Positions 1 through 64,000 of a stretch of 64,000 nucleotides of DNA are shown here, piece by piece. The DNA lies in assembly GCA_028289325.1 (NCBI GenBank), contig JANQQN010000278.1, positions 1-64,000 of the forward strand. Direction: 5' to 3'. The DNA is from Myxococcota bacterium (GTDB lineage: Bacteria; Myxococcota; Kuafuiibacteriia; Kuafuiibacteriales; Kuafuiibacteriaceae). A model generated the notes under the pieces. The model had not been told where the DNA came from. It made no database searches and saw only the letters and a list, made by a program, of their open reading frames with translations. Within the stretch, counting starts at the first letter, position 1. The number at the start of each line of letters is the position of its first letter. The position numbers were made by a program, and so were the translations under genes.

Positions 1-828
1 GATCAGCATTCGGGGTAGCAGCGGGCCGATCGCCTTGGCGGCGTCGTCGACCATGGCCAGCAGCTGGCGGTCCACCCGCGCGAGCCGCGGGTCCGTGGAC
101 GCCAGGGCGGACCGGGACAGCGCGTGAAGATACAGATTTCCCTCGGGCGCCGGCGCGCTCGGCCGAGGAAAAAGAGGGATCAGCAACGGTACGTCCAGCG
201 TCGACGCGAGTCCTCGCCGGCGGGTGACCTGACAGGTGGCCGCAGCCCGGAGCAGATCGAGGTCTTCCGTTGCAAATCCGACGTTTATCGGTACCACCAG
301 CGGGGGGCGCGGATCGTCGCTGTGTTGCCCGTAGAGAACGTACGGCCAGTGAAAGCCATCCTGCGGGCGAGCGGATCGCTCCTGCAGCGGCATCCGGTCG
401 GTTCGACAGCGGCTCAGGGCTGGCCCCTTGAGCCCGATCAGACCACGCCCCGCCGCCCCCGTAACCCGGACGACGTAACGACCGGGCGCCAGGCGACGGG
501 AGAGTCGCTGCTCGCCGCGGATCCCGTTCCAGCCTGCGAACGCTTCGCCGTCCGGGGATATGACCCGGACCTCGGCCTCCCCCTGGGCTGCGAACCATAG
601 CGACAGCTCGTGCGCGTCGTCGGACGGCGCCACGAGCAGCTCGATCTCCCGGCCTGCTCGACCGACGCGAAGGCCGTAGGTGAGGTTGAAGCCTTCTTGG
701 ATAAGCTTGTCGGTTCGGGCCTGTGCTTCCGCCACGAGCGGGTCGTCGGCGTGGGCGGGGCGCCCGCTGATCAGCAGGACACCACAAATGAGGTATGGCA
801 GCGTTAACGAGTTGTTTCGGATGGTCAT
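1..828 (-). CDS. Secreted hypothetical protein, C-terminus beyond window start
   Basis: Minus-strand reading from ATG at 828 is open to position 1: MTIRNNSLTLPYLICGVLLISGRPAHADDPLVAEAQARTDKLIQEGFNLTYGLR...; signal peptide-like start. Absent from ORF track because it runs off the edge. Confidence 0.75.
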   Translation of the reverse strand, partial: MTIRNNSLTLPYLICGVLLISGRPAHADDPLVAEAQARTDKLIQEGFNLTYGLRVGRAGREIELLVAPSDDAHELSLWFAAQGEAEVRVISPDGEAFAGWNGIRGEQRLSRRLAPGRYVVRVTGAAGRGLIGLKGPALSRCRTDRMPLQERSARPQDGFHWPYVLYGQHSDDPRPPLVVPINVGFATEDLDLLRAAATCQVTRRRGLASTLDVPLLIPLFPRPSAPAPEGNLYLHALSRSALASTDPRLARVDRQLLAMVDDAAKAIGPLLPRMLI

Positions 829-963
829 CGTCGGGCCTCGTCTCTGCGGGGGCTCCGAAGCTAACCAGCAAGGGGCGTGCCCACGACGGAGCCTGTAACT
901 AGGCCCCCGCGAATGACATCCTGGCACGCCCGGTCGGTCGCCCGGACAGAGTGGCACTCATCC

Positions 964-2961
964 CTACTCGGCGGCGGCGGCGGGTTCGGCCAGGAGCGCG
1001 TCGATGCGGTCCATGATGTCGTTCATCCGCCGAAACGCGGCCCGATAGGGCGCAGGCTCGGCGAGGTCGAGTCCGACCTTCTTCAGGATCTCGTACGGAT
1101 AGTCGGAACCGCCCGCCTTGAGGACATCGAGAAACGCCACTCGCGCCGAATCATCGCCGTTAAGAAATTTCTCGGCGAACCATGCCGCGCCGGAGATCGA
1201 GGTCGCGTACTGGTAGACATAGAAGTTGAAATAGAAGTGAGGGATGTACGCCCATTCAGCGCCGTACGCCTCTTTGATGTTCATGACCCCTTCATCGTGC
1301 CCGTGGTACTTCCTCAGCAGCTTCAGATAGATTTCGCTGAGGCGATTGCCGTTCAGAGGGGCCCCGCGTTCGACTTCCGCGTGAATGGTGCGTTCGAACT
1401 CGCCGAACATCGCTTGCCGGAAGAGCGTCCCTCGGACCGCCTCCAGCGCCTGGCCGAGATAGAACAGCTTCTCGGCCTTGCTCGTTGCATTCTCGATCAT
1501 GTGTTCGACGAGGAGGATCTCGTTGATGGTCGATGCCATCTCGGCGGTGAAGATCGAGTAGCCCGCGGTGGGAAAGGGCTGATTCTCCTTGGCTAGCATC
1601 GTGTGTACGGCGTGACCCCATTCGTGGGCGAAGGTCGAAAGCGACTCATAGTCATCGTTGTGATTGAGGAGGATGTATGGATGTACATCGTACGCCGCCC
1701 CGCTCATATAGGCGCCGGAGCGCTTGCCGAGCGCAGGCTGGCCGTGCATCCACTTTTGAGCGAACGCGAACTTGAGCTTGTCGATGTAGTCTTGCCCGAA
1801 CGGCCGCAGAGCGCTCAAAGTGATTTCTTTGCTCCGCTCGATGTCAAACTTGCCACCGCTATCGAGCTGAACCAGCGGCGGATAGATGTCGAAGTAGCCG
1901 AGGTCGGACACGCCCAGCATCTGAGCGCGGAGCCTGAAGTATCGATGGAGGGTGGGAAGCGCGGCGTTGGTCTCCTTGAGCAACGTGTCGTAGACCTTGA
2001 CCGGGATCTTGTTATTGGCCAGCGCGGCTTCGACCGCGCGGCCGTATTTGCGAGCCCGGGCCCGGAAGACTTGGCCCTGAACGTTGGCGTTCATCATGGC
2101 GCCGATGCTGTCGAGGTACTGACCCCACGCTCCCCAGAATGAATCGAAAACCTCTTCTCGGTCCTTTCGGTTCGGGACTTGTCGATACTTCGTGTAGCCG
2201 GCCTGGGTCAGATGCGCCTTCGTGCCGTCGGAAAGGGTCAGGGTCGGCCACTCGATGTCCGCATTGACCAGCATCTGATAGATCTGCGACGGGCTCGACA
2301 ATACGAGGCCGGCTGACGCGAGCAGCTGCTCGCCTTGTTCATCCAACGTGTGCGGAGCTTGCCGTAGCGTATTGCGCAGGAAGAAGACGTATGGCTTCAA
2401 GCCTTCTTCGGCGCGGATGAAGCGTTCGATCTTCTTTTGGCCCACCGCGAGCAGTTCTGGCTGCACCCACGCCGTCGCTTTGCCGTACTCGGAAGCCATC
2501 GCCCGCGCCAGCTCGAAGCGAGACTGGGATTCAGCCACTCGCTGGTCTTCATCGCGCGAGAGGCTGGCGTATACGAACACCCGGGTCATGTCTTTCGCGA
2601 CGCCGTACATCTCCTTCGCCATCGACAGGAGGGGCTTTGCGCCTCGGCCCAGTCGGCCTTGATGGCGGTTGAGACGACCGATGCGGTTGAGCACGTCTTG
2701 TCGGGCCGCGTCCCACGCTTCCGCGTTGGCAAAGAGGTCGGTCAGATCCCATACATATCTTGGATCGAGGGCTGGCTTCGCGGCTGGGATGGGGTCCGCG
2801 GCGGCGGGAGTGGGAGCTGGCGTCGCTGGCGCGGACGCGGCGGGCGGTCCACCGGATGGCGGAGGAAGGGGTTGCGCAACACAGGCTGCGCTCACCACCG
2901 CGGTTGCCGCGGTGATGACTATCCTCGTTGTTTCTCGGTTGGGCCGGCCGTCTTTTCGCAT
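964..2961 (-). CDS. pepF: Oligoendopeptidase F-like M3 metallopeptidase, probable lipoprotein
   Basis: HEWGHAVH zinc motif and M3B-like sequence throughout; start MRKDGRPN... with lipobox-like VSAAC; the longer ORF to 3687 is an antisense extension across the neighbouring gene. Confidence 0.88.
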   Translation of the reverse strand: MRKDGRPNRETTRIVITAATAVVSAACVAQPLPPPSGGPPAASAPATPAPTPAAADPIPAAKPALDPRYVWDLTDLFANAEAWDAARQDVLNRIGRLNRHQGRLGRGAKPLLSMAKEMYGVAKDMTRVFVYASLSRDEDQRVAESQSRFELARAMASEYGKATAWVQPELLAVGQKKIERFIRAEEGLKPYVFFLRNTLRQAPHTLDEQGEQLLASAGLVLSSPSQIYQMLVNADIEWPTLTLSDGTKAHLTQAGYTKYRQVPNRKDREEVFDSFWGAWGQYLDSIGAMMNANVQGQVFRARARKYGRAVEAALANNKIPVKVYDTLLKETNAALPTLHRYFRLRAQMLGVSDLGYFDIYPPLVQLDSGGKFDIERSKEITLSALRPFGQDYIDKLKFAFAQKWMHGQPALGKRSGAYMSGAAYDVHPYILLNHNDDYESLSTFAHEWGHAVHTMLAKENQPFPTAGYSIFTAEMASTINEILLVEHMIENATSKAEKLFYLGQALEAVRGTLFRQAMFGEFERTIHAEVERGAPLNGNRLSEIYLKLLRKYHGHDEGVMNIKEAYGAEWAYIPHFYFNFYVYQYATSISGAAWFAEKFLNGDDSARVAFLDVLKAGGSDYPYEILKKVGLDLAEPAPYRAAFRRMNDIMDRIDALLAEPAAAAE

Positions 2962-3098
2962 CTCGCGGGTCTTGACCGATCCGGCGCTGGTCGACAAGCA
3001 CAAACGCCGTGGCCGAGCGTCGACCCGTGGTGTTGGCGAGTTACGTAATTTACAATCGAGTTTAGCGGCGGAGTGCGCTGGAACGGCCGCGGTAGGAT

Positions 3099-4145
3099 CT
3101 ACGCCGTGACGGGACGTCGGGGAGCTGTCGCTCCTCCGAACGGGTCGGCCGGGAATTCGAAGATCCACCGCCGTCCGATGACCTTCACCATGATCATCGG
3201 GCCCAAGAGCCCGGGAAGGAAGCACAGTACCGCCAACGCCATCACGTCTTCGATACCCAGGATCTTCAGGAGGAAGATCCGGGTGCCGCCGGTGATGATG
3301 AGGTGGGCGAGAAAGATGGGCAGCGACTGCTTGCCGATGTTCACGAGCCAGCCCGCACGTCCGGTCTTCGCGAGAAAGATCGACAGAAACACAACGGCGG
3401 TGACGGCAAGGATGCGCACGCCCGCCAGGTTGAAGTAGCTGGCGTACACCGACCCCGGCCAGGTGGCGACGAGGCCTGCCGCCGCCGTGATGCCGATCGC
3501 CGACAGTGCTAGCGCGGTTCCCGGTGCTATCGTAGCGAGTCGCTTCTGAGCGCCGAGAGCCGTGATTCCTGCTCCGGCGGCCATGATAACCAAGTAGGCC
3601 GGATCGATCGGGAACCACAGAGGGTCTTGCCAGTTCAGACCTTGGATGATCGCTGCCACGCCCGCGGTGAGGCCCACGCCCCACCACGGAATTCGCAGGC
3701 GATCAGCGAGCAAGAAAACATAACGTCCGGCAAGAAGGCTCATCAGGAAGCTGAGCTGTTTGTGAGGCGCGTACCACGAGGTGATCAGCGGCTGATACAG
3801 CCCCATGGCTTCTTCGACGTAACCCGATGACAGGGCGTAGATCGTGCCCTGCAGGATCGACCACAGCACCATGGGGTAATAAATCATGCGGAACATTCGC
3901 CAGGTGTAATCGGACACCGGGGTTTTGACGGATCGACATACGAACAAGCCCGCGACAACGAAGAACGACGATACGTTGAATAGGTGGACGAACTCGGTGA
4001 GCGCCAAGACGGCGGGCGGCAGCGGGGCGTGGGTGACTCCGGTCGAAGCATGGTTCCAGACCACCATGATGATCGCGATGGCCTTGGCGATGTCGGCCCA
4101 TTCGACGCGGTCTACCCGGTTCCCGGATGGGGTGGAAGTGGCCAT
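3099..4145 (-). CDS. Acyltransferase family 3 (OafA/YrhL-like) membrane protein
   Basis: N-term RVEWADIAKAIAIIMVVWNHA, multiple hydrophobic helices. Confidence 0.85.
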   Translation of the reverse strand: MATSTPSGNRVDRVEWADIAKAIAIIMVVWNHASTGVTHAPLPPAVLALTEFVHLFNVSSFFVVAGLFVCRSVKTPVSDYTWRMFRMIYYPMVLWSILQGTIYALSSGYVEEAMGLYQPLITSWYAPHKQLSFLMSLLAGRYVFLLADRLRIPWWGVGLTAGVAAIIQGLNWQDPLWFPIDPAYLVIMAAGAGITALGAQKRLATIAPGTALALSAIGITAAAGLVATWPGSVYASYFNLAGVRILAVTAVVFLSIFLAKTGRAGWLVNIGKQSLPIFLAHLIITGGTRIFLLKILGIEDVMALAVLCFLPGLLGPMIMVKVIGRRWIFEFPADPFGGATAPRRPVTA

Positions 4146-4269
4146 CGCTTGCCAATACCACGCAGCATGACCGCCGGGACCGAAAAGCTTGGAGAATTAG
4201 AGTTCGTGCATTCTTCTGTGGTCCGCTTCGCGTAGGTCGCGAGCGGCGGTGCGTCGCCGGTCACGTTGC

Positions 4270-4791
4270 TTAGGGAACAGACGCTGACGACGAACGTACG
4301 AGCCGCACCAGATCGCGGACGCGAGCATCGGCGCGGCTCGCGATGCCTTGAAAGCGGTCGCCGGTGAGCCATCCTTCCTGCTGGTCAACCTGTCCGTCGA
4401 CCACGCTCTCGTACTCGCTGGCCAACGCGCGACCGTATGTCCCCATCAAGAAGACACCGCCGCCGGATCGAATGTCGGCCGCGGCCCGAGCCACGAGCTG
4501 TAGCGCCACGCCATGTCCACGCGCCGGGGGGCGGACGTAGAGCCAGTCCACTCGGCCGCCGCGGTTCGACCAGAACAGATCGAAGATCGGCGCCCAGGCC
4601 ACGAAGCCCACCAACCGCGCCCCTCGCTCGGCCACGACCACGTTGAGCACCGCTCTGGCTCCCAGCGTGGCGTCTTCAAGCGTGCCCAGCGAACGGTCTT
4701 GGGTAGCCGACGGATGCTGGGCGCCGAAGTCGGCCACCATCTCGGCCAGGCTCGGCAGATCACCGGGTTCGAGTCGACGCGTCCGAGTCAC
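4270..4791 (-). CDS. GNAT family N-acetyltransferase
   Basis: MTRTRRLEPGDLPSLAEMV... WLYVRPPARGHGVALQLV acetyl-CoA loop-like pattern. Confidence 0.82.
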   Translation of the reverse strand: MTRTRRLEPGDLPSLAEMVADFGAQHPSATQDRSLGTLEDATLGARAVLNVVVAERGARLVGFVAWAPIFDLFWSNRGGRVDWLYVRPPARGHGVALQLVARAAADIRSGGGVFLMGTYGRALASEYESVVDGQVDQQEGWLTGDRFQGIASRADARVRDLVRLVRSSSASVP

Positions 4792-4879
4792 CGAACCATG
4801 GTACCTCCCTTTTCACGTAACGGGTTAGGGCTAAGGGCCGTCACGGCGCAAGGGCTCGAGCTGCTGTCGATGCACGTAG

Positions 4880-5347
4880 CTACCGCTCGTTGGTGGGCGC
4901 GTCGTGAAAGCCAGCCCGCTTCCAAGCGCCGTCTTCGAGGATCCAGACGTTGGTGAAGCGAATGTCCGACGACCACGGTCGCCCGTCTCGGACGCCGCGG
5001 GCTTCGACTCGACCGGTAACGAGGGCGGTCGGGCCCACCACAGTGACCTCGATCTCCGATACTTCATAGGCGTCGACCCGCCACTTTCCGCTCTCGAGCC
5101 AGGCGGCCCGCTTGCGATTCCACGCGAGATAGCCAGCGCGGTCGCTCGGACGACGGCCTCCATTGGTATGGACGTAGGTGCGAGCGATCAGCGCGTCGAC
5201 CCCGGACACGTCAGCGTCGCGATAGGCTCGACCGAGCGCCAACACGGAATCGCGCACGGCGCGTTTGGCCTGGTTAGAGAGGAGGCCACCGTTCGCGGTC
5301 ACGCAGGCCGTCGCCGTCAATAAGCATGCCGCGACCGTCGTTCGCAC
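4880..5347 (-). CDS. SnoaL/NTF2-like (DUF4440-type) secreted protein
   Basis: ALGRAYRDADVSGVDALIARTYVHTNGGRRPSDRAGYLAWNRKR...; signal peptide-like N-term. Confidence 0.75.
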   Translation of the reverse strand: MRTTVAACLLTATACVTANGGLLSNQAKRAVRDSVLALGRAYRDADVSGVDALIARTYVHTNGGRRPSDRAGYLAWNRKRAAWLESGKWRVDAYEVSEIEVTVVGPTALVTGRVEARGVRDGRPWSSDIRFTNVWILEDGAWKRAGFHDAPTNER

Positions 5348-5389
5348 GGCGTCGACCCTAGCACGGACCGACCGCGCGACGGATCGAGG

Positions 5390-7027
5390 TCAGGCCGGCG
5401 TTTCGACCCTGGGCTGGACATCGTCGTCGCCAGAGGACGACCGTAGCCTGGACACGGCGTCGATCAGACGCGCGGCTCGGTCATCGAGGGCGCAGTTCGT
5501 GGCTGGCCAAGGGGGCGAGGCGAGGGTCGCCGATGCGTTCGCGTCGCCGGCCGCCGATTCGCGATCGTCCGGCGACCTTACGGCCGCGCCCATTTCGATG
5601 ACCAACGTCGCCATGACCTCCATGTCCGACATGATGCGGTCCAGGGCGGCTCGCTGATCTTCGCTCAGCTCCGCGGTGGTCTTGGGCAGCTCGATAAGTT
5701 CGTCGACGGCCGATTGGCTCTGCTCGGCCAACCGGCGGACCTCTACCGCTACCGAGGTGAAGCAGTCCCCCAACTCGGTGACCCGGGCCGCGGCGGTCTC
5801 CGCCTCGACGGCGAGAAGATCGATCCGACTCGTGAGCTCGTGGATGGTGACGACCTCGCTGCCTTCGGAGGACCGACCGTCTGTCGCTTCGTCGCTTCGC
5901 GCGGCCTGAGTGGCCGGCTCGGGGCTCGGCTCCGGCGCGGACGACGCCTTGGCCTCGGGCTTGGTCTGCCAGCGCCATACACCCAACAAACCGAACACCA
6001 CCGCGAGGGCGAGGGCCGGCAGCGCCGTCTTCAGCGTGGTCGAGTACGTTTCGGTCGCCGCCTGCCCGACGTCGAGGGCACCCTCGGTCGCCGTCAAGGC
6101 GGTCTTTTCGCTCGCGGTCTGGGCGGCGCTCAGATGAGGTGAAGCTTCTCGAGCGAGAGATAGGGCTTTCGAACGGCTGCGTTCTTGGGCGAGCGAGGTA
6201 GACACGCCGGTCACCTTCACCCAGGCGTTCACCGCTTCACCGAGGGCATCAGCCAGCTGTTGATTTCCGGGCTTCACCGCCGCCATGAGGCGTTGATTGG
6301 CCTCCGTCAGCGCCTGCTGGTTTCGGGCGATCGCGGCCTCCGAATCGGTCGGCGCGCTGGCCGCGAACGCCTCGATCTCGGACTGCAGCGCCCATGCGTG
6401 TCCTACGGCATCGGTGATCGCCCCGCTGATCTCTAGCGGATCGATCGGGGACCGGAGCATCCAGCCGCTGGGCTCGAGAAGGTCGGGGGTCATCGGCGGG
6501 CTCGGCAGGGGCACCGCTTCGGGGGCCAGGGCGTTCTGGGTCGCCTTCGACCACGTGCGTACGGCATCGACGGCGGCCAGATAGCGCTGGAAAGCCTCGC
6601 GACCCTCACCGCGGGCCAGCGCCATCGCGCGCGCTTCGGATCGACGTTCGACGAGAGGCACGACTCGGTCGAGCGCCTCCAGGTAGGCCTCCACCTCGGC
6701 GCGATGTCCCGACGAAGATGGGGCGCCCGTCGACGCAAGCTCGTCCATGATGGCCATCAATTCGCTCCGCGCCGACGCGAGTTGCGACCGCGCGGCGTCC
6801 ACTTCCGCCGCGGACCGGGCCGCGAACAGCGCCTGCTCGCGCTGAGCCAGCCGCTGCAGTCCAGCCTCGAGGCGACCCGCGGATCGGACGCGCTGAAGAT
6901 GATCCTGAGCGATGCTCTGAACAGAGGTATGGAGGGAGTCGACGCTGATGAGGCCGAGGATGGCCGCGAGCAGGCCGAGCCCAGTGGCGATGCACAGGGG
7001 GAGCACGATGACGTTACGGGCGGTCAT
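5390..7027 (-). CDS. Membrane protein with degenerate methyl-accepting chemotaxis-like C-terminus
   Basis: N-terminal TM, second TM TALPALALAVVFGLLGVWRW, then FTSVAVEVRRLAEQSQSAV resembling the MCP hairpin tip. Confidence 0.65.
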   Translation of the reverse strand: MTARNVIVLPLCIATGLGLLAAILGLISVDSLHTSVQSIAQDHLQRVRSAGRLEAGLQRLAQREQALFAARSAAEVDAARSQLASARSELMAIMDELASTGAPSSSGHRAEVEAYLEALDRVVPLVERRSEARAMALARGEGREAFQRYLAAVDAVRTWSKATQNALAPEAVPLPSPPMTPDLLEPSGWMLRSPIDPLEISGAITDAVGHAWALQSEIEAFAASAPTDSEAAIARNQQALTEANQRLMAAVKPGNQQLADALGEAVNAWVKVTGVSTSLAQERSRSKALSLAREASPHLSAAQTASEKTALTATEGALDVGQAATETYSTTLKTALPALALAVVFGLLGVWRWQTKPEAKASSAPEPSPEPATQAARSDEATDGRSSEGSEVVTIHELTSRIDLLAVEAETAAARVTELGDCFTSVAVEVRRLAEQSQSAVDELIELPKTTAELSEDQRAALDRIMSDMEVMATLVIEMGAAVRSPDDRESAAGDANASATLASPPWPATNCALDDRAARLIDAVSRLRSSSGDDDVQPRVETPA

Positions 7028-7223
7028 GTCCGATGTCTTTCCTTAAGATGGGCAGACCCGTCGGCGCTGACGGGGGGTTGTGGTGGTGTTTTGTTCGGCC
7101 TCGGGGCGCAGGCCTTGATCATATCTTGCCACTGCCGACCCCGGGTAGGAAGCGGGCGTCCCACAGAGTCTAGGGGCGGTGAAGTTGTCACCGGTCACTC
7201 GCATCATCCTCCGCGGGCGCAGG

Positions 7224-7258
7224 GTGTGGCCGGCCTGCGTCAGGCAGGCCGACCACAC
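7224..7258. other. Imperfect inverted repeat, 15-bp stem with one mismatch, 5-nt loop
   Basis: GTGTGGCCGGCCTGC-GTCAG-GCAGGCCGACCACAC between divergent genes. Confidence 0.7.
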
Positions 7259-7388
7259 GGTCTTAACGCGGCCGTGGGTGAATCGCTGCCCGTGTATGCT
7301 GCAAAGACCAAAAAAACCCAATAAGCTGCTCGAACATGGGCTGCGTGCCACGTCGTCCGTGCGCTTGGAGAACCGGAGACGCTCGGTG

Positions 7389-8930
7389 ATGACCTTCTTC
7401 CAGCGCGATCGGATGCAGATCGCCGCCATCGTTTTGCTGGCGTTGATCATTCGGGGCCCGACATTCGGGTTCTCATCGCTGGGGTGGGATGAGGACATCT
7501 TCGCGTTGGTCGCCCGGGAGATTCTCATCGGGAACTGGCCGTATCAGACCGTATTCGACCATAAGCCGGTCGGCCTGTACCTTCCCTACACCGCTGCCTA
7601 CCTCGTCGGCGGCGACAATCCCGTTTCGGGCAAAGTGCTGGCCTGGGTCGTCGTGGTTGCGGCGGCGGTGACCGTACGGGCTATCGGCACCGACGTATTC
7701 AAACTGCGCGGGCCGACGGCGACGGGGTTTGGCATCGCGTACGTGCTGTTCGCGACCTGCGTGCTGTACGCGTCGTCCGGGTTCTTGGTGGGACTCTACT
7801 TGATGCTGGGCTTCTACTGCTTCATGGCCCCGCCGGCGCCGGGGGTGGCGCGCTTGACGTTCGCTGGTGCGCTGTTCGGGCTTGCGTTTCAGACGAACTA
7901 TCTCGCTGGTTTCCCGATGTTGGGGTTCTCGGTCGGCTACGTGGTCCAACGAATGCGCCCGTTCGGGCCCCGAGATGTCCTTCGAGGATTGCTCGGCTCG
8001 CTACGCACGGCGGGGGCGCCGCTCGTCGGCTTCGTCGTGGCCAACGTCGCCGTCCTCGCGCCGCTGCACGCGGCGGGTTCGCTCGAAGAATACTTTTTTC
8101 TGCAGCGAAACTACGTCTCAGGCTACGGGGTCACCGTCGGTCTTCGCGATCTGTTGGCCGGGTTCATGAGCGTCCATGATGTGACGCTGCCCATCGTGGC
8201 GCTCACCTTGGCCTACCTTGGGCAGCGGCTGTCGAGCGCCGAGCGCGACGGTGAACCCGAGGCTTGGGATTCGGTCCTGGTCACGGCGGGGCTCTATCTG
8301 GGCGGAGTGGCGGCGACGGTGGTGTCGCGGCAGTTTCTGGACCACTACGTTCAGCTGGTCATCCCGTGGGTGCTGCTGTTCGCCATGTCCGTGCTTGCGT
8401 TGCCCTCCATCACCCGGCGGATGCGCCAGTGGGCGATCGCGGTGGCGATCGCTTCGTCGCTGACCATCGTCGTGCCGCGGACCAAACCGATCGCGGGCAT
8501 CGCCTGGCGGACGCTGACCGGGCCGGGCCCTACGGGCATCTTCGACCGTCCTCGAATGGTCGCGGCCCGGCTTGCGGGGTGGGTCGGGCCGCCGGAAACG
8601 ATCTACGTGCTGTGCACACTGCCCGTGATCTACCAGCTCGCCGGTGTTCGCCCGCCGACGCGTTATCCGTACTATCCGCACCACACGATCCCTCGCAATA
8701 CCCGCGCCCTCGGTATCGATACCCGGACCGAGATGCGTCGGATCATCGCCGGGAATCCCAAGGCCATCGTCCTGGGGGACTTCGAAAGCTGTGTCGGCGT
8801 ACAGCGTGAAGACTACGATTGGTTTCGGGCTCACGCGACGTCCGCCGGGTATCGCGCTCGAGAACGGGTCGCCGATAACGTGACGATTCTGGTCGTTCCC
8901 GAGGTTGCGGAACGCAGCGCCGTGGACTGA
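7389..8930 (+). CDS. Polyprenol-dependent membrane glycosyltransferase (ArnT/PMT-like)
   Basis: WDEDIFALVAREILIGNWPYQTVFDHKPVGLYLPYTAAY typical of GT39/GT83 proteins; many TM helices. Start chosen at MTFFQRDRMQ. Confidence 0.82.
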   Translation: MTFFQRDRMQIAAIVLLALIIRGPTFGFSSLGWDEDIFALVAREILIGNWPYQTVFDHKPVGLYLPYTAAYLVGGDNPVSGKVLAWVVVVAAAVTVRAIGTDVFKLRGPTATGFGIAYVLFATCVLYASSGFLVGLYLMLGFYCFMAPPAPGVARLTFAGALFGLAFQTNYLAGFPMLGFSVGYVVQRMRPFGPRDVLRGLLGSLRTAGAPLVGFVVANVAVLAPLHAAGSLEEYFFLQRNYVSGYGVTVGLRDLLAGFMSVHDVTLPIVALTLAYLGQRLSSAERDGEPEAWDSVLVTAGLYLGGVAATVVSRQFLDHYVQLVIPWVLLFAMSVLALPSITRRMRQWAIAVAIASSLTIVVPRTKPIAGIAWRTLTGPGPTGIFDRPRMVAARLAGWVGPPETIYVLCTLPVIYQLAGVRPPTRYPYYPHHTIPRNTRALGIDTRTEMRRIIAGNPKAIVLGDFESCVGVQREDYDWFRAHATSAGYRARERVADNVTILVVPEVAERSAVD

Positions 8931-8950
8931 ATCGCGCTCGGGGTTGTGGC

Positions 8951-8971
8951 GCGAGCCGATCTCGGGCTCGC
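8951..8971. terminator. Candidate bidirectional hairpin between convergent genes
   Basis: GCGAGCC-GATCTCG-GGCTCGC, 7-bp stem, no clear T-tract. Confidence 0.35.
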
Positions 8972-8984
8972 AGACCGGCGATAC

Positions 8985-10421
8985 TTAGCGACGAACCTCG
9001 ACCGGCAGCACCGCTCGGCGCAATCGCTCTTCGAGGCTGGCGCCCAGACCACCACCGACGGTGGTGTTGATCTCCGTTGGCGCCGTCGCCTCGAGGTGCT
9101 CGAGGAGCGCCCGGATCAAGGTGTTCAGGGTGTCCCGATGCTCCGGGATATCTGAGAGATCGCGATGCTCGGTCGGATCGGCTTCGAGATCAAAGAGCTG
9201 CAGTGTGGATCGAGGCCCGCCGTCCGGCGCGTAGCCGTCGAGTCGGTGACGGCCTCCCGATGAGTAGATCAGCTTGTAGCGAGCGGTTCGCACCGCGGCT
9301 TCCGCGTTGTCTGAGTATTCGATGAACACCTGGTCGCGATGGTGGTCGGTGTGGCCCCGAAGCAGGGGAAGAAGCGAGCGCCCTTGCACCGAAGGGGGTA
9401 CGGGAATCCTCAAGGCCTCGAGCACCGTAGGCAGAACATCGATCAGCTGCACCATCGCCGACACTCGCTGCCCTGCGGGGCCGAGGCCTGGCGCCCGCAC
9501 GATCAGAGCGACCCGAATCGCTTCTTCGTAACAGCAGTGCTTCTCGAATCGACCGTGTTCGCCGAGCAGGTATCCGTGGTCGCTGCTGAACACCACCATC
9601 GTATCATCGGCGTGTCCGGAGTCCGCGAGGCCCTGCAGAACGATGCCTATGTTGCGGTCGAGATACTCCACCGCGGCCGTGTAGGCGGCCGAGATGCCTT
9701 GCTTGTCCTGCTCGGTCAACTCCGCGAAGACCGCGGGGACCGTCGCTCGCTCGGACGCGGGGACCGTCGGTACCGGGAAGATGTCGAACAGGCGTCGGTT
9801 GCGGAACTCGATCGGAACTCGGAACGGCGAGTGGGTCTCGCAAAGTCCGACGTGAAGAAAGAACGGAGGCCGCGCTCGTCGCGTCAGGTACTCCGCGGCA
9901 CGATTCGCGTAGAACGTGCTCTGCATATCGCGGTCGGTGGCGCCGAACGGCAGCGCCGTGGCGTTCAGCCATTGGGCGGCCGGGGTACGGAACGGCCGCC
10001 AGGGCCCGAGCACCTCGAGCTCCGGCGGTATGGGGTCCGGGCCTTTGCTCTGCAGCCACTGCTGGTGATGGCGGCGCTCGATGACGTAGTCGAAGTCGTC
10101 TTCGCGAGGCGCGTAATAGTGGGTCTTGCCGACGGCGGCGACCTCATATCCATGTTGCTTGAGGTGTCTGTCGATGGTGACGGTCGCGTCCGGAAGCGGG
10201 GTCGGCGACAGGGTGACGCCGACCGTGCGAGGGTACTGACCGGCCCATGAAGACTGATTCGACGGCGTTGACAGTGGACAAGTACAGAAGGCTTCTTCGA
10301 ACAGCCAACCGTCGTCGGCGAGCGCGTCCATGACCGGCGTCGAGGCCCATCGGCCCCCGTACGGTCGGCTGATCCTCGGCGCGAAGTCGTCAGCGATAAC
10401 CCAGACCAAATTGCGCGGCAT
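8985..10421 (-). CDS. Sulfatase / alkaline phosphatase superfamily arylsulfatase-like protein
   Basis: MPRNLVWVIADDFAPR...; FSSDHGYLLGEHGRFEKHCCYEEAIRV; FGly-site equivalent is S-T-P-S-N. Confidence 0.87.
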   Translation of the reverse strand: MPRNLVWVIADDFAPRISRPYGGRWASTPVMDALADDGWLFEEAFCTCPLSTPSNQSSWAGQYPRTVGVTLSPTPLPDATVTIDRHLKQHGYEVAAVGKTHYYAPREDDFDYVIERRHHQQWLQSKGPDPIPPELEVLGPWRPFRTPAAQWLNATALPFGATDRDMQSTFYANRAAEYLTRRARPPFFLHVGLCETHSPFRVPIEFRNRRLFDIFPVPTVPASERATVPAVFAELTEQDKQGISAAYTAAVEYLDRNIGIVLQGLADSGHADDTMVVFSSDHGYLLGEHGRFEKHCCYEEAIRVALIVRAPGLGPAGQRVSAMVQLIDVLPTVLEALRIPVPPSVQGRSLLPLLRGHTDHHRDQVFIEYSDNAEAAVRTARYKLIYSSGGRHRLDGYAPDGGPRSTLQLFDLEADPTEHRDLSDIPEHRDTLNTLIRALLEHLEATAPTEINTTVGGGLGASLEERLRRAVLPVEVRR

Positions 10422-10586
10422 ATCCACCGCAGGGTAGCAGCCGCTCCCCTTCGACTGAAGCATTCACGCTCACTATGGACGATATAGCGATGGGTGTCGA
10501 TCAATCATCGAGTCGATGTCTGTAACACCTCATCGGTCTATGCCGGCGATAGGCAAACAGATGCGAGCGTATCGTCACCCGAACGC

Positions 10587-11315
10587 ATGCGTATCAGATC
10601 CTCTTTCTTCGCCATCCTGCTCCTCGGGTGCTTTGCCTGTGGCGATCTCTTCGGGGGAGGAAGCTATGACGACGATGGCGATCCGCAGTCGGACGCCGGC
10701 GTGTCCGGGGGTGGGAACGACGTCGACGTAGACGCCGGCGGAAACGACGAAGTGGGGGCCAATGACGATGCCGGCGCTGGCGTCGATGCCGGCGTCGACG
10801 ACGGCATCGACGGTGCCAGCTGCTTGATCGTGGATGAGGATGGCAACGAGCCCGAGAACTGCGACCAGTGCGTCTTTTCGCGGCTCGAGGCCGACGATCT
10901 CATCCTGGTCGTCGCAGATCTCGCTCGCGTCGACTGCCAGCCGGGTTTCGATGATGAGCTGTTGCTTCTGCAACAAGACCTGCCGAACCAGGTGGCGATC
11001 CAGGTCGATCGCCTGGACTTCGTCGCGGAGAGCGCCCAACTGCCGTTCTTGGACGCGTTCGGTCGTGTCTGCGACTTCGGTGAAGCGTTGCCGGAAATCG
11101 ACGTCGAGGCGTGCAAACTCCTGCAGACGGACTTCTGTCGGCTGCCGATTCAGGGTGTCGAGGTCGCCGCGGTCGTGACCAGCGATCTGGCCGGTCGAGA
11201 CGGGTTCGACGAGGGCAGCGGAACGGTTGATCTCGAGCTCGGCTGCGACCCCACGCAGTTCGATAACTGCGTCTGCAGCGCGCGATACGACGTGAACTTC
11301 GCCGAGCCGCAATGA
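10587..11315 (+). CDS. Asp/Gly-rich lipoprotein of unknown function
   Basis: MRIRSSFFAILLLGCFACGD lipobox, then acidic linker DVDAGGNDEVGANDDAGAGVDAGVDDGID. Confidence 0.72.
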   Translation: MRIRSSFFAILLLGCFACGDLFGGGSYDDDGDPQSDAGVSGGGNDVDVDAGGNDEVGANDDAGAGVDAGVDDGIDGASCLIVDEDGNEPENCDQCVFSRLEADDLILVVADLARVDCQPGFDDELLLLQQDLPNQVAIQVDRLDFVAESAQLPFLDAFGRVCDFGEALPEIDVEACKLLQTDFCRLPIQGVEVAAVVTSDLAGRDGFDEGSGTVDLELGCDPTQFDNCVCSARYDVNFAEPQ

Positions 11316-11321
11316 GCGATC

Positions 11322-11336
11322 GCGGCCATAGGCCGC
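11322..11336. terminator. Short hairpin between convergent genes
   Basis: GCGGCC-ATA-GGCCGC. Confidence 0.35.
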
Positions 11337-11418
11337 CTCCCGTGCCGGAACCTGAGCCTCAGTTGTCAGTACTCGAAGCCATCCGCCGCCGGAATGGGCA
11401 GCCGCTGTAAGGAGGGGA

Positions 11419-12417
11419 TCAGGCGCGGTTCGAGAGCGCGCGAATGAAGCCTTCGGGGTCATCGATCGACAGCCCGATCGAGCGCATTGAAGCCCTGATT
11501 CCCATCGGCCCCGTGGCCTCGACCGGCGCCCGCAGCTGGATGTGAACGGTTTCGAACAGGGGCCGGCAAAGATTGCGGTGGCCGGACCGGGGCTCCTGCC
11601 CCGAGCGGTCAACCGATTCGATCAGGGCGCGGTCGACGACCACCTGCCAGCGTATGCCCACTGTGATGTCGATCTTGTCGTCGTCGACACGAACCGGCCG
11701 CAGGCGAAGGGCCTGCACGTCGGCGACCAGCCACAACAGGCTATAGATGGACGTCGCGGTCAGGATCCAAGCCACCCCATCGCTGTAGGGCGCCACCAAT
11801 AGGTGGATGAGGACGGTTTCGATAGCCACCAGGACCCCCAACGCCCCGGTCAACACGAACGCACCGCCCTCGCGATAGGCGGTGAAGCATCGGTCGTCCT
11901 TAGGGGCCTCTTGGCGCCACCCGGTCATCGCGAAACCGATGACCGAAAGCTCGCTGGCCACCCATGGCGCGGCGACCCCCAACTTGAGCTTCGCCTGCAG
12001 CGCTTGGGTTAGCGCTTCTCGGGCGGGAACGCCGGCGTCGATGAGCGCGCGGCGATACCGGCTAGCGTCCGCGACGGCCCAGGCGACGAGCGTGACGACC
12101 CCGAACCGCGTCGCGACGGCCAAAGACACGAAGACCGGGCTTGCCGTCAGTCCGTTGTCGGGAAACAGGATGGTCGCCGCGTTGAAACCGATGGCCACGA
12201 CCCCCATCCCGGCGCGCAGCAAGTCTCGGCTTTCGAAGCCACCGAGCCACCACAAGACAAACACGCTGGTCAAAGTGAGGTCGAACAGGAGGCCGGCAGC
12301 CATCAGCTCGGGACGATGCGTCCAAATCGGCGCTCGGGTGACCGTGGCGACCATCGCGTAGATGGTCGCCACCAACAGAAGGGCCAGCCGCGGCCGCTGC
12401 ATGCGTCTGATGAGCAT
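11419..12417 (-). CDS. Hypothetical integral membrane protein
   Basis: MLIRRMQRPRLALLLVATIYAMVATVTRAP... multiple TM helices. Confidence 0.65.
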   Translation of the reverse strand: MLIRRMQRPRLALLLVATIYAMVATVTRAPIWTHRPELMAAGLLFDLTLTSVFVLWWLGGFESRDLLRAGMGVVAIGFNAATILFPDNGLTASPVFVSLAVATRFGVVTLVAWAVADASRYRRALIDAGVPAREALTQALQAKLKLGVAAPWVASELSVIGFAMTGWRQEAPKDDRCFTAYREGGAFVLTGALGVLVAIETVLIHLLVAPYSDGVAWILTATSIYSLLWLVADVQALRLRPVRVDDDKIDITVGIRWQVVVDRALIESVDRSGQEPRSGHRNLCRPLFETVHIQLRAPVEATGPMGIRASMRSIGLSIDDPEGFIRALSNRA

Positions 12418-12632
12418 GAGACACTGTAGCCGAACCAGGACGCGAAGGATGTACCGCAGACGGCCTAGAATCGATGGCGCCGGCCGTCGAGGAAGTATCT
12501 GTACGCGGCGATCCGTCACCGCTGGTAGAGCTGGTCGGCCAGTGAGGTGTCCAAACACTGGGAGAGCCCGCGGGGCACGGTATTGAGCCTCGCTCACCGG
12601 GCCAAGGCTCGAATCGATGCCACCGCCGAGTC

Positions 12633-14081
12633 CTAGGGGGTCACCACACCCAAGCGGCCTTCGTTGAACATGAGGGTCGGATCATGATCGCCGGTGTGGG
12701 TGATGGGACCGTTGGTCGTGGAGAAGAACAAGACGCGCCCGTCTGCGGTCGCCGCGAGGTCCCAGACCGTCGAGTGACGGGCGCTGGTGATCGTCCAGAC
12801 GGTACCGATGGTTCCGTCCAGCTCGACAGGGAGGATGAATCCGTCTCCGAAGCTCACCACGCTTCCGGTGTCCACCGAACGCGAACCGAGAACTCCCGCA
12901 ACGCAGACCAGACCCTGGCCGCACGGCGCGACGGCTTCGACCCATTCGTCTTCCTCGCCGCCGAACGCGGTTGATAACGTGGTCGATCCCGTCATGTCGA
13001 CGATGCTGAGCGCTACGTCGTACTGCGCCGTGTCGTTGGGACTTGGTGTCTTTTCGACGGAGACCACCGAGGCGACCACGGCGTGGTCGTCGACGACGGT
13101 GAGTTTCGGCAGTCGTTCGCAGGCCGCGGTCGGCACGACCCAATAGGTGCGTTCGCCGCTGTCCGAGATGCGAACCACCAAGACATCCGCACACGTCGGG
13201 ACCTCGGGAAGGGCGAGATCGAGTCCGTAGTGCAGGTTGATCGCCGCGATGGTCCCTTTGGCGACCGCCGCCGCGACGACCACCCCGCCATCGATGGCGA
13301 CAGGGTCGGTCACCGCCTGCTTCCCGAGGTCGATGGCGCGTAAGATATCTTCCAGAGGGCTGCCGGGCCCGATGCCGGGGATCGTGACCCGCGGAAAGAG
13401 CGGCCGACTCCAGTCGGCGGACAGGTCGTCGTCGAGTCGCGCGATGAAGTTGGCGCCCACGTTGATCACCGCGTACAGCCCATCGGCGGCCGGTGCGGCT
13501 CCGTTCAAGACCCGCACTCGGCGGTCGTCGTTCACCGTCCCCGTGACCTCCCCATCGTCGTTCAGGGTGTAGCTGGTCACCGTCCGTGCTTCGGCCGGCC
13601 ACGGCGTTTCGATGTGCGCCCCGTCCGCGGCTTCGGTCGCAAAGCACACGCCGTCGCGCTGAGGGCCGCACCCGTTACGCCACCCGGTCAGATGGCCGCT
13701 GGCGTGAAGGAGGATGTCGATAGGCTGGTCGGCGGCGATCGTCGAGCTGGCGACCATGACGCCGTCGGCGTCGAAGCGGTCCACATGAGCGGTGCCTGCA
13801 TGGTCATCGGGGCCGGTGTGGCTGCGCCACAGCAGCCAACTTGCACCGTTCACATCGGCGACGACACGGTATCCGGTGGCGCGAAACTCATCGCCGATCC
13901 GGCGCGCGAGTCCGCCCGGGTCCAGGCCCTCCAGGGCGCTGAAGGCCGTGCAGACCGGTTCGACGCACGACGGGTTATCGGGGGCGGACGAATCGTCCCC
14001 GGCATCGCCGCAGCTCGCGGCGACGAATACGATGAGGCCGGCGACACGCCAGCGGGAGAACGCAGAGTTCGAGGTGTTCAT
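12633..14081 (-). CDS. Hypothetical lipoprotein
   Basis: MNTSNSAFSRWRVAGLIVFVAASCGDAGDD lipobox; long uninterrupted frame. Confidence 0.72.
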   Translation of the reverse strand: MNTSNSAFSRWRVAGLIVFVAASCGDAGDDSSAPDNPSCVEPVCTAFSALEGLDPGGLARRIGDEFRATGYRVVADVNGASWLLWRSHTGPDDHAGTAHVDRFDADGVMVASSTIAADQPIDILLHASGHLTGWRNGCGPQRDGVCFATEAADGAHIETPWPAEARTVTSYTLNDDGEVTGTVNDDRRVRVLNGAAPAADGLYAVINVGANFIARLDDDLSADWSRPLFPRVTIPGIGPGSPLEDILRAIDLGKQAVTDPVAIDGGVVVAAAVAKGTIAAINLHYGLDLALPEVPTCADVLVVRISDSGERTYWVVPTAACERLPKLTVVDDHAVVASVVSVEKTPSPNDTAQYDVALSIVDMTGSTTLSTAFGGEEDEWVEAVAPCGQGLVCVAGVLGSRSVDTGSVVSFGDGFILPVELDGTIGTVWTITSARHSTVWDLAATADGRVLFFSTTNGPITHTGDHDPTLMFNEGRLGVVTP

Positions 14082-14329
14082 GGTGGCCGGGCCAAGCAAT
14101 CGAAGTGCCACTCGCGAGCGCTGCGCCATATGAGCGAGTCCACAGTTTTCTGAGCGTCGGCGCCTCACAGGGCTGGGGCTGGGGGGCGGCGAGGAACTAT
14201 ACCTGGAATCGGCGATGACTATACGCGCGGGTAGCGGCCTCATCGCGCGCCTTCTTCGCGGCGTGACGCCGACCACCGGGGCGTCTACTCCCGATCGGGG
14301 ACTCACGCCTGCCGCCCGAGCGGTGTACT

Positions 14330-15157
14330 GTGTCGACGATGGGTAAGACCAAGCTCGCCCTCTTCGTCGTCGTCCTCGCCGGTATCGCGGTGGTCGCCAG
14401 CGCGTCCGATGCTTGGGCGACGTACAGCGCCCCGCTGACCGAGGTCCGCATCGAAGAGACCAAGTACCTCCATACGCCGAGCATCGTTCGCGCGGCCGAG
14501 CAGCGGAGCACCTCGGCTACCGACATCGACTTGACGGGCTGGGGGGCTCAGTACCTCGGGCAGTACGAGTGGGACTTCGGATTCGGTCTGCTGGTGGGGG
14601 TCGCCGGCGGCTACGCGGAGGTCGATGGTCTCGTAGGGACCGAAGGGCAGCTCGGCGAAGTGCCGGTGGAGGTTCGTACCGAGGGCTATTGGCTCGGCTC
14701 GCAGCTGCGTGCTTATCAAATGGTCTGGCGGTCCGACGTGGACATCGAAGTCGAGCGCCCGTCGGCGCTGACGCTCTTCGTCAATGTCCGTACCCTGTTC
14801 TACGCAACGACGGGCCAAGCCGTCGACCAGCGGCCCGCGGAGCTCCGCTTCTTTACGCTGACGGGGGGCATCGGCGCGATGGCCGAATGGTCGATCAGCG
14901 ACTACATCTCCATCTGTCCCTATGCGTGGCTGACGCCGGGGGTCACCGGCGCCCTCAACTATATCGTTGGGGAGCAAGACCTGACGGTGAACGAAGGCTT
15001 CACGCTTCGGAATCCTTTCCTGGTCGGCGTCGATCTCTGGGTGTATACGACGCCGCCCAACTGGACCGACCACGTGTCCTTGTCGGTCCTCGGCTCTTTT
15101 GTCGATACCGAAGGCGACGACCTCGCCATCTCGGTCGTGTTTGGCTACACGTTCTGA
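14330..15157 (+). CDS. Secreted protein, probable outer-membrane beta-barrel
   Basis: Signal peptide LALFVVVLAGIAVVASASDAWA; alternating hydrophobic pattern; C-terminal ...VVFGYTF. Confidence 0.68.
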   Translation: MSTMGKTKLALFVVVLAGIAVVASASDAWATYSAPLTEVRIEETKYLHTPSIVRAAEQRSTSATDIDLTGWGAQYLGQYEWDFGFGLLVGVAGGYAEVDGLVGTEGQLGEVPVEVRTEGYWLGSQLRAYQMVWRSDVDIEVERPSALTLFVNVRTLFYATTGQAVDQRPAELRFFTLTGGIGAMAEWSISDYISICPYAWLTPGVTGALNYIVGEQDLTVNEGFTLRNPFLVGVDLWVYTTPPNWTDHVSLSVLGSFVDTEGDDLAISVVFGYTF

Positions 15158-15271
15158 TCCCTGTTTTGGTTCTCCGCTTTTGATGAAGCCTGGAAGGTCG
15201 GCGCGGAGGGCGACTGCGGCGCCTACTGGGGGTTCTGGACCGCCGAAGGCGAGCTGAAGAGTCGCGAGTGA
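15158..15271 (+). pseudogene. C-terminal remnant of a GH17-type glucanase/glucan synthase
   Basis: Frame after the 15155-15157 stop reads SLFWFSAFDEAWKVGAEGDCGAYWGFWTAEGELKSRE*, resembling the FDEPWK...EG..G.YWGLW tail of GH17 proteins. Confidence 0.6.
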
Positions 15272-15317
15272 GTCGGCGCGATGATCGATTCGCCGGGCGA
15301 AGTCGACGTTGATCCCG

Positions 15318-17234
15318 CTACCTGCCGCCCAAAACGAGACTCGGCGCGAGCGATGCGGCTCGTTGTCGCGCCGCATCAGCCTGTTTCGAGTCGCCCGCGC
15401 GACCGTAGAGCTCGGCGAGCTGCAGCCAAGGCCGAGGGTCCGACGGCCATCGCTGCACCAGCGCCCGTAGCCCTTTGATCTGAAAGGCGACGTTGCCCAA
15501 GCGGCGGGCGGTCATGAATCTGAGGTGCCACGGCTGCTCGGCGGCGGGAAACGCGTCGATGATCACTTGCGTGTCGGACACGACCCGCCGGAGGTCGCCC
15601 TCGAGCAAAGCCAACCGCGCTCGACCCATGAGCGCGCCCGGATGACCAGGGTCGATCCGCAGCGCGTCGTTGAACGCTGCACGGGCCTCGCGGGGCTGGC
15701 CTTGGGCCAGCAGCGACATCGCGCGGAGCTGGTGGAAGGTCGGCCAACGTTCGACCGGGCGCAGGGGAGCGGGCGCCGTCGCCCGCACCGCGTCTCGGTG
15801 GCCGGGGGGCGGAAACCGCGCGAAGAGCGCGGCGGCTCGCTCGGGCTGGCCGACCTGCATCCAGCCCATGGCCAGCACGCCGTCTCGCCACCGGCGACCT
15901 TCCTTGGTCTTGAGCGCCGCGCGGAGGCGGTCGTCGTCCCAAAGACGGAGCGGACGACCGACCGCGGACACGGCGCGGAAGGGGACCGCGCGGGGTTCGG
16001 GAATCCGCCGTCGGATGAAATGGTCGGTCGATCGGACGCCGGGAAGATCGAAGGGTTGGCTGCGCCGGAGGTGACAGTCGATGCACCCGCGAGGGCTCCG
16101 GGCCTTCGGGCGGGTTCCGGTCTTCAACGCATCAGGTCGGCCGCAGGCGCGATGTCGAGCGGTACCGCGGTCCTTGTCGGTGACGTGACACCCGAGACAG
16201 GCGGCCTCGAGGCGGGGCAGCCCCTGGTCGCGAACCCCGCGGTGCGGGTCATGACAGGTGGTGCAGGTCATCGCCTGGCTCCGGCGAAAGCACTCGGATA
16301 GCGCCAAGCGCTCGACCTGACCGACGAAGCGAAAGTCGTCGCCCGGCGGCGACGAGGCCACCAGGACCGGGACCTGCGCCGCTAACGGACGGTCCACGGC
16401 GGGACGGCCATCGGCGAGGCGCAGGCGTACGTCGCCCTGTAGATGGCAGCGAGCGCAGACATCCCGCTGCTGCGCGGGCGAGAGCTTCGAAAGTGAGCGA
16501 AGCGCAGGACCGCTTTCGTCGCCTTCGTTCATCTGCCGCACGTGGCTGGACGTGTCCCCGTGGCATGCGTCGCAGGTAAGGGGTTGCAGGTGGCGAAACG
16601 CGCTGGGGCCGAGCGCATGCGCGGGAAACACTCGGCCTTCGTCCGCGGAGGCTCCGGGCAGCGACCCGATCCGGGAGTCCGTATGGCAGTCTAAACAGTC
16701 TTCGGTCAGCGGCATGTTGAGGCCCGCAGGGCGAGCCGAGTGTTCGAAGGGCGCGAGTTCGAGACCGTGTCCGGTCACGGTCTCGACCGGCGCGAAGAAC
16801 AGACGGTTGACCGGGCGCCCGGACACCGGGTCGAGCTCGACGGTCGCCCACGATGTATCGAGGATCCCCGCCCCGATCCTTCCCACGACCTGCTGGCGGC
16901 GAACGCCACCGTCGCGGGCGGTCGCTTCGAGCACGGTTCGGTCGCCTCGGGTGACGAAGCGATAGTTCTGACCGGTGCGGGGGTTCGCGATGCCCCCTCG
17001 GGGCGGCGTCTCTATCGGTCCGAGGCTTTCGGCCATCCCGTGGCGGATGTAGGCCTCATAGACGTCGGGATGGCAGTCTCCGCACACCTTCATGCCCTCG
17101 GGTTGGGCGTGTGCAGTCGCGGCCGTGGCCACGACGATCGCGAGCGCAAGGCAGCCGTGGACACCGCGCGGGGTCGGCCCCTCGATATCGGTACGCAACC
17201 CCACGATGGTAGCGAAGCCCGCACACCGCGCCAA
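15318..17234 (-). CDS. Multiheme c-type cytochrome with C-terminal TPR-like region
   Basis: Seven CXXCH motifs (CGDCH, CLDCH, CDACH, CARCH, CTTCH, CLGCH, CIDCH); TPR-like ARAAFNDALRIDPGHPGALMGRARLALLEGD. Confidence 0.87.
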   Translation of the reverse strand: MARCAGFATIVGLRTDIEGPTPRGVHGCLALAIVVATAATAHAQPEGMKVCGDCHPDVYEAYIRHGMAESLGPIETPPRGGIANPRTGQNYRFVTRGDRTVLEATARDGGVRRQQVVGRIGAGILDTSWATVELDPVSGRPVNRLFFAPVETVTGHGLELAPFEHSARPAGLNMPLTEDCLDCHTDSRIGSLPGASADEGRVFPAHALGPSAFRHLQPLTCDACHGDTSSHVRQMNEGDESGPALRSLSKLSPAQQRDVCARCHLQGDVRLRLADGRPAVDRPLAAQVPVLVASSPPGDDFRFVGQVERLALSECFRRSQAMTCTTCHDPHRGVRDQGLPRLEAACLGCHVTDKDRGTARHRACGRPDALKTGTRPKARSPRGCIDCHLRRSQPFDLPGVRSTDHFIRRRIPEPRAVPFRAVSAVGRPLRLWDDDRLRAALKTKEGRRWRDGVLAMGWMQVGQPERAAALFARFPPPGHRDAVRATAPAPLRPVERWPTFHQLRAMSLLAQGQPREARAAFNDALRIDPGHPGALMGRARLALLEGDLRRVVSDTQVIIDAFPAAEQPWHLRFMTARRLGNVAFQIKGLRALVQRWPSDPRPWLQLAELYGRAGDSKQADAARQRAASLAPSLVLGGR

Positions 17235-17270
17235 GGTGGTGAGGTGTGCGGTCCGGTTGGCGAAGAGGCG

Positions 17271-18767
17271 TCAAAAAGGCCACGGATCGAACATCGGTCC
17301 ATCCTTTCGGGGATCTGGCGACTCGTCGTTTCGAGAGAGCGGTCGGCACAACCCAAGTCCGTGGTCTCGGCCGACCCCCAGGATCAACGGGCCGCGAACC
17401 GGATACGGGAACTCGAGGCGGGCGTGGAACAGCGGCCGCTGACCGGAGGTGGGGGCGTCAGCGGTGGCGGTGGGTCCGGGGTACGGGGGAAAGAAACGGG
17501 TGTGGATGCTGCCGGGCAGCACGCTGGCTCGCTTCACCTCGACCGCGGTGGAGCCCGGCAGGCCGAGGCGCCGACACTCGGCGACGAACGCGGCGTGGAG
17601 GGCGTCCGCGTCGAGGGGCTCGGTCGGCGTCGCTGTGCCCAGCGCGACCGGGGTCGCCGTGGCCCACACTCGGCTCGGTGCGCACCATGTCGAGGGCCGC
17701 AGCGACGGATTTGGCGGGACATCGAGGATCCGTCGCAAGGGCCACGGTCGTGGAGTGAGGGGAAGGATCAGGCGGGGCCCTTCGTTCGCCAGGCCTGGAT
17801 CATCGTCGGTTCTCGCCGTGAGCTCCCACCGAATGATGCCTCGAAGAACGTCGCGGCGCGCGACAAGATCCAGGTCGCGCGGCCAGATCACCGCGACGCC
17901 AACGAGAGGAACGGTCGCTTGCGGACGGGAGACCAGGGGCAGCGGAACGACGGCGACCGTCGGGCCGTCGTCGCCGTTCCTCAGGACGGTAGGGGGCGGC
18001 TGGCCCGCATAGTGGGCCAGGGTGGCTCGAAAACGCTGCGAGATCTCGACACAGCGGACGGCGGATAGCGCGCTGCTTCCGGCGCCCGCGAAGACGATCC
18101 AGTCTCGGCCGAGGCGCGAGGCCTCGGGGGCTTCTGTTGGCATGGGGGGCTCCCGACGGGGTCCGATGGATCTACCGCGTGAACGCGCGCGGGGCCGAGG
18201 ACGGCGCTCCGCGGGGCGCGGTGGAAACGACAAGGCGCGCTGGATGAGCGACGCCAGGGCCGCTTGAAGCGCGGCCGGAGGCGCCCGGCGCCACATCAGG
18301 CGGAGTCGAGGAGGATCGGGCGCGTCGACCGAATAGAGCTGGCGGCGATGCGGCCGAAGCTCGACGAGCAGGCGCTGGGCTCGCTCGAGGGCCGCCACCA
18401 GCGCTGTCGACAGCTGGGCTTGGCGAGCGCTCATGACGTCTCGGCGCTCCAACGACGTCCGCAGGCGTTCGACGGATTCGCGGGTCGGGGACCCCGGGTT
18501 CCGCAGGTGGATTCGGCTCGTCGGTACGTAAACCGAACTTGCGGTGGGGCGAGAAGCGAGCGAAGCGATGACCACCGGCGGCCGGGATGAGATCCACTCC
18601 AAGGCGACCCGATCGATGGCCGACGGCTCGCCCTCCTCGGCGGGAGACGGCACCTCGACGGGCTCCACGCTATACTCTTCGCCACGCTCGGTTCGCTCGA
18701 GGGTCCGCCTTCGCGTCACCACGAACCGGTCGCCGCGCCGTTCGATCTGCAGCTCAAACATCACCAT
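17271..18767 (-). CDS. Csb2-like (GSU0054 family, type I-U/I-G Cas5-Cas6 fusion) protein, divergent
   Basis: C-term FHARLEFPYPVRGPLILGVGRDHGLGLCRPL matches the Gly-rich terminal signature of Csb2; N-half ALEWISSRPPVVIASL...YVP also Csb2-like. Start MVMFELQIERRGDRF. Confidence 0.65.
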   Translation of the reverse strand: MVMFELQIERRGDRFVVTRRRTLERTERGEEYSVEPVEVPSPAEEGEPSAIDRVALEWISSRPPVVIASLASRPTASSVYVPTSRIHLRNPGSPTRESVERLRTSLERRDVMSARQAQLSTALVAALERAQRLLVELRPHRRQLYSVDAPDPPRLRLMWRRAPPAALQAALASLIQRALSFPPRPAERRPRPRARSRGRSIGPRREPPMPTEAPEASRLGRDWIVFAGAGSSALSAVRCVEISQRFRATLAHYAGQPPPTVLRNGDDGPTVAVVPLPLVSRPQATVPLVGVAVIWPRDLDLVARRDVLRGIIRWELTARTDDDPGLANEGPRLILPLTPRPWPLRRILDVPPNPSLRPSTWCAPSRVWATATPVALGTATPTEPLDADALHAAFVAECRRLGLPGSTAVEVKRASVLPGSIHTRFFPPYPGPTATADAPTSGQRPLFHARLEFPYPVRGPLILGVGRDHGLGLCRPLSRNDESPDPRKDGPMFDPWPF

Positions 18768-18849
18768 CCTCCCTGAAGCAGGGCGGGTGGCTATATGTCG
18801 TCGGGGATGGACTTCGAACCGCGGTCGGTTGTCGTGGCTCGTCAGGTGT

Positions 18850-19788
18850 TCAGCTTGACGGGCGCCGGCTGAGATCGGCGACGCGTTCGGCAAGCTCGGC
18901 CGTCACTCGGCGCAGCATCTCGCTTTCGGGGCGCGCGGCGCCGGCGAGGCTCAACACATATCGAGCCACTTGATGGACCGAACCGTGGTCGACGGTCACC
19001 CGGATGCCGTCGAAAAGTGTCTCTGCCCGCATCGCGGGTGGAAGATTGGGCTGTACCCACCGCGCTTCCGGGAAGCGCACGTGAAAGACACTGGGTTCCG
19101 CTTCGTCATCCGAATAATAGCCGTCGATCGTCTGCGTAATGAATGCGTCGACGGTCGCGTCAGGGGGCCGCTCCGCCAGCCCCTCGGCCCGGCCTTCGAT
19201 ATCGAGAAACCGATCGAGCCGAAACCACTTCAGCCGCATCGAACGATGGCAGGTGCCACACAACCGGATCGGCGGCCCGTTGACGATCCGATGAAAGGAG
19301 ATCGTTCGGGTCTCCTGAAGGCCGCTATGGACCGAGAAGTACCTCACTCGCAGTGACTGGTCGCTGCTGATGACGTCCTCGACTTCGCGGAGCCACGCGG
19401 CCTGGGCGCGGCCGATCCGGGGGTGAACCCAGGCTTCCGGTCGAGGCAAGGTAGACTGCGGTGAGCTCGAGACGAAGAATCGGATCATCGCGTCGCGGTC
19501 TTCGTCGCCGGGCAACCGGCTCAGGAGCCGCAACAGGTCGGTCGCACGCTCCATGGGCACCAGGATCCCCGCCGGCAGCCAGCCGATGGGAATCGACCAG
19601 TACACCTGAGGCGGATCGAGCTCCCGCTCCAGGGGCCAGCCCGCATTCCGCAGATCCTCGAGGGTCTTCCGGATCGTTTCCGGCGTGGTCTTGGCCCGCC
19701 GAGCGAGCTCGGCCTGGCTCCACGTGCCTTCCTCCAGAAATGCCTGCAGGAGGGCGGCGACGACCTCCGCGGTTCGCCGGCGGCTCAT
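18850..19788 (-). CDS. WYL-domain transcriptional regulator with N-terminal HTH
   Basis: HTH EEGTWSQAELARRAKTTPETIRKTLEDLRNAGWPLERE; middle SFHRIVNGPPIRL...; C-term WCX-like region. Confidence 0.75.
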   Translation of the reverse strand: MSRRRTAEVVAALLQAFLEEGTWSQAELARRAKTTPETIRKTLEDLRNAGWPLERELDPPQVYWSIPIGWLPAGILVPMERATDLLRLLSRLPGDEDRDAMIRFFVSSSPQSTLPRPEAWVHPRIGRAQAAWLREVEDVISSDQSLRVRYFSVHSGLQETRTISFHRIVNGPPIRLCGTCHRSMRLKWFRLDRFLDIEGRAEGLAERPPDATVDAFITQTIDGYYSDDEAEPSVFHVRFPEARWVQPNLPPAMRAETLFDGIRVTVDHGSVHQVARYVLSLAGAARPESEMLRRVTAELAERVADLSRRPSS

Positions 19789-19873
19789 GAACGCTCAATA
19801 CCATCGGCGGCCCCGCGACGGGAGGCGCTCCCCCCGCGTCCACAGGGTTCTTCGAAGGCGCTATACTCGACGG

Positions 19874-20635
19874 GTGAGCGTGGTCTACGACACGATCGGG
19901 TCCGGGTACGGGCGGACCAGGCGCGCCGATCCGCGGCTGGCGCGACGGGTACGCGACGCCCTCGGCCCGTCGGCATCGGTGGTCAACGTCGGGGCGGGCG
20001 TCGGCGCCTACGAGCCGCGCGATCGAGACGTCACCGCGGTAGAGCCGTCGCTGCGCATGCTCGAGCAGCGCTCGACCGATGCGGCGCCGGCCGTCCGGGC
20101 GTTCGCAGAGTCCCTGCCCTTTGCCGACGATGCCTTCGATGCCGGGCTCGCGACGTTGACCTTGCACCATTGGGCAGACCTCGAGTCGGGCCTGCGTGAG
20201 CTTCGCCGGGTGGTGCGGGAGCGGGTGGTCATCCTGACCTGGGACCCCGACCACGCGGGTTTCTGGCTGACGCAAGACTACTTTCCCGACCTGCTCGCCC
20301 ATGACGCGTCCGTGTTCCCGTCGCTGGACACGATCGAAGACGGACTGGGGCCGACGGAGGTCTCGGTGGTGCCCATTGCTCACGACTGTATCGACGGTTT
20401 TCTTGGCGCGTACTGGAGGCGCCCTGCCATGTACGTGGACCCCAGGGTTCGGGCGGGGATGTCGACCTTCTCCCGGCTCACCGACGTCGAGCCGCGAGCG
20501 CTTCGACTCGCCGAAGACCTGGTCGACGGCACTTGGGACGAACGCCACGGACATCTGCGCGAACAAGCGGAGATCGACGTTGGCTATCGATTACTCACCT
20601 GCACGGTGTCGAGCCCGCGCCTTTGTCTTCCCTAG
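19874..20635 (+). CDS. SAM-dependent methyltransferase (class I, type 11)
   Basis: GTG start; VVNVGAGVGAYEPRDRDVTAVEPSLRMLEQR; LPFADDAFDAGLATLTLHHW. Confidence 0.86.
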   Translation: MSVVYDTIGSGYGRTRRADPRLARRVRDALGPSASVVNVGAGVGAYEPRDRDVTAVEPSLRMLEQRSTDAAPAVRAFAESLPFADDAFDAGLATLTLHHWADLESGLRELRRVVRERVVILTWDPDHAGFWLTQDYFPDLLAHDASVFPSLDTIEDGLGPTEVSVVPIAHDCIDGFLGAYWRRPAMYVDPRVRAGMSTFSRLTDVEPRALRLAEDLVDGTWDERHGHLREQAEIDVGYRLLTCTVSSPRLCLP

Positions 20636-20786
20636 ACCGTCACAACGACGGACAATCCGTCGAACGATGAAACCGGTCCTGCGCGCCGGATCTGCGGAGC
20701 GCCACCAACCGTGATACGAGACCTCGGTCGGTGGCAGGATCGCGGCGACGCCGAAGCGATCGTCACCGCGAGTGTGACGAGTCGCC

Positions 20787-21437
20787 TTGCTCTTGTACGC
20801 GTGCGGCCGACGGACGTGGCTGGTCATCTCGCTGGCCGCGAGTCTCGGCATCCTCGCGTCTTCACTCCGGTTTCGTTCCCCGCCGAGTCGTGGACATGGA
20901 GGCGTTCGGCGACCTTGGATACAAGGTCGGTATCCGGTCGCTTCAGGTGCCGGGCGCCGTACGTTTCTCTACTGACCGCTGCGGGTTTCGCAACGTCGCC
21001 GGCGATCGCCGGCACGACGTCGTAACCGTGGGCGACGCCTATACCGTCGGCGCAGGGTTGGACGACGGCCAACCGTGGTGTTTTGCCCATCGCAACCCGC
21101 CCTGAAGCCTCTGTCGCTGCGCCCGCGCACCCGCTCCCGAGTGTGGACGGCGGCCGTGGGTTGGCCCCGTCTGGCCGCCGTGTTCGGTCCGGGAAGGAGG
21201 CGATCGATACCCGCATCGCTGCGCTCCATCGGGACCACCGTCTCAGGCGCTGGTCTCGACCGGCATTCGGCGAGGTCGGCTATCGGCTGTTCGGTCATCC
21301 CTGGGCGCGCGTCGACCTCGACCTTGAGCGGCGAGCCGTCCGCGGCGAGGTCGCAGGCGTTTGTTCGCGCGGACGACGGCGACCTTCAGCTGAAGATGCG
21401 TGGCGACGGGGTCGAATTTCGCAACACCCGTATCTAG
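20787..21437 (+). pseudogene. Frame-disrupted SGNH/GDSL-type hydrolase remnant
   Basis: TM start in one frame (MLLYACGRRTWLVISLAASLGILASSL), then another frame RFSTDRCGFRNVAGDRRHDVVTVGDAYTVGAGLDDGQPW (block I GDSx-like); no single open frame. Confidence 0.42.
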
Positions 21438-21462
21438 CCGTCGCCAGTTGGATCTCATATGA

Positions 21463-23817
<2,355 letters not shown>

Positions 23818-23829
23818 TCCTCGCCGGGT

Positions 23830-23853
23830 CTCGGCCGAGGTTCGTCGGCCGAG
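23830..23853 (+). terminator. Hairpin downstream of katG
   Basis: CTCGGCCGA-GGTTCG-TCGGCCGAG, 9-bp perfect stem, 6-nt loop; no strong T-tract. Confidence 0.45.
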
Positions 23854-23941
23854 GCCCTGGCCTCCCTCTCTGACGCGAAGCGCCAGCGTTCGAGATTCCC
23901 TCTCTAGCCGCCGGTAGCCGGCCACGTCATACTCCGGATCG

Positions 23942-25420
23942 ATGAGCCGGCCTGCGTTGCCCGACGGATTGGTTGCGGTCGTCAAGCGCGACTGCCAAAC
24001 GTGTCAGACCATCGTTCCGGTTCTGCGGCAGTTGGCTACCCGGGGCCCGCTCACCGTGTACTCCCAGGACGATCCGCAGTTCCCGTCCGACCCTCCCGCC
24101 GTCCACGACGGCGACCTCGCGGTGAGCTGGCACCACGACATCGAGACCGTGCCCACGTTGATCAAGGTCCATGACGGCCGCGAAGTCGGTCGCACCATCG
24201 GCTGGTCTCGACCCGACTGGGAGACGTTGACCGGGTTCGATGGGTTGGGCGAGGGGCTGCCGGTGATGCGGCCGGGGTGTGGCTCCATGAGCGTCGACCC
24301 CGACCTGGTTGACGAGCTGAGAGTACGACACGAAGGCGGGGTGCTTCGTTCGCGCCGGATCGACGTCGCGGACGCCGAAGACGACATCGAGATGATGTTC
24401 GCGCGGGGATGGAGCGACGGCCTGCCGGTCGTGCCGCCGACCGAGGCGCGGGTGCTCGCAATGCTCGAAGGAACGACCCGCGCGCCGGACGAGGTGGTGG
24501 CCGTCGTGCCGCCCGACCTGGTCGACGTGACGGTGGAAAAGGTGGCCATTGCCGCGGTGATGGCGGGGTGCCGACCGGAGTATCTTCCTTGGGTCCTGAC
24601 CGCAGTGGAGGCCGCGTGCACCGATGAGTTCAACATGCACGGGCTGCTGGCGACCACGATGCCGGTGGGGCCGGTGGTGGTGTGCAGCGGCCCCGGCACG
24701 CGCAGCATCGGGATGAACTCGGGGATCAACGCGCTCGGGCAAGGCAATCGCGCCAACTCGACGATCGGTCGGGCCCTTCAGCTGGTGGTGCGCAACGTCG
24801 GTGGGGGCCGACCGGGCGAGGTCGACCGGGCGGCCCACGGCGCGCCGAGCAAGCTAGGTTTCTGCTTCGCCGAGAACGACCTCGAGTCTCCCTACGGAAC
24901 GTTGGCCGAGCAGTTCGGGATTCCGGCCGGGGTAGACGCGATCACCCTGTTCGCGGGAGAAGGGCCTCGGTGCATCGTCGACCAGCTGTCGCGGACGCCG
25001 GAGAGCCTCGCTCACTCGCTGGCTCATCAACTGCAGGCGCTGCATCATCACAAGCTGATCCTGGCCTTCGACGCGATCCTGGTCATGGGGCCAGAGCACG
25101 CCCGGGTGTTCGCAGATGCGGGGTGGGACCGCACGCGGATCTTGTCCGAGCTTCACGCGCGGGTTCAGACGCCGGTCGAATCATTGCTCCGCGGCGCGCA
25201 GGGCATCAGTGAAGGGATTCCGGCCGGAGGCGCGGCCGGCTTCTTGGCCCCCGACACGTCGTCGTCGACGTCGGTATTGCCTAAATTCAAGCCCGACGGT
25301 CTTCTGCTCGCGTATGCCGGCGGGGGGGCTGGGCTGTTCTCGGCGCTGATCGGTGGTTGGGTCAACGGCCCGGTCGGCTCCAAACCCGTTTCCCGCGAAG
25401 TGAAGGACCGGGCGCGGTGA
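23942..25420 (+). CDS. Thioredoxin-like (CQTC) domain protein, partner of UGSC selenoprotein
   Basis: N-term VAVVKRDCQTCQTIVPVLRQL...TVPTLIKVHDGREV thioredoxin-like; C-term domain with ARGWSDGLPVVPPTEARV; 42 bp upstream of the UGSC gene. Confidence 0.78.
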   Translation: MSRPALPDGLVAVVKRDCQTCQTIVPVLRQLATRGPLTVYSQDDPQFPSDPPAVHDGDLAVSWHHDIETVPTLIKVHDGREVGRTIGWSRPDWETLTGFDGLGEGLPVMRPGCGSMSVDPDLVDELRVRHEGGVLRSRRIDVADAEDDIEMMFARGWSDGLPVVPPTEARVLAMLEGTTRAPDEVVAVVPPDLVDVTVEKVAIAAVMAGCRPEYLPWVLTAVEAACTDEFNMHGLLATTMPVGPVVVCSGPGTRSIGMNSGINALGQGNRANSTIGRALQLVVRNVGGGRPGEVDRAAHGAPSKLGFCFAENDLESPYGTLAEQFGIPAGVDAITLFAGEGPRCIVDQLSRTPESLAHSLAHQLQALHHHKLILAFDAILVMGPEHARVFADAGWDRTRILSELHARVQTPVESLLRGAQGISEGIPAGGAAGFLAPDTSSSTSVLPKFKPDGLLLAYAGGGAGLFSALIGGWVNGPVGSKPVSREVKDRAR

Positions 25421-25462
25421 CGAAGATGAATTCATCCATTAAGGTGTAGGAGGTAAGGGACC

Positions 25463-25990
25463 ATGGCCAATAGAACGATCCTCGATCCGACCGGCGAGCG
25501 GACGCTCGCCGAGCGCTCGCCTGTCGCGCGCCCAGCGGCGCTGGGCGGATTGACCATCGGTTTGATCGACATATCGAAGCCTCGAGGCGACGTCTTTCTC
25601 GACCGGCTCGAGGCGCGGCTGTCGGATGTCGGTGCTCAAGTGCGTCGGTATCGTAAGCCGACGTTCTCGAAGCCGGCGCCGGTCGACCTGCGCCATCGGA
25701 TCGCCGTCGAGTGTCAGGTGGTCATCGAGGCGCTCGCCGATTGAGGGAGCTGCACGTCGTGCAGTGTGCACGACATAAACGAGCTCGAGCTGCGCGGCGT
25801 GCCGGGCGTGTTCGTGGCTTCGAACCAATTCGTCGACGCGGCCGAGGCGCAGTCGACGTCGCTCGGCTATCCGGCAATGGCTCGAGTGTTCGTCCCCCAC
25901 CCGATTCAGGATCGGACGGACGAAGAAATGATCGAATATGCCGACGCGGCGTTCGACGACATCGTGCGAACCATCACCGCCTCGGATTAA
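25463..25990 (+). CDS. UGSC family selenoprotein; TGA at 25742-25744 read as selenocysteine
   Basis: In-frame continuation across TGA gives ...VVIEALAD-U-GSCTSCSVHDINELELRGVPGVFVASNQFVDAAE...TITASD*; upstream SD TAGGAGGT; same frame checked (279 nt from start to TGA). Confidence 0.88.
25756..25774 (+). promoter_or_regulatory. Candidate bacterial SECIS element
   Basis: GTCGTGCA-GTG-TGCACGAC, perfect 8-bp stem, 3-nt loop starting with G; loop begins 19 nt after the TGA. Confidence 0.75.
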
Positions 25991-26033
25991 GCGAGCGGCC
26001 GGCCGGCGTCGGCCGAACGAAGACCGCCTCCGG

Positions 26034-27152
26034 CTACTCGCGCTGCGGCGCGTGCTCGAGGGTCGGGCCCTCGTGAACGGCGTCATAGATGCGATTCCGA
26101 AGCCGGTTGGCCTCGGCGCTGGTCAGGCTACGCACCAAGTCGCGAAGCGTGATCCGCAGCAGGACGTTCTTCTGTCCGGCTACGATGCCCAGCCGAGCGC
26201 GCGCGTGGTCGGGCAGCTGATGCCAGGTTGTCTCCGCTTCAATGGTGACGTCTTCGATCTTCGCCGCGTCGGGGCCGAGCGCGGTTCGCGAGAGATCTCC
26301 GAGTTCCTCTCGGGTTCGATCGACCGCGGTGACGATCGACAGATCGCGAACGATCGCGGGTTGGTCCGAGACCGGTACGTAGGGGGCGAGGTCGAGCATC
26401 TGCGCCTGGACCCGCGGCGCCTCCGAACGCAGCAAGCGGATGTCGGGGATCCGCTTGCGCAGCATCAGCAACCGGTCGAGCCCCAGGCCCATGGCCAGAC
26501 CGGCGTGCTCGCGCAAGCCCGCCTCCGCAAGGATCTGTTGGTGTGCGACCCCGCACTCGCCGACCTCCACCCAACCGAGGTGAGGGTCGTGGACGTCGAG
26601 CTGTCGGCCGTGCTCGGTGTACGGATGGTCCCTCTCCTCGGCCCGCGCCGATCGGTCAGGCAACGCCGCGCGCATGGCTTGCTCCACCATTTGGTCGAGC
26701 GAGCGGGCGTCGAGGGGCGAGGGGCTGACGTACCACAGGTCGGCCTGGTGCGGCTCACCAGTGTGGATGCGGTCGATGGAATCTCTTCGATAGACCAGGC
26801 CCGGACACACGACGAGGACGCCTTCCGGCGGCGGACGGAGCCCTCTGAGAACGTCCGGGATCATCGCCGTGGTCTGGGTCCGCAGCACGCGATCCGGCGT
26901 GACGTAGCGGGTGTAGCGCGCGTCTCGGGCCGCTCCGTCCAAGGGATAGTGCAGTCGGTCGTAGTTGTCTTCGAGCGACACCACCGGATGCAGCCGATAC
27001 ACCTGAGCCCGACAGCCCCACGTCGCACGCAGAGCGTCGATGATGTCCGTCAATAGTGTCTGCATCGCGTGAGGGCCCTGGGCAGGGTCGGTCAAATCAC
27101 GAAGAGACAAGGCGCGCTCGAGCGCCTCCGAAGAGAGATTGTTGATCTTCAC
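26034..27152 (-). CDS. PheS-related ligase paralog with C-terminal FDX-ACB domain
   Basis: Class II aaRS motifs GWVEVGECGVAHQQIL and GLAMGLGLDRLLMLRKRIPDIRLLRSE; C-term FDX-ACB-like PAIVRDLSIVTAV. Confidence 0.8.
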   Translation of the reverse strand: MKINNLSSEALERALSLRDLTDPAQGPHAMQTLLTDIIDALRATWGCRAQVYRLHPVVSLEDNYDRLHYPLDGAARDARYTRYVTPDRVLRTQTTAMIPDVLRGLRPPPEGVLVVCPGLVYRRDSIDRIHTGEPHQADLWYVSPSPLDARSLDQMVEQAMRAALPDRSARAEERDHPYTEHGRQLDVHDPHLGWVEVGECGVAHQQILAEAGLREHAGLAMGLGLDRLLMLRKRIPDIRLLRSEAPRVQAQMLDLAPYVPVSDQPAIVRDLSIVTAVDRTREELGDLSRTALGPDAAKIEDVTIEAETTWHQLPDHARARLGIVAGQKNVLLRITLRDLVRSLTSAEANRLRNRIYDAVHEGPTLEHAPQRE

Positions 27153-27358
27153 CGCGAACCTCGAAGAAGGCCGCTCCGGTTGGTTTCGTCCGGAGGAACG
27201 TGGTCGTTCGGTGGATCCCCGCCTCAGCGCTCGGGGATTCGGCCTTCGTGAATCGCGGGACTAAGCGGCCCGACACCCGAGCGGAGAAGCGGGGTCGGTA
27301 AAGCCGAACAGGAGTGAGCGCAAACGCATCACGGCTTACTTAGGATAGCCAACGCGGG

Positions 27359-28510
27359 ATGGAGTGGCAACCGCTGTCGCACCCTGCTTGCTCCAGCGTC
27401 ACCGAGGCGTTAGGCAAAACCGCCGTGGCTGATGAAAACGTATCCGTCGAGGTCGACCGGACCGACGTCACCAAGACCCGCATCGTGCCGTCGCCGGTTC
27501 CGGCGTTGGCCGAGGGGGGCGTCCGGTTTCAGGTCGAGCGATTCGCGCTGACCGCCAATACGACGACCTACGCGCTGTTCGGGGACATGCTCGGGTACTG
27601 GGGCTTCTTCCCGACCGAAGCGGGATGGGGTCGGGTACCTGCGATCGGCTGGGGCCGTGTTATCGAGTCGAATCAGCCCGATGTGCCGGTCGGCGGTCGG
27701 TACTTCGGTTGGTATCCGATGAGCCGCATCGTCGACCTCGAAGTGTCGGTCACGCCGGAGGGCGTTCGCGATGAAGGGGCGCATCGGGGCCCCCACGCCG
27801 CGGTCTATCGGGCGTTCCTGAGCACCGACCGCGACCCGTTCCACCAGCGGGGCGACGACATAGAAGATCGACACGCCCTGTTGCGAGGATTGTTCTTGAC
27901 CTCGTTTTTGGCCGACGACTTCTTCGGCGCCGCCGACTACTTCGGCGCGTCGCGGGTCGTCGTCTTGTCCGCGTCGAGCAAGACCGGAATCGGCTTCGCG
28001 GAGCGAGCATCGGCCCGCTCGGGGCTCGAGGTTGTCGGGCTCACGTCGAAGCGCAACGAGGCTTTCGTGCGGAGTCTGGGATGTTACGGCCGGGTGATGA
28101 CCTACGACGAGCTCGATGCGCTGCCCGACGACGCGGATTCGGTGTCCATCGACATGGCCGGTAATCCTGCCATTTTGGCCGCGCTGCACGACCGGCTGGG
28201 AGACCGCCTGCGGTACTCGATGATCGTAGGCAAGAGCCACGCCGGCGCCCCGCAGCACGCGGCTCCGAGTCGGGGGCCGAAGCCCGAGATGTTCTTTGCG
28301 CCGTCTCAAGTCCAAAAGCGGATAAAGGACTGGGGGCGCGACGGGTACCAGGCGCGTACCCGCGAGGCCCTTCACGCGTTCATCGAGGGAAGCGTCCGCT
28401 GGCTGACGGTAGAGCGGACTCAGGGCGCCGACGCGGTGGTCGCGACGTGGCTCGATACCCTGGCCGGACGAGTGCCTCCCGACTCAGGGCGCATCGTGAG
28501 CCTCGATTAG
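27359..28510 (+). CDS. DUF2855 family protein
   Basis: TTYALFGDMLGYWGFFP...WGRVPAIGWGRV..., SSKTGIGFAERAS; recognised DUF2855 pattern. Start uncertain. Confidence 0.8.
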   Translation: MEWQPLSHPACSSVTEALGKTAVADENVSVEVDRTDVTKTRIVPSPVPALAEGGVRFQVERFALTANTTTYALFGDMLGYWGFFPTEAGWGRVPAIGWGRVIESNQPDVPVGGRYFGWYPMSRIVDLEVSVTPEGVRDEGAHRGPHAAVYRAFLSTDRDPFHQRGDDIEDRHALLRGLFLTSFLADDFFGAADYFGASRVVVLSASSKTGIGFAERASARSGLEVVGLTSKRNEAFVRSLGCYGRVMTYDELDALPDDADSVSIDMAGNPAILAALHDRLGDRLRYSMIVGKSHAGAPQHAAPSRGPKPEMFFAPSQVQKRIKDWGRDGYQARTREALHAFIEGSVRWLTVERTQGADAVVATWLDTLAGRVPPDSGRIVSLD

Positions 28511-28587
28511 ATCGATCCTTTCGGCATGCCGTCGGCCGACGCGTCGAAAGGTGGCGATCCCTCGCGTCGCGCAGGCGCTTGCTCGCG

Positions 28588-30156
28588 TCAGCCTTCTGCC
28601 CGCTGCCGCAGGTCGATGGTCGCGCCCGCGGTGCGCAGCCGGGCCCGAAGGGCCTGAGCGCTCTTGCGATCGAGGTCGGAACGCACGGCGCAGGGCGTGG
28701 CGTCGAGAAGCTCTTTGGCTTCGCGCACCGCGCCGCCCAGCTCATCTCGCAGGGCTCTCAGCAGTTCGATGGGGCGTGGTCCGGGATTGACGACGACGAC
28801 GTCGAAGGTCGGCGGACGCAGATAGAACCGGCCGTCGAGGTGCGCTTCGAGGGCCGCCCGCCAGTTTGCGCGGGCCTCGAGCCGCTCGAGCACGGCCGCT
28901 AGCGCGACCCGCAGACGAACCAGAAACACGATCTCCGCGGGGCGGGCGAGGGCTTCGAAGTCGCGAACGCCGCGCGCGATCGACTGCACCTGTTCCGCGT
29001 TCGGGCGGCGGATCACCGACGGCGTGGGCTCGAGCATGGGCTCGAAGAGCCAGTGGAGGACCCGATGGACGGGCCGGTCGTCGAGGCGACCGGCCGGGAG
29101 CACGCCGAGGGCGTCCAGCGCGGACCGTACCCGGGGGCGATCGTCTGCGATGACCGCGGCCGCCAGTTCTCGCAGGGGAGCGACGGCGTGGGGCCCAAAG
29201 GTCCGGGCGGAGCCGTGGTCGACGACGGCGATGCGGCCGTCGGTCAAGAACACGGAGTTTCCAGGGTGGGGATCTGCATTGTACGCGCCCATCAGGAACA
29301 GGGAGCCGACGTAAAAGTCGAACAGGGCGAGACCGGCCCGTTGGCGGGCCCGCGAGCTGGGATTTTGGCGGATGAAGCCATCGACGTGCTGTCCTTCGAC
29401 AAAACAGGAGGTCAGCACGGCGGCGGTCGAAAAGTCGGTATCGACGGAGGGGACAACGATGACCGGATGCTCCTCGAAACACCGGGCGAAGGCCCGCTGG
29501 TGCGCGCTCTCTCGTTCGTAGTCGCACTCCTCGAGGATCCGCGCCTGCACGTCTTGCAGCAGCGCGTCGCCTCGGAGGCCCCGACGACGGAAGCCGTTCA
29601 TTGCCTGGGCGCCGAGGGCGGCGGGTCTAAAGTCGAAGCGGATGGCGTCGTCGATGCCCGGGTAGCGGACTTTGACCGCCACCGGCTTGCCGTCGAGCTT
29701 GGCGCGGTGAACCTGCCCGATCGATGCCACGGCGAACGGTCGAGGGTCCATTGAAGCGAGTAAAAGGGATGACCGAGGTCCGAGCTCCCGCTCGACCACG
29801 GCGCGAATTCGGCCGAAGGGGAGCGCCGGGGCGTGGGATTCGAGGGCCGAGAACGCCGGCCTCAGTTCGTCAGGGATGCGCGAGTCCATGTAGCCCGCGA
29901 GCTGCCCGAGCTTCATCGGCACGCCCTTGAGGCGAGCCAGCGCGCTCACCGCGCGTTCGGCGGCCCTTCGGTCGGCCTGGGCGCGCGAACCGCTCCCCGG
30001 CAGAACTCTGGCCAGCCGCCGAAAGCCCCCTCGCGCTGCGATTCCCGATGCGTGCTGGAGGCGGGCGATCGCCGACACCGGAAGGTCTGCGGTCGCTCCG
30101 GACAATCGATCCGCCACCGCCCGCCGAAGCTCGGTCGAAGACTCATTGAGGGTCAT
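28588..30156 (-). CDS. ABC1/UbiB (AarF/ADCK) atypical kinase
   Basis: KLGQ motif, AVASIGQVHRA, VKVRYPG, NADPHPGN, DHG. Confidence 0.9.
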   Translation of the reverse strand: MTLNESSTELRRAVADRLSGATADLPVSAIARLQHASGIAARGGFRRLARVLPGSGSRAQADRRAAERAVSALARLKGVPMKLGQLAGYMDSRIPDELRPAFSALESHAPALPFGRIRAVVERELGPRSSLLLASMDPRPFAVASIGQVHRAKLDGKPVAVKVRYPGIDDAIRFDFRPAALGAQAMNGFRRRGLRGDALLQDVQARILEECDYERESAHQRAFARCFEEHPVIVVPSVDTDFSTAAVLTSCFVEGQHVDGFIRQNPSSRARQRAGLALFDFYVGSLFLMGAYNADPHPGNSVFLTDGRIAVVDHGSARTFGPHAVAPLRELAAAVIADDRPRVRSALDALGVLPAGRLDDRPVHRVLHWLFEPMLEPTPSVIRRPNAEQVQSIARGVRDFEALARPAEIVFLVRLRVALAAVLERLEARANWRAALEAHLDGRFYLRPPTFDVVVVNPGPRPIELLRALRDELGGAVREAKELLDATPCAVRSDLDRKSAQALRARLRTAGATIDLRQRAEG

Positions 30157-31334
30157 AGGAGTCGCAATGTGTGGGCGGCCTGCGCCAAGCGTTCAACCGC
30201 CGTCTTTAGAACCGGCTCGCTGTGAGCCGCGTTGATCTTCAGCTGGATACGCGCCGCGTTCTCCGGCACGACGGGATAGCACATACCCTGAACATAAACG
30301 CCTTGCTCGCTGAGGGCGTTCACCATTCGTTGAAGCGTAACCGCATCGCCGACGACCACCGTCAGGATCGCGTGCTCGCCTCCGTGAACTTCGAATCCCC
30401 GCTCTTGCAGCGCTTGTTTCAGCGCCCGCACATTCGCCAATATCTTGTCCGCCGGCGCTTCACCGCGGGCCACCAGGGTCAGTGCGGCCGACGCGGCGCC
30501 GGCGTCGGCGGGGGTCAGCGCGCCGGAGAAGAGGTAGGGGGTCGACTTTTGGCGGAGCCAGGCCACGATCTCTTTGCGCCCGGCGACGTATCCGCCGCCG
30601 CCGCCGCCCAGCACGTCGACGAAACCGCCGGTCACCGCGTGCACCCGCCCCTCGACGCCGGCGAGATCGAGGCCGCCGGCCTGGCGTTTGCCCAAGACGC
30701 CGACCCCGAGGGCGTCGTGAACCACGACCAACGCGTCATAACGTTCGGCGAGGTCGCAAATGTCGCGTAGGGGCGCAATGTTACCGCTGAGCGGAAAGAC
30801 GCCGTCGGTGACCACCAGCCGAAAGCGCGCCGTGCGCGAGCGCTTGAGGCGATCCTCCAGGCTCTCGAGGTCTTCGCTGCGATAGGCGAGCGTGCGGGCG
30901 CCGCACAGCCGGATACCTTCGGCCACGCTCGGATGAATCGCGGCGTCGACGAGGACGTAGTCTCGGGCGTCGAACAAGGCATCGAACAACCCGACGTTGG
31001 CCAGGTAGCCGCTACCGAACACGATCGCCTGCGGCACCCCGATGAATCCGGCGAGCTGCGCTTCGAGGTCGTGGTGCAGCTCGAGGGTTCCACCGAAGGC
31101 GCGGGGCGCGGGCAGGCCGTGTCCGTGGGCCCGGATAGCCGCGATCGCCGCCTCGGTCACTTCCGCCCGTTGGCCGAGACCGATGTAATCGCCGGCGGTG
31201 AACGCGATCGTGGCCGCTCCCGGTTCGTCATCGGCGTCGAGGTCGGCGGCGGCGGCGACCTCGGCCTTGTACAGGCCGGCCTGCCGCAGCTTCGTGGTTT
31301 CGCTGGAGAGATGGCGCAGCAGCGATCGGGTCAT
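30153..31334 (-). CDS. Alpha-oxoamine synthase (KBL/AONS-like) homolog lacking PLP lysine
   Basis: Homologous to glycine C-acetyltransferase along its length, but ITGTLGKALGGASGGY region reads VTGGFVDVLGGGGGGY. Confidence 0.85.
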   Translation of the reverse strand: MTRSLLRHLSSETTKLRQAGLYKAEVAAAADLDADDEPGAATIAFTAGDYIGLGQRAEVTEAAIAAIRAHGHGLPAPRAFGGTLELHHDLEAQLAGFIGVPQAIVFGSGYLANVGLFDALFDARDYVLVDAAIHPSVAEGIRLCGARTLAYRSEDLESLEDRLKRSRTARFRLVVTDGVFPLSGNIAPLRDICDLAERYDALVVVHDALGVGVLGKRQAGGLDLAGVEGRVHAVTGGFVDVLGGGGGGYVAGRKEIVAWLRQKSTPYLFSGALTPADAGAASAALTLVARGEAPADKILANVRALKQALQERGFEVHGGEHAILTVVVGDAVTLQRMVNALSEQGVYVQGMCYPVVPENAARIQLKINAAHSEPVLKTAVERLAQAAHTLRLL

Positions 31335-31957
31335 GGGGTTTCGGTCTCCTCGCCGCGGCTGGTACCGATGAACCACACCACCGCCGCCACGCAATGGGAC
31401 CACGACAGGCGCCGACGTCGCCCGGCGACGTCGAGGCAGTACGTGTCGATGGCTTGGGCCAACACTTCGGGGGGGGCCCCGACGGCGAGTGAGGCGTCGA
31501 GGTAGAGCCCGGTCACCAGTCTCGCGTAGCGGCGCCGGAGTTCGGCCAGCAGCTCCGTTCGGTAGTTTCGGTGCTCGTTCATGATCCGGTAGCGGACGGA
31601 CCGCGGCAAAAAGCGGGGCTCGCTGAATCGATTGGCGACGATCACGTCGGACACGAGCCGGCACCGCCGTCGGGCTGGCCCCCGACGCTGGCGGCAGTTT
31701 CGGCGAGCGGCTTCGAGCAGGCAGCCGATCTTCAGGCTCCGAAGCGGGGCTTGGCACTGGTTGCGCTCCACCGCGTACAGATAGTTGTAGGTGTCGGCTC
31801 GCTCTCGAGCATCGATGCTCTTTAAAGCCTCGAGCGTGGCTTGGATGGTTTGGCGACGCTGGTGGTCGGGCGTGGCCGGCGAACCGAGCGCCGCGGGTTC
31901 GGTCCCCGCGGCCAGGCCGAGAAGGCCCACAAGCCCCAGCGTCGCCGAGGTACTCAC
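31331..31957 (-). CDS. Secreted/anchored hypothetical protein
   Basis: GTG start at 31957, VSTSATLGLVGLLGLAAGTEPA...; ATGA overlaps with both neighbours. Confidence 0.65.
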   Translation of the reverse strand: MSTSATLGLVGLLGLAAGTEPAALGSPATPDHQRRQTIQATLEALKSIDARERADTYNYLYAVERNQCQAPLRSLKIGCLLEAARRNCRQRRGPARRRCRLVSDVIVANRFSEPRFLPRSVRYRIMNEHRNYRTELLAELRRRYARLVTGLYLDASLAVGAPPEVLAQAIDTYCLDVAGRRRRLSWSHCVAAVVWFIGTSRGEETETP

Positions 31958-33561
31958 AGGCGGCTCCGCGCGTGGCGATAGTGTCGCCGGAAGGCCTCGA
32001 CGAAGTTCGTCAAGTGCACGTGGTACGGATATACGGCCAGCAAATCCGGGCGATCGTCGATCCACGGGTGGCCGAGGAAGATGTCCGTCTCCCGCAGCAG
32101 CTCGAGCTTGGTGAGCAGGCTCGTGGGCCGGGCGAATCGCTGCGCGGCGGCGCGACCGGCGTCGGCTTCCACCAACGACTGCTTGCTCTGAAGCTTGCCG
32201 TACCTGAACCCGGGCGCGAGGAGTCGGGCGAGGTGATCGAACACCTGGATCTGACCGCGGACGTTGGCCGAGAAAGGCGTGACGGTCACCGATCGAATCC
32301 CGAGCGCATGGCCGGCTACCGTCGCCGTGCGGCTTCTGAGCGCCGACGGTGTGGGGCCGAGCATCAGGCACTGAAAGCTGATGACCCGGGATACGTCCGG
32401 CGGCGCGGGCGCGCTGGGTGTCCGCCCGTCATCCTTGGCCAAACCGGCGGACAGCTTCGCGCGGCGGTGGCGCCCCAGCCCCGCCCTCACCTCGCCGAGG
32501 ACCCTGCGGGTCGCGAGGTAGCCGTCCGGATCGTTCAGCATTCGTTCGCAGGAGTCAGCGGCGGAGTTCCAATGGATCGTGTGCTCTCGGCATGACGCGA
32601 CCACGGTCGGATACGCGGGGTTGAACAACAGCTGACCCATCGCGTGCTCGACGATGAGGCTGGAGGCGAGGGGATCGTCTTCGATATCGGTGAGCAGCGG
32701 GGGCATTCGCGCCGTGCGCGCGTCGCAGGCCGCGGCGTCCAGCGCTTCCACGACCCGGGGCACGATCCCCGACCGAGGGGCGGGGAGGTTCGTGAACAGA
32801 TGGTGCGACGCGCGAGGCGTGCGGGCGACCGGGTCGCGCCGGGCAAGCAGGAGAGCGCCCAGGTGATCGCGACGTTCTTCGACCTTGGCCAGCGAAGACC
32901 GGACCTCGTCGATCACGTCCGGCACCAAGGCCGGCCGACGAGACTGCAGCAGCCGCCACGCGTAGTGGAGGTACGGCTCATCGAGCTGCCGGCGATCGCA
33001 TACGGCGGTGATCTCGGTGCGTTCCTGCGGCGCGCAGGGGCCGAGATCGCTCGCGTATCCTAGCTGGTAGGCTCGCCGAAGCAGCCCGCAGCCCGCGAGG
33101 CGGGGGTCTTCGGCTTTCGGGGGAGGGGCTTCGAGGCAGTACTGCAGGCCCGAAGGCTCGAACGCTTTCGACACCGACGTCAGCTGAGCCACGCCGCGGT
33201 TGTCGATGGTCAGCAAACCAACCTGCAAGAAGATCGCGATGTAGGCGGCCATGAGCCCCGCGCTTCGGGTCCGACGGACCCGAGCCGATCGACGCCGAGG
33301 CAGATGGCCGAAGGGATCCGTGCGCTCCACCCGAGGACTGCCGCCGGGGCCAATTCGGAGGTGGTGCTCGCTGGCTTGCCCCAGGCGACCGAGGTGAAAG
33401 ACCGCGCTCGCGGCCAGCACGGAGAAGATGCCGATCGTGAAGCCCGCCCAGATGTCGAGCTGAGCGAGATAGTCGCCCCGCAGTCGCCCCAGCATCGTGG
33501 TGCCCACCGCGCACGCCGCGAGCAGGGTCAACGCGGTTATCGTCTTCGCCCCGATCCGCAA
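31954..33561 (-). CDS. Hypothetical membrane protein
   Basis: MRIGAKTITALTLLAACAVG..., N-terminal TM helices, long frame in tight gene packing. Confidence 0.7.
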   Translation of the reverse strand: MRIGAKTITALTLLAACAVGTTMLGRLRGDYLAQLDIWAGFTIGIFSVLAASAVFHLGRLGQASEHHLRIGPGGSPRVERTDPFGHLPRRRSARVRRTRSAGLMAAYIAIFLQVGLLTIDNRGVAQLTSVSKAFEPSGLQYCLEAPPPKAEDPRLAGCGLLRRAYQLGYASDLGPCAPQERTEITAVCDRRQLDEPYLHYAWRLLQSRRPALVPDVIDEVRSSLAKVEERRDHLGALLLARRDPVARTPRASHHLFTNLPAPRSGIVPRVVEALDAAACDARTARMPPLLTDIEDDPLASSLIVEHAMGQLLFNPAYPTVVASCREHTIHWNSAADSCERMLNDPDGYLATRRVLGEVRAGLGRHRRAKLSAGLAKDDGRTPSAPAPPDVSRVISFQCLMLGPTPSALRSRTATVAGHALGIRSVTVTPFSANVRGQIQVFDHLARLLAPGFRYGKLQSKQSLVEADAGRAAAQRFARPTSLLTKLELLRETDIFLGHPWIDDRPDLLAVYPYHVHLTNFVEAFRRHYRHARSRL

Positions 33562-33567
33562 TTCAGC

Positions 33568-34173
33568 TTACTCCTCGTCGACCGCCTTCACGCTGACGAT
33601 CTTGTCATCGATGGTGATCCGCCGGTTGCGCGACTTGGCTTCCCGAAGCGCGGCGGCCTGGGCGCGGGTGATGTCTCCCTGGAATATCGGCGTCTCCTGA
33701 GCTGGAGAGTTGTCGGCGTGGGTGCACAACACGACGTGGTCGGTGATCTCGGGACCGTAGGATTCGATCTCCCTGAACACCGCGAACGCCCGCCGATAGC
33801 CCAGGGCGAGGTTACGGATCTTGTCTCCGTCGCTGTCGGTGTGGCCGTGGATGACCAGAAGGCGTCGATTGAGCCCGCCGAGGTCGAAGTTGAGCACTTC
33901 GCCCGAGTCGTCCTCGAATAGCTTACGAAAGACGTCGTGTCCCTCGGGGGTGAGATTGGACTTGCCCGACGGGAACAGAACGTCACCGGGCAGGCTAACG
34001 GTTCGCGTCGTCTCCTCACCCGTGGCGCGGGCCGCGCTCTCGTCGCGGCCCTTGTTGATCGACCACAGGATGACGAAGAACACCATCACGATGGTGATCA
34101 GGTCCATGTAGATGATCTGCCAGACCTCGGACTTCTTCCGCGGGATCCGCGGCAAAACGTATACCCGCCTCAC
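33568..34173 (-). CDS. MotB/OmpA-like protein
   Basis: WQIIYMDLITIVMVFFVILWS (MotB-like TM with Asp) and LLVIHGHTDSDGDKIRNLALGYRRA (OmpA-like). Confidence 0.82.
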   Translation of the reverse strand: MRRVYVLPRIPRKKSEVWQIIYMDLITIVMVFFVILWSINKGRDESAARATGEETTRTVSLPGDVLFPSGKSNLTPEGHDVFRKLFEDDSGEVLNFDLGGLNRRLLVIHGHTDSDGDKIRNLALGYRRAFAVFREIESYGPEITDHVVLCTHADNSPAQETPIFQGDITRAQAAALREAKSRNRRITIDDKIVSVKAVDEE

Positions 34174-35027
34174 GAGCCGACCCGCACTTTCGCTTTCGTC
34201 TCGACCAACACTTCGAGCGCTCGACAGAAGGTTTCGAAGTCGTAATCCAGCGCCTTGAGACGCTGGTCGAACCGAGAGGCGATGATCTTGTATACCGACG
34301 AGAACACCGCACCGTACAGCGTCGTCTTGAGCGCGAGCGCGAGTTGGGGAGAGACGAACTCGATGGTGACGTCGGCGCTGAGGCTGTCGAACATGCCGAT
34401 GAGCCCGATGATGGTGCCGATGAGCCCGAACAAAGGCATCGCGCCGGCGACGAATTCAAGGTGGGCGCTCGAGTAGTCGTACAGCTCGTGGCACTCGGCG
34501 TAATACGCGTGGGCGATGTACTGCAGGTATTCGGAGGGCTCAGGCTGTCGATCGAGGACGGCGGCGATGTCTCGCGACAGCGGGTTGTCGGGAAGCTTGA
34601 CCGTGACGCCGGGTTTGACCGGGCCCAAGGTCACCGTTCCCGTGGCGTCGGGACGGATCTGTAGGAACCGCTGGAGGGGGACCAGGGTCTCCTGCAGGTA
34701 CGCGGCCTGTTGAATGACGTGTTTGCTCGAGAAGAACACGGTCACCGACGACAGGAACAGCTTCACCAGCTCCGCTCCCGTCACGTAGACCAGGAGCGCG
34801 AACGACACCATCAACATCGAGATGAAGTAGCTCTCGGTGACGAAGAAGATGGCGGCCGCCACGAACAGGAGGCCGCATCCCAGCAGCCCGAACACGCCGG
34901 CGCCCGCCGCCGCTTTGTTGATGGCCAGGCGGGACCGATTGACGGTGTCGAAGAAGAGCCGGTCGTCGTCTTCGACGCCGGACCCGGCCGACGGGGGCCT
35001 AGTCGTGGGATTGTTGTTTTCGGTCAT
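34170..35027 (-). CDS. MotA/TolQ/ExbB-type proton channel protein
   Basis: FVAGAMPLFGLIGTIIGLIGMFDSLSADV...SPQLALALKTTLYGAVFS. Confidence 0.82.
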   Translation of the reverse strand: MTENNNPTTRPPSAGSGVEDDDRLFFDTVNRSRLAINKAAAGAGVFGLLGCGLLFVAAAIFFVTESYFISMLMVSFALLVYVTGAELVKLFLSSVTVFFSSKHVIQQAAYLQETLVPLQRFLQIRPDATGTVTLGPVKPGVTVKLPDNPLSRDIAAVLDRQPEPSEYLQYIAHAYYAECHELYDYSSAHLEFVAGAMPLFGLIGTIIGLIGMFDSLSADVTIEFVSPQLALALKTTLYGAVFSSVYKIIASRFDQRLKALDYDFETFCRALEVLVETKAKVRVGS

Positions 35028-37419
35028 GGGACGAAGATCCTTCGGCCGGCGGCACGTCATCTCGCCGGTCCGGACGATGGCCGCGCGCCTGCTGCGCCAA
35101 ACGCTCGACGTAGATCGGGTGATACTGGACGGCCCGGTGTACCGAGAGCCCGAGGGCGCTCAGCACGACGAGGGTCACCGCGGCCGTCCGGAGCCATCGG
35201 GCCCGGCGTTCGTAGCGGTCCACCAGCGGTTCGAGGAAGAAGCGAGATAGCCACACGACTCGTTTGAAGAACGAGGCGCGGTCACGTGGGGGCGGGACAT
35301 CATCGTCGAGTCGGGCGCGGACATCTTTGAGAATCGCGGACGACGTCGACTCCAGCTCGTCGATTCCGGCCCGGACGGTCAAGGGATCTTCGCGTCCCGT
35401 CGCCCGATACCACAGATACTGAAGATGATGATGGCGACCGTAGTGCAGGGCCGCGAAGGCGTCGGCGATGATCACCGGTGCGCGGCCCACGGCTGCGCTG
35501 GCCCCGGCTCGGACCGCCCGGTACACCGCGTGGCTCCAGCGCCCGGTTCGCGCTGCGGCCATGTCCACCGCGAGCGTAAACGTTTGCAGCTGGCTATCGC
35601 GGCGGACGATCTGACCCACGGCGTACGCAAGGCCGCCGAAGAGAAAGTCCTTGTCGGTGGGATCGGTATCGTCGTGGTCGTCGTCGGGGTCCGGTGCAAA
35701 CCACTGGTAGTGCTCCGATAACAGCGCTCGCACGACCTCCAGGTCTTCGATGGTATCCGCGATCAACGGCACCCTTTCGCCCGGCTCTGGACGGACATAG
35801 CCGAGCAGGGTCGCGGCCTGGCCGAGCTGCTTTCGGTGGTGGCCGGTGGCCGAGGTCAGCGGTTCGCGCCGAAACAAGGGTATCCGGTTCGCGCTCACGG
35901 CTCGTCGGGCGTTGCGAATCCGGGTTCGGCCAAAGGACGATGGACCCAACACCCCCTCGGACCAGTCCGCCGGTGCGACGTCTTCGTCGACCCGTCGGTC
36001 ATTCAAAGCGCCGATGGCCAGGCCAAGCACGCGCTCATCGATCACCACTCGGGCGGGCGTCGTTCCGCCGCCGTAGCAGTGCAGGCCTTCCCGGCGGCCG
36101 GGAAGAAAGATGATCGCATCGAGACGCTCGGGTTCGAGCGCCCAGCCCGTCCGGCGGAGGTATCCCGCGAAGTATCTCGAGATCTCCGGGTGCCACGGGT
36201 TGTCGGGGCTCGCGGAGCCGACGACCAACGCCCGGTCGAGGTACACGGCGAGCGCCCGCGTCCAGCTCGAGAGCCAAAGACGCGCGCCGAGACCCACCGC
36301 GGGGACCATCACGATGAATCGGGTCGACGCCGACCAGGTCCTGCCGTCGGTGGCGACCGAGATGGCGAGGGCAAAGGGTAGGTAATACGCGGCCAAGGTC
36401 ACGATCCGGGTCGCACATACGAACAACCACGCCCGGATCAGTCGAAATACGTCGCGGTGGGCCACACGGTCGAGTCCGGGCAGCGCCGGGAACAGCAGGC
36501 CGACGTTGCTGATCAAGAACGCGCCCCACGCGGCGCCGCCCAGCAGTCCGACCGCCCAATGCCGGTCTTCGAGGGCCCCGAAGCTCAACGGCACGACGGG
36601 CGGAATCAGCTCCGCTTCGCGGGCGGCAACGAGGGCGAGGGCGCCGATGAGCGCCGACGTGGAGAGCCACGTCGACGGCCACCGTGTCGCGTGTAGCGGC
36701 TGTCCTGTGGCGGCCAGTCTTCGCGCCGCGATCAGGGGGATGAAGAAGAAGACGGCCGCCGCCGCCAACAGCGCGGCCAGGTCGCGGACCTTTGCTTCTG
36801 CCCCCGTGGGCTGAACGGTCGTGACTATTGCCGCGGGATCGGGGGCCGGGATCGCGGTCGACGGCTCGGCCCGTCCGATCCGGGTCCGATACGGCTTCTG
36901 ATCCAGCAGCCCGCCGGGCGTGAGCACGGGAGCGAAGGCCTTGAGCAGGCGCTGGCGGAGCCCGAGCAGTCCGCCCGCGCCCTGCAGGGCGATCGCGCCT
37001 TCGGCGACCTGGGACGGGGTCCACGTCTCGTACAGCGCGTACCGCAGCGCGGTGGCGTCGGCGTTGGCAACGAAGACAACATCGACGCCCAAGCGCCCAT
37101 AGCGGCGAACCCGGCACGCGGGATCGGGACCGCAGTCATCGGACGCCGAATCGTCTCGGTGGTAGATGCGGAGGCGCACGTAGGTCGCTAGCTCCCGGGC
37201 CAGGTGTTCGTTGAGGGCCGCGGCGAGCCAGGCTGGCGCACCGTTTGCGGCGCGAACGTCGACGACCACCGTGCCCGGCGAACGCGCGGGTGGTTGCGGC
37301 TTCGCGGGCGCGGCCCACGCCACCGCGACGCCCAAGACGGCGGCGGCCGCCGCACGAGGGGCGACCCACCTAGGGGCGGAGTGGATGGCGCGCAGACCCG
37401 CTTCGACGGTGTGCGGCAC
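34999..37419 (-). CDS. Large multi-TM protein of unknown function
   Basis: 806-aa frame with signal/TM N-term, periplasmic-like domain and several TM helices; overlaps downstream gene by 29 bp. Confidence 0.7.
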   Translation of the reverse strand: MPHTVEAGLRAIHSAPRWVAPRAAAAAVLGVAVAWAAPAKPQPPARSPGTVVVDVRAANGAPAWLAAALNEHLARELATYVRLRIYHRDDSASDDCGPDPACRVRRYGRLGVDVVFVANADATALRYALYETWTPSQVAEGAIALQGAGGLLGLRQRLLKAFAPVLTPGGLLDQKPYRTRIGRAEPSTAIPAPDPAAIVTTVQPTGAEAKVRDLAALLAAAAVFFFIPLIAARRLAATGQPLHATRWPSTWLSTSALIGALALVAAREAELIPPVVPLSFGALEDRHWAVGLLGGAAWGAFLISNVGLLFPALPGLDRVAHRDVFRLIRAWLFVCATRIVTLAAYYLPFALAISVATDGRTWSASTRFIVMVPAVGLGARLWLSSWTRALAVYLDRALVVGSASPDNPWHPEISRYFAGYLRRTGWALEPERLDAIIFLPGRREGLHCYGGGTTPARVVIDERVLGLAIGALNDRRVDEDVAPADWSEGVLGPSSFGRTRIRNARRAVSANRIPLFRREPLTSATGHHRKQLGQAATLLGYVRPEPGERVPLIADTIEDLEVVRALLSEHYQWFAPDPDDDHDDTDPTDKDFLFGGLAYAVGQIVRRDSQLQTFTLAVDMAAARTGRWSHAVYRAVRAGASAAVGRAPVIIADAFAALHYGRHHHLQYLWYRATGREDPLTVRAGIDELESTSSAILKDVRARLDDDVPPPRDRASFFKRVVWLSRFFLEPLVDRYERRARWLRTAAVTLVVLSALGLSVHRAVQYHPIYVERLAQQARGHRPDRRDDVPPAEGSSSHDRKQQSHD

Positions 37420-37489
37420 GGCACACCGAGTGGAGCCAATCCATCACGCGGAGTCAAAAGGAGAGACGGTGGATCGCTCTCGGGCGGGG

Positions 37490-39703
37490 TCAGTTCGCCT
37501 CGCCGGGATTCGTTTCGATCTTCTCCCAGTAGATGACGTAGACATCCTGAGCGACCGGTGCTGTCGACGTGGTGACGAAGCCGATCTCCTGCTTGCCGGA
37601 CCTTCGAACCATCTTGTCGAGCCACACCAGCGGGCGTCGGTCGCGATCCCTCGCCGTTGGCCGGCCGTTCTCGATGAGGACGCCATCCAGAGCCCCCTTG
37701 GCCTTGGGAATGGCCACGAACGTGTACATGCCGGGCCGGCTGATCTCGACGGTGGTCGGCAACACGTAGTGTTGGTTCACGAAGTTGAACTTGTCGACGT
37801 CGGTTCGTTTCGACAGGTAGACCGGCCTTCGCGTCGAGTTCCACTCGAAGTCTCGACTCTGTTCGAGCAGCTTCACGAACACCGACGCTGCGTCGGCGGG
37901 CCACCGTTCGACCGCGAGGGCGCTGGGTACGCTCTTCTTATCGCCGTAGGCCGCACTCTGCACGGTCACGTCGACGCTGAGGGTGCTGGTGCCGGTCGCG
38001 AAGACCATGACGTAGGGCAGCCCGGTCGTGAACGGGAGGGGCATGGCCACCGGGGTCATCGGTTCACCTTCGGCCGGGTTGGCGCGCATCGATACGCCGA
38101 GCAGGGGCGCTTGTAGCCGGATGAGGTACAGTCCGGAGCGAGGCAGCAACACGGAGAAGTTCCGGGTCGCGACCCCGAACGGGTCTTCACCGAGGTTGAT
38201 GACGCCGGTGAGCACGTCGCTGTCGTCGGGCGCGGGATGGCCGGTCATCGACGCGAGGGCGGTCCGTATCGCCGTCGCGGATACCTCGGGCGCGGATTCG
38301 AACTGAGCGAGTTGAGCTCTCCACTCTTCTTCGTACTGCACCGCCCGCTTGCCCTTCGGGTCTTCGAGCATCGCGTGAAGAAAGTCGAGGCGCTGCCCGA
38401 AGTTGATATCGGCGGCGTTCACCGTTCGTCGCCCGCCGGCGAAGATGAAGTTGCCGGAGCTAATGAGGCCGATGACCTTGCCCGAGCTGGCGATGATCGG
38501 ACTCCCGCTCGCGCCGCCGGTGATCGGTAGGCCGTGATGGATCAGTCGGTTGCCCGACGGTTGGTTGATCATGAAGAAGTTGGTGAGCCGAATGATCTCG
38601 TCCTGTTGAACGACCGGCGACGGTTGGCGCAGAGCGCCCGGGAGGAGCATCTCGCTCGGATAACCCGCGAACGCGACCCGAATGCCCGGGCGCAGGGTCT
38701 CGAGCTCGTCCATCGTGGCCAGCGGCAGCGGGGCAGCCAAGCGCTCCGGTCGCTCGACCTTCATCACCGCCACGTCGGCGGGGGTCGCTGTGCGCATGAG
38801 ATCGAGCCGGCCGCTCTGCCGCTGCACGGGCAGATATTCGTTCCAGAGCTTGATGAACTGCTTGAAGCCGGGGTGAAGATCGACCGACGTCACTCGATGA
38901 CTGGCGTGAGGCGGGACCGACGACCGGACCCACAGCGACTCGCCCGTCTTCAGCCGATTGAAGGCATCGGCGACGTGGGCGTTGGTGGCCAGCATGCCGC
39001 GCTCGGTGACCCACGCCGTTCCTTGGGCCTGCTCGCCCCCCAGTCGGTCGGCCTTGACGACGAGGTACACCGAGCGGCTCACTTGATCGAGAACGTCGGC
39101 GGGGATGGTATCGACCTGCTCGTTCAGGAAGCTGAGCGTCTTGGAGAGGCTGTCGACGTTTTGGCTCACGCCCTCCAGGCCGCGGCGGGACTCGTCCACG
39201 GACGTCTTGACGTCCTGGAGGCGCGACTGCGTGAACAGCACCATCCCCGCCACCGCGGCCACCACGACCAGCGCCGCGGTGAGCAGGCGCTGATTGCGAC
39301 GGCTCAGATCCGCGGACTGCAGATTCTGGCGGCCGATCTTCTTCGGCGCCGGCCGAGTGTCGATCACCTCCAGCCGCAGACGAAGGCGCTTGCCGAGCCG
39401 GATGTCGTGGGCGCCGTTCAATTCCATGTCTTCGATCGGCCGGCGCCCGTCGACTTCGACGTACAGATCCGTGTTCAGGTCGACCTGGTACCGGCCCAGA
39501 CTTCGTCTGAACCCGATATGTTCGGCGCCGATGCCGTCGGCGAGAGACGACTCGGGCAACACGATCTGGCAGGCGACCGGATCTCGACCCACCACGATGT
39601 ATCGGACGCTGCTGTCGAAGAAGTACTCTTTGTCGCCGGTCGCCGTTTCTCCATCGACGACGGTCACCTTGACCCCACTGACCCCACTGACCCCGTTTGC
39701 CAC
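37490..39703 (-). CDS. FHA-like domain / TM / trypsin-like serine protease
   Basis: GTG start with AAAGGAG SD; FHA-like RYIVVGRDPVACQIVLPESSLADGIGAEHIGFRRSLGRYQV; TM; GTAWVTERGMLATNAHVAD (His), ADVAVMKVE (Asp), GGASGSPI (Ser). Confidence 0.83.
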   Translation of the reverse strand: MANGVSGVSGVKVTVVDGETATGDKEYFFDSSVRYIVVGRDPVACQIVLPESSLADGIGAEHIGFRRSLGRYQVDLNTDLYVEVDGRRPIEDMELNGAHDIRLGKRLRLRLEVIDTRPAPKKIGRQNLQSADLSRRNQRLLTAALVVVAAVAGMVLFTQSRLQDVKTSVDESRRGLEGVSQNVDSLSKTLSFLNEQVDTIPADVLDQVSRSVYLVVKADRLGGEQAQGTAWVTERGMLATNAHVADAFNRLKTGESLWVRSSVPPHASHRVTSVDLHPGFKQFIKLWNEYLPVQRQSGRLDLMRTATPADVAVMKVERPERLAAPLPLATMDELETLRPGIRVAFAGYPSEMLLPGALRQPSPVVQQDEIIRLTNFFMINQPSGNRLIHHGLPITGGASGSPIIASSGKVIGLISSGNFIFAGGRRTVNAADINFGQRLDFLHAMLEDPKGKRAVQYEEEWRAQLAQFESAPEVSATAIRTALASMTGHPAPDDSDVLTGVINLGEDPFGVATRNFSVLLPRSGLYLIRLQAPLLGVSMRANPAEGEPMTPVAMPLPFTTGLPYVMVFATGTSTLSVDVTVQSAAYGDKKSVPSALAVERWPADAASVFVKLLEQSRDFEWNSTRRPVYLSKRTDVDKFNFVNQHYVLPTTVEISRPGMYTFVAIPKAKGALDGVLIENGRPTARDRDRRPLVWLDKMVRRSGKQEIGFVTTSTAPVAQDVYVIYWEKIETNPGEAN

Positions 39704-39845
39704 GTCGAACTCCTTTCCGCGCGGCCCGACCCCGGCGGGGTGCTTGCCGACGCGCGGGACAGTAGCATGGGCGGCCGGCTGCGCATCAGGGGCCAGGCCG
39801 CGGGGCGGGCGCGGACAGGGGAGCCCGACCGCTCCCGCCCCCCGG

Positions 39846-40679
39846 TCAAGGTAGGCCGGCGGAAAAGGAGGCGGCGAGCGCTCGACACGTCTCGGTAGTG
39901 GCGGCGTCACACGGCAGCCACGTTTCGATCCGAAGCTCGTCGAGCAGGACCGCTTGCGGAGCCTGAAACACGGTCACCGTAGTAATGAACCGCAGGTCGA
40001 CATCGCCGGCCCGAAGGTGCACGACCAGCGCCGGCGACGAGGGTGCGCTGAGGTCCACTCGCCGCCAGTCTTCGGCGACGGTGGGAAGGGCGAGAACCTC
40101 GTCGAGGACCTGTCTCAGCGGCCCATCCCGCTCGGCGAGGACCTCCCGCTGGGCTCGCCACAGCAGCGCTTGTCCGATCTCGTCGAAGTTCACCAGCGCC
40201 GGCTGGGCGCCCGCAGGGTCGAAGGTCAGCCGGAGGAGGTTCAGACCGGTCGCTGCGGCCGGGTCCAGGTCGCCCATCACCATCCCGAACAGCGCCCGAG
40301 CCCCGTGGTTCAGGTCGACCACATCGTAGGTTCGGTCGATCACCACGAGCGGGAAAGGCTCGTGGTGATCCTTCATCAAGCGCAGGGCCAGCGCCACCTC
40401 CTCGGGAAGCGCGCGGTGAGGATCGGACTCCGGATAGACCGGGTCGTGACCGGCCGCTCGCAGCATCGCGTTCGCGTGGCGCAAAGGAACGTCGAGCGCG
40501 GTCGCGAGACGCACCACCATCTCCGCGCTCGGCGTGGAGCGCCCGGTCTCCAGGAAGCTGACGTGGCGACTGGACACGTCGGCGGCCAGGGCGAGGTCGA
40601 GCTGGCTCAACCCGCGTTGGCCGCGCCAGTGCTTGAGCAGAGCGGGGAACAGCCCCGCGCGTCCGTCGGTCTCGGGCAT
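39846..40679 (-). CDS. XRE family regulator with MmyB-like ligand domain
   Basis: HWRGQRGLSQLDLALAADVSSRHVSFLETGRSTPSAEMVVRLA HTH; MmyB-like C-term. Confidence 0.88.
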   Translation of the reverse strand: MPETDGRAGLFPALLKHWRGQRGLSQLDLALAADVSSRHVSFLETGRSTPSAEMVVRLATALDVPLRHANAMLRAAGHDPVYPESDPHRALPEEVALALRLMKDHHEPFPLVVIDRTYDVVDLNHGARALFGMVMGDLDPAAATGLNLLRLTFDPAGAQPALVNFDEIGQALLWRAQREVLAERDGPLRQVLDEVLALPTVAEDWRRVDLSAPSSPALVVHLRAGDVDLRFITTVTVFQAPQAVLLDELRIETWLPCDAATTETCRALAASFSAGLP

Positions 40680-40799
40680 GGGCCGTCTCCTCGTGGAAGC
40701 TCCGAGCCATAGCAGCGCGGACCCTGGGCGTCACCTACCTCGGGAGGTCATTGTCGGCGCGGAACGCCGCGTGATTGACCCTTCGTCAGGAGGACCGTC

Positions 40800-41681
40800 A
40801 TGGCGACCATCACCAGCTTCGAAGCCACTCAACTCTTCCACACCGCCCCTCAGCGCACGATCGACGTCGGCGCGGGGGAGGTTGCTTATCGACGCGTAGG
40901 GTCGGGTCCCGACGCGCTGTTCGTCCACGGGTGGCCCGTGAGCAGCGCCACGTTTCGCGGGCTGCTTCCTCATCTCGCCGACCACGTCACCTGTCACCTG
41001 GTTGACCTGGTGGGGGCGGGCGACAGCCGCTTTGATCGATCGACGATCATCAGCATCGACCGACACATCGAGACCGTTCGGCGTCTCATCGACGCTCTGG
41101 GGCTCGAGCGGGTGGCCCTGGTCGGGCATGACAGCGGGGGGATGATCGCGCGCCACGCGATGGCTGGCGACCCTCGCCTGACCGGGATGGCGCTGGTCAA
41201 CACCGAGCAGCCGCAAGGGTTGACGTGGCGCTTTCGGCAGTTTCTGTGGATGGCGAAGGTCCCCGGGTTCGAGCACATCCTCGCCTGGGCGGCCATGAAG
41301 CCAGGCCTGCGTCGCAGCCCCTATCTGCTCGGGGACTGCTTCGTCGACCGCACCCAGCTCGACGGCGAGTTCGAGACGCTCTTTTTGGCCCCGCTTCGCG
41401 ATGACCCGGATCGCCGGTGGGCGGCGGGGCGGCTGGCCCAGACCTTCGAGAACCGACACGTCGCCGGCCTCGCCGAGGCCCACGCTCGCATCGGGGCGCC
41501 AGTCCAGCTCGTTTGGGGCGAACGAGACCCGTTCTTCCCCGTCTCGTGGGCGCGGGAAATGGTCTCGTCATTCCCGGACGCCGACTTACACGTCGTCCCC
41601 GACGCGAAGCTGTTCGTCCACGAGGAACGCCCGCAGGCGGTCGCGGAGGCGATGTTGCCCACCTTGGCGGGCCGCCGATAG
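40800..41681 (+). CDS. Alpha/beta hydrolase (haloalkane dehalogenase-like)
   Basis: VHGWPVSSATFRGLLPHL, LVGHDSGGMIARHAM, WGERDPFFPVSWAREM. Confidence 0.88.
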   Translation: MATITSFEATQLFHTAPQRTIDVGAGEVAYRRVGSGPDALFVHGWPVSSATFRGLLPHLADHVTCHLVDLVGAGDSRFDRSTIISIDRHIETVRRLIDALGLERVALVGHDSGGMIARHAMAGDPRLTGMALVNTEQPQGLTWRFRQFLWMAKVPGFEHILAWAAMKPGLRRSPYLLGDCFVDRTQLDGEFETLFLAPLRDDPDRRWAAGRLAQTFENRHVAGLAEAHARIGAPVQLVWGERDPFFPVSWAREMVSSFPDADLHVVPDAKLFVHEERPQAVAEAMLPTLAGRR

Positions 41682-41756
41682 CGGGTTCGGTCCGCGATCG
41701 ATCGGCAACTTCCGCTCTGGGACCCGGAAGACGGCCCCGGTAGGCTCACCGTCGCG

Positions 41757-42443
41757 ATGGTCGGTCGACTGCTTTGGGTCCTGGTTCTGGTGGCGCTATC
41801 GACACCGAGGTCCGTCTTCGGGCAGTCGAGCGTCCATGACTTTCAGCTGAGCGGCAGCGCCTCGGTCATCAGCGAAGACTGCATTCGTTTGACCCCCGAC
41901 CTCCCCTACGTCAGCGGCTCGGCGTGGTTCAAGCGCGCCATCGACCTGACCCGGCCCTTCGAGATGCGAATGAGCTTGGTGCTGGGGAGCAAAAACGAGC
42001 AGGGGGCCGACGGGATCGTCTTTGTCTTCCATCCCCGCATTCAGACCGGCTTTCGCGGAGAAGGCATGGGCTTCGCGGGCCTGAGGCCGTCGTTGGGTAT
42101 CGAGTTCGATACCTATCGAAACGTTCACCTCAATGACCCTCAAGCCGACCACCTGGCGGTGATGCTGGACGGCCAGCGTTTCCATGGCGAGTCGGGGCTG
42201 GGGTTGGTGGAGCTCGACAACCTCGAAGATGGCGCGCGGCACCCGCTGCGCATCACGTGGGATCCCCAGCGCGCCGAGCTCAGCATCTATCTCGATGAGA
42301 AGCTTCGGGCCGCCTATCGCGGCGACGTCATCAAGCGCGTCTTCGGCGGGCAGACTCAGGTCTACTGGGGGATGACGGCGGGAACCGGCCGACTCAGCAA
42401 CGACCAAGACGTGTGTCTCGACCGAACGTTTCTGAGCGTGTGA
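41757..42443 (+). CDS. L-type (legume-like) lectin domain protein, secreted
   Basis: SVHDFQLSGSASVISEDCIRLTPDLPYVSGSAWF...GADGIVFVFHP...LGIEFDTYRN. Confidence 0.83.
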   Translation: MVGRLLWVLVLVALSTPRSVFGQSSVHDFQLSGSASVISEDCIRLTPDLPYVSGSAWFKRAIDLTRPFEMRMSLVLGSKNEQGADGIVFVFHPRIQTGFRGEGMGFAGLRPSLGIEFDTYRNVHLNDPQADHLAVMLDGQRFHGESGLGLVELDNLEDGARHPLRITWDPQRAELSIYLDEKLRAAYRGDVIKRVFGGQTQVYWGMTAGTGRLSNDQDVCLDRTFLSV

Positions 42444-42474
42444 GCGGCGGACAGCGAAAGGCCGTCCGCCGCTC
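42442..42474. terminator. Bidirectional intrinsic-type hairpin between convergent genes
   Basis: GAGCGGCGGAC-(11 nt)-GTCCGCCGCTC, 11-bp perfect stem. Confidence 0.65.
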
Positions 42475-42484
42475 GTTCACGCCA

Positions 42485-43762
42485 TCACTGGGCGCGCGAC
42501 CAAACGTGGATGGCCGGAGGCGCGGCGGGACCCACCATAATCATCTCGTCCTGGACCACGACCCCGGCTCCGAACCCATCGTCCGGCATGGGGCGCTCGT
42601 CTTTCAGGTAGTACAGCTGACTCCATTCGCTCTGCTGCCGCTCGAATACGTACGCGGCGCCTGGTCGCTGGTCGGTCAGAAACGGGGTGTCGCCGAAGTT
42701 GTTGACCCCGCCCACTTCGCCGTTTTCCCGCGGGGCGCCGACGACGAGGCGGTCGCTCGTGAGCGCGACGTCGAAGCCGAACCATTGATCCGGGTGTTGG
42801 TTGCTGGCCTGCAGGCGAGCGGTCTCGCTCCACTGGCCGGTGGTCCGCTCGAACACGTAGACGGCGCCGGCCTCTTGGTCTTCGAGCGGCGACCCGACCG
42901 CGATCCGCTGGTCGTCGACCGCGACCTGGCAGCCGAAGCCCGAGGTGGCGGTCGCGGTGACGGGGACGATGATCTCGGGCTCGGCAAAGGCGTCGTCGCT
43001 GCGCTCGTACACCAACACGTAGCCGCCCTTGGTTTCGTCGTTGGCCGCGCCGCCGCCAGGGAGGCCGAGGACGAGCGCGGTTTCACTGAGGGCGACCGTC
43101 GGGCCCACGGCGCAGTCCACATTCCGCTCGGTGGTGTCGTCGGGGGCGGCGGGCGCCGGTCGGGATCGCCACTCGGTGCCGATTCGCTCGAATAGGCTCA
43201 GCGTTCCCGGGGGACACGAATTCGCCACCGCCAGCATCGTCTCCGTGGCCGACAGGCCGCTGATGCAGCGATTCGCAGGCACGACGTCGCTCAGCACGCC
43301 GTTCACGGACCACGTCTGCTCGTCTCGCTCGAGAATCCAGATGTCACGGCCGTAGGCCGCGAACAGCCAGTCGCCGGCGATGGCCAAGAACCGGCCGAGA
43401 TCCGCGCCGTTGTCGGCGGTGGTGGCCGTGAACACCTGCGTCTGTCGCCACCCCTCGCCGTCCCGCTCGTGCAGGACCACCGCGCCCTCCTCGTAGACCC
43501 GATCTTGGTCATTGAAGTCGAACGCGGACCGAGAAAAGATCATGTGCGCGGCCAGCGCGTTTTCCGTGGCCACCATCGCGATCGCATCCACTTGGCGCAC
43601 GCCCCCGATCAGGGCCTCGCTCTGGAGCGGAGAGTCGAACGGAACCCGCTGCACGTAGTCGAGACCCTCGGCCGTCATGTCCACCGCCTCGTCGTCGCTT
43701 CCGCAGCTCGCGACCGTGGCCGCGAGGGCGAGCATCCACCAGCTATTCGATTTGAATTTCAT
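42485..43762 (-). CDS. FG-GAP repeat lipoprotein
   Basis: Lipobox VASCGSD; repeated GxAxVFER / VVGAPRENG-type units. Confidence 0.8.
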   Translation of the reverse strand: MKFKSNSWWMLALAATVASCGSDDEAVDMTAEGLDYVQRVPFDSPLQSEALIGGVRQVDAIAMVATENALAAHMIFSRSAFDFNDQDRVYEEGAVVLHERDGEGWRQTQVFTATTADNGADLGRFLAIAGDWLFAAYGRDIWILERDEQTWSVNGVLSDVVPANRCISGLSATETMLAVANSCPPGTLSLFERIGTEWRSRPAPAAPDDTTERNVDCAVGPTVALSETALVLGLPGGGAANDETKGGYVLVYERSDDAFAEPEIIVPVTATATSGFGCQVAVDDQRIAVGSPLEDQEAGAVYVFERTTGQWSETARLQASNQHPDQWFGFDVALTSDRLVVGAPRENGEVGGVNNFGDTPFLTDQRPGAAYVFERQQSEWSQLYYLKDERPMPDDGFGAGVVVQDEMIMVGPAAPPAIHVWSRAQ

Positions 43763-43781
43763 CTTTGTTGTCCTCTTTCAG

Positions 43782-44768
43782 TCAGATTTCTTTTGAGTAG
43801 AGGAGTCCGCGCCATCGAATCTCGACCGTGCCTTGCTGAGCGGCGATGAACGCCACCCACGGTGCGTCGTCGCTGGGCGCCACGTCGGCGCCGCTGCCGT
43901 CGACGGTCACCACCGGGTTGAGCCCCATGATCCGACGCTGAGGCCCGCGGTCGGAGCGTCCGAACACCACCACCCAGGTGCCTTCGACGTCGGCGTCATA
44001 CGCCGTGAGCACGTCGAGGGCGGTGATGGCATCCGGCGACTCGTACCGCAGCGCGCCGTCGAGCTCGGGCGGGCCCGAGCCCACGTTCGGCAGAACGAGG
44101 GTCGTCGTGGCTTGGGTGACCCCGCCGCCGATGACCACCCGGTCGCCGCTGTCGAGCTGCCCTGGTCGGCGGGCGAGAAAACGCCCTTCGACGTCGTCCC
44201 TGAGCACCAGGCGGCCCTCGGCCGAATTTTCGACCGTCACCCCGTCGGCCGAAGTCACCACGCCGGCCGCGACCATCGTCGACCCTGCGCCGTCCCGGAT
44301 CCTGGCCACCGCCGGCGCGCGCCCCAGCGCCAATAGCCCCAAGGGCACGGTCGCGCTGCGGGCGAAGGGCGGAACCACGTCGGGAACTCCGAGCTCGAAC
44401 GAGAGGGCGTCGGGGGCCGTGACCCGCACCGGCTCGGTGCGGACCCGGACCTCCCCGTCCCACAGTCGAATCTCGGCGTCCCCGGTTCCGGTCGTCCGCA
44501 GGCGCGCGGCCCAGAACCGAGGCGCATCGATCGCCTGTCGAAACAGTCGAACTTCGACCACGCCGTCGTCGCTCGATTCGAAGCGGGGATCGGTGGTGTT
44601 GGCCAACTCGGGGAACGCCGTCACGACGTCGAGGCCGGGGGCGTAGATCGCGGACCATCCCTCGGGGACCACGAACAGCGATGACGGTGATGTCCACTCG
44701 TCGAGCTGGGCGTCGCCGCAGGCCGCGGTCGTGACGATGGCAAAAGCAAAGCCGGAAGCGATTCGCAT
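43782..44768 (-). CDS. Hypothetical lipoprotein
   Basis: MRIASGFAFAIVTTAACGDAQLDEW lipobox; 19 bp downstream of the next same-strand gene. Confidence 0.68.
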   Translation of the reverse strand: MRIASGFAFAIVTTAACGDAQLDEWTSPSSLFVVPEGWSAIYAPGLDVVTAFPELANTTDPRFESSDDGVVEVRLFRQAIDAPRFWAARLRTTGTGDAEIRLWDGEVRVRTEPVRVTAPDALSFELGVPDVVPPFARSATVPLGLLALGRAPAVARIRDGAGSTMVAAGVVTSADGVTVENSAEGRLVLRDDVEGRFLARRPGQLDSGDRVVIGGGVTQATTTLVLPNVGSGPPELDGALRYESPDAITALDVLTAYDADVEGTWVVVFGRSDRGPQRRIMGLNPVVTVDGSGADVAPSDDAPWVAFIAAQQGTVEIRWRGLLYSKEI

Positions 44769-44905
44769 GGCGCGTCCTCCTTTTGCCAGGCTGGGACCGC
44801 CAGGCGGGAGGCTCGGGCAACAAAAGATATTTTGCCTAAATCGAAGGCCCCACGGTCCTCAGCGATGACGGACGGGCCGTCAACCGGACCGGCGTCGGTG
44901 AAAAA

Positions 44906-45454
44906 ATGGCGTGGACCTCGGCAGAAACTGCTTTGATCCGCCCTGTGCGGTGGATGGACGCCCATCCTGGTGCTCGGCCGGCGTTGTCCGAGCTGTACCG
45001 GCGCTACGGGGCCGTGGTTCGACGTCGGGCCCGGCAGATCACCGGCAGCGACGACGAAGCGCAGGAGGTGCTTCAGGAGCTGTTCCGGACCCTGGTCGAG
45101 ACCCCTCAGGCCCTCGACGAAGTGCGCGAGCCGGTGGCGTGGCTGTATCGGGCGACGACCCACATGTGCCTGAATCGGATCCGCAATCGAAAAAACCGAG
45201 AGCGGATCCTGCGGGAGCAGGGCGAGGCCCCCGAGGCGCGAGAGGGCGACGCAGAAGCGGCGACGGTGGTCAAACAGGCGCTGCAGGGGCTGCCCGAGAA
45301 TCTCGCCGTCGCGTTCGTCTATTACTACCTCGATCAAATGACCCACGCCGAGATCGCCACCATGCTCGGCTGTTCGCGCCGTCAGGTGGGATACCTCCTC
45401 GAGCAGGCTCACGCCCACCTGGAGCGGCTGAAACGGGAGGTTCAGGATGGCTAG
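44906..45454 (+). CDS. ECF-type RNA polymerase sigma factor
   Basis: Sigma-2 AQEVLQELFRTLVETP...VAWLYRATTHMCLNRIRNRKNR; sigma-4 LPENLAVAFVYYYLDQMTHAEIATMLGCSRRQV. Confidence 0.9.
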   Translation: MAWTSAETALIRPVRWMDAHPGARPALSELYRRYGAVVRRRARQITGSDDEAQEVLQELFRTLVETPQALDEVREPVAWLYRATTHMCLNRIRNRKNRERILREQGEAPEAREGDAEAATVVKQALQGLPENLAVAFVYYYLDQMTHAEIATMLGCSRRQVGYLLEQAHAHLERLKREVQDG

Positions 45455-46259
45455 TCTCCGCTCGGAGCTCGAACGATTGCGCACTCGCCGCGACGACCGC
45501 TGTGCGTCCGACCTGGAGCTCGACCGCCTGCTGGCGAGCGAGCTCGACGCGACGGCCGCGGCGAACCTGCGGCAACGGGTCTCGGCGTGCGCGCACTGCC
45601 GCGACCGGCTCTCGGCGCTCGAGGCCGACCGTGAGGCCTTCCTCGCCGGCTCGATGCTGCCGTTTGCGGATTCTCCCGCACCGAGCGAACGGCGCCTGCC
45701 GGGGGCCGAATTCCGCCCGGATCCGAGCGAGGGTTGGCTTCGCGTTCTGCGGCCTCGCCGAGGCTGGTTCGGCGCCCCGGCCGCGGGGGCGCTGGCGGCA
45801 GCGGCGCTCGCAGCGGTGTTCGTCGGACTCGGCGTGCCGCCGGACCAGACCCGGATGAAGGGCGCGGACGGCTTCGGATACACGGTGGTGGGTGCGGATC
45901 TCCGAATCCGGGGTGACGAGACCACGGCCCGCGCGCGTCCCGGCGATGAGCTGCAGTGGCGGTTTCGGGTCACGGCCCCCCGCTACGTGGCCGTGCTCTC
46001 GAGAGACGACACCGGTGCGGTCTCCGTCTATTTCCCGGCCGGGCTTCGCGCGGCGCGGATCGCGGCCGGCGCCGAGCAGGTGCTTCCGATGGCGCTGCGT
46101 CTGAACGACAGTAGTGTCGAAGAGGAGATCTTCGGGGTGATCTGCACCGCTGCGGTGGAGATTACGGACCTCGAAGCGGCCATCGTCGCCGCCGAGCCCA
46201 CCTTCCCTGACGGCTGCCACGCCCATCGACGCCGGCTTTCGGTGCAGAGGGTGCCGTGA
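45447..46259 (+). CDS. Putative anti-sigma factor, single TM
   Basis: Overlaps sigma gene; zinc-finger-like CAHCRDRL; TM GALAAAALAAVFVGLGV. Confidence 0.75.
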   Translation: MASLRSELERLRTRRDDRCASDLELDRLLASELDATAAANLRQRVSACAHCRDRLSALEADREAFLAGSMLPFADSPAPSERRLPGAEFRPDPSEGWLRVLRPRRGWFGAPAAGALAAAALAAVFVGLGVPPDQTRMKGADGFGYTVVGADLRIRGDETTARARPGDELQWRFRVTAPRYVAVLSRDDTGAVSVYFPAGLRAARIAAGAEQVLPMALRLNDSSVEEEIFGVICTAAVEITDLEAAIVAAEPTFPDGCHAHRRRLSVQRVP

Positions 46260-47842
46260 GGCGCAGGGCGTTCGTGAGCTCGCTGGCGCTCGGGTGGCTC
46301 GTCGCGCTCGGCGCGGCCCACGCCGAAGAGCGATTCGCGGTGGTCATCGGCAACAACATCGGGGAGGCGGAAGAGGTCCCGCTCAAGTACGCCGAGGCCG
46401 ACGCGGCGCGAGTGGCGGCGGTGCTTCGGGACATTGGGTCGGTACGGGCCGAAAATCTGGTCCTGCTGCAAGGGCAAAACGAAGAGGCCGTTCGTCGGGC
46501 GCTGATCGCCATCAACGAGCGAATTCGGGCCGGTCGCCCCGCCAACACCACCCTGATCGTCTACTACTCCGGACACGCCGACGCGGGGGCGCTTCATCTC
46601 GGCGACACGACATTGAGCATCGACGAGCTGCGAGGCCTCGTTCAGGGATCCGCGGCCACGTTTCGGCTGTCGATCGTCGATGCCTGCCGCTCAGGCGGCC
46701 TCACCCGGGTGAAGGGCGGCACGATCATCCCTCGCAGCACGGTCATCGTTCGCGACGATGCCGTCGGCGAAGGTACGGTGTTCCTGACCGCGACGTCGGC
46801 CGACGAAAACGCCCAGGAGTCGGATCGAATCCGAGGCTCGTTCTTCACCCATTATCTGGTGACCGGTCTGCTGGGTGCGGCCGACGACGACCGGGACGGC
46901 GCGGTGGATCTCAACGAGGTGTACCGCTTCGCGTACGACAACACGCTGCGGGCATCGAGCCGGACGCTCGGGGGACAGCAGCATCCGACCTTTCATCAGG
47001 AGCTTCGAGGCAAGGGGGAGATCGTCTTGACCCGCTGGTCGGCGCCGGTGGACCGCGCGTTCTTCACCTTTCCCGCCGGACAGAGCTGGTTGCTGATCCG
47101 AGGTTCGGAGCAGGGCCCCATCGTCGCGGAGGTCAACGCGTACAGCGCGAACCGCACCATCGGGGTGAGGCCGGGTCGCTATTACCTGATGGGCCGGGCG
47201 TCGAACGCGCTGCTCGAAGGCGCCACCGACGCCGGGCGGGGGGCGCGGATCGCCGTCGAACGGCTGGACCTGACGAAGACGGACTACGCCCGTCTGGTGA
47301 GAAAGGGAGGCGCGTTCGCCCCTTCCGTCGCCTACGGGGTTGCGGCCGGGTACCAGCTGCGTTCGGGCCTCTATGCGGACAGCGGGCCGTGCCAGGGCGC
47401 GTACGCCGAGTACGCCGCGGACTGGGCGGTGGCCACCGCCGTTGGCCGCGTCGGTTATTGCGCGGGGCGGTTCTCGTTTCGAGGGAACGACGGCACCGCC
47501 GACGAGCTCGACCTCGGGATCCGGGGGCGACGGGTGTTCGACCTCGGTCGGTTCAGCATCCGACTGGGCATCGGTGCGGCATTGGCGATCCTTCGTCAGC
47601 GGATCACGCTGACCGACCGCGCCGGCGACCAGTCCCTATCGATCCGGGAGCAGAGAACCACGTTCGGCGCCCACGGCGATCTCAGCGTCGGCGCGTCGTA
47701 CGCGCTGCCGGCCGGGTTCTTCGTCGGCGCCGAAGGTCACGCCATGCTGTACCTGTTCGAGGTTCAGCAGACAGACTTGGATCCCGGGCTGGAACTTCGT
47801 TTTGCTTCGCGACTGTCGGCGATGATCGGCAAGCGATTCTAG
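46256..47842 (+). CDS. Caspase-like (C14) protease with C-terminal beta-barrel-like domain
   Basis: RFAVVIGNNIGEAEEVPLKYAEADAARV; IVYYSGHAD (His); LSIVDACRSGG (Cys); C-term beta-rich region ending RLSAMIGKRF. Confidence 0.83.
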   Translation: MRRRAFVSSLALGWLVALGAAHAEERFAVVIGNNIGEAEEVPLKYAEADAARVAAVLRDIGSVRAENLVLLQGQNEEAVRRALIAINERIRAGRPANTTLIVYYSGHADAGALHLGDTTLSIDELRGLVQGSAATFRLSIVDACRSGGLTRVKGGTIIPRSTVIVRDDAVGEGTVFLTATSADENAQESDRIRGSFFTHYLVTGLLGAADDDRDGAVDLNEVYRFAYDNTLRASSRTLGGQQHPTFHQELRGKGEIVLTRWSAPVDRAFFTFPAGQSWLLIRGSEQGPIVAEVNAYSANRTIGVRPGRYYLMGRASNALLEGATDAGRGARIAVERLDLTKTDYARLVRKGGAFAPSVAYGVAAGYQLRSGLYADSGPCQGAYAEYAADWAVATAVGRVGYCAGRFSFRGNDGTADELDLGIRGRRVFDLGRFSIRLGIGAALAILRQRITLTDRAGDQSLSIREQRTTFGAHGDLSVGASYALPAGFFVGAEGHAMLYLFEVQQTDLDPGLELRFASRLSAMIGKRF

Positions 47843-47863
47843 TCGGTGCGACGTGGTCGCCCG

Positions 47864-49765
47864 TCAGCTACTATTGTCTTGCGCGTCCTGCCCGTTTGGC
47901 TTCGTGTAGAAGCGACCGAGACAGAGCGCCAACTCCCTGCTGTCGATGGGTTTTGCAATCACCTCCTCAATGCCGACCGATCGAAACCGCTCCTTGTCAG
48001 ACTCAAGTGCACTTGCGGTCAACGCAACGATTGGAGTCGACGCCATCCGAGGGATTTGCCGAATTCGACGGGTCGCCTCGACGCCATCGAGCTTGGGCAT
48101 CTGGATATCCATCAGCACCAGGTCGAATTTGTTACGCCGCACGCTCTCGACCGCCGCTGCGCCATCCTCGACGACGGTTACGGCAACGTCCATTCGCTCC
48201 AGGAGCTTCACGATCACCCGCTGGTTTACGATATTGTCTTCCGCTACGAGCACCCTCATCCCGTCGAACTCCGGTGGCGCGCAGGTGGCCGCTGTCTGCT
48301 TTGCAGGACCGTGAGAATCGCCAACCCTCGACAGAGGAAGTAGTACCTTGAAGATCGAGCCTACGCCTACGCAGCTCTCCACGGAGAGGCGACCTTCCAT
48401 GAGCTCGACGAGCCGCTTCGTGATGGCCAATCCCAGACCCGCACCTCCGTGATTTCGGCGATCGCACCCCGCGACCTGAGTAAACTCTTCAAAAACGAGG
48501 TCGAGTTGGTCAGAGGCAATGCCGGGGCCCGTGTCTTCGACCTCGAGGGTGATCTCCTCCGCTCCGGCACGGGAGGACCCAGCCAAGATCCGGACGGTGA
48601 TGCATCCAGAATCCGTGAATTTTATGGCATTACCCAGAAGGTTTCGGAGGATCTGTGCATACCGGTTCGCGTCAAGATTGAATAGAACCCCTTCCGGTAC
48701 TGATGTCTTCAGTGCCAGCTCGAGACCCTTTTCGGTGGCGAGCGGTCGCATGAGCGAAAGTGTTTCCCGAGTCTCCGTCGCTATACAACTCGGGCGTGGG
48801 TACAGCTCCAGCTTCCTCTCGTCGATCTTCGAAAGATCGAGAAGGTCATCAACGACCACCCGGAGCGACTGCGCCGAGTGACGCACGATCTCGACGAGGT
48901 GTCTTGCTGCCGGCGGCAGATCATGATCCTCGGCGAGCTCTGCACACAGGCCAATGATCCCGTTCATCGGGGTTCGAAGTTCATGGCTGACGTTGGCCAT
49001 ACGCTGACATCGAGCTCGCATCGCCCGTCGTGCGGAATCTCGATCTTCCACGAGCGCGCCGTGGGAGGTCGATAAGGCCGCCATCTTCTCCTGGAGCTGA
49101 TGCTCCGCGTCCTTGAGATGGGTAATATCCGTATAGACGCCGATCAGCCCCGTCACCTCGCCCGCGCGATCCAATACCGGCGCCTTACTTGTACTCAGCC
49201 ACGCCGTCTGTCCGTCTCGCTGCTGAGGTTCTACGACGTTGGTGAGGGAAGTCTTGGAGGTCATGACCTCTCTGTCGCACGTGTGAAAGAACTCGATCTG
49301 GTCCTCCAAGAAGCCCAGATCGTAATCCGTTCCACCCCTGACTTCGTCTACCGACATGTTGAAGTCACTTGCGAAGACGCCATTGACGTCTTGAAAGACG
49401 TGATCGCGGTTCTTCCAAAAGACCCGGTGAGGCCGCGGAATAGCGCGGAACGCCGATCGAAGCGATTCCAACTGAATTCGCGTAGCTCTGAGCTCTTCTT
49501 GGATGCGCTCGTTAGCGCTACGCAGCTGCTCAACGAGCTGCTGTTCTCCAACCGCTGGTGTTTGTGTCCGAGGGCTGCGCTTATCAACTGAGTCGACGAA
49601 GGCGCATACTTGATCTCCAAGCAAGCGGCAAAAGCCCGCGCCAAAGCTCAGCTCGGCGCGAGGTACTCGGCTCGACGACGGCCCACGTTCGGCGTCGGAG
49701 CCAGACGGCGTCCCGTCCGCCGAATGCTCCTCCCAGTCTGCACCGCAGCGGTGGCACTTCCCCAT
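47864..49765 (-). CDS. Hybrid sensor histidine kinase (PAS-HisKA-HATPase-REC)
   Basis: RMANVSHELRTPMNGIIGL; ATPase DTGPGIASDQLDLVFEEF; receiver DLVLMDIQMPKLDG. Confidence 0.92.
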   Translation of the reverse strand: MGKCHRCGADWEEHSADGTPSGSDAERGPSSSRVPRAELSFGAGFCRLLGDQVCAFVDSVDKRSPRTQTPAVGEQQLVEQLRSANERIQEELRATRIQLESLRSAFRAIPRPHRVFWKNRDHVFQDVNGVFASDFNMSVDEVRGGTDYDLGFLEDQIEFFHTCDREVMTSKTSLTNVVEPQQRDGQTAWLSTSKAPVLDRAGEVTGLIGVYTDITHLKDAEHQLQEKMAALSTSHGALVEDRDSARRAMRARCQRMANVSHELRTPMNGIIGLCAELAEDHDLPPAARHLVEIVRHSAQSLRVVVDDLLDLSKIDERKLELYPRPSCIATETRETLSLMRPLATEKGLELALKTSVPEGVLFNLDANRYAQILRNLLGNAIKFTDSGCITVRILAGSSRAGAEEITLEVEDTGPGIASDQLDLVFEEFTQVAGCDRRNHGGAGLGLAITKRLVELMEGRLSVESCVGVGSIFKVLLPLSRVGDSHGPAKQTAATCAPPEFDGMRVLVAEDNIVNQRVIVKLLERMDVAVTVVEDGAAAVESVRRNKFDLVLMDIQMPKLDGVEATRRIRQIPRMASTPIVALTASALESDKERFRSVGIEEVIAKPIDSRELALCLGRFYTKPNGQDAQDNSS

Positions 49766-50062
49766 GACTTGAGCATCGATAGATCTGATAAGTGTTGGAG
49801 CTTAAAGACGTGAAAATACATGTATTCACTCCGCTGGGTATCTCGGTACGTGTTCCAAAGCGAATTGAAGCACCGGAACACCGGGCGTTCGAGTCCCCCG
49901 CTGGCAAAGCGTGACCGGTCGAGGCGAAGATGACGGTAGGTATCAGAAGACCAACTACCAAAGTCGCGGACTTGCAGGGCCTCTTCACCGGTTGCTGAGC
50001 TCCTACGGCGGCTTCCGAACTCGGTCGTGAAGAGGGTCATGCGATAGACGCGGCCGTGGCCC

Positions 50063-51325
50063 CTAAATCTGCCCATTCATGGTCAGGAAGCCGCCGAGTT
50101 CGTTGTCGCTACCCCTTAAGCGGCCAGGCAGGAACACCCCGACCACACCCCGAAGATAGAAGTGTGAGCCAAGGGACCATTTGATCTTGAAATCAAGTTC
50201 CGTTCCAAATACGCCGTCGCCGTTGACTCTCTCCACCGAGCGGAAATGGTTGACCGCAGCGACAATGTCCAGGCCGATACTGCTCAGACCAACACCGATA
50301 TGACCCCCGACGTCGACCAAGCCAAGATTTTGCGTGTCTCGTGAAATGTTGAGGAAGAAGTCGAGCTCACCGTAGTACTTATGGTTTAGTGCGTAGAGTG
50401 TGTCGAACGTCCCTTGCTGCGTGCCGTCTCCGGACAGGATCGTCGCGTGTGTTGATGCGCGAATTCCGGCCGGACCGATATCTGCGACTTTGCGTTTGAG
50501 TTCCAGGCTCGCCAGGTATGCTGATATCGTTTCGCTCGCCATATCGCCAAATTGGTAATACAGCTCTGCTACGGCCTGCAGCATCGGATGGCTCCCTTGA
50601 GCGAACAGTCCAACCGTATGCCGTTCGACCTCCAGGTCGCGCTCAATGCGGAAGACGTACAGAGCCGATGTCGTGAGCCAGTCCCACTTATAGTTGGCGT
50701 GTCCGCCGACCATGTGACGTTCTGCGGTCCGCCCGTCGGGGACGTTGCCTTCCGGGAAGGTCTCGTCTTCCTGTAGAAGCACCCCGAAGGCCTGCAGCTT
50801 CAGCGACCGATATGCGAGCATGAGTCGCGCACCGTCGAAGGATATGCCTCGCTGGGACCAGGGCAGGCTACTGATGATTCGCTTGTTGTCGAGGTCGATC
50901 TCCTGGCGACCGACGCGGAGCACGCCGAAGTCTCCGGCGAAGAGTTCGACGTAGATCTGATGCAGGTCGAGGCCGTTCGCGGTCGGATCCAGCTGGTTGT
51001 CCTCTTCGCCCCACAGGCGAACGTCCTGCACTTGCACGAAGGTCCGGATCCAGTTCTGGAAAGACACGTCCGCGGCGAACCGCGCCCGATGAGTCACTAC
51101 ATTTAGGCCATCACCAGAAACGAAATCCTTGCCCGTATGACTGAGGAACCGGGGACGGTACCCGATGGAGAACCCCAGGTCGATATCGGAGGACATCGTT
51201 TGCCGGAGCTGCAGCGGAGATGTGAACCTCAGCGGCTGGGCGTCCGGCGCGGCCGCATGAGACGTGGAAGCCAGATGCGAGGCCCCCACGGTAGCACAGA
51301 TAGAAAGGAACCACATCACACGCAT
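50063..51325 (-). CDS. Alginate-export-family-like outer membrane porin
   Basis: FRSFVQVQDVRLWGE-like: RTFVQVQDVRLWGEEDNQ...LDLHQIYVELFAGDFGVLRVGRQEIDLDNKRII, typical of the alginate_exp fold. Confidence 0.78.
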   Translation of the reverse strand: MRVMWFLSICATVGASHLASTSHAAAPDAQPLRFTSPLQLRQTMSSDIDLGFSIGYRPRFLSHTGKDFVSGDGLNVVTHRARFAADVSFQNWIRTFVQVQDVRLWGEEDNQLDPTANGLDLHQIYVELFAGDFGVLRVGRQEIDLDNKRIISSLPWSQRGISFDGARLMLAYRSLKLQAFGVLLQEDETFPEGNVPDGRTAERHMVGGHANYKWDWLTTSALYVFRIERDLEVERHTVGLFAQGSHPMLQAVAELYYQFGDMASETISAYLASLELKRKVADIGPAGIRASTHATILSGDGTQQGTFDTLYALNHKYYGELDFFLNISRDTQNLGLVDVGGHIGVGLSSIGLDIVAAVNHFRSVERVNGDGVFGTELDFKIKWSLGSHFYLRGVVGVFLPGRLRGSDNELGGFLTMNGQI

Positions 51326-51399
51326 ACAATCTCTTGTCGGAAGCGCGAAAGCGCACTTTACATCCAATTGACGGACGACCGGATCGCAGCGCTGCGTGA

Positions 51400-51762
51400 C
51401 TATAGATATGCCTCGATGCGGTTGACCAGCTCGGCGGGATCGCCGGTCTTTTGAATGAACCCGTCGGCACCGGTCTTCGTCGCGAGGAGCTTCAGCGCAG
51501 ATGCATCCTGATCCGAATGCAGGAGAAGCTTCGCGCTCTTGAGCCCGCTCAGCTTCTTGAGCGACTTGATCAGACCCTCGCCATTCAGGCCCGGCATGTT
51601 CACATCGACCAACACGACCTCCGGTTCGCTATCCTCGATCCGCAGTGATACGCCCACTTCGTTGCCGAAAGTGGTCACGTCCCAACCCACTCCTGCCAAG
51701 GCCATCTGCACGGTCATCAGTACGATCTCGCTGTCGTCTACTACTGCAACACGTCTTGCCAT
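51400..51762 (-). CDS. Single-domain response regulator (CheY-like)
   Basis: MARRVAVVDDSEIVLMTVQ...PEVVLVDVNMPGLNGEGL. Confidence 0.9.
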   Translation of the reverse strand: MARRVAVVDDSEIVLMTVQMALAGVGWDVTTFGNEVGVSLRIEDSEPEVVLVDVNMPGLNGEGLIKSLKKLSGLKSAKLLLHSDQDASALKLLATKTGADGFIQKTGDPAELVNRIEAYL

Positions 51763-51763
51763 T

Positions 51764-52765
51764 TCATCCCCTTTTGATGCCTGCGGCATCCGCAATGAAG
51801 TTCGCTATGTCGTTCTCCGGCAGCACGACCTCCGCGGCGTCGAGCTCCCGTGCCGCTCTCGGCATGCCGTCGATGACCGAAGACGCGCCGTCCTGTGCTG
51901 CGGTCCTCCCCCCTCGGTCTCGCAGTGCCCTCAGGCCACGCGCGCCATCTGTCCCGATGCCCGTCAACACGATGCCTGTGCTGCGTTCGGGCGCGTGTAA
52001 GGCCATGGATTCGAACAAAACGTCCCCCGATGGGCAAAAACCGGAAACGGCGTCCGTTTCATAGTCGAGCTCGAGGCTCCGAGATGCCGACAGCCTTAGA
52101 TGACAGTCGGGCGGAGCAACCCAGACCTGGCCAGGGTTCAACAGATCTCCATCGTCAGCCAAGTTGACGTGAAGAGTGGTCGCTTCGTCGAGCCAATCCA
52201 CGAAGCTCCGCTCGAATCCATCCCACATGTGTTGCACCAGCAGGATGCATCCTGAGAAATGGTCCGGTAGGTCGGAGAGTATCTTTCGCACCAGCCGTGG
52301 ACCGCCGGTGGAGGCTACGACGCCGAGCAACGGAGTCTCGGCGCCGGCCCTTCGGTTCACGGTTTTGCCTCTTTCGCGCGTGCCCATGCGCCGGTTGTGG
52401 TTGACGATTGGGATCGTCGACAGCAGCACGAGCTCTCGTTCCAGTTCTTCGGTCGCTCGCCCCTTCGGCCACGCCAAGACTTCCAGCAGGCCAGCGTGCT
52501 TTGCCCGCCCGCGTTCCTCCGGGATTCGGTCGCCGCGGGCAAGCCCCACGATCGGGATCCGAGCCTCACGGGAGAGCTGATCGATTCGCTCGGTCAGCTC
52601 TCGGGCGTCAAGATCAACGCATATGAGGGCCGCGCCCGCCCCTCGAGCCATCGAGACCATGTCCTCGAAACACCGCGCGTGCAGCATATCGACCCGAGAA
52701 GACGTGTTCTCGGCGAGCTGCATGAATCTGCGCTCGTCAAGGCTCCCGACGACGACCACAAGCAT
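51764..52765 (-). CDS. cheB: CheB-type methylesterase with atypical N-terminus
   Basis: GVVASTGGPRLVRKILSDLP, LLVQHMWDGFERSFVDWL, GIVLTGIGTDGARGLRALRDRGG. Confidence 0.87.
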   Translation of the reverse strand: MLVVVVGSLDERRFMQLAENTSSRVDMLHARCFEDMVSMARGAGAALICVDLDARELTERIDQLSREARIPIVGLARGDRIPEERGRAKHAGLLEVLAWPKGRATEELERELVLLSTIPIVNHNRRMGTRERGKTVNRRAGAETPLLGVVASTGGPRLVRKILSDLPDHFSGCILLVQHMWDGFERSFVDWLDEATTLHVNLADDGDLLNPGQVWVAPPDCHLRLSASRSLELDYETDAVSGFCPSGDVLFESMALHAPERSTGIVLTGIGTDGARGLRALRDRGGRTAAQDGASSVIDGMPRAARELDAAEVVLPENDIANFIADAAGIKRG

Positions 52766-52767
52766 GT

Positions 52768-55044
52768 CTAACGCCCCTCAAGGACGTACTCGAAGGTCCT
52801 TTTCAGCTTCGATTCACGAAAGGCGCCCTTGACCAGATACGCGTTCGCGCCGGCTTCGACGGCGCGTTGCTTGTCTTCCTGCGAGTCTCGTGTCGACAAC
52901 ACGATGGATGGAATGGTGCACAGGCGATCGTCTCCTCGGATCTTCTCGAGTAGCCCAAATCCGTTCAATCCCGGCATATCGAGATCCGTGAGGATGATAT
53001 CGGGGACTATTTTCTCGAGTTTCTGGAGGGCATCCAAGCCATCGGTCGCCTCTAGGGTCGTGAAGCCCATGTTGGCGATGGTCGTGGTCAGCATCTGGCG
53101 AGTCAGCTCGGAGTCTTCGACGACCAGGACTTTCAGGGCCGGCTCCGCATCACTCGACTCGACGGTGGGCACTTCACTGAGCGCAGTGCCGCTGCGAGTC
53201 GCGCGCTGGAACAACGTGGGTACGCTCAAGAACAAGACGACCTCACCGCCTTCGATAAGGGCGGAACCCGTCGTATACGTCGCTCTCGAGATAAACGGGC
53301 TTCGTTTGAGCTGAACCAGTCTGCGTTGTCCGCGGACGGAACGAATGGCGAGGCAGACGTCTTGGTTCTGGTACCGAAGGTGAAGGGCCAGCAGATCACC
53401 GTCGACGCGGGTCAGCTGTTGAAGGCCCAATATGTTCCCCAGATCCGCGAAGGGCGTAAGGCCGGCGTTGCTCAGCTCGACGAAGGCCCCGCCTTCGGAT
53501 CGCCGCACGGCGCTGCGGTCGAGCTTCAGGACCTCCACGACGTTCTCGGCGGGGATGGCGGCCAGACCTTCGGCTAATTGAACGAGGAGAACGTCGCTTA
53601 ACGCCATGGAGACCGGGACTCGAAGGTGGAAGGTGGTTCCCTTACCGACCTCACTGACGACACGGACTGACCCACCCAGGGACTCAAGCGTCTTCCTGAC
53701 CACATCAAGACCGACTCCGCGTCCCGAAAGATCGCTGACGGCCTTTCGAGTCGTGAAACCTGAAGCGAAGAGGAACTGGTACAGTTCGTCGCAATCGAGC
53801 TTCGCTGCAGATTCGTCGTCGAGCAGCCCGCGCCTGACGATGGTCTGCCTGATGCGCTGGGGGTCAATACCTCGTCCGTCGTCTTCGATTCGCACCTCGA
53901 TGCTTTCACCGCTCTTGCGGGCCGCAAGGCGGATGATGCCCACCTCTGGCTTCCCAGCGCGCTCACGCTCCGACGGCTCTTCCATCCCATGGTCCACGCT
54001 GTTGCGGATGAGGTGGAGCATCGGCTCTTCCAAAGCCTCGAGCACCTGTTTGTCGATGGCAACGCCATTGTCCTCGATGAGGATTCGGATGGCTTTATCC
54101 TGCTCGTCGGCCAAGTCTCTTATGGCGCTCGGATATTTGTTGAACAACGTCGTGATCCGCAACAGGCGCATGGCTCGCACCGACTCCTGAAGCGATCCGG
54201 AGACGAGCTCACTTTCGAAGACCTCAGTGCTCAACCGCTGAACGCGGTCGACCATCTCTTTGTGTAGCGCGCCTAGCTTTTTACACGTATTGAGAGAGGA
54301 GCGGACCGCATCGGCCATGCCGGTCTCCTCGGCAAGATCAGTCAAGCCCGCTTGCATGACTTCCCCCGCTCGAACGGAATCCCGCATGAGACGAACCAGG
54401 TCATTCGCCAAAGACTTGGTTTGCGCCTGGCGGAGACTAAACTGACTCGCCTGGTCAGACAGCTCGGTCACCGATCGCGATGACACTGAGATGAACTGAT
54501 CGCCTTTGCGTGCTGGTTCCTTTCTCCGCTTGGACTGGGCCTCGGCGTCTCCCTTCGAAGCATGTGCTTCGGACGTGTCGGCCGCGCCTGTCTCCGCCGT
54601 GGCTTGCGAGGCTTCCGCGACGTCGATGTCTTTCCATCGAACCGTGTCGCCGGCCTGAAAGGCCTTGACCGCCGTGTCGAAAGCGGCGCCGACCTCGGCG
54701 TGGCCGGGTCCGAGCGCCGAGAGGTCCGTCGAGATCAACTTGGCTAGTAGATCGAGCCCTCGATAGATCCCCCGCAGATGATCTCTCGGTATCTGGAAAC
54801 CCAGGTCCCGTGCGGCGACCAGCAGGTCTTCGGTGCGATGAGCGACCTGGTTTATCGGGGCCAGGGCGAGCATTCGAGATTCCCCCTTCAGGGTGTGAAT
54901 CTCCCGCATGACACGCTCGACGACGTCCGACTGATCGGGGTCGGATTCGAGCGACATGAGGTCGGCGTTGAGCTTCGCCAAGCGGTCTTCGCTCGCGGTG
55001 CGAAACTTGGCGAGAAGCGTCAACCTGAGTTGTTCCGGTGTCAT
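52768..55044 (-). CDS. cheA: CheA-type histidine kinase with C-terminal receiver
   Basis: HPt HTLKGESRML; HATPase LIRNSVDHGMEEP...DDGRGIDPQRI; CheW-like; REC DIILTDLDMPGLNG. Confidence 0.93.
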   Translation of the reverse strand: MTPEQLRLTLLAKFRTASEDRLAKLNADLMSLESDPDQSDVVERVMREIHTLKGESRMLALAPINQVAHRTEDLLVAARDLGFQIPRDHLRGIYRGLDLLAKLISTDLSALGPGHAEVGAAFDTAVKAFQAGDTVRWKDIDVAEASQATAETGAADTSEAHASKGDAEAQSKRRKEPARKGDQFISVSSRSVTELSDQASQFSLRQAQTKSLANDLVRLMRDSVRAGEVMQAGLTDLAEETGMADAVRSSLNTCKKLGALHKEMVDRVQRLSTEVFESELVSGSLQESVRAMRLLRITTLFNKYPSAIRDLADEQDKAIRILIEDNGVAIDKQVLEALEEPMLHLIRNSVDHGMEEPSERERAGKPEVGIIRLAARKSGESIEVRIEDDGRGIDPQRIRQTIVRRGLLDDESAAKLDCDELYQFLFASGFTTRKAVSDLSGRGVGLDVVRKTLESLGGSVRVVSEVGKGTTFHLRVPVSMALSDVLLVQLAEGLAAIPAENVVEVLKLDRSAVRRSEGGAFVELSNAGLTPFADLGNILGLQQLTRVDGDLLALHLRYQNQDVCLAIRSVRGQRRLVQLKRSPFISRATYTTGSALIEGGEVVLFLSVPTLFQRATRSGTALSEVPTVESSDAEPALKVLVVEDSELTRQMLTTTIANMGFTTLEATDGLDALQKLEKIVPDIILTDLDMPGLNGFGLLEKIRGDDRLCTIPSIVLSTRDSQEDKQRAVEAGANAYLVKGAFRESKLKRTFEYVLEGR

Positions 55045-55421
55045 GTTTCTCCTGCCGTTCGTTGCAATACTCGGCTGGGTTCCAGCTCTAGCCCGATGCC
55101 CTGCTCGTCCTCCACCCAGCCGAGACAGCCCCAGGAGCTCCACCGAGAGAGCAGGGTCGGCAGCGGCTGCGTGGGGCCGGTGGCCGTAATCTTCAGCGAC
55201 CTCACGTCGAGAGTGAGTATCCGACCGTCGGGGGCGGCGATCTCCAGTGCGCGCCGCCCTTCGACGATCGGCAACGGCATGCCGAGCAGTTCTTCGAGGG
55301 AGGTGTGCGCATCGACACTCGATGCGTCGTGGATACGACGGACGCTGAGGCCGTCGACGAAGATACGATGCGGTCCCGCCGGGCACAGAATCATGGGGCG
55401 GTCACGGGTGAGGTCAGCCAC
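55041..55421 (-). CDS. Small CheW-like adaptor, divergent
   Basis: VADLTRDRPMILCPAGPHRIFVDGLSVRRIHDAS...; overlaps cheA and upstream cheW. Confidence 0.6.
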   Translation of the reverse strand: MADLTRDRPMILCPAGPHRIFVDGLSVRRIHDASSVDAHTSLEELLGMPLPIVEGRRALEIAAPDGRILTLDVRSLKITATGPTQPLPTLLSRWSSWGCLGWVEDEQGIGLELEPSRVLQRTAGET

Positions 55422-55869
55422 GCATCGCCTCCAAGAGCTTCGGTACGACAAGACATCCTGTCGGTTCGCTGTCGCGGATGAACTCGGAATCCAATACCTC
55501 CTGCACGCGACTATTCTGGATGAGGTTGGGTGCGAGCAGGGCTTCACGGCGGACGTGGGTAACACCTTTCGCCCGTGACACGCGGAACCCCGCCTCCAGC
55601 TCGCCGCATTGGACGACGACGATCTGGAGCTCTTCCTCGTCGCGCCCGCCGCGGTCTTGTTTGATTCCAAAGAAGGCCGCTACGTCGACGACGACGATCG
55701 TCCGACGGTGATACCCAACGAGGCCGAGTATGTGTTCGGGCGTGTGGGGTAACGGAACCACCGACTGGTCCTCGATCACTCGCTCGACGGCTTCGGCGGG
55801 AATGGCGAGCTGCACCGTCGACACCGAGAAGGTGAATAGAGCTGCCGTATCGGTTTCGTCTCGAGTCAT
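55414..55869 (-). CDS. cheW: CheW-like scaffold protein
   Basis: FSVSTVQLAIPAEAVERVIEDQSVVPLPHTPEHILGLVGYHRRTIVVVDVAAFFG. Confidence 0.88.
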   Translation of the reverse strand: MTRDETDTAALFTFSVSTVQLAIPAEAVERVIEDQSVVPLPHTPEHILGLVGYHRRTIVVVDVAAFFGIKQDRGGRDEEELQIVVVQCGELEAGFRVSRAKGVTHVRREALLAPNLIQNSRVQEVLDSEFIRDSEPTGCLVVPKLLEAMRG

Positions 55870-57305
55870 GGGTTGATCTCCGATATGCCCAAAAGCAGGT
55901 CAGCGGTTCTTGCCATATCGAGATGCAGATCTCGCGAGGCCGCGACCTGCTCCAGGCGCTGGTCGACGAGCGTTTGGGCTCGACTAGGGTACGTATGAAC
56001 GCCGTTGACCAGCTCGTGAGGCGATTCGAAGCTCAGATGCCGGTTCTGGTGTAGGGCTTCGCGAGCGCGAGACCACTCGAGTTCGGCTTCGAGCATTCGA
56101 CCCCCTCTTTCGTAGCTCAGCGCGAGGAGAATCCGGCACGGCCACGGCAGATCTTCCGAAGACGCGAGCGAGACGAGACGAGAGAGCACGTCGGGAACGC
56201 GGTCCGTACGATACTGAACGAGAGCCCAGAAGTAGGCGGCCTCTCCGCACTCAGCGTTTAGCGCGAGAGCTCTGGCGTAGTTGGCCTCCGCCGCGCTAGT
56301 GTCGCCCCTTTGCATCATGATGTGGCCAAGCGCAAGATAGGCCGTCGTGTCAGCGGGGCGGTCTTGCAAATGGTCGTTGAGCGCGCAGATCGCAGACTCG
56401 TACTGCTCCCTTGATATGTACATCAAAGCTGCCTGCAGGCTGTCCCGACCGTCGGCGTCCGGCGGACCTACACTGCTGTTTGTCGCGGGCAGAATACCTT
56501 TGCTGCGAACGTAGTATGTTACTCCGGACGGAGTCTGTGTCGCACGAATCGGCGCCCTACTGTGGAGTACCGGGTCGGCCGCACCCAGCCACAGACTTCC
56601 GTCCGGCGCTAAGGCTGACACCATTCGTTCTATGACCTCGTCAGTCGTCTCCCTTGAGAAGTAGATGAATACGTTTCGACACAATATGAAGTCCCACATC
56701 GATCCGCTTCGGGGTCGCGGGAGAACCTCGTCCATGAGATTGCTGACCTCGAAGCGAATTCCGTCGAGCATGCCTGGATTCAATCGCCAACGCCCCGGTC
56801 GCTCCTCTTGGAAGAAGCATCGATGGATATCCGCTGGCACTTTGTTGATTGACCGATTAGAATAGCCGGCACCGGCTGAGGCTTGGCGAATCACGACGGA
56901 ATCGATATCCGTACCCAAGATCTCCGCCTGAACGCCACTTCGCCGCAGGAGGAGCCCGATACTGTAGACTTCCTCTCCCGTGGAGCATGCCGCACTCCAG
57001 ATTCGGACCGGACCACCCCGCGCGTCCGCCTTGGCCGCTGCTTCTTCCGCCAGCGCGCGTAGCTGCGACGCATGTCGGAAGAATGACGTCTCGTTGATGG
57101 TGACGGTGCTGATGAGCTCCCGAAACTCGGGGTGACTCCCGGGGAGCTGCTCAAGCCACGAGATGTAGTCGGCGTCGGCTGAGAACCTCGATCTGCCGGG
57201 CATTCTCTGTAGCACGGCATGAACGTCGGGCATGTGGAGCGATTCTCGCTCGATTCCCGTGGAGGTCTTGACCAAATCGACAAGTCGGCCGACGATCTTG
57301 TCCAC
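55866..57305 (-). CDS. cheR: CheR-type methyltransferase with TPR region
   Basis: TINETSFFRHASQLRAL, IWSAACSTGEEVYSIGLLL, DFILCRNVFIYFSRE; C-term TPR. Confidence 0.92.
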   Translation of the reverse strand: MDKIVGRLVDLVKTSTGIERESLHMPDVHAVLQRMPGRSRFSADADYISWLEQLPGSHPEFRELISTVTINETSFFRHASQLRALAEEAAAKADARGGPVRIWSAACSTGEEVYSIGLLLRRSGVQAEILGTDIDSVVIRQASAGAGYSNRSINKVPADIHRCFFQEERPGRWRLNPGMLDGIRFEVSNLMDEVLPRPRSGSMWDFILCRNVFIYFSRETTDEVIERMVSALAPDGSLWLGAADPVLHSRAPIRATQTPSGVTYYVRSKGILPATNSSVGPPDADGRDSLQAALMYISREQYESAICALNDHLQDRPADTTAYLALGHIMMQRGDTSAAEANYARALALNAECGEAAYFWALVQYRTDRVPDVLSRLVSLASSEDLPWPCRILLALSYERGGRMLEAELEWSRAREALHQNRHLSFESPHELVNGVHTYPSRAQTLVDQRLEQVAASRDLHLDMARTADLLLGISEINP

Positions 57306-57313
57306 TCTGAACC

Positions 57314-58777
57314 TCAGTTGGCAACTTTGAAGCGGGCGACCATGTTCGACATTTGGTCAGACCGCTCCGAAAGCGCGTTGGCGGTGGCCAGCAACTCGCT
57401 GCTCGATCCCACGAACTCCTTCGCGACGGACGCGATTTCGCTCATCGTCTCTGCGACCTGCTGGGTACCCGTTTGCTGTTGTCCTACTGCGAGGCTGATC
57501 TGGCGTGCCGCGGACGTGTTCTCTTCAGCGATCTTCGTGGCTTCGTCAGTCGCGAGCACGGTCGCATTGACGCTGGCTTGGATGTCGGCGGTGAGGGTCT
57601 TGATGTCGTGTACGGATCCCATGACCTGCTCTGCCAAGCGTTGCATCTGGGTCGCCACGAGCGAGAATCCTCGACCTGCCTCGCCGGCCTTCGTTCCTTC
57701 CAGCGCGGCATTCAGCGCCAGTAGGTCGCTCTTGTTCGCGATCTCCTTGATGCTCTCGAGGATGGTCGCGATTCGGTCTGTCGCTTTCACGAGGTCGTTG
57801 ATTCGGCGGCTGATCTGCTGATTGTTCTTCTGGTTCAACTGCGCATTGTCCAAGACGCTCTTGCCGGTATCCGCGATCTTGTTCGCAGACGCCAATAGCT
57901 GCTCCATCGTCCTTTTGGTTTGCTGTACCGCGCTCGCTTGTTGCGACGCACCGGACTGTTGCTGCTGCGAGCTACTCACCAGGCTGTTCGCCGTGTCGGT
58001 CAGCGACGTTGAGCTTTCCTTTAGATGGTTGATCAGCCCAACCGTTGCGCTGTTGAGCTCAGTAAAGGCGCGCGCGAGGTCTCCGATCTCGTCGTTTCTC
58101 TCAATCTCGAAACGGCCGCGCAGATCACCTTCCGCGGCAGCTCGAACCACACTGGAGAGCTCAAGTACGGGCTCTGTCACTGCGTTCACGAGACGCCAGG
58201 AAAGGGAGATCGAAACTAGCGCAGAAACAAGAATCAGAATGATGGAGATGGCAACCAGACGAAAGCTCTTTTCGGAAACGGCCACTGCCGCCTCTTCGGC
58301 CTGGGACTTTGCATCCGAGAGGCGCTGACTCACCAGGGCATGAGCGTGCTGGGCGACGTCCGTTGCTCCGGATACACGTTCGTTGGTCCGAAGACGATCG
58401 CCTTCGAGGAATGCTGCCGCCGCATCATCCATGATCTGATTGTACTCGGTGAGCCACTTCGCCGTCTGTTCGTCGGCGTCCATTGCCGCCAGTATCTGTT
58501 TCTTAGCCTCCTCGGCTTGATCGAGGAATCGATCCTGAAGCGTCAGGAGGTTCGCGATCCTAGCAAACCGCAGCTTCGAGAGGCCATTCGAGGCCTTGGA
58601 CATCGCTTCGGATTTTTCGAGGCTAGCGGCCTGTACATGGATGAAGTGCCGTGACTGAGCGGCCTCCCATGCTACGAACAGCATGGAGACGATGAGAATA
58701 AACAGAATAGAACCGTTGATGCACACGATCTTGTGTGCGAGAGGCGCGTTCTTGAACCAGGATTTGACTCGAAGCAT
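57314..58777 (-). CDS. Methyl-accepting chemotaxis protein
   Basis: HAMP and signalling domain IATILESIKEIANKSDLLALNAALEGTKAGEAGRGFSLVATQMQRLAEQ. Confidence 0.92.
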   Translation of the reverse strand: MLRVKSWFKNAPLAHKIVCINGSILFILIVSMLFVAWEAAQSRHFIHVQAASLEKSEAMSKASNGLSKLRFARIANLLTLQDRFLDQAEEAKKQILAAMDADEQTAKWLTEYNQIMDDAAAAFLEGDRLRTNERVSGATDVAQHAHALVSQRLSDAKSQAEEAAVAVSEKSFRLVAISIILILVSALVSISLSWRLVNAVTEPVLELSSVVRAAAEGDLRGRFEIERNDEIGDLARAFTELNSATVGLINHLKESSTSLTDTANSLVSSSQQQQSGASQQASAVQQTKRTMEQLLASANKIADTGKSVLDNAQLNQKNNQQISRRINDLVKATDRIATILESIKEIANKSDLLALNAALEGTKAGEAGRGFSLVATQMQRLAEQVMGSVHDIKTLTADIQASVNATVLATDEATKIAEENTSAARQISLAVGQQQTGTQQVAETMSEIASVAKEFVGSSSELLATANALSERSDQMSNMVARFKVAN

Positions 58778-58780
58778 TGT

Positions 58781-59797
58781 CTAGACTCCTTGCGCCTTGG
58801 ACCTCGAGCGAAGGTCGTCGCTAAGCCGTTTAAGCATATAGTTAATGTATTTTGCTTCTTGGAAGACATGCGAAGGGGACTTGACGCCCGGGTCGGTGCC
58901 AAACGGCGTTACGGAAAATATTGATAAAGGTCGCTTCAATAGGTTGATGTCCGCGATGACGATCTGGGTTTGAATGAGCACGTCGATGGGGCGTACTTCA
59001 GTATACTCGGACATCGTCGGGACCTTCGTTGGTGAGCTTCCGAGCTGCGAGTGCAAGTCATTGATCTGACGTCGCACCCTCAACACCTCGCCGAGGACGT
59101 CCTTTGGCTTCTTACCGTCAACGAAGGGTGATAGGTTCTCTCCGTCCGGCCGAAGCCCATAGATAGCGCTGACGAGCTGTTTTCGCCGTTCGGACTTCTC
59201 TACACGAGCGCCGAGTTCGAGCAGCACACGTTGCAGATCCGCCCTGGCGCGGACTACTTCGACGAAGGTGACCGACGGCGTCACCCTGTCCTGCCCGCTG
59301 AGCGAGATCGCCTTGACCAGCACGTTCTGCATCCGCGAGAAGACCTGGACGGGCGTTTTTCCTTTGAAGGATCTCCGTACGATCCGTGAGCTGTCGATGC
59401 CGAGACCGGCAGCAAGGCGTCGATAGCTCTCGAGTAGCATGTCGACGATCGTCGCGACGTCGGCCGGGCTGTATCGAATCGGACTTGCGACGACCAGGGG
59501 GATGGTTTGTAGCTGCTGCTGCCGCTGGTAGTCATATGTCTCGCGCATCGTCGCCAAGGCGATCTGATAGACGTGCATCGGCTTGACGTCGGTTTCATGG
59601 AACTCGGGCTCGCGCGGCACCTTGCGATTGAGTTTTGTCAGAACGGTATCCTGGATACGCTCTAGCTCATCGACGGCGGAATACACGTCACTGGGCGTCG
59701 TAGCGGCTTGCGCAGTGTCGACAAATGCCAGCAACACAGACAGTGTTCCCAGGATGCGGACGGTGTGTTGGTAGCCGGGTTTTATTCTGCGGAACAA
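58781..59797 (-). CDS. Periplasmic helical-repeat protein in chemosensory cluster
   Basis: Signal peptide ...LLAFVDTAQA; repeated xPxDVy-type units (TPSDVYSAV, KPMHVYQIA, SPADVATIV, TPVQVFSRM, KPKDVLGEV, RPIDVLIQT, SPSHVFQEA). Confidence 0.75.
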   Translation of the reverse strand: MFRRIKPGYQHTVRILGTLSVLLAFVDTAQAATTPSDVYSAVDELERIQDTVLTKLNRKVPREPEFHETDVKPMHVYQIALATMRETYDYQRQQQLQTIPLVVASPIRYSPADVATIVDMLLESYRRLAAGLGIDSSRIVRRSFKGKTPVQVFSRMQNVLVKAISLSGQDRVTPSVTFVEVVRARADLQRVLLELGARVEKSERRKQLVSAIYGLRPDGENLSPFVDGKKPKDVLGEVLRVRRQINDLHSQLGSSPTKVPTMSEYTEVRPIDVLIQTQIVIADINLLKRPLSIFSVTPFGTDPGVKSPSHVFQEAKYINYMLKRLSDDLRSRSKAQGV

Positions 59798-60118
59798 AGG
59801 CCATGCCCTCCTGCCTGCTCTATCGGTGCCACGTGTATGCTGTTGAGTGGGATCGTTTTTCGTGAGTGCGCTGTCGTCAGCGAGCGAATTCGTGTCCGGC
59901 GCTGGCGTTATGGCCCCCGCACCTCCGCGGGGCGCCGCACAGCAATGTTCCTTGTCGAGGAAGCCGATTTGGGCGGCTATCGCAGACGTCTCACGTGCAT
60001 CACGTCTGTGGGCGATACGGAGGACTTCTTAGTCCGAGACGCGAACGCGGTACTCTCCGCAGGGTTCGCAGCGGGAGTCCGGGAGGGTGCGTTCCCGGCG
60101 CCGTTCATTCGACCACGG

Positions 60119-61684
60119 TTAGTCGGGGCGGTCGTTCGGCCCGAGCTCGGAGGAGGTTGGGCGCTCGTCGAGCTTGAAACGCGATACGAGACCACCGAGC
60201 TTCTCAGCCGTTTCGGCGACGTTTCGGGCCATCGAACGAGTTTGGCTGGCGAGTGCGGTCGTCTCCTGGACGGCGCACACCATCGACGTCGAGCTCTCAC
60301 CCGCGATCTCTATCCGCTCGACGACCTCCTGCAGGATCCGCGATACCTCCGCGGTGGTGGCGGTTTGCTGTTCCACCGCGGCCGCGATGGTGCTCTGGAG
60401 ATCATGAATTCGACCGATGACCTCCCCGACGTCCGAGAGCGCACCGGCCGTGCCTCCGGCGTCCCGCTGAATGTTCTCGACCCGGGAGGCGATATCGTCG
60501 GTTGCGTTGGCCGTTTCTTTGGCCAGCTCCTTGACCTCGTGGGCCACCACCGAGAAGCCCTTTCCTGCCTCACCCGCGCGCGCGGCCTCGATCGTTGCGT
60601 TGAGGGCGAGCAGGTTGGTCTGCTGGGCGATCGAAGCGATGACCTTCACGACCTTGCCGATCTCGGTGCTGCTCTCGCTCAGTCGGCGGACCAGACTGTC
60701 CGCCGACCCCGCGGTGCTCACGGCCTCCTTCGCAACCAGCGTGCATTGCTCGGCGCTGTCGGCAATGCTCCGGATCGATTCGTTGAGCTCGTGCATGGCC
60801 GAAGACGCCGCGCCGACGGACTCACCGGCCTTGTCGACCACGCCGGAGACGGACTCGGCTTCGGTTGAGGCGCGGCCAGAGGCTTCGGCGGCGCATTCGC
60901 TCTGGCCCCGACTGGCGACCCCCAGCTCGCGCAGATCATCGGACGCCGACGCGATCGCGGCGACGTCTGTGCGCAACCGGGCGAGAAGCTCCCCGAGGGC
61001 CTCCGCGATCTGCGGAACGGCCCCCGTGCCCGAGACCGTCGGGTCCAGACGAAGATCTCCTTGTGCCGCGCTCCGCATATGGGCGAGCAGCTGTTCCACC
61101 TGGGTTTGAACCCTGCGCGTTTCTTCGGCCTGTCGGGCGGCCTCCGCCTCGGCCTGCCGTTGAAGCATCTGGTCGGTGACGTCTTGCACCACTTCGATAT
61201 GTCCGCCGTCGGACTTCAGGTAGGCCGCGTCGACCTGAAAATCCCGGTTGAGGCCTGGTTGCCGAAAGTAGGACCTCGTTTCCCCGGCCTTCAGACGAGC
61301 GATGCCGCAGCGTTCGGTCCGGCAGATGTCCGCGCCCCAGTTGTGGCAACGTTCCCCCAAGACTTCACGCCTGGCCTTACCTGTGATCTCCTCGGCGGCG
61401 CGATTGATGAAGGTCCAACGCTTGGACGCGTCGGTCACGGAGATGGGGAATGGAATCGCGTCGAGCAGCTCCTCGTACCATTGTGCGCGTTTGGCGATCG
61501 CGTTCAGTATTCCGTTTACGCCTTCGGCGTCGACGGTTTCTCCCTTGGAGATCCGAAGGTCGAAGCGGCCCCCTTCGATAGCTGTCGCGATTTCGCTGGG
61601 ATCAGCGACCGTCACGTTACTCGTGGGCGGGGCCTTACTGGGGGGCGCGGACTGTCGGTCAGATGAATTGGATGTCGCGGACAC
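60119..61684 (-). CDS. PAS-containing methyl-accepting chemotaxis protein
   Basis: PAS WYEELLDAIPFPISVTDASKRWTFINRAAEEITGK; MCP tip IASIAQQTNLLALNATIEAARAGEAGKGFSVVAHEVKELAKE. Confidence 0.92.
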   Translation of the reverse strand: MSATSNSSDRQSAPPSKAPPTSNVTVADPSEIATAIEGGRFDLRISKGETVDAEGVNGILNAIAKRAQWYEELLDAIPFPISVTDASKRWTFINRAAEEITGKARREVLGERCHNWGADICRTERCGIARLKAGETRSYFRQPGLNRDFQVDAAYLKSDGGHIEVVQDVTDQMLQRQAEAEAARQAEETRRVQTQVEQLLAHMRSAAQGDLRLDPTVSGTGAVPQIAEALGELLARLRTDVAAIASASDDLRELGVASRGQSECAAEASGRASTEAESVSGVVDKAGESVGAASSAMHELNESIRSIADSAEQCTLVAKEAVSTAGSADSLVRRLSESSTEIGKVVKVIASIAQQTNLLALNATIEAARAGEAGKGFSVVAHEVKELAKETANATDDIASRVENIQRDAGGTAGALSDVGEVIGRIHDLQSTIAAAVEQQTATTAEVSRILQEVVERIEIAGESSTSMVCAVQETTALASQTRSMARNVAETAEKLGGLVSRFKLDERPTSSELGPNDRPD

Positions 61685-61848
61685 TTACGATACCTCGATC
61701 ATCTATTTCGAGCGTGGCCCCGCGAGTATGAGGCGTGGGGCGACGGCCCCGAAACACCGGTACCCGTGGTGTCACTCGTGAGAACTCGAGGACGTCAACG
61801 TCGCGCCCTCTGTGGCCGGGCTGACGAAGCGGGTCGCTTAAAGACGGC

Positions 61849-61925
61849 CTAGGGCGCGTTCATCCATTCGAACAGGGCCTGGTCCGTCGGCCGAGGATGC
61901 CGCAAGACGCCGGCTTGGTGCTCGG
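61849..61925. repeat. Copy 1 of 77-bp direct repeat (truncated gene tail)
   Basis: 74/77 identical to 63623-63699; encodes HQAGVLRHPRPTDQALFEWMNAP* on minus strand. Confidence 0.88.
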
Positions 61926-61947
61926 ACTCCGGGCGAACGCTCGCGCG

Positions 61948-63327
61948 TTACGGCGACATGGTCGCTGGTGTTGCTTGCTCCGGCATACGGGCGTGACCTA
62001 GCCGGGTCGGTGGGGCATCGGAGCTCGATGAAAGGTCGGGCGCTACCGGGATGCGCACGATCGCGGTGGCGCCCTGGTCGGACGACTGGAGCTGCAGTTC
62101 GCCACCATGCTCCTGCACGATGCTGCGGCTGACGGCTAAGCCCAGACCCATCTTCACCCGTGCGCCGCTGCGCTGAAATGCAGGCTCGAAGACCTGCTCT
62201 ACGAGCTCTGGCGGAACACCCGGGCCATGGTCTCGCACGCGAATGACGACGTCGCCGTCTTCCAGCGCGCTGCGGACATGGATGGTGCCTCGACCGTTCA
62301 TGGCTTCCGAGGCATTCTTGATGAGGTTGAGGAACACCATGTTGAGTTGGGCTGCGTTGCCCCGCACTCGCGGCAGGCTTGAGACCTCGACCTCGACGAC
62401 GAGATGGCCCAGGCTCTGCCGTTCGACGAGTTGGGCGCTGCTTTCGATGCCCGGGCCGACATCGAATTCCTCGATGGTCGCCGCATCAGGTCGAGCGAAT
62501 GCGCGGAGTCCGTCGAGGACGTCCTGTATACGGCGCGTCGCGGTGTCCGCGGTGTCCGCTGCTTGCGCGATCGCGCCCCGAGCGCGCTCGATACGCTCAG
62601 GGTTGGACTCGAGCACATCCACCGCCCGTCGGAGGGTGTGGAGGCTCGACTGAAGGGTTCCGAGGGGACTGTTGAGCTCATGGGCGGTCCCTGCCACGAG
62701 CCGACCCATCACTCTCACTCGCTGCTCATGCAGGTCCCTCATATCGCCGTACAGCTGCTCGGCGACCTGGCGGGCGCGCCGTGCGGCCAGCGACATGACG
62801 ACGGTTTGGCAGGCGATCAGCACCACCGCGACGATGGATGTTTGCGCCAGTCCACCATCAGCCACGTACCGCGTGGTGACATACCCAACGAGTGCATAAG
62901 CGCCGGTCCAGGCCGGTACTTTCCAGTCGAGGCGGAGTGCATTGAGGGAGAGGATGATGATGAGACCGAGCGTAGCGCCGGCGAGGATGCTGGCCCGCAG
63001 CTCGTGCCGCTCGGCCGGCAAGGTGTCGCAGATTTTGAAGGCGCTCCCGAGGAGGACTGTGAGGTCGAGGACGGTGCTGGCGATGGGAAAACGTTTGTCA
63101 AAGCGACGCCGCAGGACAGTCGCCCCGAAGAGAACCAGAAGGGCGGTGTAGGCAAGATACAGGGGGGCCGGGGTGCTTCGCCCTTCGACGATCGAGATGA
63201 GGAGCAGGCTCAGACCGACGGCGGACCAGATTCCAATCCGGATGAGATTGATTGTCCGCTCTTGGCGCCAGCTCGCGTCCTCTAGATGCCGAAGCAGCGC
63301 ATATCTTCGCCCATCACTGGCCTCCAT
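61948..63327 (-). CDS. Membrane sensor histidine kinase
   Basis: Six-ish TM helices; VAGTAHELNSPLGTLQSSL; VRDHGPGVPPELVEQVFEPAF; GLGLAVSRSIVQEHGG. Confidence 0.9.
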   Translation of the reverse strand: MEASDGRRYALLRHLEDASWRQERTINLIRIGIWSAVGLSLLLISIVEGRSTPAPLYLAYTALLVLFGATVLRRRFDKRFPIASTVLDLTVLLGSAFKICDTLPAERHELRASILAGATLGLIIILSLNALRLDWKVPAWTGAYALVGYVTTRYVADGGLAQTSIVAVVLIACQTVVMSLAARRARQVAEQLYGDMRDLHEQRVRVMGRLVAGTAHELNSPLGTLQSSLHTLRRAVDVLESNPERIERARGAIAQAADTADTATRRIQDVLDGLRAFARPDAATIEEFDVGPGIESSAQLVERQSLGHLVVEVEVSSLPRVRGNAAQLNMVFLNLIKNASEAMNGRGTIHVRSALEDGDVVIRVRDHGPGVPPELVEQVFEPAFQRSGARVKMGLGLAVSRSIVQEHGGELQLQSSDQGATAIVRIPVAPDLSSSSDAPPTRLGHARMPEQATPATMSP

Positions 63328-63622
63328 CGATACGACGGTCTAACTGCGCCCAATCCGTGTCAATGCACCCGGTTGCGTCGCCTCCACTCGGCGTCCGCCG
63401 ATTTCAGAACGATAAGACTTCTTCAGGGACGATAAGGCTGCTTGCGCGGTAGCGCCTCGTTGAGCGGTCCAGCTCTGGTGTGATCGTTTGCTAACGACAC
63501 GATAACGATCTGTCGGAGGCGCGATAAGATACTACCACACCTTCCATCGACGATTCGCCGTTGCGGCGGCTGTAGCTTTGCAATCAAAGGCCCTGTCGAG
63601 CGAGGTCCGCTTCGGCGACCTG

Positions 63623-63699
63623 ATCTAGGGCGCGTTCATCCATTCGAACAGGGTCTGGTCTGTCGGCCGAGGATGCCGCAAGACGTCGGCTTGGTGCTC
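63623..63699. repeat. Copy 2 of 77-bp direct repeat (3' end of intact gene)
   Basis: Matches 61849-61925 with three C/T differences. Confidence 0.88.
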
Positions 63700-64000
63700 G
63701 GCCCACTCCGGCCAGTGCACGGCGAGGGGGCGCGCGTCGCTCTGCACGACCAACAGCGGCCGAAGTCGGGCGCGCTCGATGAAGTGCGGGATGTCGCCGG
63801 CCATGAGGATCCGGTGGACGTACCCTTCGTCGGGAAACGCTTCGCCGAAAGCGTCCATCCAGCTGCCCATGACCCCGTCGATGACCGCCTTGTCGAAGTC
63901 GAGCCACAGCGACTGGGCGACGAGGCCGATGAGCGCGTTGTCCAGACCTCGGGCGAACAGGACCATCGATCGATCGCCGACCCGGGCCCGAATGGCGCGG
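63625..64000 (-). CDS. Hypothetical protein, N-terminus beyond window end
   Basis: Open frame continues upstream of the internal Met at 63966 to window edge: ...RAIRARVGDRSMVLFARGLDNALIGLVAQSL...DQTLFEWMNAP*. Confidence 0.65.
   Translation of the reverse strand, partial: RAIRARVGDRSMVLFARGLDNALIGLVAQSLWLDFDKAVIDGVMGSWMDAFGEAFPDEGYVHRILMAGDIPHFIERARLRPLLVVQSDARPLAVHWPEWAEHQADVLRHPRPTDQTLFEWMNAP

Follow-up and report, generated by a model that had tools for sequence, protein, structure and literature searches.

A conserved MotA/MotB-containing gene block with a degenerate alpha-oxoamine synthase, probably new as an envelope system

The window analysed here, the whole stretch of 64,000 nucleotides from a Myxococcota bacterium, carries eight tightly packed genes on its minus strand (coordinates 28588-39703), among them a protease, a MotA/MotB-like pair, an alpha-oxoamine synthase (AOS), and an ABC1 kinase. 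The question raised by this locus is whether these genes encode a single energised membrane machine, as an earlier note made from the sequence alone had proposed, and which of them would belong to it.

Gene content and conserved core of the cluster

The eight genes, named A to H from position 39703 downward, were all found to be open reading frames, and the layout that the earlier note had described proved correct, with a 70-bp gap between the protease (A) and B, a 29-bp overlap between B and MotA (C) when the start giving 285 aa is used for the latter, a 6-bp gap between MotB (D) and E, and 4-bp overlaps at the MotA-MotB, E-F, F-AOS, and AOS-kinase junctions. Its protein identities, apart from the FHA domain, were likewise matched by Pfam. 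Hits were obtained with Trypsin_2 (PF13365, 4.7e-13) for A, in which an FHA-like GRDP...EH pattern is discernible by eye only, and with MotA_ExbB (PF01618, 7.1e-16) for C and MotB_plug (8.6e-7) for D, both over cut-off; OmpA (1.3e-5) in D fell just under its own. In addition, G matched the aminotransferase I-II/AOS family (8e-43) and H the ABC1 family (PF03109, 6.4e-47). No significant Pfam or NCBIfam match was detected for B, E, or F, and no PDB sequence match for B, and an Rfam scan of the window returned nothing at threshold.

Six of the eight genes were found as neighbours in other genomes too. The block B-MotA-MotB-E-F-AOS was present with identical order and strand at nine loci (the window, L017, L018, L024, L036, L025, L028, L085, and L086) of eight genomes from three phylum-level groups, its genes mostly overlapping or separated by a few bp. 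Among the 195 genomes searched in the phylum of the window, only two others encoded full-length B homologues, and both loci (L017 and L018) showed this same order. Scanning of an E alignment against 84,980 species genomes added L024, from Myxococcales, and L025 and L028, from Bdellovibrionaceae UBA1609, each with the six genes, and the genome of L024 contained a second complete copy (L036). A MotB-profile search matched 8 of the 369 genomes in the phylum of L028, including that of L025, and L085 and L086, both derived from this search, contained all six genes. Of the 379 genomes searched in the phylum to which L024 belongs, that of L024 itself was the only match. Three further genomes (L087, L088, and L089) showed a reduced form, MotA-MotB-E-F, without AOS, and L090 was truncated by the contig end. 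All the cluster members with a record title came from metagenome assemblies.

Independent genomes whose proteins are 24-67% identical share the order of the six genes, and across phylum-level groups it is kept at 24-40%, far more conservation than chance would give. When the first seven loci were compared gene by gene, BJ13 plus UBA1609 separated from the rest in five of the six trees, namely those of B, MotA, MotB, E, and F; that of the AOS did not resolve, and no well-supported conflict was seen among the six. The occurrence of the full set in nine loci of eight genomes, and of the reduced set in three genomes, points to a rare, patchy, and ancient-looking unit. The flanks of the inspected copies revealed no further shared theme, no B relatives were found in IMG/VR viral contigs, and all that a PHROGs scan gave was weak matches to MotB, with families of unknown function. 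Some B matches were rejected, as those at L019 and L020 (E about 1e-5) corresponded to cyanophycin synthetase-like proteins, and that at L021 to a CsgG/PEGA-like protein having the periplasmic domain type alone in common.

The refuting condition set by the earlier note, homologues that are not neighbours in related genomes, was thus checked, and six of the eight genes withstood it; the proposal of one energised membrane system is supported for them, but not for the protease. No homologues of the protease (37490..39703) other than itself were detected at E ≤ 1e-10 in the 195 genomes of the phylum, and it was absent beside all other cluster copies. From its distribution, it is placed outside the conserved system and is probably merely co-oriented with it. 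Nor was the FHA domain attributed to this protein confirmed, with no Pfam FHA match at E ≤ 1 and an empty PDB search. Kinase H (28588..30156) showed all the ABC1/UbiB motifs tested (KxGQ, VAVK, ExD, and DxHxGN) in intact form, as KxGQ, VAVKV, ECDY, and DPHPGN, and carries a fused ribosomal L7/L12 C-terminal domain (PF00542, 5.9e-9) that the first reading had missed. It adjoins the cluster in only two loci, the window and L024, the latter with the same fusion in a homologue, divergent and 39% identical to H; no other ABC1 matches extending over the L7/L12 domain were seen among the genomes tested. The kinase is likely to be at most accessory.

Predicted motor subunits and their proposed partner proteins

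The nearest solved relatives of subunit C (34170..35027; 285 aa from the ATG at 35027, with an alternative start at 35060) were MotA (PDB, 1.8e-10), TolQ (3.4e-8), and PomA. The MotA proteins of the cluster have 263-285 aa, with a short tail after TM4, share 51-67% identity among the first six loci, and keep P198 and T205 of TM3 invariant. This TM3 Thr is present in PomA/MotP as well as in TolQ, so it gives no assignment to H+ or Na+. Subunit D (33568..34173; 201 aa) has a single TM with an invariant Asp24, followed by a linker of ~20 residues to an OmpA-like region, and its OmpA/Pal-type peptidoglycan-binding domain keeps GHTD and NRR invariant. A short linker without the flagellar plug corresponds to a generic, non-flagellar kind of ion transporter (PMC12505986). 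With an A subunit of the MotA/TolQ/ExbB type and a B subunit with one TM and an ion-binding Asp, the unit belongs, by sequence, to the 5:2 motor superfamily, and the pair keeps the ion-channel and cell-wall-anchor signatures of 5:2 ion-driven motors. By analogy with this family, MotA and MotB would assemble with 5:2 stoichiometry and rotate.

Protein B (34999..37419; 806 aa), analysed through its ORF, TM calls, and a Foldseek search with its AlphaFold model, is predicted to have a signal peptide and a periplasmic domain (~47-180), which about five TMs separate from a cytoplasmic domain (~400-735); a final TM (746-764) and a short tail follow. The model was partial, with pLDDT 65-87 for most of the N-domain and low confidence beyond this domain and the TM bundle. 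The top Foldseek matches of the N-domain were LpoB, PelC, TolB, and GNA1162, with E values of 0.003-0.02, none of them passing 0.001; consistent with one another but weak, they suggest an LpoB/PelC/TolB-N-like periplasmic domain. In protein E (31954..33561; 535 aa; AlphaFold model with pLDDT 49), three N-terminal TMs precede a large domain in which eight Cys are invariant, and F (31331..31957; 208 aa), a predicted secreted periplasmic protein, has six such Cys. Both the large domain of E and F are predicted to be periplasmic and disulfide-rich, and the even numbers of invariant Cys would fit periplasmic disulfides.

Ion-driven 5:2 motors are the power source of flagella, of gliding and secretion, of nutrient uptake and envelope constriction, and of defence against phages, and the output of each known one has been identified via its partner genes. 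In the cluster, the partner set is fixed, and three of the six proteins lack any Pfam, NCBIfam, PADLOC, or PDB-sequence match, from which a job not described so far is probable.

Degeneration of the AOS and its joint absence with a domain of B

The closest PDB relative of G (30153..31334; 393 aa) in a family profile search was KBL (1fc4, 1e-140), and the cluster AOS grouped in one clade (support 89/94), whose sister is the housekeeping KBL that these genomes also encode. Four positions were compared, the PLP lysine, the stacking His, the N1-Asp, and a second His. The importance of these residues in AOS has been described (PMC6148460). At least one of the four was lost in all nine cluster AOS, vs. 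none of ten non-cluster AOS. Among the residues expected of a catalytic AOS or KBL, the window copy lacks the PLP lysine, replaced by Asp (TGGFVDVLGG vs. TGTLGKALGG), the N1-Asp, replaced by His, and the second His, replaced by Leu, the stacking His being the only one kept; its ARIR motif has also lost the second Arg. The "dead-lysine AOS" of the earlier note holds for the window and three other copies (SJ496, BJ13, and G543, with His at this position) but not for the other five of the nine, in which the lysine is kept. Placed on the tree, lysine loss corresponds to four independent changes. The second His is lost in seven of the nine copies, and the N1-Asp in several, Lys-bearing ones included. 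Across seven loci, the rate of AOS relative to B-F was higher in the Lys-less lineages, the most extreme result of 35 label choices. The decay of the AOS in a gene that is nevertheless retained looks like the pattern of an enzyme kept for a non-catalytic role.

Alternatively, the AOS could still be an enzyme, a KBL/SPT-like acyltransferase with a shifted substrate, whose product, a lipid or signal, the motor moves or senses at the envelope. The AOS family makes sphingoid, sulfonolipid, and CAI-1-type products, the AOS of the cluster is overall more conserved and slower-evolving than B, E, and F, and, as five copies keep the lysine, some of them may still catalyse. However, a residue replaced four times by Asp or His, the erosion of the second His and of the N1-Asp even in copies with the lysine, the damaged ARIR motif of the window copy, and a unit that holds no other lipid gene all argue against it, and we regard this explanation as unlikely.

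The reduced loci bear on what a non-catalytic AOS might do. Both L087 and L088 lack the AOS gene and also the cytoplasmic domain of B, of which the periplasmic domain and the C-terminal TM are kept. No cluster-type AOS was detected in their genomes, in which a distant AOS gene or nothing was found. These two are sister lineages, nested with 100/100 support with G543, which has both the AOS and the B cytoplasmic domain. The very distant L089 has neither an adjacent AOS nor a recognisable long B. Two changes on the tree suffice to explain this joint absence, for which the evidence is one clear loss event together with the G523 lineage, which is very distant. The simplest reading of AOS and B domain being absent together is that they are in contact, which suggests that the pseudoenzyme G docks on the cytoplasmic domain of B.

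Proposed machine and comparison with known systems

We hold with moderate confidence that B, C, D, E, F, and G make up one inner-membrane machine, a wall-anchored ion-driven motor with an optional cytoplasmic module. A motor of the MotA5:MotB2 type would be fixed to the cell wall via the OmpA-like domain of MotB, and ion passage at Asp24 would turn the MotA ring, as in the rest of the family. Motion would be passed to the membrane-spanning B, its LpoB/TolB-N-like domain facing the periplasm, and would also be coupled to the disulfide-rich periplasmic E and F, and these proteins would act on peptidoglycan or the outer membrane, much as Tol-Pal and Agl motors do. G and the cytoplasmic domain of B would form the optional module, in which G, from a KBL-like ancestor, might be a structural or regulatory pseudoenzyme with dispensable PLP-lysine chemistry. 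More tentatively, although as a real possibility, the cluster may represent an undescribed class of cell-wall-anchored motors, in which a KBL/AOS fold serves as a cytoplasmic rotor-side or regulatory partner that some lineages have lost along with its docking domain, and new periplasmic disulfide-rich proteins are the output machine.

The earlier note had mentioned Zorya, in which case infection would be sensed by the motor at the envelope, with the cytoplasmic module as effector. The cluster resembles Zorya (PMC11890865) in its MotA/MotB-type pair, its peptidoglycan-binding B subunit, its cytoplasmic partners, and its patchiness across phyla, and its MotB matched the PADLOC ZorB1 models at 1.2e-14. 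However, that match lies mainly over the common OmpA domain, and MotA matched ZorA only with an E of 0.06. In addition, the MotA of the cluster has no long cytoplasmic tail, its partners are periplasmic instead, no ZorC/D/E/F/G-type PADLOC match was detected in the cluster proteins or the flanking genes tested, toxic effectors such as a nuclease or helicase are absent from the unit, and no defence system was found in those flanks. The lack of the tail and of effectors separates the cluster from Zorya, and a defence role of this kind appears improbable.

The unit could also be an alternative stator or a motor for flagellar or gliding motility, equipped with accessory proteins, which would be in agreement with a MotA profile near MotA, PomA, and TolQ and with a CheA-like gene ~15 kb away in the window. 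Nevertheless, MotB lacks the plug and the long linker of a flagellar stator, which sets the cluster apart from it and fits generic ion transporters (PMC12505986), and no flagellar or Agl/Glt genes are present in the unit or common to the flanks read, making this reading equally doubtful. Finally, these could be unrelated housekeeping genes that share an operon by chance, and neither the protease nor the kinase is, indeed, a generally conserved neighbour. This reading is already contradicted by the conserved gene order across phylum-level groups, as well as by the genome with two copies of the entire block and by the dedicated AOS clade, and is hardly credible.

The six-gene block is real and conserved and, as a system, probably new; no described system joining a MotA/TolQ-type motor with such partners was found in searches of an open-access library, and the best reading of the cluster is an envelope motor system that is new and of patchy distribution. 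To our knowledge, none of B, E, F, and AOS occurs in TolQR, ExbBD, or AglRQS. With these members of the generic ion transporter (GIT) branch of 5:2 ion-driven motors (PMC12505986, PMC9389320), the cluster shares a MotA/TolQ-type A subunit with conserved TM3-TM4 and a B subunit with one TM, a membrane Asp, and a short linker without flagellar plug, but its MotB has a full OmpA-type domain. Tol-Pal is similar in its MotA/TolQ-type motor, its OmpA/Pal-type peptidoglycan binding, and the TolB-N-like domain that the cluster operon also appears to encode, whereas the cluster fuses the Pal-type domain to the motor B subunit and adds E, F, and AOS. It is not Tol-Pal, as neither TolA, nor a beta-propeller TolB, nor a separate Pal was found among its proteins with Pfam and NCBIfam.

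Regarding the AOS, G is similar to KBL over its full length but differs in its separate clade, its degraded catalytic residues, and its residence in a motor operon. A precedent is the SPT1/LCB1 subunit of eukaryotic serine palmitoyltransferase (PMC6148460), also an AOS subunit without the PLP lysine kept as a partner, although the cluster operon has no catalytic AOS and the proposed partner is the membrane protein B. The repeated decay of the AOS within the operon and its disappearance together with one B domain point to a directly testable protein-protein contact which, if true, would show how a metabolic fold gets recruited to a motor.

Additional copies of the proposed motor unit

A second full copy of the six-gene unit (B, MotA, MotB, E, F and the alpha-oxoamine synthase, AOS), diverged and with the AOS lysine intact, was found at locus L036 of the RYN_366 genome. 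In addition, a very distant MotA-MotB-E-F unit was detected at L089, in another genome (6992-11102), where a small membrane protein is encoded upstream of it, in the place of B, and no AOS adjoins the unit. This arrangement possibly corresponds to an older form of the system.

Ribosomal L7/L12 C-terminal domain fusions

The ABC1 kinase was fused to the ribosomal L7/L12 C-terminal domain in two places, the window (28588-30156, minus strand) and L024, a full copy of the unit in RYN_366. The VWA protein adjoining the L024 cluster is also fused to this domain, the two L024 genes being located at 3572-5056 and 5059-6417. Such fusions to both proteins constitute an odd linkage, possibly a functional one.

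Other genes of the window

A run of signal-transduction genes (47864-59797, minus strand) is a possible chemosensory cluster. One of its products is a hybrid histidine kinase, and another is CheA-like, with Hpt, CheW and receiver domains. The plus strand encodes an L-type (legume-like) lectin domain protein (41757-42443; PF18483, 8.4e-45) and a caspase-domain protein (46256-47842; PF00656, 1.2e-13; weak PADLOC caspase match), the latter around 6.5 kb from the protease gene. Finally, a single-chain PheRS-like protein of 372 aa (26034-27152, minus strand), unusual as a free-standing bacterial gene, showed a class II core of the PheRS type, together with a weak match to the ferredoxin-fold anticodon-binding domain; the presence of both in one chain is an arrangement associated with mitochondrial PheRS.
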